Source of the DNA: a virus
DNA length: 24,456 nt
IMG/VR virus record: IMGVR_UViG_3300026519_000062
Location: 1 to 24,456 of that record
Strand: one strand, 5' to 3'
In this document: positions 1 through 24,456 of the stretch, in pieces
Position numbering within the stretch: position 1 is the first letter of the stretch
Layout: the number at the start of each line of letters is the position of its first letter
Position numbers and translations under genes: made by a program
The notes under the pieces: generated by a model
What the model saw: only the letters and a program-made list of their open reading frames with translations
Database searches by the model: none
What the model was told of the DNA's origin: nothing

Positions 1-525
1 GTCGGACAATATAATTCGGCCGAGCGGATTGCCCGCCTGTGACGGGCCGGTGGTAAAGTTTTCCAACCCGTTAAAGGCCAGTTTAATGCGCCAGCAAAAC
101 TGCTCACCTTCCGGTATCAGGCGCTGGCCGCATTGCAGATTGCCGGTTTTTGACGGCCAAAATTCTTCGATCTCGATCACATAGCCAAGCTTGGCCGCAA
201 GGTCGATCAGATAGGGGATTGATTGACCACCCGCCGCCGTCCAGCGTTGGTGTGCCAGCTTTTGCCGCGCGGCAATTGAAGGGTTATCCAAATCACGGCC
301 GCAAGGATCGGACCCAAGCACCCGTTCGAAATCAGGCAACAGAGCATCAGATGTTCGCGGATCAACCTCTTCCATTAGTCGTTTGGCGTCGGTCTCAAAA
401 CGGGCAATGGCATCAGCTGCGAGATGCAAAATTGCGTCTAATACACCGCCACGCTTCCCAAGCGCAAAACCGCGGTGCAGTTTGCCAATTATGCTGACCA
501 ATATGGTGTCGACTGTGCGGCTCAA
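1..525 (-). CDS. Mu gp48-like baseplate/tail protein (DUF2313, YmfQ family), 3' end cut by window edge
   Basis: The frame is open from a TTG at 525 to the left edge, about 175 codons. The translation begins MSRTVDTILVSIIGKL and contains DPRTSDALLPDFERVLG at about residues 57-73, close to the DPRTATELLPEWERVLG signature of the DUF2313/YmfQ family. Those proteins lie after gp47 in Mu-like phages and help close the baseplate next to the tail fibres. The TTG start is chosen because GGGAGG lies about 7 bases upstream and because TTGA overlaps the gp47 stop, like the other coupled junctions here. The family is usually about 190-200 residues, so only a short C-terminal piece should be missing. The next gene beyond the edge is expected to be a tail fibre (inference). 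Confidence 0.85.
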   Translation of the reverse strand, partial: MSRTVDTILVSIIGKLHRGFALGKRGGVLDAILHLAADAIARFETDAKRLMEEVDPRTSDALLPDFERVLGSDPCGRDLDNPSIAARQKLAHQRWTAAGGQSIPYLIDLAAKLGYVIEIEEFWPSKTGNLQCGQRLIPEGEQFCWRIKLAFNGLENFTTGPSQAGNPLGRIILSD

Positions 526-1667
526 AGCGGTGCCTCCCAGGTGATAACACCAGGCACCGGATAATCCGCATCACCAAGGGTATGGGGTATTGCCGGTAAG
601 ATCAGGTCATGAGCATATTCACCCGCCGCCGCAGAGATTGCTTCGGATAGCCTTGATGGTTCAATTGTCGCCCCGATCGGGCTGTCATTGCTGGTGTCTT
701 CGTCATCACCCAAAGTGGCCAAAAAACGCGAATAGGCTTCGGTTACCGCGCCGCGGGTTTCCGGCGTATCCGGACGTAATCTTATAGTCACGTCAATCGG
801 TGTGATAATGCCCGCGACCATCACCACGTTAGCAGTAACAGGCCGCACTCCGGCCGGAGTGTTCAACGGCCCAAGATAGGCCAGCATTGCATCCAGCTCA
901 TTTTGTGTGGGTGCGCGGCCGAAGGCATTCTTAACCCGCATCACCACCGCCACACCAACCGAACCGCGGCCAATCCATCCAGGTAAAGTGCGCACCGCCT
1001 CGCTATCAAATTCCCGCCCTATCCAGAACGGATAATCAAACCCTGCGCCGCCATACGGGCGCTGGCGAATATAAGCCAAAGTGGCTGCCTTTAGGCTTTC
1101 GTAGCTCTCGATATCAGCGCCACCGATCATACCGGCCGGGTCAATTGTAACCTTTGAAACATCAGGAAAAGGCAGGACGGCCGCCAGTTGCACATCACCC
1201 TCTATATTACCGGCAGTGCCGGCCTTAACAGCCGTAGCTGCCACGCTGACACTGCCGCCAACTCCAATGGTTTCAACATTATTATTGGTAAAGATCACGC
1301 CGTCACTGACAGCAAACTCGGTCAGAGCCGGAATGATTGTGCCGGCTGTGCCTTCAATGACCAGAGTGCCAACTGCCTTGGTGGCGGGGCGGCGCGGCAC
1401 GCCCCAAATATTAGCATGGCGCAGCGTAAATTCATCCTCGGCCGTGTCGGGAAAATATTGTGCGGCCCACCAGGACTGGTGATCATGGACCGAGCGCAAC
1501 TCAAGTGATATTGCCCGAATGATGTGGGAAAGCACACCTGACTTTGAGCGTACCGAACGAGATATGGCCAGCGGATCAACCAGCGGGCGGATTTTCTGCA
1601 AACGCGTTTCAAGCGTTACCGCCGCCCGTGCGGCAATTTCTTTAGCAAGCGGAACCGGCCAGGGCAT
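522..1667 (-). CDS. Baseplate J-like protein (Mu gp47 homologue)
   Basis: This 381-residue protein belongs to the baseplate J/gp47 family, which forms the wedge of contractile-tail baseplates and contacts the hub and sheath. Family hallmarks are visible: PDTAEDEFTLRHANIWGVPR near residues 73-92, a GTAGTIIPALTEF segment, a GTAGNIEGDVQL segment, and an IESYESLKAATLAYIRQRP stretch followed by GGAGFDYPFW. The ATG at 1667 shares one base with the gp46 stop (TGATG) and has GGGAG 7 bases upstream. A TTG three bases earlier is a weaker alternative. The 3' end overlaps the gp48-like gene by 4 bases. The length is typical and no defect is visible. Confidence 0.95.
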   Translation of the reverse strand: MPWPVPLAKEIAARAAVTLETRLQKIRPLVDPLAISRSVRSKSGVLSHIIRAISLELRSVHDHQSWWAAQYFPDTAEDEFTLRHANIWGVPRRPATKAVGTLVIEGTAGTIIPALTEFAVSDGVIFTNNNVETIGVGGSVSVAATAVKAGTAGNIEGDVQLAAVLPFPDVSKVTIDPAGMIGGADIESYESLKAATLAYIRQRPYGGAGFDYPFWIGREFDSEAVRTLPGWIGRGSVGVAVVMRVKNAFGRAPTQNELDAMLAYLGPLNTPAGVRPVTANVVMVAGIITPIDVTIRLRPDTPETRGAVTEAYSRFLATLGDDEDTSNDSPIGATIEPSRLSEAISAAAGEYAHDLILPAIPHTLGDADYPVPGVITWEAPL

Positions 1668-2137
1668 CAAATTGCTCCCGTCTGCAGATTAACCGCAGCA
1701 TCTTCAACCAGCACCCGATAGCCCATACGCCCGGTTTCTGGCGAACCATCGATCCAGTACACGTCAATCTCGGCCGGTTGACCGGTTGTGCCCTCGACCC
1801 ATTCAAGCGCCTCTTGCAGCCAAAACAAATATAGCAATCGCGTGGTCTCGGTCTTCTTTGCCCGATCCAGCAACCAGCATCGCGATCCGGTCAACTCACC
1901 ATCAGGATCAAGCGCATCGCACGGCCCGCCGCGAAGTTCAGAATAGCTTTTAGGTGTCAGAAATTTCGAGCGACCCTGCGGCAATGGATCATCCGGTTCG
2001 GCGCGACGGTCAAGCCCGACAGAAATCAGAATTGCAGGGATGGGTGTCTCGTCAATCAGCAGGTCGCCGTCCGGCGCCAATTCCAGATCGCACCGCCGTG
2101 CATCGGCATCAAAAATAAGAGCAGCATCAAAGAACAT
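1667..2137 (-). CDS. Mu gp46-like baseplate protein
   Basis: A 156-residue protein placed between the gp45-like spike and gp47-like wedge genes, as in Mu. The segment ELRGGPCDALDPDGELTGSR followed by CWLLDRAKK and an amphipathic RLLYLFWLQEALEWV helix fits the GP46 family, a small lysozyme-independent baseplate component related to the gp25/W position of other contractile phages. The start is uncertain: ATG at 2137 is preferred over an in-frame TTG at 2146, but neither has a good Shine-Dalgarno sequence and the upstream bases are a GCGC run. The 3' end is joined to gp47 by TGATG. Confidence 0.85.
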   Translation of the reverse strand: MFFDAALIFDADARRCDLELAPDGDLLIDETPIPAILISVGLDRRAEPDDPLPQGRSKFLTPKSYSELRGGPCDALDPDGELTGSRCWLLDRAKKTETTRLLYLFWLQEALEWVEGTTGQPAEIDVYWIDGSPETGRMGYRVLVEDAAVNLQTGAI

Positions 2138-2171
2138 GGCGCTCAAACTATCGCGCGCGCGCGGGTCAGTT

Positions 2172-2193
2172 CATGCCCGCCGTGGCTGGCATG
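2172..2193. repeat. Short hairpin between gp45 and gp46, also found at 15038-15059
   Basis: The inverted repeat catgcc / ggcatg has a 10-base loop starting cgccg and sits in the 58-base gap between gp45 and gp46. The same stem and the same loop start recur at 15038-15059 between the protease and G genes, so this is a repeated unit and not a chance palindrome. No T-run follows on the minus strand, so it does not look like an intrinsic terminator. Confidence 0.5.
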
Positions 2194-2195
2194 GT

Positions 2196-2732
2196 TTAAT
2201 CTTGAATAGGGCTTGGCGGTGCCGAAGCGTCCGGATGACCGTGTGCATTGTACCTGTCGCGCATTTCCTGCATTGATCCGTTCTGATCAGAAACATTGCC
2301 GGTACACTCGAGCTCGCCCACCACCTTGGTGATCGTCGCTGTGATTGTAACACCGGTATCTGTGGTGATATTAACCGTTGCCCCGGTGCTTATGTCCAGC
2401 GACCCGCCCGTCGTCAGAATGGCCTTGTCGCCGTGTTCATTGTAAAAACCAACTTCGCCTTCTTTTAGTCCACCCATACGGTTCGAGGGGTTGGCCACCG
2501 GCAGGATAACCATATCACCCTCATCCCCGCCAACGGCCAGGACGATACCTACCGCACCGTCGGCAGGCACATGGCTGGCAAAGCCGTAGGGCTGCAACAC
2601 CTCGACATCATCGCGCCATATGCCCTCAGCCACCTCGACCGAGGCGGTCTGGGTTTCTCCATCATCCTTGAAATTTTTCAAATTTCCGCGACGCACCAAG
2701 GTGCGAACATCACCAGCGGTTTCTTCATCCAT
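2196..2732 (-). CDS. Baseplate assembly protein V / tail spike (Mu gp45 homologue)
   Basis: A 178-residue central spike protein that caps the tail tube and pierces the outer membrane. The N-terminal half is an OB-fold-like region rich in small residues, with PADGAVGIVLAVGGDEGD at about 56-73. The C-terminal half is a beta-helix-like run of T/S/I/V residues (about 104-140) with TGGSLDISTGATVNITT. It ends YNAHGHPDASAPPSP, and His164/His166 form the HxH apex motif that binds iron in Mu gp45 and P2 gpV (family knowledge). The ATG at 2732 is preferred because AAGGAA lies 8 bases upstream. A longer frame exists, but its extra 27 residues are encoded by repeat sequence. The repeat at 2749-2883 lies directly upstream. 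Confidence 0.92.
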   Translation of the reverse strand: MDEETAGDVRTLVRRGNLKNFKDDGETQTASVEVAEGIWRDDVEVLQPYGFASHVPADGAVGIVLAVGGDEGDMVILPVANPSNRMGGLKEGEVGFYNEHGDKAILTTGGSLDISTGATVNITTDTGVTITATITKVVGELECTGNVSDQNGSMQEMRDRYNAHGHPDASAPPSPIQD

Positions 2733-2748
2733 GGTATGGTTCCTTTCT

Positions 2749-2883
2749 CTCACGGCCATTCGGGCTTTGCCCGGCCTGCGAGGCGCGCCCTGTTCGGGCG
2801 GTTCGCTCTTCACTCACGGGAGCCAAGTGGCGACCCGCAAAGCGCCCTCGCGGAGTGGTGCCCAAAGGGCATTCACGTGAGCG
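2749..2883. repeat. Palindromic mosaic element, family 2, copy A
   Basis: It occupies almost the whole gap between the hub gene P (stop at 2886) and gp45. It opens with ctcacggcc and closes with cgtgagcg, an imperfect terminal inverted repeat. Internal hairpins are cgggc-ttt-gcccg, cgccc-tgttc-gggcg and tgccc-aaa-gggca. The linkers ggcctgcgaggcgcgcc and gcggag recur in copies B, C and J, while stem sequences differ. On the minus strand the left end runs into the gagagaaagga that serves gp45 as its ribosome-binding site. Confidence 0.85.
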
Positions 2884-2885
2884 CA

Positions 2886-4136
2886 TCAAAGTTTCCTCGC
2901 AGTGCCATCGAGCGAACCTTTGGATTTCTTTTTCTGGCGACGATTGGCGTTCTTTCGCCGATTGCTGACCGGCTTTTTGTCGAACGCTTCGGGTGAAGTC
3001 ACATTCATTTCGGTTATTTCCCCCTCTTCGTCATAGCGATAGGCAATCCGTGAGATCAGCATTGCTCGATTGAGGCCCTGGAAAGCATCATCCACATGCG
3101 GCCTTTGGTTGACGTTCCACAACTTGCCATTCTCGCCATAATGATGAACGGTGATGGTCACCTCTTCACCATTGGCGCGCGCCGTACGCGATCTGAAATC
3201 AGCCTCATCTTTGGCCGACTGCTGATCGGGCTGGCTCTTGGTTAAATGAACCTTCGGTCGATAGCGGGTGATTTCCGGATCTTTGGCGCGACCGGTAATG
3301 GCAATGCCTTTACGTTCGCGAGTGGTTGCAGACCCGTCACCTGCCTGTCGGCTGGCCGGGGTTTTGGGAGCCGTACCTTTAAGATGAGAGGCGGTGCGCT
3401 CAAGGCGTTCACCTTGCGCTTTTTCAGATTGCCCGCGCACGATGGTTTCGGAATACCGGCCTTCATGCGAATAAGTACCACTGGAGCTTTTGATGTTGCC
3501 TGGTAATTTCAAATCAGCGGGTGCTTGGGCCGCCCCGGTGCGGGTAATCACAATGCCACCTACACCATCCGAGGTCACCAGCACATGGCGCTGCCGTGCA
3601 CCCTTCTCGATCGCAGACAAACCGGTTTCTGACAGTTTCAAGGGATAGCGCGGAAATAGTTTTCCCGTATCCACTTGGGAACGCACCTTCAGACCGAACG
3701 GTTTGGCGATGCGTTTGGCCGCGTCTTCCAGTTTGATATTTTTGAATTCTCCTGGTCCATCGGCGGCAGCCGCACTATCAACCAGATCGCCACTCTTGTC
3801 GCGGCCGGATATTGTTATTTCTGCATAATCGGCATTGATGTCCGGGGCCACCTTTTCAATCCACCCGACCAAAGCCAATTCATCATTGATATATATCTTA
3901 ACGCCCGGGCCCGGGCGTAACTTGAATACGGGCGCAGGTGATGCATAATCGAATGTGGCAATTGAGCGCGCGGCATCGCGCAAGGTGAATGAAAACGCCC
4001 CGGCAAAATCCTGCAAATCACGGGTAACTTCGGCAGATGTCCATTCATCATAGGTTCCGGCACCCTCAATTTCCAACCGAAAAGCGCGGGTTGGAACCTT
4101 GGCTTGCTGATAGTTGCGAGTGATCAATGGCCGCAT
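2886..4136 (-). CDS. P: Baseplate hub protein (Mu gp44/P homologue)
   Basis: A 416-residue hub protein of the gpD/gp27-like family that forms the trimeric ring under the tail tube and carries the spike. Visible features are an N-terminal beta-rich region (TRAFRLEIEGAGTYDEW, residues 16-32), a GPGVKIYINDELALVGWIEK strand pair at about 76-95, and AEITISGRDKSGDLVDS at about 104-120, all typical of this family. Residues around 240-290 form a low-complexity linker rich in K, E, R and T, and the last 30 residues are very basic. The ATG overlaps the gene N stop as TGATG. The stop lies 3 bases from the end of repeat copy A. Position and length fit Mu gp44. Confidence 0.92.
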   Translation of the reverse strand: MRPLITRNYQQAKVPTRAFRLEIEGAGTYDEWTSAEVTRDLQDFAGAFSFTLRDAARSIATFDYASPAPVFKLRPGPGVKIYINDELALVGWIEKVAPDINADYAEITISGRDKSGDLVDSAAAADGPGEFKNIKLEDAAKRIAKPFGLKVRSQVDTGKLFPRYPLKLSETGLSAIEKGARQRHVLVTSDGVGGIVITRTGAAQAPADLKLPGNIKSSSGTYSHEGRYSETIVRGQSEKAQGERLERTASHLKGTAPKTPASRQAGDGSATTRERKGIAITGRAKDPEITRYRPKVHLTKSQPDQQSAKDEADFRSRTARANGEEVTITVHHYGENGKLWNVNQRPHVDDAFQGLNRAMLISRIAYRYDEEGEITEMNVTSPEAFDKKPVSNRRKNANRRQKKKSKGSLDGTARKL

Positions 4137-5389
4137 CAGTTCAAGACCTCGAGTGGTCCGGCGGGCAGTTGCGCCGGGTGGCGGGGGCGATTGCGGGCGA
4201 TGAGAGCCTGATAACCTTCTTCAACCAGGTGTGGTGCATCGCCATAAAAATGGCTGGAAATCAGAAACGCATCCGTATCACGCTCTAATGTCAATCTTAT
4301 CACCCTCGGCAATCGCCCAATAGCCTCGTTGATATCGCCGTGGGCGGCGGCACCGGCGGCAGCGAGATCACGCGCGAGCTGACTTGATGCAGCCACATGA
4401 GCCGTTGCGGACAGGGGACTCAATACCGGCTCGAACAATTCCGCACTGTCTGAAATAGTCTGGCGTAATTTTAAAGCACTATCACGAACCTCGTGATCAA
4501 CCACCGTTGAGAGCTTCAACGCCACACCCCAATTGTGAGCCGCCGATGCCATCAGCATCGCCTGGTCAACACCTGACGGCGCTTTGGCCGCCTCGATTGC
4601 CAGCGCCGATGAGATGACCAACAAAGCGTCGACAGCCTTGTTTGCCAACAAACCATGGGTGATTGGCAAAATTGCTTCTTCAGCCGGTGCCACCGGTGAA
4701 ATGCCGCCCCATTCGGGGGTAGCATCAAACAGTTCATCGGTGACACTGTTCATCCGGGAGGCAAAATCAGCACCATCAACCGGGCTTGTTTCAAAACGTG
4801 AAGCCCGTTGGACAATTTCCGGCTCGAGCGATGCCGCATAAGCCTCGCGCAGCAACCTGTTTGATCGTTCTGTTGCCTTGCGCCCCGCGATTGAAATTGT
4901 TTGCCGATCGGCAGATTTGATCAGATTTTTTGAGGCTTGAATGATGCTTGAAGCCGCATTTAAAAGCGTTGAAATAGATGACCGGCCAGCAACAGCGCCC
5001 GCACCCTTGCCAATTTTGATAAATGTCGCAGAGAACCGCGCCACCCGAAGCTCGCTTGCAGAAAATGAAATTGAAGCCGGGCTTTCCAGTATAACCTTCA
5101 TGCCGCCAAGCCATGGATGGATTAGTGTGCCTGGTCCCGGTGTTTCAAATGCGCTTTCAAGAGCCTTCGCCTGGGCAATATAATCATCACCGATCACCAA
5201 ACCGGCAACGACAACGATTTGCGGGCTTAACCCCATATCATCAAAGGCAGCACGATCCATGCCCGGAAACAGATGCTCGGCAATCCGCCGTCCAGGCTCA
5301 ATCGACGTATCGGGCATATAGTATTGAACACCACGCCAAGACGCCGGCAACAGGCCTGGCAATAGATCAGATACGCTATCCCAGATCAT
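4136..5389 (-). CDS. N: DNA circularisation/baseplate protein (Mu gp43/N homologue)
   Basis: A 417-residue protein. Its first 125 residues match the DNA_circ_N pattern: SWRGVQYYMPDTSIEPGRR, then EHLFPGMDRAAFDDMG, then PGTLIHPWLGGMKV. In Mu, N is needed for tail assembly and has been linked to protection of injected DNA ends (family knowledge). The C-terminal two-thirds is mostly helical and alanine-rich, including an AARDLAAAGAAAHGDINEAI-like stretch near the end, where family members are poorly conserved. The ATG follows the tape-measure stop with no gap (TAG then ATG), and the 3' end overlaps the hub gene. Nothing looks broken. Confidence 0.9.
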   Translation of the reverse strand: MIWDSVSDLLPGLLPASWRGVQYYMPDTSIEPGRRIAEHLFPGMDRAAFDDMGLSPQIVVVAGLVIGDDYIAQAKALESAFETPGPGTLIHPWLGGMKVILESPASISFSASELRVARFSATFIKIGKGAGAVAGRSSISTLLNAASSIIQASKNLIKSADRQTISIAGRKATERSNRLLREAYAASLEPEIVQRASRFETSPVDGADFASRMNSVTDELFDATPEWGGISPVAPAEEAILPITHGLLANKAVDALLVISSALAIEAAKAPSGVDQAMLMASAAHNWGVALKLSTVVDHEVRDSALKLRQTISDSAELFEPVLSPLSATAHVAASSQLARDLAAAGAAAHGDINEAIGRLPRVIRLTLERDTDAFLISSHFYGDAPHLVEEGYQALIARNRPRHPAQLPAGPLEVLN

Positions 5390-7405
5390 CTATATTCTCC
5401 CCGTTGTCCGGCCCTTGTTGATAGGCACTTTTGGATTGCTCGATTGCACAGCTGTCACCTTGCCAGGGCCGTCAACTTTGATTGTAATTTGTCCACCGAC
5501 CTGCACAGTAGGGCTGGGCTGGAAGCCTGGGAATTTGGCACCCTTGTTGACATTGGCAGCGCGGTTTTGAATATCAACATTTGGTGGCGGTTTTTTGACA
5601 TCTGGAATGATCGCTGCTGGACCCGGGTATGCGCCGCCAACAAGCCGTTTAATCCATTCTGGCGGATCGCCCCAACTGAAAACACTGGCAAGATCGATAC
5701 TGCCAATGGCGCTGATGATCATCGTTGGCAGATTTTTAAACCAGTCAACCAGCGCCATCACTTTGGCTTTGATGCCTTCAATTGCAGCATCCAGCATATT
5801 GCCCATAGAGTTCCATGTGTCATCGGCGCTCTGCTTGATACCGTTCCAGGCATTTTTGAACCAGGCAATGCCTTCTTTCCAGGTTCGCTCGATCCCGAAC
5901 CACGCGGCAATCGCGATGGTCTTGATGTTAAGCCAGAGCTTTTCAAAGAAAGGCCCGATCTTTTCCCAATGGCTGATAATCAAATAGGCACCGGCAACGA
6001 GCAGTGCTACCGCCAGCCCAACCCATGAGAAAGCAAATGCAAATGCAGCAGCCAGAGCGGATGCGCCAGAGGCAACAAATGGTAAGGCCAGCCCCAATAT
6101 CCCCAACCCGACGGCGGCAAGCACGGCGGCGGAACCAAAGGCCAGCACCTTATCTTTCACACCGGGCATTTTCTGCTCAACACCCTTGAGATATTCTCGC
6201 AGATCGAGCAGATGGGCATTGATGGTTGGCAACCACGCATTAAAGCTGTCACCGATTTCACGACCCGCCTGAACACTGAGTTCCTTGAAGGTTTTTAGTT
6301 GACTACTCGGGCCATCATTTTGGATGGCGAAATCACGATCGATGACCGAACGGCTTGTCTCGTCAACTGCTTTTTTAATCCGCTTATATTCATCAATATT
6401 AGCCAGAAAGGGCAACAAAAATGCCTTGACCTGCTGATCACCAAACAATTCTGACAGCTTGCCGGCTGCACCGATACGCTTCAATTGCTCATGCACATTG
6501 GCCAGAGCCTCGGCACCCTCAAGCCCGTTGGCCTTTGCCTTATCCATCATCCTGCCAATAACCTTAGCGGATACCCCGGTCAGGTCTTCTGTCTTGGCAA
6601 TCACCGCTTCAATCGGATTGATACCCTTGGTGGCTGCATCCTGCATAACGCCCAGAATATCAACGCCGGATTTGGCAAACCGCTTGACTGTATCGGGTGC
6701 CAGAATTTTTTGCAGGAAGTTCTGAAAGTTGTTGGCAGCCTGGGCAGGATCGGACGCACCCAGAATGGCGACTTGCAAACCGGATGCCAGCATTGCCACC
6801 GCCTCTTCACCCTTAACGCCGAGATTAACCAGTTGCGATGTGAGTGCCGGGAAAAACTTGGCCATTTCTTTCAGCTCAAACCGGCCCTCCTTGCCGGCAA
6901 CAACCAGTTTGGCCAAAGCATCCTGCATGCGTTCGGCCGGAATGCCGAGGTTTTTGGAAAGCGCAAAGGCGACCTTGCCCATATCAGACATGTCGGCACT
7001 GGCGGCTTTTGCGGATTTGGAAATTGTCGGCATTAGTTGAGTGATTAGATCATCACCCAGACCTGCTTGCCGCAACTCTCCGGCCGTTTTGGCAACATCA
7101 CTTGAATGTTGCCCGGTTAGCAGCGCCAGGTCTTCATAGGCGCGCCGCTGACTTTCAACCCACGCATCAACTTCATCGCGGGCAACATTGGACGTGACGG
7201 CTATATCACGCAGGTTTTGATCAAAGGCGGCGGCTTCCTGTGCCGGTCCGGCAAAACTTATACCGGCAACAATACCGGCAACCGCCCCAAGTCTGCGGGC
7301 AACATTGCCCAACCGGTTAAGCCCGCGCATGATACCTTTTAGCTTGCCGGAAAACCGATCCTTCAACCGCACCCAGACTGAAAGCTGCATGGATTTAGAG
7401 CTCAT
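5390..7405 (-). CDS. Tail tape measure protein (Mu gp42 homologue)
   Basis: The longest tail gene (671 residues) acts as the ruler for tail length and is packed inside the tube. The N-terminal 50 residues are basic and helical, followed by a helical TP901-type core with AFDQNLRDIAVTSNVARDEV and LRQAGLGDDLITQLMP. Hydrophobic segments at about 420-445 and 449-478 could insert in the host inner membrane during DNA entry. Several tryptophan-rich helices (WEKIGPFFEKLW, WFGIERTWKEGIAWF) follow, and the C-terminus is proline-rich. The ATG overlaps the stop of the frameshifted chaperone product (ATGA) and has GGAG 6 bases upstream. At roughly 0.15 nm per residue the tail would be about 100 nm long (inference). 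Confidence 0.93.
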   Translation of the reverse strand: MSSKSMQLSVWVRLKDRFSGKLKGIMRGLNRLGNVARRLGAVAGIVAGISFAGPAQEAAAFDQNLRDIAVTSNVARDEVDAWVESQRRAYEDLALLTGQHSSDVAKTAGELRQAGLGDDLITQLMPTISKSAKAASADMSDMGKVAFALSKNLGIPAERMQDALAKLVVAGKEGRFELKEMAKFFPALTSQLVNLGVKGEEAVAMLASGLQVAILGASDPAQAANNFQNFLQKILAPDTVKRFAKSGVDILGVMQDAATKGINPIEAVIAKTEDLTGVSAKVIGRMMDKAKANGLEGAEALANVHEQLKRIGAAGKLSELFGDQQVKAFLLPFLANIDEYKRIKKAVDETSRSVIDRDFAIQNDGPSSQLKTFKELSVQAGREIGDSFNAWLPTINAHLLDLREYLKGVEQKMPGVKDKVLAFGSAAVLAAVGLGILGLALPFVASGASALAAAFAFAFSWVGLAVALLVAGAYLIISHWEKIGPFFEKLWLNIKTIAIAAWFGIERTWKEGIAWFKNAWNGIKQSADDTWNSMGNMLDAAIEGIKAKVMALVDWFKNLPTMIISAIGSIDLASVFSWGDPPEWIKRLVGGAYPGPAAIIPDVKKPPPNVDIQNRAANVNKGAKFPGFQPSPTVQVGGQITIKVDGPGKVTAVQSSNPKVPINKGRTTGRI

Positions 7406-7991
7406 TTCTCACTCCATTCTTTTTCCAATTGCCGTCCGGCCATGATACAGGACCACCAATAATCAAGATCAGCGGCGCTGAACTTATCTATCGATTTTGC
7501 CGAAAACCCTGTGGCAGCGGCAATGATGCCTATTCTCGCTTGCCAGTCTTCAGGCCAGTCGAGGAAAAATTTGCCAGCACCTGGCCGACCGCATTAATAT
7601 CGGACACGTCCATTAATTCTTCCAGCCGATTGGCCACCGCCTGATTGAGCCTGGCCATGCGGGCCATAGCGGTTGCAACCATCATTTCCTCACTGGCCGA
7701 GGATATAATGCGACGGTCCTTGCCGCTTAATCTGTGAAGAACAAGTTTTTCAAACTTGCGCTCGCTGACTTTGCCATTTTTTTTCGTGCGCATGGTCTGC
7801 GGGTATTTTAACGGAAGAGTTACAGAGCCATCCGCATTGCGGATTGCGCGGGAAGGCAAGCGATCTTCCGGCGCAATATCCATATCCTCATCGACAATAT
7901 CGCTGTCGACCTCAGCAGTCTCTACAACGGCCTCTTCTTCATCAACAACGGTTTCAGAAAGATCGATATTTGTTTCTTTGGGTGTTTTCAT
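7402..7991 (-). CDS. Tail assembly chaperone, -1 frameshift fusion product (gpGT-like)
   Basis: Reading from the ATG at 7991 and slipping back one base after the TTT ending at 7566 gives a 196-residue product: 142 shared residues plus 54 new ones. The new part starts FLDWPEDWQARIGIIAAATG, contains DLDYWW, and ends EKEWSEK. Its TGA (7404-7402) overlaps the tape-measure ATG. Long-tailed phages conserve such a frameshift upstream of the tape measure gene (lambda G/GT is the model). The extension recruits the tape measure and the shared part binds tube subunits (family knowledge). The extension has no initiator of its own at its beginning. The only in-frame ATG is late, which supports translation by frameshifting. 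Confidence 0.85.
7530..7991 (-). CDS. Tail assembly chaperone, unshifted product (Mu gp41-like)
   Basis: The 153-residue product has an acidic N-terminus (runs of D and E at about 10-40), then LPSRAIRNADGSVTLPLKYP and a helical region with MMVATAMARMARLN that resembles Mu gp41-type tail assembly proteins. It lies between the tail tube and tape measure genes, the standard place for this chaperone. The ATG at 7991 is preferred because TGGAA lies 6-7 bases upstream. An ATG at 8003 has no spaced Shine-Dalgarno sequence, and longer in-frame extensions read into repeat copy B. The slippery site lies 11 codons before the stop, so most ribosomes would end at TAG (7532-7530) and a minority would make the fusion. 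Confidence 0.85.
   Translation of the reverse strand: MKTPKETNIDLSETVVDEEEAVVETAEVDSDIVDEDMDIAPEDRLPSRAIRNADGSVTLPLKYPQTMRTKKNGKVSERKFEKLVLHRLSGKDRRIISSASEEMMVATAMARMARLNQAVANRLEELMDVSDINAVGQVLANFSSTGLKTGKRE
7566..7572 (-). promoter_or_regulatory. Slippery heptamer A AAT TTT for -1 frameshifting
   Basis: On the minus strand the codons GCA AAT TTT TCC contain AAATTTT in the phase X XXY YYZ needed for simultaneous tRNA slippage by -1. The shifted frame stays open for 54 codons, exactly to the tape-measure start. Just downstream, ctcg and cgag (spanning about 25 bases), with gcc/ggc inside, could form a weak stimulatory stem. The efficiency cannot be judged from sequence. Confidence 0.8.
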
Positions 7992-8060
7992 AGAATGTTC
8001 CATTCTCTGTTTTTTGTCTTTTAACCAGGCTATCCAGCCCGGTGCCCGTTGTATTGTTTC

Positions 8061-8227
8061 GCTCACGGCCATTCGAATGTTGACACATTCGGCCTTCGCG
8101 GGAGCGCCCTGTTCGGGCGGCTCGCTTTTCGCTCGCTCTTGCGAGAAACTTCCCAAGACGGCGAAGAGCTGTCCGTGGCTTATGCCACGCCCATGCGGAG
8201 CGTTGCCCGCACGGGCATTAGCGTGAG
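8061..8227. repeat. Palindromic mosaic element, family 2, copy B (near full length)
   Basis: It fills the gap between the tail tube gene (stop at 8234) and the chaperone gene. It starts gctcacggcc and ends agcgtgagc. In order it holds hairpins gaatg/cattc, cgccc-tgttc-gggcg, gctcgctcttgcgag, the invariant gtggc-ttat-gccac, and tgcccg-ca-cgggca. The linkers acttccnaagacggcgaaga and gcggagcg are shared with copies C and G. It is about 167 bases long and is the clearest full copy of family 2. Confidence 0.88.
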
Positions 8228-8233
8228 CTCAAG

Positions 8234-8593
8234 TCAGAGTATTTCTTCAGCCGCAGAGCCCGCCCAGTTCAATTCGATCTTGCCACCTTCACCGCCAGTG
8301 ACATCAGGAATATCAGTCAGAAAAGCATCGTTGATGACAAAGGTCTGGCCGGTATCACAGACCACCTGCAATTCGCCTTCACCCGCATCCCAGATTGAAC
8401 CGTAACGAACGCCACGTTCAAGCTCGGTGGTGGCTGTCACTTCCGATCCTTCAAACTCCTGCGCCCGGCCAACCTTACGGCCATAGGTAACCGGATTATT
8501 TTTTATTCCGCCGACCTTGAATTTAGCGCCTTTTTCGACCGGAATATTACGACCGCGCCAGACGATATCTATAATGCCTAATGTTTGGGCCAT
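8234..8593 (-). CDS. M: Tail tube protein (Mu gp40/M homologue)
   Basis: A 119-residue protein matching the Mu gpM tail tube family, whose hexameric rings stack inside the sheath. Visible signature segments are GRNIPVEKGAKFKVGGIKNN (residues 14-33), GSEVTATTELERGVRYGSIW, ELQVVCDTGQTFVINDAFLT and a glycine-rich GGEGGKIELNW near the C-terminus. The ATG at 8593 has AAAGGA about 10 bases upstream. It lies directly after the sheath gene, with repeat copy C in between and copy B after its stop, so it is the one gene here flanked on both sides by family 2 repeats in the same orientation. Confidence 0.93.
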   Translation of the reverse strand: MAQTLGIIDIVWRGRNIPVEKGAKFKVGGIKNNPVTYGRKVGRAQEFEGSEVTATTELERGVRYGSIWDAGEGELQVVCDTGQTFVINDAFLTDIPDVTGGEGGKIELNWAGSAAEEIL

Positions 8594-8632
8594 GATTTTT
8601 TAGTCCTTTTCTCTGTCTTCCGTTTGATTTCT

Positions 8633-8849
8633 CTCACGGCTGTTCGGGCTTTGCCCTGCCTGCGAGGCGCGCCACATAAGTGGCGGCTCACTTTTCGTTC
8701 GCTTTCACATTCCAACCGGAGCCAGGTAGTGACCGGTGTATTGTTTCGCTCGCTCTTGCGAGAGACTTCCGAAGACGGCGAAGAGCCGTCCCTGGCTTAT
8801 GCCACGCCCTTGCGGAGGTCCGGCGCAAAGCGCCGATGTGACCGTGAGC
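8633..8849. repeat. Palindromic mosaic element, family 2, copy C (longest)
   Basis: It lies between the sheath stop (8862) and the tail tube start. It begins ctcacggc and ends accgtgagc. Hairpins include gggc-ttt-gccc, gccac-ataa-gtggc, a cgctcgctcttgcgag palindrome and cggcgc-aaa-gcgccg. The gacggcgaagag and cttatgccacgccct linkers are shared with copy B. At 217 bases it is about 50 bases longer than B because of an extra segment (about 8701-8740) that includes a ggagccaggtagtgacc unit also seen, slightly changed, in copy A. Confidence 0.85.
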
Positions 8850-8861
8850 AAAAAACAAACA

Positions 8862-10358
8862 TTAAACCTGAAACTCCAGTGCAGCGGCAAAGACCATAAG
8901 ATTGCCGACAATCACCACTTGCTGTGAAGCCTCAAGTCGGTTTTTGTCGTCCACCGAGCGGGAAAATGAGCTTTCTTTCAAGGTCTTTGAAATGTTTTCA
9001 ATCCACGCTTTGTCCGCATAAAGCCTGCAGCGTGCCGCCCATGAACCGTGCATTCGTCGTGGTGTGACAATTGAATTGCCAATCTCGTCATCACCGGCCG
9101 CCCGGCCAACAAGCGCTCCTTGATCTTCATCATCGAGCAGTTTTGCCCGCGGATAAAGCAGCGATATATAGGCGGCCCAGTCATAGCGGATACGGCTCAT
9201 GGTCGCTGGCACCATAATATCCAGCCAGGCGCGATCCTTAATGTTGAGGTTGGATTTCTTATAGGTGGTAATCAACCGCGAAATAATCGTTGTGCCATCT
9301 GAGAGATGATCGAAGGTTGATATGCCTTTATTGAGCAGCAGGTTTTGTTCGCTTTCCAGAAACTGGTCCTGCTCGTCCGGTGCATCCACCCCTGCAATCA
9401 TCAGTGAACGCAACTGTCGCGCCGGATCATTGGTCAGGTGGAATGCTGCAAGACCACAAACCGAGGCTGAAAGCACCCATGAACTTGTCGGAGATTTGTT
9501 CAATCCCATCGCGGTGAGGTAGGGTTCATTGGTCAACTCACCAAACACACCCAACTCGCCATAGGTGCCGCGTTTTGCAACAAAGCCATGCGCGTCCAGT
9601 TTGGACATGGCGCGATAACGATCGCGCAGGTCGCTCGCAAACAGGGCCATGTTGGTGGCGTCATTCCATGGCATGGTGATTTGAGTAAACCATGACGTGG
9701 CAATTGCATCGAGCGCCGTGGTCAAATCAGGATTGCCGGATCCGCCTGACATGGCGGCAACCGTGATGGTTAGTCCATCCGGCACCGGCTGGGCAAGCTC
9801 GTTAACCCGAATATCAATCTCATTGCCAACCTCACCCCCATGCCGCGCCGTGACGGTGACAACACCAAGGGCGCTGGCGGCAGTCACAGTCAGGGACGTT
9901 TCCGCATTGATCGCCGCGGCAAGTTTGCTTGCCATCGCGGTCACATCATCAGCAGCTTCAATGGTTGCTCGCACCGGCTTTCCGGCGACCTTAAAGCGCA
10001 GCACGGTGGATAATGCCAGAGCTCCAACAAATGTAAAGGTACCGGTTGCCTTAACCGCGCCTGCAGCATCGGGCAAGGCCAACAGAAAAAGCGGTGTTGT
10101 TTTATCGTTCTTGCGAAAAGCGGCAACCTGCTCTGCGCCAATTGAGCCAACACCACACAGGGCAATTGCATCATCCGCGCGGACAATCTCTTGAACCACA
10201 CCGGTTGCCAGCGTTCCCGTTGCCAGCTTCTGGCCGATGATCAATGCTTTTACCGGGTACGGTAACACCCCGACATTGCGGTAATTGGGGCGCACCTCAA
10301 GAAATGTGCCTGGCTCCTGCCAGTCATAGGGAATTTCATCAAAACTGAACGGGTCCAT
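8862..10358 (-). CDS. L: Contractile tail sheath protein (Mu gp39/L homologue)
   Basis: A 498-residue sheath subunit that contracts to drive the tube through the host envelope. It opens with FDEIPYDWQEPGTFLEV, the Mu gpL-type N-terminus that extends to neighbouring subunits. An inserted beta-rich domain of repeated T/V/A strands lies at about 100-200, and the conserved sheath core includes SVCGLAAFHLTNDPARQLRS, LLNKGISTFDHLSDG and RLITTYKKSN. The C-terminal part contains RMHGSWAARCRLYADKAW and ends in a hydrophobic beta strand (AALEFQV). The start codon overlaps the DUF2635 stop as TAATG. Length and order match Mu. Confidence 0.95.
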   Translation of the reverse strand: MDPFSFDEIPYDWQEPGTFLEVRPNYRNVGVLPYPVKALIIGQKLATGTLATGVVQEIVRADDAIALCGVGSIGAEQVAAFRKNDKTTPLFLLALPDAAGAVKATGTFTFVGALALSTVLRFKVAGKPVRATIEAADDVTAMASKLAAAINAETSLTVTAASALGVVTVTARHGGEVGNEIDIRVNELAQPVPDGLTITVAAMSGGSGNPDLTTALDAIATSWFTQITMPWNDATNMALFASDLRDRYRAMSKLDAHGFVAKRGTYGELGVFGELTNEPYLTAMGLNKSPTSSWVLSASVCGLAAFHLTNDPARQLRSLMIAGVDAPDEQDQFLESEQNLLLNKGISTFDHLSDGTTIISRLITTYKKSNLNIKDRAWLDIMVPATMSRIRYDWAAYISLLYPRAKLLDDEDQGALVGRAAGDDEIGNSIVTPRRMHGSWAARCRLYADKAWIENISKTLKESSFSRSVDDKNRLEASQQVVIVGNLMVFAAALEFQV

Positions 10359-10585
10359 TATTTACCTGCCTTTCTTGTTTTTTCTTCTCTGTTTTTATTA
10401 TCCGCCGGAACCCCCGCCTCAGCTTTATTGTCGCGCAGATCGCCATCGCGAATACGGCGGCGGTAATAGCGGGTCATGACAACTTCATGATCAATTGGAT
10501 CCCCGTCTTTTGACGGCCAGGGCGTGCCGTCCTCAAGCGGCACCAGCCGGCCCTTGACGGGTGAAAGTTTTGTTTTTTTGTTCAT
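10358..10585 (-). CDS. DUF2635 protein (Mu gp38 homologue) with repeat-encoded C-terminus
   Basis: A 75-residue protein located between gp37 and sheath genes as in Mu gp38. The core GRLVPLEDGTPWPSKDGDPI (residues 12-31) followed by HEVVMTRYYRRRIRDGDL is the DUF2635 pattern, a small tail protein of unknown role. Residues 56-64 (EAGVPADNK) are encoded by a fragment of the family 1 repeat, so the charged C-terminal tail seems to have been acquired or rewritten by the repeat. The start has GGAG 7 bases upstream, and both ends overlap neighbours as TAATG. Confidence 0.88.
   Translation of the reverse strand: MNKKTKLSPVKGRLVPLEDGTPWPSKDGDPIDHEVVMTRYYRRRIRDGDLRDNKAEAGVPADNKNREEKTRKAGK
10396..10418. 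repeat. Family 1 repeat fragment (hp3 region, hairpin missing) inside the DUF2635 gene
   Basis: The fragment tattatccgccg joins directly to gaacccccgcc. In the copies at 12404-12450 and 17085-17121 these two blocks are separated by a hairpin and ttcccc, so this looks like a deletion derivative. It is in frame with the DUF2635 coding sequence. Confidence 0.65.
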
Positions 10586-11190
10586 TAAATTTCTCCTTCG
10601 GGAACATCAATTTCCTGACTGGCATCCAACTGGCCCGCCGGGTCATCTGCATCGGGGTTCAGCCATTGAACACCAAGATTGGTGAAATCATCTTCGGTGA
10701 TCAATTTGTGGGCGGCCGGTGATGTGGTCGTGCGGATGGAAAAATCCACCCAGGCAACCACGGTTGCATCATCAGACCAGCCTTCTGCAAAAACCGCTTG
10801 CGCGCCGCTCACAGCGCAATCACCAATATTTTCAAAGACCGCGCCCTGCAGCAGCGCAATGGCAACATCGCTCATTCCGTCGAGGCCCATATCTCTGGTG
10901 TCACCCTTAAAGCGTGCTTCAAGTGAGCTTGTCGCCTTGACGATAAGGACCAAACGCCAGCCCCAATCGGCCTGCAATTGCCTGCCTGAAGATTTGTCCG
11001 GCTGCATGCCGGTCCAGGCCAGGCCGATGAACGGAGACAGCCGTGCGATCCGGCCAAATTCATTAAGGGTCAAAGTCGGCGGCACCCGCTCGATGGTGAA
11101 ATCTTTTGCCGGGAAAGCTATGCGCAACCGGGCAATAATTGCCGGTTCCATCAGGCGAATGGGTGCAAGGGTGAGATCTGCCGGAGCCAT
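10585..11190 (-). CDS. Mu gp37-like protein (DUF1834), neck/tail completion
   Basis: A 201-residue protein in the Mu gp37 position, after gp36 and before DUF2635. It begins with an N-terminal helix (EPAIIARLRIAFPAKDFTIE), then a FIGLAWTGMQPDKSSGRQLQ segment and a strand-rich GWRLVLIVKATS region, consistent with DUF1834 (phage gp37/gp68-type) proteins that are thought to connect head and tail. The C-terminal 30 residues are acidic and rich in D and E. The ATG at 11190 overlaps the gp36 stop as TGATG. A GTG three bases earlier is possible. Function is by family and position only. Confidence 0.85.
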   Translation of the reverse strand: MAPADLTLAPIRLMEPAIIARLRIAFPAKDFTIERVPPTLTLNEFGRIARLSPFIGLAWTGMQPDKSSGRQLQADWGWRLVLIVKATSSLEARFKGDTRDMGLDGMSDVAIALLQGAVFENIGDCAVSGAQAVFAEGWSDDATVVAWVDFSIRTTTSPAAHKLITEDDFTNLGVQWLNPDADDPAGQLDASQEIDVPEGEI

Positions 11191-11624
11191 CACAATCTCG
11201 CCAATTGGCCGGCATCGGCTTTGCCAACCCGGTCAGATGTCCGGGCCCCATGGCTGGCATCAGTTCCGCCGCCGATTGACGGCGCATCGATGTTGATCTT
11301 GTTGCCGGCAATATTTTCCAGCCAGACAATAATATCCTTACGCGACAGACGCATTTGTTCAGTCGGTTCAGTGCGCGCACCCTGGGCCAGATCAAAACGG
11401 GCAAGATGACAAATTGCACGAACCAGATCACGCGGCGGAATTGCCACCGGCAATTTATATCGGGATCGCAGATAGGTATCAGCCAGAACCGAAGCGTCAT
11501 CAAGCGCGGTCTGGATTTTCACATTATCGACAACCGTTGCGGTACGATCTTCCTGCTCTGAGAGACGGATCATTTCCGTCATCCCAAAGCGGTCAATCAT
11601 ATCGGCAACAGTTGCGTAAGACAT
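11190..11624 (-). CDS. Mu gp36-like protein (DUF1320), head-tail connector
   Basis: A 144-residue protein of the DUF1320 family. Its N-terminus MSYATVADMIDRFGMTEMIR, the helix ALDDASVLADTYLRSRYKLP (residues about 39-58), and RDLVRAICHLARFDL are typical. The fold is that of small helical head-tail connector or adaptor proteins. The ATG at 11624 is preferred over an upstream in-frame ATG because the additional 21 residues are encoded by repeat copy D (they read CQPANGRFAGWL, also seen at the end of the zinc-finger protein). A GGAA lies about 8-10 bases upstream. The 3' end is coupled to gp37 by TGATG. Confidence 0.88.
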   Translation of the reverse strand: MSYATVADMIDRFGMTEMIRLSEQEDRTATVVDNVKIQTALDDASVLADTYLRSRYKLPVAIPPRDLVRAICHLARFDLAQGARTEPTEQMRLSRKDIIVWLENIAGNKINIDAPSIGGGTDASHGARTSDRVGKADAGQLARL

Positions 11625-11636
11625 ATTCTTGTTTCC

Positions 11637-11820
11637 GTTTAGCCATCCGGCGAAACGTCCGTTCGCGGGCTGGCACATTTGTTCCAAATGCTTGCCCTGC
11701 CACGGTGGGAAGGCAAGCTACGGCGCTTTTCCCGTAGTCCGCCAATCGGCGGGGGTTCCGGGGAAGGCCCAAAGGGCCGACGGCGGATAATAAAAGTCGG
11801 TCGCCGGGCCGGATGGCCCG
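11637..11820. repeat. Palindromic mosaic element, family 1, copy D (full length, + orientation)
   Basis: Hairpins in order: gtttagcc-atcc-ggcgaaac (one mismatch), catttg-ttc-caaatg, ctacgg-cgcttttc-ccgtag, ggccc-aaa-gggcc and, in reverse orientation, ccgggcc-ggat-ggcccgg at 11804-11820. Conserved linkers are cgtccgttcgcgggctggc, gcttgccctgccacgg, ggcgggggttccggggaag and cgacggcggataata. The region between the gp36 and gp35 genes (11625-11827) is almost entirely this repeat. Copy E faces it across the gp35-like gene. Confidence 0.88.
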
Positions 11821-11827
11821 GAGAATG

Positions 11828-12385
11828 CTATTTCCTCACAACTCCGATTTCTTCAGGCGTTGGCTTGAAGCCGATGGCTTTTTCCAGTGCTGAAATTTTT
11901 GGCAAACCGGCCCTGGTGAAATCACCTTCACCAAGATTTTTAGCAGCACCTTCAATCGCCGCTTTTCTCATTGCCTTTCCCCTGACACCCGGCTCGCCAT
12001 CTGGCGCATCGCGCTTGATGGCATCAGCAATCTCTTCAGGCATCGGTACAAAACCAAGCAATTCTTTCAAGGCCTTGATATTCGGCTGGCCATCGGCGCC
12101 ATAATCAGCAGGGCCGAGTGCCTTGATGACCTCGTCGATAGAATTCATGCGCAGCGGATTGTCAGCATCAAGCGATGCCAGATCAGGCTCGGCCGCGCTG
12201 GTATTTTCAACCACATCACCTTCAGCACTTGTCGCCGACAAAACAGTAAACATCGGATCATTGTCGAAAATTTCCAATTGATCATCGTTCCAATGGCCAG
12301 CCGGCCATACTGTCTTGGCCGCGTGCGCAACGCCATTGCGGCGAAAGCCTGGCTTGGCACAAATTAGAAGAACATCTTCGGTCAT
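11828..12385 (-). CDS. Mu gp35 / HI1506-like protein with duplicated C-terminal domain
   Basis: A 185-residue protein. Residues 4-49 (DVLLICAKPGFRRNGVAHAA and DDQLEIFDNDPMFTV) match the N-terminal domain of Mu gp35/HI1506. An acidic linker follows, then two tandem copies of a helix-loop-helix unit at about 85-121 and 146-182. Both have a V/A-x-x-x-LG-x-x-D-Y/F pattern, then G-x-P, AL-x-x-x-x-GF and P-x-PEEI. HI1506 has one helix-extended loop-helix domain of this type (family knowledge), so the duplication stands out. The role in Mu is unclear, but the position after the capsid gene suggests a head protein. The ATG has AGGGAA 8-9 bases upstream. The gene is bracketed by inverted family 1 repeats. 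Confidence 0.85.
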   Translation of the reverse strand: MTEDVLLICAKPGFRRNGVAHAAKTVWPAGHWNDDQLEIFDNDPMFTVLSATSAEGDVVENTSAAEPDLASLDADNPLRMNSIDEVIKALGPADYGADGQPNIKALKELLGFVPMPEEIADAIKRDAPDGEPGVRGKAMRKAAIEGAAKNLGEGDFTRAGLPKISALEKAIGFKPTPEEIGVVRK

Positions 12386-12403
12386 AAAATTAATTCCCTT
12401 TTC

Positions 12404-12597
12404 TATTATCCGCCGTCGCATCCTGCGGATGCTTCCCCGGAACCCCCGCCGATTGGTAAAATGCGGAGGCTTTATTCTTGCCAGCGGTTCTTAAACCGCC
12501 GCCAATCCCTACGTGGCAGGGCAATAATTTGGCGACCAGCCAAATTGCAAGCCCGTGAACGGACGCCCGGCCGGATGGCCGGACGGAAAAACAAAAC
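12404..12597. repeat. Palindromic mosaic element, family 1, copy E (full length, - orientation)
   Basis: It fills the gap between major capsid stop (12598) and gp35 start. Read on the plus strand, hairpins are gcatcc-tgc-ggatgc, gcggtt-ctta-aaccgc, aatttggc-gacca-gccaaatt and ccggcc-ggat-ggccgg, the reverse order of copy D, with linkers ttccccggaacccccgcc, gtggcagggcaa and gcccgtgaacggacg. An outer pairing gattgg/ccaatc also encloses the second hairpin. Stems have no sequence in common with the matching stems of D, but all pair. Confidence 0.88.
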
Positions 12598-13491
12598 CTA
12601 CCCAAGCAAAGGAATGACTGAGAGCTCGGCAGAACCTGCCCAGATATTACTGTCGCCTCCATTGATCATCGCTGCCTCAAGTAACCGGCGACCATCGGCT
12701 TCGAGCACAGACGGGACAATTACTTTTCGCGGCCTCAAGCTGATCAACTGACCGGAGCGTTTGCGAATGCTGGCGAACTGGGTTCTGGCCAGTTCAAAAT
12801 TAGCCGCGGTCAAAGGTGCATTGGATTTGTACACCATTTGCCAAAGACCAAAGCCCGCATTGCAGCGACCATCAACGCCCCATTGGTACTGCCCCTTGTT
12901 CCAGACATTGGCGTCGTCTTCCTTGTCCATCGCAACGAGTTTGAAATCCTTGCGTTTTTGATAGACGATTGGCTTCATCACCCTGGTATCGTCAAGCAGG
13001 TACCAGGCAGGGCCGGCACCGGTCTGAAGGTTTGAGACTGAAATCTCATTACCGTTTTCATCCCAACCAGGGTGGTCGGTATCAAAGAAATTCTGGCCAT
13101 CATAGCAGAGGGTCGTCTCGCCTTTTGCCAGTAATGGAAACACCAGCTGATCAGGAAACTCGGCGGCGTCCTGGCCCATTTCACTGGCAATCGGCATAAA
13201 AATACCGATCTGGTCATCTTCAATTTGCGACCGCTTGATACCGATCGTACCTTCAAATTCACGGTTGCGAATGAGATAGGTCTGTGCCGACAGGTCTTTG
13301 ACATAACGATCACCAACCCATTCACGAATGCCCGGCATATCATCCATGCGCGGATATTCATTCATCGCGGTCGTTGACGGCACGGTCATCGCGACCTGAT
13401 CGTAATAGGTTTCGGTCGTTTCAAACCGGGCATTATAGGCGGTTGAAAGACCGGTAAAAATAGACCCTAAGGTCGAAGCATTGATATCCAT
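12598..13491 (-). CDS. T: Major capsid protein (Mu gpT homologue)
   Basis: A 297-residue HK97-fold major head subunit of the Mu gpT family (Mu gpT is 305 residues). Signature stretches are LSTAYNARFETTETYYDQVA near the N-terminus, EYPRMDDMPGIREWVGDRYV, NREFEGTIGIKRSQIEDDQI, GQNFFDTDHPGWDENG, and a C-terminal RPRKVIVPSVLEADGRRLLE. The ATG at 13491 has AAGGA 7 bases upstream. Longer in-frame starts read through repeat copy F. It is separated from the upstream cement gene by copy F and from the downstream gp35 gene by copy E, and it would be the most highly expressed late gene (inference). Confidence 0.95.
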   Translation of the reverse strand: MDINASTLGSIFTGLSTAYNARFETTETYYDQVAMTVPSTTAMNEYPRMDDMPGIREWVGDRYVKDLSAQTYLIRNREFEGTIGIKRSQIEDDQIGIFMPIASEMGQDAAEFPDQLVFPLLAKGETTLCYDGQNFFDTDHPGWDENGNEISVSNLQTGAGPAWYLLDDTRVMKPIVYQKRKDFKLVAMDKEDDANVWNKGQYQWGVDGRCNAGFGLWQMVYKSNAPLTAANFELARTQFASIRKRSGQLISLRPRKVIVPSVLEADGRRLLEAAMINGGDSNIWAGSAELSVIPLLG

Positions 13492-13510
13492 AGTTTTGTC
13501 CTTGATTTCC

Positions 13511-13583
13511 GTCAGACCATCCGGCCTGACGTCCGTTCGCGGGCTGGCGCGCCTTACTCGGCGCTTGCCCTGCCACGGAGGGT
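13511..13583. repeat. Family 1 repeat, copy F (first half, + orientation)
   Basis: It lies between the cement gene stop and the major capsid start. Hairpins are gtcag/ctgac around ccatccgg (13511-13530) and gcgcc-ttactc-ggcgc (13549-13564), joined by gtccgttcgcgggctg and followed by ttgccctgccacggaggg. The second half (hp3) is absent. On the minus strand the hp1 end continues into acggaaatcaaggac, which contains the AAGGA ribosome-binding site of the capsid gene. Confidence 0.85.
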
Positions 13584-13585
13584 TT

Positions 13586-13975
13586 TTAAATTTTAATCCA
13601 CATACCGTCAGCGTCGATTGCTTCCAGCACACCAAGTTTCAATTCACCGCCCGCATTGGTCAGCTGCAAACTATTGTCATCCAGCGCATAGACCGGCTTG
13701 CCGATGTCAGCGTGAGTTGCGCCAGCTACCGGATAACGATAACGACCCCGCAGGCATTCAACGATCTGATCGCCGGTAGCGCCATTGCTGTTGTCTATCC
13801 GCTCCTCGCAAAGCCCCAGCAACGCCACAACACCAGCCGATCCGGCAGGCCGCGCTTCACCGGCGGCATTCACCCCAACAATGGCGCGGCCATAAAACAG
13901 ATCGCCTGCATAGGCTGGAAATCCGTATCGAGCACCAGCCCGTTCCGGTGCTTCAATATCTTTGGTTGCGGCCAT
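13586..13975 (-). CDS. Capsid cement/decoration-like protein (DUF2190-like)
   Basis: A 129-residue protein. The N-terminal part reads AYAGDLFYGRAIVGVNAAGE and the middle contains GVVALLGLCEERIDN and GKPVYALDDNSLQLT. The C-terminus has LGVLEAIDADGMWIKI, the beta-rich pattern (GxVxxxD-x-x-G-x-W/V) typical of DUF2190-type cement proteins that stabilise capsids. Its location between the protease/scaffold gene and the capsid gene fits a decoration protein. Mu itself lacks an obvious equivalent at this place, while many alphaproteobacterial and Burkholderia Mu-like phages have one (from memory). The ATG overlaps the protease stop as TAATG. Confidence 0.7.
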   Translation of the reverse strand: MAATKDIEAPERAGARYGFPAYAGDLFYGRAIVGVNAAGEARPAGSAGVVALLGLCEERIDNSNGATGDQIVECLRGRYRYPVAGATHADIGKPVYALDDNSLQLTNAGGELKLGVLEAIDADGMWIKI

Positions 13976-14547
13976 TAGTTGAGCTCCTTGATTGTTTTGG
14001 AAGTTTTGGCGAATTCTTTCGGATCAATGCCCATAAGCTGGCAGACCTGTTCATCAGCTGCCGAGATTGATGTGTTCTCGTCGATTTTGCGACCGCCCAG
14101 AGAACCGGCATTAATTGAAGGCATGACCTTCAATTCGGTCTCGACACTTTCAGGGTCTTTCATATGGCGGGCGATGTAATGATCGCGCAAGGAAGGCACG
14201 AGCGTTGTCGCTTCGATCGCAGCATCAATGACTGATGTGGCCTTGTCTTTGGCGGCGGAGGTGCTGAGTGTGACCAGTTGAGAATTAAGAACCTTGATTT
14301 GTTCCTGCAGGCCATCAACCACAGAAGCATCCTCTTGCTTGACCGGCTTGCGGGCATTAATGGCCACAACCAGATCATCTGCGCTGGCATCATCTTCAAC
14401 GCCGAGCGCCTTGCGAATGGTGCCCATCATCGCCAGCACATTTGTCAATTCGGTAATCTTGGCGTTGAGCATTTTTACCGCCTCGGTAATGGCGGCATCA
14501 TCAGCACCATCTTCCAGGCCGAGCAATTTTAGCAATGCTTCGTTCAT
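13975..14547 (-). CDS. Z: Scaffold protein from internal in-frame start (Mu gpZ-like)
   Basis: Codon 153 of the protease gene is an ATG (14547) preceded by AAGGA with 8 bases of spacing, a better ribosome-binding site than that of the full gene. It would make a 190-residue protein starting MNEALLKLLGLEDGADDA and rich in helix-forming A, E, K and L residues. It contains EQIKVLNSQLVTLSTSAA (coiled-coil-like) and ends with SKTIKELN. Mu gpZ and lambda Nu3 are made the same way, from a start inside the protease gene (family knowledge). The proposal is supported by the boundary between the protease domain and the helical region at exactly this codon. Confidence 0.8.
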   Translation of the reverse strand: MNEALLKLLGLEDGADDAAITEAVKMLNAKITELTNVLAMMGTIRKALGVEDDASADDLVVAINARKPVKQEDASVVDGLQEQIKVLNSQLVTLSTSAAKDKATSVIDAAIEATTLVPSLRDHYIARHMKDPESVETELKVMPSINAGSLGGRKIDENTSISAADEQVCQLMGIDPKEFAKTSKTIKELN

Positions 14548-15003
14548 GGGAACTTTCCTTTTATGTAGAGATTTCAGGGTTTCAATGTTGGGAGAATTAA
14601 CCAGGGCAACGCTACTTATCTGCATAACCTTGTGCGGCTTGGATTTTGTGCAAAGCAATGCGGGCGAAACAAAACCGTAGGCCCGATCTTCAACCAGTTT
14701 CCTGCCCGTTTGCGTCCACTCTACCTTGCCCCAAAGCTCATCGCCGCGGGCTTGCATTTCGACAATCCAGCCTCGGGCATGAGCAGGCCGGCCACTGTCA
14801 CCAGCCAATTCTGTCGCATGATTTTCATCAACCGGGATTTTGCGGCCGTTCATCGCCTTAATAATCACATTAAGATCAGGCGCAATAAACGGACCTCGTC
14901 CATCAACGCCATTGAAGGCACTGGATGGAATAAGCTGTATCCATTCGGGGACACCTGACATTGAGGTGACTGATTGGGCTATATGGCAGAGAAGTTTTTC
15001 CAT
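13975..15003 (-). CDS. I: Prohead protease with fused scaffold (Mu gpI homologue)
   Basis: A 342-residue protein. Residues 1-145 form the Mu-like protease domain, with PVDENHATELAGDSGRPAHA at about 57-76, WGKVEWTQTGRKLVEDRAYG at 91-110, FVSPAL and SVALVNSPNI at 131-140. His62 and a serine in the SPAL or SVAL segment are likely catalytic residues (inference from the pattern). The C-terminal 190 residues are helical and charged (scaffold). An internal start at 14547 should make the scaffold alone. The ATG at 15003 has AAAGG 5-6 bases upstream. The protease is expected to cleave the scaffold and perhaps capsid N-termini during head maturation. Confidence 0.92.
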   Translation of the reverse strand: MEKLLCHIAQSVTSMSGVPEWIQLIPSSAFNGVDGRGPFIAPDLNVIIKAMNGRKIPVDENHATELAGDSGRPAHARGWIVEMQARGDELWGKVEWTQTGRKLVEDRAYGFVSPALLCTKSKPHKVMQISSVALVNSPNIETLKSLHKRKVPMNEALLKLLGLEDGADDAAITEAVKMLNAKITELTNVLAMMGTIRKALGVEDDASADDLVVAINARKPVKQEDASVVDGLQEQIKVLNSQLVTLSTSAAKDKATSVIDAAIEATTLVPSLRDHYIARHMKDPESVETELKVMPSINAGSLGGRKIDENTSISAADEQVCQLMGIDPKEFAKTSKTIKELN

Positions 15004-15037
15004 GATGACCTTTTACGTCACTCATGGCTTTTTAATT

Positions 15038-15059
15038 CATGCCCGCCGATACAGGCATG
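15038..15059. repeat. Short hairpin between protease and G genes, twin of 2172-2193
   Basis: The stem catgcc / ggcatg with a 10-base loop beginning cgccg matches the hairpin at 2172-2193 in stem, spacing and loop start, and in the preceding tt. It lies in the 73-base gap between G (stop at 15077) and the protease start. No other repeat element is present in that gap. Confidence 0.5.
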
Positions 15060-15076
15060 TTTTACGATCGTTAATA

Positions 15077-15580
15077 TCAGCGGCGGGAATGGCGCTTGAT
15101 AAACCCGAACACCACCTTGGCGATCATCACCTCGTCATCGGCGGATATGCCAAGGAAAGGCCGCGCCGGAATGGTGACTGATTTGGCCCCAACCGTGCGT
15201 CCATTAATCGAAAAGATCAAGTGGGTGCCGTTTTTTGGTTTGATCTCAGCGCCGAACTGGTGAACGGCCGCATAGATAACATTGGTGCCAATGGCAACTT
15301 CATCACGTGATGGGCTTGAGGAAATTGAATCCCGCAACCGGCCGCTTTCAGTCAGGATGCGGGAATTCTTTTTGCCGGCCGCATAAAAAGGATTGAGCGT
15401 TTGCCAGGGCGAACCATCCGGTGCGACCTGTGATGTAAATCTCCTTTGGGTGGATCCGACAACGCCGGTGCCAATCGCCGCCATGATCGGCGTGGTGTTT
15501 TTCATCAAGCCCTGCAGGCGGGCAAAATCCCGCCGGACTTCTTTGTCATCAACTCTGATTATAATGGATGCACCGGTCAT
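15077..15580 (-). CDS. G: Virion morphogenesis protein (Mu gpG homologue, tail completion)
   Basis: A 167-residue protein with the full signature of the phage virion morphogenesis family: DGSPWQTLNPFYAAGKK at about 55-71, ILTESGRLRDSISS, VAIGTNVIYAAVHQFGAEI and IPARPFLGISADDE. Mu gpG is a tail-attachment (neck) component found on heads and tails. The ATG at 15580 is preferred on homology (MTGASIIIRVDD). A GTG at 15589 immediately follows a possible small upstream gene. Shine-Dalgarno signals are weak for both, so coupling to upstream translation may matter. Confidence 0.92.
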   Translation of the reverse strand: MTGASIIIRVDDKEVRRDFARLQGLMKNTTPIMAAIGTGVVGSTQRRFTSQVAPDGSPWQTLNPFYAAGKKNSRILTESGRLRDSISSSPSRDEVAIGTNVIYAAVHQFGAEIKPKNGTHLIFSINGRTVGAKSVTIPARPFLGISADDEVMIAKVVFGFIKRHSRR

Positions 15581-15589
15581 GATTGACAC

Positions 15590-15691
15590 TTACTGTAAAA
15601 TATATATGTTATCAAACGGGCGCGCCGAGCCACCGGGTAGCAGAAGTAATTCGGGGATGTCCCGACCCCCCGGCGCGCCTCTACTATTCAT
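15590..15691 (-). CDS. Possible 33-residue small protein between F and G
   Basis: The 97-base gap between F and G contains one open frame: ATG at 15691, only a few bases after the F stop, to TAA at 15592-15590, which abuts the alternative GTG of gene G. The translation is MNSRGAPGGRDIPELLLLPG then a short tail ending NIYILQ. GAG lies 7 bases upstream. It is proline- and glycine-rich and I do not recognise it. It overlaps a strong inverted repeat, so it may equally be chance coding through a structured spacer. Confidence 0.25.
   Translation of the reverse strand: MNSRGAPGGRDIPELLLLPGGSARPFDNIYILQ
15619..15679. repeat. Long inverted repeat in the F-G gap
   Basis: ggcgcgccg (15619-15627) and cggcgcgcc (15671-15679) are perfect inverted copies. 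A second short stem, cgggg-atg-tcccg, lies inside at about 15652-15664. The unit is unlike families 1 and 2 except for the shared ggcgcgcc block. It is flanked by AT-rich sequence (tatatatgtt) on one side, so it may be a transcription or mRNA-processing structure. No clear T-run follows on the minus strand. Confidence 0.5.
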
Positions 15692-15695
15692 AATT

Positions 15696-16775
15696 TTACT
15701 CGACAACCTTTTTAAGGCGGCGCATTTTTTTTATTTTTGACGGCCTGCCTATGTGCAATGTGGTCATAAGCAGTTCGTTAAATCGGGTCACTTTAAATCC
15801 GGCAATATGCCATTTTCCATCCACAAGATACAAAGTGCTCAGCCGCCCACGATCATCGCGAATTAAATCTGCAATCGTTGTTTGGGCCGCGGCCGCATAT
15901 TCCACGGCTGTTAAATTCTTTCGGTGTGAATGATCCAGTATCGTCTGAACACTTAGCCTAACCACCGATTTTTTTTCAAGACCCAGCTCAGCAATAATGT
16001 CATCAGGGACGCTGGCGATCGGCACTGTTGTATTCACCGGCAGTTCACCGGCCAGGGCGCGAATTGCAAATGCTTCCACCTGGTTGATGGTTGCAATCTT
16101 TTGTTCCGGCCTGCCACCCGAAAGCCATCGTTGCCCAGGGTTCCATTCAAAGCCCGGATCCACCCCGCGCGGTATATCGCTTCCCGACTGATCAAAATTT
16201 GGTGCCTTGTCCGGACCATTCTTGCCCTGGCGTTTTAGATCGGCATCAGAGACCGGCGTTACAAAACATCCGCAATGCCAACCATTGGGGGGATAATTTG
16301 TCGACCAGAACGGATCATTATAGCGATAGGTATCACCATCCCAGGCAAGATGTTGCTTGCGCGGATGATTTGAACCTGAATGATTATATTGCCAGAATGG
16401 AAACGCTTGCAGGGTTTCAGGCTTGGTCAGCTCATAATAACGACCGGCCGCATGGGCAGAGCGCAAATTGGTTTCAAATATAATGCGGGTGCGCCAGTTT
16501 CGACCGCCCTTATATTCCCAGCCGTGTTTTTCAACGATGGCGTCGAAGCCTTTGCGAAACTCTTCCAGTGTGGTGCCCTGTTCAAGCGCCTTTTCAATCT
16601 CCTTCCTGAAATCAGCGACGATTGCATCGCTTGCAGCACCGGCCACCATGAATGAATGGGCATGGGCCGCCGCATAGACCTGTCGCCAATGGGTTGTCGG
16701 CACATTAATTTTCTGTCTGAGAAACGAAATCGCCGCCTCAGGGGGTAAATCAAGAGCTTTGGCCTCAACGCCCAT
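15696..16775 (-). CDS. F: Minor head protein (Mu gpF homologue) with C-terminal PBECR-like domain
   Basis: A 359-residue protein. Residues about 55-175 form the Mu F-type head morphogenesis domain, with WRTRIIFETNLRSAHAAGRY at 94-113 and the signature PPNGWHCGCFVTP at 162-174. After a linker, residues about 270-345 (LSVQTILDHSHRKNLTAVEY, then GKWHIAGFKVTRF and ELLMTTLHIGRPS) resemble the Phage-Barnase-EndoU-ColicinE5/D-RelE (PBECR) nuclease-like domains reported at the ends of Mu F proteins. The ATG at 16775 is preferred. A TTG at 16793 is possible. A 280-base repeat-containing gap separates it from the portal gene, where compact phages usually have an overlap. Confidence 0.9.
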   Translation of the reverse strand: MGVEAKALDLPPEAAISFLRQKINVPTTHWRQVYAAAHAHSFMVAGAASDAIVADFRKEIEKALEQGTTLEEFRKGFDAIVEKHGWEYKGGRNWRTRIIFETNLRSAHAAGRYYELTKPETLQAFPFWQYNHSGSNHPRKQHLAWDGDTYRYNDPFWSTNYPPNGWHCGCFVTPVSDADLKRQGKNGPDKAPNFDQSGSDIPRGVDPGFEWNPGQRWLSGGRPEQKIATINQVEAFAIRALAGELPVNTTVPIASVPDDIIAELGLEKKSVVRLSVQTILDHSHRKNLTAVEYAAAAQTTIADLIRDDRGRLSTLYLVDGKWHIAGFKVTRFNELLMTTLHIGRPSKIKKMRRLKKVVE

Positions 16776-16950
16776 GTCTAAACAACCCCACAATCAAATT
16801 TGAAAGGGTCTTTAAAGGGGTACATTCGTTTTTTGGCGACGCTCGCGTGGTTCGCAACGCAAACTTGTGCGAACGCGCCTGTACGGGGCTTAAAATCGAT
16901 TTGCGATCTGTCCGGTTCATTGGTTTAATTCGCCTTTTAATGGTGTCCGC
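16776..16950. other. Non-coding part of the portal-F gap
   Basis: This 175-base stretch lies between repeat copy G and the F gene. It has a hairpin gttcgca / tgcgaac (16850-16856 and 16868-16874) extended by cgcg/gcgc, close to a tttttt run at 16829-16834. I see no convincing promoter. One 51-codon open frame crosses it on the minus strand but has no ribosome-binding site. It may be a further, unrelated repeat unit. Confidence 0.4.
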
Positions 16951-17055
16951 TTCGCCATCCGGCGAACCGCCCGGCCAGGAGCAGCCGGAGCGAAGAGCGA
17001 CCGTGGCTTATGCCACGCCCTCGCGGAGCGTTTGGCGAAGCCATTCGCGTGAGCG
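16951..17055. repeat. Chimeric mosaic element, copy G (family 1 start joined to family 2 end)
   Basis: It opens with the family 1 hairpin ttcgcc-atcc-ggcgaa and part of its linker, then changes to the second half of family 2: gcgaagagcgaccgtggc, the invariant gtggc-ttat-gccac, gccctcgcggagcg, hairpin tggc-gaa-gcca and the terminal cgcgtgagcg. The terminal block ends at 17055, the base next to the portal stop codon (17056-17058). The hybrid order shows that parts of the two families recombine. Confidence 0.8.
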
Positions 17056-18741
17056 TTAATCACTATGAACCCCGCCATTATTTAATCCGCCGTCGTCTTC
17101 GACTTCCCCGGAACCCCCGCCTATATCATCGATCAGCGAAGCCTGACCGGCCAGATGCGCAAGCGCCATACCCCTTGCCATCGCGTCTGAAAGCTCATCG
17201 CCTGGCAGATTTAACGCGGTCAACCGATTGGCAGCATCGTGCAAATCAGTGGCGGCCATTAATTCCTTGCGCACTCTTTCAGTCAGCCCGCCCAGCGCGC
17301 CAGCCGCGTCTTGCTGTAACTGAACGGATAGCTGGTCAATGCTCTGTTCAACCGGCTGGCGAGCCTGACGTGATGAAAGCAGCTTGGCAAAATTAAGTTT
17401 CGGTGTTGGCTTTTTCAATTTTGGCGGGGGTTCCGGGGAAGGGTTCGAAGAACCCGACGGCGGATCAGAAACGTCAACCCTGCCGCCAACCAGTTCGGCC
17501 CCTTCTTGCGGATCTGGAATGCCAAGCCTCGAGCGCATCCAGGTTGCTTCGGCGGTCAATCCTTGCGGGCCGAGTTTTTCAAATGCTTCTGCGAATTCAC
17601 CAAGAGCAACTTCATCGGGTCGCCCGATATGAACCTTTGGATAATAGTCCTGCGGCCCGAAGTTGAATGCCACCATATTAGGGACAACCTGTTGGTTGAT
17701 AGATGCTGATGTTAGAATGGCATCGGCGCGCTCAATATCTTCCTGTACTTCACGGTGAACATTGGCCTGGGCTTGCGATGATCCGTCTTCCGTGGTCATG
17801 GTCTGGCCGACAACCAGTTTTGAGACTTCCTTGTTTAGAAAACCTGCGCGCCTTTCATAAAGGTCTGTAGATGTACCCTTTGCCGCGACCTCTTCGAATT
17901 CAATCAGCATCGATGTCGGAATGATTGCGGCACAGTCGCCGGCAATATTGGAGACGGCCCGCCATAAAACATCCTTTTCCTCTTCGGTGGCCTTTGGCCC
18001 GTATTTGCCAACGCGGATTGGTGCGCCAAAATTCTGGGCAAACATGGCCCAGTCATTAAGAGTGAATGATTTATACATCCATGCCCAGGATGCAACGCGT
18101 GCAATGCCTGCTCTTATTGTCAGACCGGATTTGGCCTTGTGACGATGGACAACAAATTTGTGTGGAATGAGTGGCTCACCGTCAACGCCTTCGCGCAATA
18201 ATACGGTCTCACCATCGTTGCGGTCAAAGGTGAACCAGCGTTGTGGGCGATAGATGAATTCGCCTGGGCAAAGGTGGCCGCCGTGAACCCGCCAGTCAAT
18301 TTCCATGACCGACATACCCTTGCCGATCGCATCCAGCATATCGAACATGCCGGCCTGCAACACCCCGTCATCAATCCATGAGCGAACAAAATCGGCATGT
18401 TTTTTGTGCTCGGCACTATCAGATGCAGGCTTGACGGTAATTGGCAACTGGGAAACCGAACGCTTGCGGGTGGATATCACACTCAAATAATGCGGGTCGC
18501 GCTCTTCAATGTCTTCAGCCAGTTCAAAATAATTAAGCGGTTCACCATTCGCCGCCTCGCGGTGAATATTGGCCAGCCGCCGCGGTGTCATGCCATCGGC
18601 AGGATGACCGGAAATTACCGGCCGCACGCCGCCAATGGTTGGCGCGGCGTGGTGGTTTTCCAGTTCTTTCTTTTTCACCAGCATGCCAAGCGCATCACGC
18701 AGGCCGGTGGTGAACTTTGCCAGGCTTGTTGTTCTAGCCAT
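17056..18741 (-). CDS. Portal protein (Mu gp29 homologue, DUF935) carrying two repeat-encoded segments
   Basis: A 561-residue portal, the dodecameric ring for DNA entry and tail attachment. Family signatures include MTPRRLANIHREAANGEPLN at about 50-69, ELAEDIEERDPHYLSVISTR, the GMSVMEIDW segment, and TLNDWAMFAQNFGAPIRVGK. Residues about 426-440 (PPSGSSNPSPEPPPK) and 541-553 (GGGSGEVEDDGG) are encoded by the same family 1 unit in opposite orientations. The first lies in the linker before the C-terminal helical domain and the second at the C-terminus. The ATG at 18741 has GAGG 8 bases upstream and overlaps the terminase by 8 bases. The frame is intact. Confidence 0.93.
   Translation of the reverse strand: MARTTSLAKFTTGLRDALGMLVKKKELENHHAAPTIGGVRPVISGHPADGMTPRRLANIHREAANGEPLNYFELAEDIEERDPHYLSVISTRKRSVSQLPITVKPASDSAEHKKHADFVRSWIDDGVLQAGMFDMLDAIGKGMSVMEIDWRVHGGHLCPGEFIYRPQRWFTFDRNDGETVLLREGVDGEPLIPHKFVVHRHKAKSGLTIRAGIARVASWAWMYKSFTLNDWAMFAQNFGAPIRVGKYGPKATEEEKDVLWRAVSNIAGDCAAIIPTSMLIEFEEVAAKGTSTDLYERRAGFLNKEVSKLVVGQTMTTEDGSSQAQANVHREVQEDIERADAILTSASINQQVVPNMVAFNFGPQDYYPKVHIGRPDEVALGEFAEAFEKLGPQGLTAEATWMRSRLGIPDPQEGAELVGGRVDVSDPPSGSSNPSPEPPPKLKKPTPKLNFAKLLSSRQARQPVEQSIDQLSVQLQQDAAGALGGLTERVRKELMAATDLHDAANRLTALNLPGDELSDAMARGMALAHLAGQASLIDDIGGGSGEVEDDGGLNNGGVHSD
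17085..17121. repeat. Family 1 hp3 unit inside the 3' end of the portal gene (- orientation)
   Basis: atccgccgtc, then hairpin gtc-ttc-gac, then ttccccggaacccccgcc. It encodes the GGGSGE..DDGG tail of the portal. The flanks match those of copies D and E exactly, while the stem differs. Confidence 0.85.
17423..17465. repeat. Family 1 hp3 unit inside the portal gene (+ orientation)
   Basis: ggcgggggttccggggaa, then hairpin gggttc-gaa-gaaccc, then gacggcggat. It encodes the proline/serine linker at about residues 426-440 of the portal. Together with 17085-17121 it forms an inverted pair enclosing about 300 bases, which encode the portal C-terminal domain. Confidence 0.85.
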
Positions 18742-20380
18742 TTAGTTGACCTCTCAAATTGGCACCGCCCAATCGACGTTGTGGGGTTAATCGTTCATGG
18801 CGTTGGCTGCGCTCTTCGCTACCGGCCCGCGCGCTCTCATATTCATATTCAATAATTTGCTGGCGTGATGCGAACCAGGCGAGCATGCCGGCAATGGCGC
18901 TGTCGCCATGGCGATCAAGCCCGTCTGCGCCTTTGTAACGGGCATCGTCCGGCACTTTGATGATCCCGTTGACATAGGCCAGTGCCTGGTGATCCCGAAT
19001 TATGTCATCGTCAGCCGGTAGCCTGACTGTCTCGTCAGCAAAGGCCTCGGTATAGGCTGGCCCGTTTTCCTGGTACCAGCCGACAGAGAGTTTGACTTCG
19101 ACAATACTGTCACCAAATTCCAATGCTGCGGCTTCGGCAACATAGGCACCGTTGCCGGTCGCATCCAACGCTCCGCCGCCCATGCGTGGCATCCGGTCAA
19201 CACAATAAAATATCGTGTCGCGCTGTTGATCAAACGGCACATTGCGCATTTCCAGAATAAGCACACAGCGGCGAATATTGTCCTGGCCGATTTCAAAAAT
19301 CAGCAATACCGATGCATCGCCGGTACGGGCAAAGTCAGATCCGAATACATGGGTGTGTTTGGGATCAAGCGCCTTTAAATACGGCTTTAAATTATATTGA
19401 CACCAATCGCGCTGCGCCGCCTCGCGAATTTCCTTGTCGTAGGATTTGAACGCATCGGATAATCTCCAGCGCACAACCGGAATACCCTTGCGGGTGATGC
19501 GCTCGATCTCGACACGGGTAAGTGCTGCACCTTCGCTGTCGGCCGGTATGGCATCCAACTCCTGCTTCATCGCAGCATCGCGGCTACCGTAGGATTTGCG
19601 GATTTTCAATTCCCAGTCGCGCTCGGCCTCTTTCGACCAGACCAAACCTTTGATCGGGCAAACGCGTTTATAAAGACCATTATCCACGGCCAATTGAAAC
19701 GGGATGTGATGAACCTTGAAATTATTTTTGCCGGCGCGGGCTTCAGTGATCAGCTCATTAAAGGCATTTAAAATTCCGTTATGTGTCGAGATCACCCGCA
19801 CTTTACCGCCCCAGATCAACAGGGCGTTCACCGCATCAATCACCTCACGCACATCGCGGTGGTATGCAGCCTCATCGATAACCACAACACCTTGTAGACC
19901 TCGAATATTGGCAGGATTTGAAGACAAAGCTTCCACACGAAAGCCGGATGCGAATGTTACACGATAGGCCGATATGTATTTTGTTGAGCCGTCTTTTTGC
20001 TCATCAGCAAACAAAAAATCTTCAATCTCGACCAGCTCCTTGGCAACGACCCTGGCAAAGTGCGCCACATAGCCAATGAACTCCCGTCCCTTGTCTTTGG
20101 TATCACCAATATAAAAGACATTATCACCACCAGCCGAGCGTTTGGCCGCGGCGATCAGTGTATCACCGAGAGCTTCGGCAAAGGTTATGCCGGTACGACG
20201 GCCTTTTTCTGCAATCTTCAGATCAGATTGATCGGCAAGCCAATCGGCCTGGTGTTTCATCAATATGCCATCGGCAAGCGGATCGAGATCGTCGGGGATC
20301 TCACTGCCACGCAACAGTTCTTCCGGCAATGCATCCAGATCGCGAGGTATTACCGGCGTTTCGTTTTCTCTCACGCTCAT
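18734..20380 (-). CDS. Terminase large subunit (Mu gp28 homologue)
   Basis: A 548-residue packaging motor with ATPase and nuclease domains. Visible motifs are a Walker A-like KGRRTGIT (59-66), Walker B VVVIDEA (165-171) followed by AYH, and a coupling motif VISTHNG (196-202). The nuclease acidic residues are GSDFARTGD (Asp349), ALDATGNG (Asp406) and HGDSAIAG (Asp493). It cuts and packages Mu DNA with flanking host DNA by headful (family knowledge). The start ATG overlaps the small terminase stop (ATGA), with GAGGGA upstream, and the end overlaps the portal. Its first codons read cgtgagagaaaa, like the boundary sequence next to family 2 repeats. Confidence 0.95.
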   Translation of the reverse strand: MSVRENETPVIPRDLDALPEELLRGSEIPDDLDPLADGILMKHQADWLADQSDLKIAEKGRRTGITFAEALGDTLIAAAKRSAGGDNVFYIGDTKDKGREFIGYVAHFARVVAKELVEIEDFLFADEQKDGSTKYISAYRVTFASGFRVEALSSNPANIRGLQGVVVIDEAAYHRDVREVIDAVNALLIWGGKVRVISTHNGILNAFNELITEARAGKNNFKVHHIPFQLAVDNGLYKRVCPIKGLVWSKEAERDWELKIRKSYGSRDAAMKQELDAIPADSEGAALTRVEIERITRKGIPVVRWRLSDAFKSYDKEIREAAQRDWCQYNLKPYLKALDPKHTHVFGSDFARTGDASVLLIFEIGQDNIRRCVLILEMRNVPFDQQRDTIFYCVDRMPRMGGGALDATGNGAYVAEAAALEFGDSIVEVKLSVGWYQENGPAYTEAFADETVRLPADDDIIRDHQALAYVNGIIKVPDDARYKGADGLDRHGDSAIAGMLAWFASRQQIIEYEYESARAGSEERSQRHERLTPQRRLGGANLRGQLNG

Positions 20381-20955
20381 TTATCCCTCGGCTTCACACC
20401 CAGAAATTCAGTCTTGAGCTGTTCAATGCGTTGTTTGGAAAGACCCGCCTCAACACTAACTTTGTCAATCACTTCATCGACTTTACCTTCAATCATAGCT
20501 TCCAGTTTGGCGCGGCGATCACTGGACATTTTTTCAGCAGCCACGGCTGACTTGAGCGCGCCGGCCAATTCCATGGCCTGCTTGGGTGAAAAACCAGCCT
20601 CGCCGCCTTTGTCCAGCAATTCGGAAATCAATGTCTTGATCATTTCCGCAAGCGTGATGGTGATATCGTCACTTTGACCAGGCTCCATCCTATCCGTCAG
20701 CACGGCGGCAATTTCGCGGGTCTGGCTGGATCGGCGCAACATATCGGCCAGGCGAATTGAATAGCGATTGAAAGCGGAACTTGAAACCGGGTCAATGCCA
20801 AGCATTGCCAGCTTTTCATTGAATTCGCTGCAAATCTGGATTTGTGTCAGGTTTTGCTCACGCAATTCAAAAGCGGCCCACTGAACCGCCTCATCGGCCT
20901 CAGCCGGCAACATATCAATTTTGGAAAGGCGACCACGGCCTCTTCTTTTACTCAC
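20377..20955 (-). CDS. Small terminase-like protein (Mu gp27 homologue, DUF3486)
   Basis: A 192-residue protein of the DUF3486 family. It opens with a basic RRGRGRLSKIDMLPAEADEA, then helix-turn-helix-like segments (LTQIQICSEFNEKLAMLGID, SSSAFNRYSIRLADML) for DNA recognition, and a helical C-terminal oligomerisation region. It sits directly before the large terminase and overlaps it by 4 bases, so it is taken as the DNA-recognising packaging subunit. The GTG start (20955) has AGGA 6 bases upstream. Both the start codon and the ribosome-binding site lie within the end of repeat copy H. Confidence 0.9.
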   Translation of the reverse strand: MSKRRGRGRLSKIDMLPAEADEAVQWAAFELREQNLTQIQICSEFNEKLAMLGIDPVSSSAFNRYSIRLADMLRRSSQTREIAAVLTDRMEPGQSDDITITLAEMIKTLISELLDKGGEAGFSPKQAMELAGALKSAVAAEKMSSDRRAKLEAMIEGKVDEVIDKVSVEAGLSKQRIEQLKTEFLGVKPRDK

Positions 20956-21021
20956 GACTGATCCTCGCTTTGCTCGGGTCTGTGTTGCGCGCCAGAATGC
21001 TGGCGGTTCGATCTTCGCTCA
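20951..21021. repeat. Family 2 repeat, copy H (first half)
   Basis: It opens ctcacgactg at the start codon of the small terminase gene and contains the hairpin gccag-aatg-ctggc preceded by gcgc and followed by ggttcg, as in copies A, C and J. The outer hairpin, ctcgctttgctcggg, is degenerate. It occupies most of the 80-base gap between the gp26-like and small terminase genes. Confidence 0.75.
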
Positions 21022-21035
21022 CTGTCCAATGCATA

Positions 21036-21335
21036 TTATTGCTCCGGTGACGGGCGCGTGATGCCTTCAATGACGATGCGGCGCTTGACGTGATCGAGAC
21101 CGGAATTGGTAATAACGGCAATCATCACCGTGCCAGCCAGCCTCGTCGTGACCGCATCGACAGCGGCCATCGCCTTGAATTGGTTTCGAACCCAATCGCG
21201 TGTTTCGTCAATGCCGAAGGTTTCAAGCAAGGCTTGGGCGAGTGCTTCATTGAGCGAGTATGAATTTTCTTCAGCCAATGCTCTCAGAATGATCAAACGT
21301 GCGTCTTCGGTACGGCGTTTTTTGTAATCGCTCAT
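21036..21335 (-). CDS. Mu gp26-like small protein (winged-helix-like, VpaChn25_0724 family)
   Basis: A 99-residue protein with ARLIILRALAEENSYSLNEA (12-31), ALLETFGIDETRDWVRNQF and TVMIAVITNSGLDHVKRRIVIEG, a pattern matching the small gp26-type protein that precedes DUF3486 in Mu-like phages. The helices and short strands look like an ArsR-type winged helix, but the role is unknown. The ATG overlaps the DUF2730 stop (ATGA), and AAGGA lies 7 bases upstream. Confidence 0.8.
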   Translation of the reverse strand: MSDYKKRRTEDARLIILRALAEENSYSLNEALAQALLETFGIDETRDWVRNQFKAMAAVDAVTTRLAGTVMIAVITNSGLDHVKRRIVIEGITRPSPEQ

Positions 21336-21691
21336 TTGGTATTCCTTTCCAGCAAAACCACTTCCATGCGGTTGACGGTTGAGCGGGTGCCCTTCATCGC
21401 CTCGGTCATGGTTTTCATATCACCAGCCAATCTCTCCATGGCAATTTCCAATTGGTGCTGGCCTTCCTTGGTTGGCAAGTGCTGCAATTCGCCTTCAACC
21501 TTGGCAAGCCTGCTCTCGGCTTTATCCTGGCGCTCATCCATTTTGGCGAGCGCGTTGCTGTACTTTTCCTCAAGTTTTGTCAGCGCGATTTCATTGTGGC
21601 GTGATCTGGATGTTAGCCAGGAATAAACAGTCGTGCCAAGCGCTATGACGATTGCTATCAAGCTGAAATAATCTTTAAAAACATCAACCAT
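21332..21691 (-). CDS. DUF2730 membrane-anchored coiled-coil protein (Mu gp25-like)
   Basis: A 119-residue protein with one N-terminal membrane segment (about 8-27, YFSLIAIVIALGTTVYSWL) followed by a long charged coiled coil (ALTKLEEKYSNALAKMDERQ and onward) with heptad-like L/M spacing. This is the DUF2730 layout found between lysis and packaging genes in Mu-like phages. A link to lysis, such as an inner-membrane spanin-like function, is possible but unproven. The start has AGAGAA just upstream. Confidence 0.82.
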   Translation of the reverse strand: MVDVFKDYFSLIAIVIALGTTVYSWLTSRSRHNEIALTKLEEKYSNALAKMDERQDKAESRLAKVEGELQHLPTKEGQHQLEIAMERLAGDMKTMTEAMKGTRSTVNRMEVVLLERNTK

Positions 21692-21700
21692 TATTCTCTT

Positions 21701-22024
21701 TCATCTTCTCTTCTCTTCGCTCAACCATCCGGTTGACCGCCCGTTCACAGGCTGGCATCCCGTGCCGGGATTTGCCTTGCCACGGATGGGGCGCTCACGC
21801 GCTGTTTGGCAATGGATGCATCTTTGGGCGAAGGGTGCGGCCTGCAGGCGGGCCGGTGAAATCGGTTCGTCGCAGTCGGTACATTCTCTAGGCCCCGGCT
21901 TGCCGCTGACAAGCCACGCCTCTTGTCCCACCCCGGCAACTTTACGGCAGATTGCATCAATACCGGCATTACGCTCGGCTTCGGCGCGCTGATCGGCCAG
22001 CTCTCGATCCTGTTCACTTAGCAT
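21701..22024 (-). CDS. DksA/TraR-type C4 zinc-finger protein with repeat-encoded C-terminal tail
   Basis: A 107-residue protein with Cys48-x2-Cys51 and Cys69-x2-Cys72 (ECTDCDEPISPARL then QRCIHCQ), the single zinc finger of DksA/TraR family phage proteins. These can bind RNA polymerase in the secondary channel (family knowledge). The acidic coiled-coil tip of full DksA is short or absent here. Residues about 77-107 (reading CQPVNGRSTGWLSE) are encoded by family 1 copy I, and such proteins normally end shortly after the second cysteine pair, so the tail appears to be added. The start overlaps the holin stop (TGATG). Confidence 0.88.
   Translation of the reverse strand: MLSEQDRELADQRAEAERNAGIDAICRKVAGVGQEAWLVSGKPGPRECTDCDEPISPARLQAAPFAQRCIHCQTARERPIRGKANPGTGCQPVNGRSTGWLSEEKRR
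21722..21790. repeat. Family 1 repeat, copy I (first half, + orientation), inside the zinc-finger gene
   Basis: Hairpins caacc-atcc-ggttg (21722-21735) and atcccg-tgc-cgggat (21757-21771) are joined by gcccgttcacaggctggc and followed by ttgccttgccacgg. It encodes the last 25-30 residues of the zinc-finger protein and ends just before the DUF2730 start region. Confidence 0.82.
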
Positions 22025-22557
22025 CAGGCGGTGCCATCCATTTTTTCGATGGAACGGCGATGGACATAATATCCGGTAACACCCGCCTGCAATGTCAGCA
22101 TTGGAATGACCAGCCCAACCAGCACACCGGCACCGGTCAAATCAATTGATCCACCATCTGCAAGGCTCCAGACGACCTTGATAATGACAGCCATTAAACC
22201 AAGGCACTCAACACCAAAGAAAAGCGCGTTCATCGGCCGCCAGATACGGGTAACGAGCGAGGATGAATTGCGATCACCGGCAATCAGCGCATGATAGGAT
22301 ATGGTCGCATCGGCCGTAGCGCGGGCAATTTCGGCAAAGTCGGTCTCGACCTTACGCATGATTGTCTCGACTTTGCGCGGCTCGGCCTTATATTTTTCAA
22401 CAATGGATTGTTCACGCGGAGCAACCCCAAGACCTTCGGCAATGGAGCTGACAACCTTACCCGCCATTGCGCCACTTTTGCCACCTTTGCGATTGAGCAG
22501 TTCAACCACGATTGGTAGACCAAATTTCAAGGCAATGGCACCCAATGAAACAGACAT
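22024..22557 (-). CDS. Holin (GTA_holin_3TM-like)
   Basis: A 177-residue protein with hydrophobic segments at about 4-20, 109-131 and 143-164 and a soluble helical middle (YKAEPRKVETIMRKVETDFA). The TRIWRPMNALFFGVECLGL segment is characteristic of the 3TMS holins first noted beside gene transfer agents and common in alphaproteobacterial phages. It should make the inner-membrane hole that releases the endolysin. The ATG at 22557 is preferred because an AAGGAAA lies upstream. Longer in-frame starts read into repeat copy J. It is adjacent to the endolysin gene, as expected. Confidence 0.88.
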   Translation of the reverse strand: MSVSLGAIALKFGLPIVVELLNRKGGKSGAMAGKVVSSIAEGLGVAPREQSIVEKYKAEPRKVETIMRKVETDFAEIARATADATISYHALIAGDRNSSSLVTRIWRPMNALFFGVECLGLMAVIIKVVWSLADGGSIDLTGAGVLVGLVIPMLTLQAGVTGYYVHRRSIEKMDGTA

Positions 22558-22572
22558 GATTAATTTCCTTTC

Positions 22573-22632
22573 TCTCACGGCCATATTGGCCTGCGAGGCG
22601 CGCCGCATAAGCGGCGGCTCACTGTTTGTTCG
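22573..22632. repeat. Family 2 repeat, copy J (short)
   Basis: It fills the gap between endolysin stop (22633) and holin. It begins ctcacggcc, has hairpins ggcca-tat-tggcc and gccgc-ataa-gcggc separated by tgcgaggcg, and ends in ggctcactgtttgttcgc. On the minus strand the end continues as gtgagagaaaggaaa, providing the ribosome-binding site of the holin, exactly as copy A does for gp45. Confidence 0.83.
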
Positions 22633-23565
22633 CTATATTCTGCGAATGAATGATTTGAACTCGTCACGGTAAAACCACGCCAGATAAGTCAACCCCACGG
22701 CAAGAATGGCCAACCCGCCATAGAGCAGCCAGTCGGAGGCCTGCGAGGCCTGATCCGTTGCAAGACTGCCGCCAGCAGCTCCACTGCCGGTTGTTCCAAC
22801 AGCCGCGGCTTCTCGTTTGGCATTGGCCAGCCGGATGATTTTTGCCCGTGTGGCCGGACCAAGAATGCCATCAATGAGTAGATGATGCTCACGCTGCAAC
22901 CGGATCACCGCCGATTTGGTTTGCTTACCCCAGAAGCCATCCGGCTTGCCACAGGAATAGCCAATCGCATTGAGCATTTGCTGATCTTGCATTAATTGTT
23001 TTGATTGTTCACGGCCTTGCGCGACACCACGGGTCGCTTGGCCTGCCACGGGGGGAGCACCATGCCGGTTGGGAGAAATTTTCAAATTGCCATAATCACC
23101 ATACAGCAATAATTTTGCTTCAGCCGCGCGCCGACGCACCAGCCCGCGCAGTTTGCGGCCACGCGCGGTTACCGCCGTGGTGCGTAGCCGTTTGGCCGAT
23201 TTTGCCCGCGCACCTGAACGATAGAATTTTGCCCATGACCATGTGAGTGATTTGGGGCCGCAATTAAATGATACGGATTTTCCGGCATCGATTGCATGAA
23301 TTGGGGCGGTAGAGCCAAGCGCCTTGCCAACGCCCACTCCATATTCTTCACGTAGAGCCTTATCCAGCAGCTGATCATTTTCACTAAGTGTAATGTGATC
23401 ACCCATTCGGATTTTGCGACCATGTTTTTTCAACCACCAGTCCCGCGCGGTTACAGAGCGATTGGTAAAGCCGGTGCCGATGGTGATGATACCGACCGGA
23501 TCGCGATAGGCTTTGGAAACAAACCCCTCATGTTTACGGATAAAAGCAGCACCCTTGATACTCAT
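22633..23565 (-). CDS. Endolysin: GH24 lysozyme with peptidoglycan-binding and C-terminal membrane segments
   Basis: A 310-residue muramidase. Glu13, Asp22 and Thr28 (HEG..RDP..ITIGTG) have the same spacing as the T4 lysozyme catalytic triad Glu11/Asp20/Thr26. The lysozyme domain covers about 1-155. A linker at about 165-190 contains a repeat-encoded segment. A peptidoglycan-binding domain follows at about 187-246 (QMLNAIGYSCGKPDGFWGKQ, then GILGPATRAKI). A small-residue linker and a membrane segment at about 280-298 (WLLYGGLAILAVGLTYLAW) end the protein, followed by a basic tail. The ATG at 23565 has GGGG upstream and overlaps the secreted-protein stop (ATGA). Confidence 0.92.
   Translation of the reverse strand: MSIKGAAFIRKHEGFVSKAYRDPVGIITIGTGFTNRSVTARDWWLKKHGRKIRMGDHITLSENDQLLDKALREEYGVGVGKALGSTAPIHAIDAGKSVSFNCGPKSLTWSWAKFYRSGARAKSAKRLRTTAVTARGRKLRGLVRRRAAEAKLLLYGDYGNLKISPNRHGAPPVAGQATRGVAQGREQSKQLMQDQQMLNAIGYSCGKPDGFWGKQTKSAVIRLQREHHLLIDGILGPATRAKIIRLANAKREAAAVGTTGSGAAGGSLATDQASQASDWLLYGGLAILAVGLTYLAWFYRDEFKSFIRRI
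23006..23056. repeat. Family 1 hp2 unit inside the endolysin linker (+ orientation)
   Basis: gttcacggccttgc, then hairpin gcgac-accacgg-gtcgc, then ttggcctgccacgggggg. Flanks match copies D, F and I with a few changes. It is in frame and encodes about residues 171-187 (GQATRGVAQGREQ region) between the lysozyme and peptidoglycan-binding domains. Confidence 0.72.
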
Positions 23566-23921
23566 GACTTCACCCCTTTTTCCCTGATAATAATCCTGCC
23601 GAGGATGAGCCGGTGCAGTTTGCGCCCCGCATAAAATGCACCGACCCGACAATTATTTACAAACACCGTGACTATTACCGCTTTTGGGAACCGGGCTGAG
23701 GTGACAAAAATCAGTTGATCAGGCTTCGGCAATCTGGACGGGGGCGGAAATGAATTGAACAGCCGCATATAGTTGGCCGCCACATCACCCGAGGCCAGAA
23801 TGATCTGCGCCGAGGGCAGGCTTTTGGCAATGCGCGACTTGACCGTCTGAAGCGAAAGGCACTCGGCCATCGCTGGTTGTAACGAGGTCAAAAGAAATAT
23901 AAAAGCCAGCAGATGCCGCAT
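23562..23921 (-). CDS. Secreted protein of unknown function upstream of the endolysin
   Basis: A 119-residue protein with a clear Sec signal peptide: basic MRH, hydrophobic LLAFIFLLTSL, and a likely cleavage after AMA (residues 17-19). The mature part is small and basic, with two cysteines (about 21 and 90), a FPPPSRLPKP proline segment, and a strand-like PKAVIVTVFVNNCRVGAFYA region. I do not recognise a family. Its translation is coupled to the endolysin by ATGA overlap, so it probably acts in the periplasm during lysis or blocks superinfection (inference). The start has only a weak GGAAAG about 10 bases upstream. Confidence 0.75.
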   Translation of the reverse strand: MRHLLAFIFLLTSLQPAMAECLSLQTVKSRIAKSLPSAQIILASGDVAANYMRLFNSFPPPSRLPKPDQLIFVTSARFPKAVIVTVFVNNCRVGAFYAGRKLHRLILGRIIIREKGVKS

Positions 23922-24123
23922 GTGAGTTTCGCTTTCCGTTGAACCAAATCTTGCGCTTCTCTACGATCAACGTGCGATTTGATTATTTCCCCCGTGCCAG
24001 TTTTGGGGCAAGCGCAAGCATTTGAAAAATGCGCCGGCCCGTAAACGGACGCTCAACCGGAGGGTTGAGCGGAAAATCAAGAACTCAAAATTATGCTATT
24101 CGGCCATCCCGCTTCATGCCCGT
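23922..24123 (-). promoter_or_regulatory. Gap between Mor-like gene and late genes, candidate late promoter region
   Basis: Two hundred non-coding bases separate the Mor-like gene from the lysis operon. In Mu, Mor/C family activators bind dyad sites upstream of middle and late promoters, so this is a sensible place for the activated promoter (inference). A weak -35/-10 pair might be ttgccc and aaataat around 24008-23983 on the minus strand. I cannot pick out an activator dyad with confidence because repeat copy K occupies much of the gap. The remainder shows no gene. Confidence 0.35.
24018..24080. repeat. Family 1 repeat, copy K (first half, - orientation)
   Basis: Hairpins gcattt-gaa-aaatgc (24018-24032) and gctcaacc-ggag-ggttgagc (24051-24070, an 8-bp perfect stem) are joined by gcccgtaaacggac. 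The outer end continues as ggaaaatcaagaac, like the outer flank of copies E and F. This is the only copy close to the presumed late promoter. Confidence 0.82.
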
Positions 24124-24456
24124 TCAGGCGGGCAGGTCACTGAACATATCAATCTGGCGGGGGTCTTTGCGCCCGACGCGCTTGAACAATCGCTCAACGC
24201 CGCTTTCCGATATTCCCAGCAGCCGGGCGATGGCCGCATTTGATTTGCCTGCCGCACTATATCGCCGGGCGCGAAACTCGCGGTCAAGCGGAATTTTTAA
24301 ATATTCGCCGCCATAACAATCCGACAGGCGTTGCAGCGTTTCAAAACCAAGCACCTTTGTCAACTTTGACCGCTCAACAGATTTTGGAATGAACAGGCGA
24401 ATGCCAGCAAAACTTTCCAGCAAGAGCAAATAGCCATCCGGGCCGAGCAGCTCCGG
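24124..24456 (-). CDS. Mor/C-family transcription activator, N-terminus beyond window edge
   Basis: The frame is open to the right edge: the first visible residues are PELLGPDGYLLLLESFAGIR, so the real start lies outside. Mor family features are the LLESFAGIRLFIPK segment (dimerisation domain) and a C-terminal helix-turn-helix region, ARRYSAAGKSNAAIARLLGI then SESGVERLFKRVG. In Mu, Mor activates the middle promoter and C the late promoters (family knowledge). The position directly upstream of the lysis genes fits an activator of this operon. It ends QIDMFSDLPA at a TGA overlapping a tgcccg/cgggca hairpin. Confidence 0.88.
   Translation of the reverse strand, partial: PELLGPDGYLLLLESFAGIRLFIPKSVERSKLTKVLGFETLQRLSDCYGGEYLKIPLDREFRARRYSAAGKSNAAIARLLGISESGVERLFKRVGRKDPRQIDMFSDLPA

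Follow-up and report, generated by a model that had tools for sequence, protein, structure and literature searches.

What kind of element is a hairpin whose stems change from copy to copy while the linkers between its arms stay the same, and what is it doing in a phage genome? The question is raised by a 24.5-kb virus contig (IMG/VR record IMGVR_UViG_3300026519_000062; all 24,456 nucleotides, here called the window) whose genes, nearly all on the minus strand, encode a Mu-like portal, gpF, a protease, the gpT head protein, a sheath, and an endolysin (Pfam). We think it quite likely that the window holds two short, nonautonomous palindromic repeat families, M1 and M2, which have spread through the chromosomes of an alphaproteobacterial group and entered a Mu-like phage, and whose in-frame copies would be translated. 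The occurrence of such copies inside protein genes, three times in the window, was not part of the preliminary description of this DNA and is its main feature.

Two palindromic modules in a Mu-like phage

The preliminary description treated the repeats as one family. They resolve into two modules, M1 (about 87 nt, four helices) and M2 (about 42 nt, one hairpin), for which covariance models R2 and R1, respectively, were built. These are independent of each other, M1 being found without M2 in thirteen of the genomes searched. M1 is laid out as CCGT-GGCA-P2-AA-P3-TGCCA-P2′-GYGA-ACGG followed by P4; helix P1 pairs CCGT with ACGG, P2 pairs GGGC with GCCC or variants, P3 is a variable hairpin, and P4, the hairpin originally called hp1, has a GGAT loop. 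M2, originally hp3, consists of GGCGGGGGTTCCGGGGAA, a variable hairpin, and GACGGCGGAT. An isolated P4-like hairpin (CCGGGCCGGATGGCCCGG; 11804 to 11821, plus strand, read directly from the sequence), with the rest of M1 missing, suggests that modules can separate.

There are seven full or partial M1 matches in the window (R2; E values from 5e-20 to 3e-5). Three intergenic copies on the minus strand precede genes: one (11627 to 11709; 89.3 bits) lies just upstream of a start codon at about 11626, another (13501 to 13582; 84.5 bits) is directly upstream of the gene for the major head protein gpT (ATG at 13488; Pfam), and a third (21709 to 21789; 79.4 bits) is upstream of the gene at 21332 to 21691. 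Two more, at 12507 to 12594 (88.4 bits) and 23988 to 24080 (39.5 bits), are on the plus strand, intergenic and antisense to the phage genes. A truncated copy comprising the P4 hairpin part occupies 16939 to 16992 (minus strand; 27.4 bits; E = 3e-5). The seventh copy, without P4, is in frame within the endolysin gene (22633 to 23652, minus strand; lysozyme and PG_binding_1 domains by Pfam), where it encodes PPVAGQATRGVAQGRE between the lysozyme and peptidoglycan-binding domains (22994 to 23055, minus strand; 29.7 bits, E = 1e-5; translation). The linker between these domains is about equally long in relatives without M1, so the element replaced linker sequence rather than simply adding to it.

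M2 is present in four copies (R1) plus one scar. Two copies are intergenic, one with the hairpin GGCCC-AAA-GGGCC (11748 to 11795, plus strand; 67.4 bits) and one with GCATCC-GCA-GGATGC in front of the gene starting at 12385 (12401 to 12450, minus strand; 71.7 bits). The Mu-like portal gene (17056 to 18741, minus strand; Portal_Mu PF06074, E = 1e-100) contains the other two, both in frame and past the conserved portal domain (amino acids 73 to 408), one in each orientation. The copy near the C terminus has the hairpin GTC-GAA-GAC and encodes GGGSGEVEDDGG (17078 to 17121, minus strand; 58.7 bits; translation); the other, antisense with the hairpin GGGTTC-GAA-GAACCC, encodes SDPPSGSSNPSPEPPP (17423 to 17472, plus strand; 68 bits; translation). 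The in-frame sites in window genes are thus three, one M1 in the endolysin linker and two M2 in the portal tail, and the remaining copies, outside these two genes, are intergenic. At the scar (10401 to 10418, minus strand; direct sequence reading), the hairpin has been deleted and both ends are retained (GGCGGGGGTTCCGGCGGA).

The stems and shared linkers given earlier for hp3 hold at all four sites, with the linker GGCGGGGGTTCCGGGGAAG exact at each (11748, plus; 12450, minus; 17121, minus; 17423, plus). The claim that the hp1 loop is kept does not: CCATCCGG varies, and the copy near 24050 to 24075 has a different loop.

Several variants of this architecture were seen in other records. Long M1 forms share a GTGAGCGCACGTGTTTACGCGCAAGCGAACGA-like domain in the P3 loop (L181:2259-2383, L187:5061-5184, and L184:8236-8359). 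The idea that long P3 loops are nested M2 insertions was rejected, as the loops inspected contain other variable sequence. In genome G002, an M2 sits within an M1-like remnant. M2 also forms tandem arrays, with periods of 53 nt and about 51 nt (L047, G003:C255; L042, G002:C90). The phage itself carries another, unrelated palindromic repeat set, with CTCACGG...CGTGAG ends and a GTGGCTTATGCCACGCCC core, at window positions 2744 to 2880, 8053 to 8225, 8624 to 8850, 16990 to 17060, 20978 to 21030, and 22565 to 22640.

Dispersal and in-frame copies in protein genes

It had been suggested that a covariance model be searched against alphaproteobacteria, and that copies restricted to the window would speak against a family of this kind. 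The search returned dispersed, structured palindromic repeats of the mobile-element sort, with many copies in alphaproteobacterial metagenome-assembled genomes (MAGs). A genome-wide pattern scan placed M2 almost exclusively in such MAGs (Hyphomicrobiales OFTM311, Rhizobiaceae 354-166, and three "Dive" bins); a further M2 match, in a gut MAG (L017, Candidatus Caccousia), is probably chance coding sequence. M1 is narrowly distributed: searched with R2, 15 of the 61 OFTM311 relatives carry it, OFTM311 itself with 51 copies (51, 24, 24, 14, 12, and 11 in six MAGs), and in a thin sample across the order of OFTM311 just 2 genomes out of 297 do. Its ends are sharp: across 124 matches, flank information is near zero outside CCCT...AAACAAA, and since the flanking bases share no information past these ends, the copies are dispersed insertions.

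The density of M1 in the phage, 7 copies in 24 kb, is far above that in the bacteria that carry the element (51 in 3.5 Mb). M1 was absent from eight terminase-related phage contigs searched with R2, and exact-pattern scans of viral contigs gave no further carrier of either module; one candidate from a looser pattern scan (L252) was rejected as a chance match inside a terminase gene. By blastn, window positions 11600 to 17500 matched PLSDB plasmids only at a phage gene and at one unannotated place. In the openly licensed literature searched, neither family is described.

A scan of the surrounding sequence in all six frames placed M1 copies inside long open frames. Clear protein genes contain 27 copies. 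Two are antisense and 25 sense, the latter without exception in frame 0. Length is divisible by 3 in 24 of these 27, compared to 37 of 122 others, and frame 0 is free of stops in 26 of 27, compared to 55 of 122. Were each of three open frames as likely as the others, seeing 24 of 26 in a single one would have a probability of about 5e-10, a figure that is too strong, as some copies share ancestry; in particular, some of the copies in PcrA may be orthologous, and the coding counts are thus not fully independent. The genes that carry M1 encode, by profile search, a PcrA/UvrD helicase, UvrB, hydantoinase A/B, and an Rhs-type protein; one more resembles a biotin-dependent carboxylase, by eye only. 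M2 likewise occurs in frame in host genes. The encoded peptides follow the patterns PSVAGQ..ATSESASPRTDG..DG.AEN for M1 (PSVAGQ...SPRTDG) and GGGSGE..DGG for M2.

In-frame, stop-free copies are found in conserved, unrelated genes that also have orthologs without them, as in PcrA. M1 is present in PcrA in eight genomes, in seven of them in the sense orientation at or beside the site between the motifs DEYQDTN and VGDDDQS and in one antisense. Nine relatives with an empty site have 26 amino acids between the motifs; with a sense M1, the distance is 63 to 119 amino acids in those genomes in which both motifs could be measured. Still other genomes have different inserts here, and the site is an insertion hot spot. 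Some of these other in-frame inserts (L229, L230, L231, L168, and L166) encode SSPHPEPVEG-type and RSEASGADSATEA-type peptides and apparently represent further element families. UvrB has up to three M1 copies per gene; a single uvrB gene in genome G009 (L145:5037-8630) has three, one of them antisense and all in frame.

We imagine that ribosomes read through the in-frame copies, giving peptides that are hydrophilic and probably disordered, and that insertion at tolerant loops, linkers, and tails would do little harm, as with the palindromic elements of Rickettsia.

Stem covariation and its possible origins

The compensatory stem changes noted in the preliminary description are borne out, and all stems pair strongly. 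For M2 (21 copies), standard pairs make up 88.3% of the pair cells, compared to 52.5% after shuffling, and six of six pairs have changed on both sides. Among 122 distinct M1 copies the values are 92.9% and 69.0%, with double changes in 23 of 24 pairs (618 cells versus 168 shuffled), and pairing falls to 32 to 37% when the partner is shifted by 1 to 3 columns. The 122-copy alignment was fitted to the model structure and is hence biased towards it; a nine-copy MAFFT alignment gave the same pairing picture.

It is more difficult to say what covariation of this kind means. The preliminary description held that it implies selection on folded RNA or single-stranded DNA, and the PcrA site makes that step unsafe. 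In five genomes (L222, L233, L243, L248, and L149), the pcrA gene has a perfect inverted repeat of 12 to 18 bp with a 3-nt loop; in a sixth, the repeat is 10 bp. The 3′ arm encodes the conserved host sequence PNLCCVG and the 5′ arm tracks each genome's own codons, and the repeat is missing in genomes without an insert. This hairpin adjoins M1. Its host coding arm is not part of the mobile element, and yet the complementarity is perfect and changes from genome to genome. Template switching is reported to create and repair such stems (PMC8794818), and because a hairpin with a host coding arm covaries just as template switching predicts, covariation cannot simply be read as selection on RNA. With less assurance than for translation, we imagine that the complementarity of the changing stems arises largely by one arm being rewritten from the other through template switching during replication, and that the unpaired linkers may be what preserves the identity of the elements. 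The argument draws on one site and would be compatible with selection on structure as well.

One can envision, tentatively, a stronger version, in which M1 is a palindrome that spreads itself and template switching keeps rewriting the arms of its hairpins, while also copying neighboring host coding sequence into new ones; strong, RNA-like covariation would then appear without any selection on RNA, and the family would spread because its translation does no harm, with phages serving as vectors. Alternatively, the covariation might come purely from selection on structure in a mobile intermediate, RNA or single-stranded DNA, with no share for template switching. Stems are paired in coding and noncoding copies alike, as such selection would have it, but the covarying arm at the PcrA site is a conserved host coding segment outside the mobile element, and we consider this account rather doubtful.

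Mobilization, function, and known palindromic elements

How do these elements move? The hairpin architecture of M1 and M2 would fit REP-like sequences that a RAYT, or another Y1 transposase working on hairpins in single-stranded DNA, mobilizes in trans, and the preliminary description proposed looking for a linked Y1/HUH transposase. REPs are dispersed palindromes like M1, and intragenic REPs have been reported in the same kind of repair genes (uvrA, uvrB, and UvrD/REP helicase genes; PMC3733652), so that repair-gene targeting is not itself new. However, REPs are 20 to 40 bp long and carry GTAG or CGTC as a terminal tag (PMC3733652), whereas M1 is about 87 nt, begins with CCCT, finishes with AAACAAA, and has no such tag. 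As regards a MITE, an alignment of 124 M1 copies showed no inverted repeats at the ends. No match to the Y1 family (PF01797) was found in the window or in 13 of the 17 records searched, including OFTM311 (G001) with its 51 copies and the well-assembled G009, within the limits of MAG incompleteness. Of 17 records, 4 have a Y1 transposase, and of 12, 4 have a reverse transcriptase; neither enzyme tracks M1, again within the limits of incomplete MAGs. Two Y1 genes do share contigs with M1 copies (G015:C16 and G012:C128), but they look like a common orphan type; the G015 gene is not flanked by M1 or its ends and has its own AACTGTCC repeats. The Y1 link was rejected on inspection of these sequences, and mobilization of this kind seems unlikely.

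M1 might instead be a structured regulatory RNA, such as a leader or something like an sRNA, preserved because selection acts on its fold, with the phage copies just upstream of start codons controlling translation. Its four helices covary, its internal loops are conserved, and several sense copies in the window lie directly 5′ of start codons, as one would expect of such an RNA. The same element, however, is found in both orientations, between unrelated flanks, and inside coding genes of unrelated kinds, where it uses a single reading frame; no Rfam family matched the window above gathering thresholds, and the PcrA hairpin shows that a helix with a host coding arm covaries as well. A regulatory role for M1 is quite improbable. 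That in-frame copies are removed from the RNA or skipped by the ribosome, as mini-introns or in the manner of the byps of Magnusiomyces mitochondria (cited in PMC6649704), is hardly credible. Stable hairpins, and inserts between the catalytic motifs of conserved enzymes, might invite it, but skipped inserts would need neither a length divisible by 3 (24 of 27 coding copies) nor a stop-free frame, and the insertion points are variable loops and tails.

M1 and M2 belong to a known class, that of coding palindromic repeats; Rickettsia is where selfish palindromes in frame are best known. The Rickettsia palindromic elements (Ogata et al. 2000, 2002; summarized in PMC10969869 and PMC6649704) are, like M1 and M2, short palindromes in frame in unrelated protein genes of alphaproteobacteria, and in M1, as in them, the frame is fixed and the peptide similar from site to site (of 27 copies, 25 are sense, each in frame 0). 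M1 differs in its two-part, four-helix fold, its Hyphomicrobiales-like MAG hosts, and its presence in a phage. The RPE1 model (TIGR01045) gave nothing above its cutoff in seven host genomes, and the insert peptides had no NCBIfam match at E values up to 10. By analogy, M1 and M2 would work like the Rickettsia elements, but as the family compared, RPE1, showed no homology, we do not file them as such.

Other comparisons are looser. The RIME/ABC elements of rhizobia, to which the repeats had been likened, are mosaic palindromic repeats in Hyphomicrobiales and are known as intergenic; we liken them to M1 and M2, and set them apart, by description alone. Among mitochondrial DNAs, the double-hairpin elements of fungi have stems that change, and we know of no fixed-frame coding use of mitochondrial hairpin elements. 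These mobile elements, and the repetitive hairpin-forming elements of sponges, are mitochondrial, unlike M1 and M2 (PMC2800124).

Our findings suggest that two families unrelated, as far as could be detected, to the RPE1 model behave as in-frame palindromes in alphaproteobacteria other than Rickettsia. The PcrA hairpin, a natural case of strong covariation in which conserved coding sequence fixes one arm, is a warning for methods that equate covariation with RNA function. Finally, a phage that carries M1 and M2 could move the elements.
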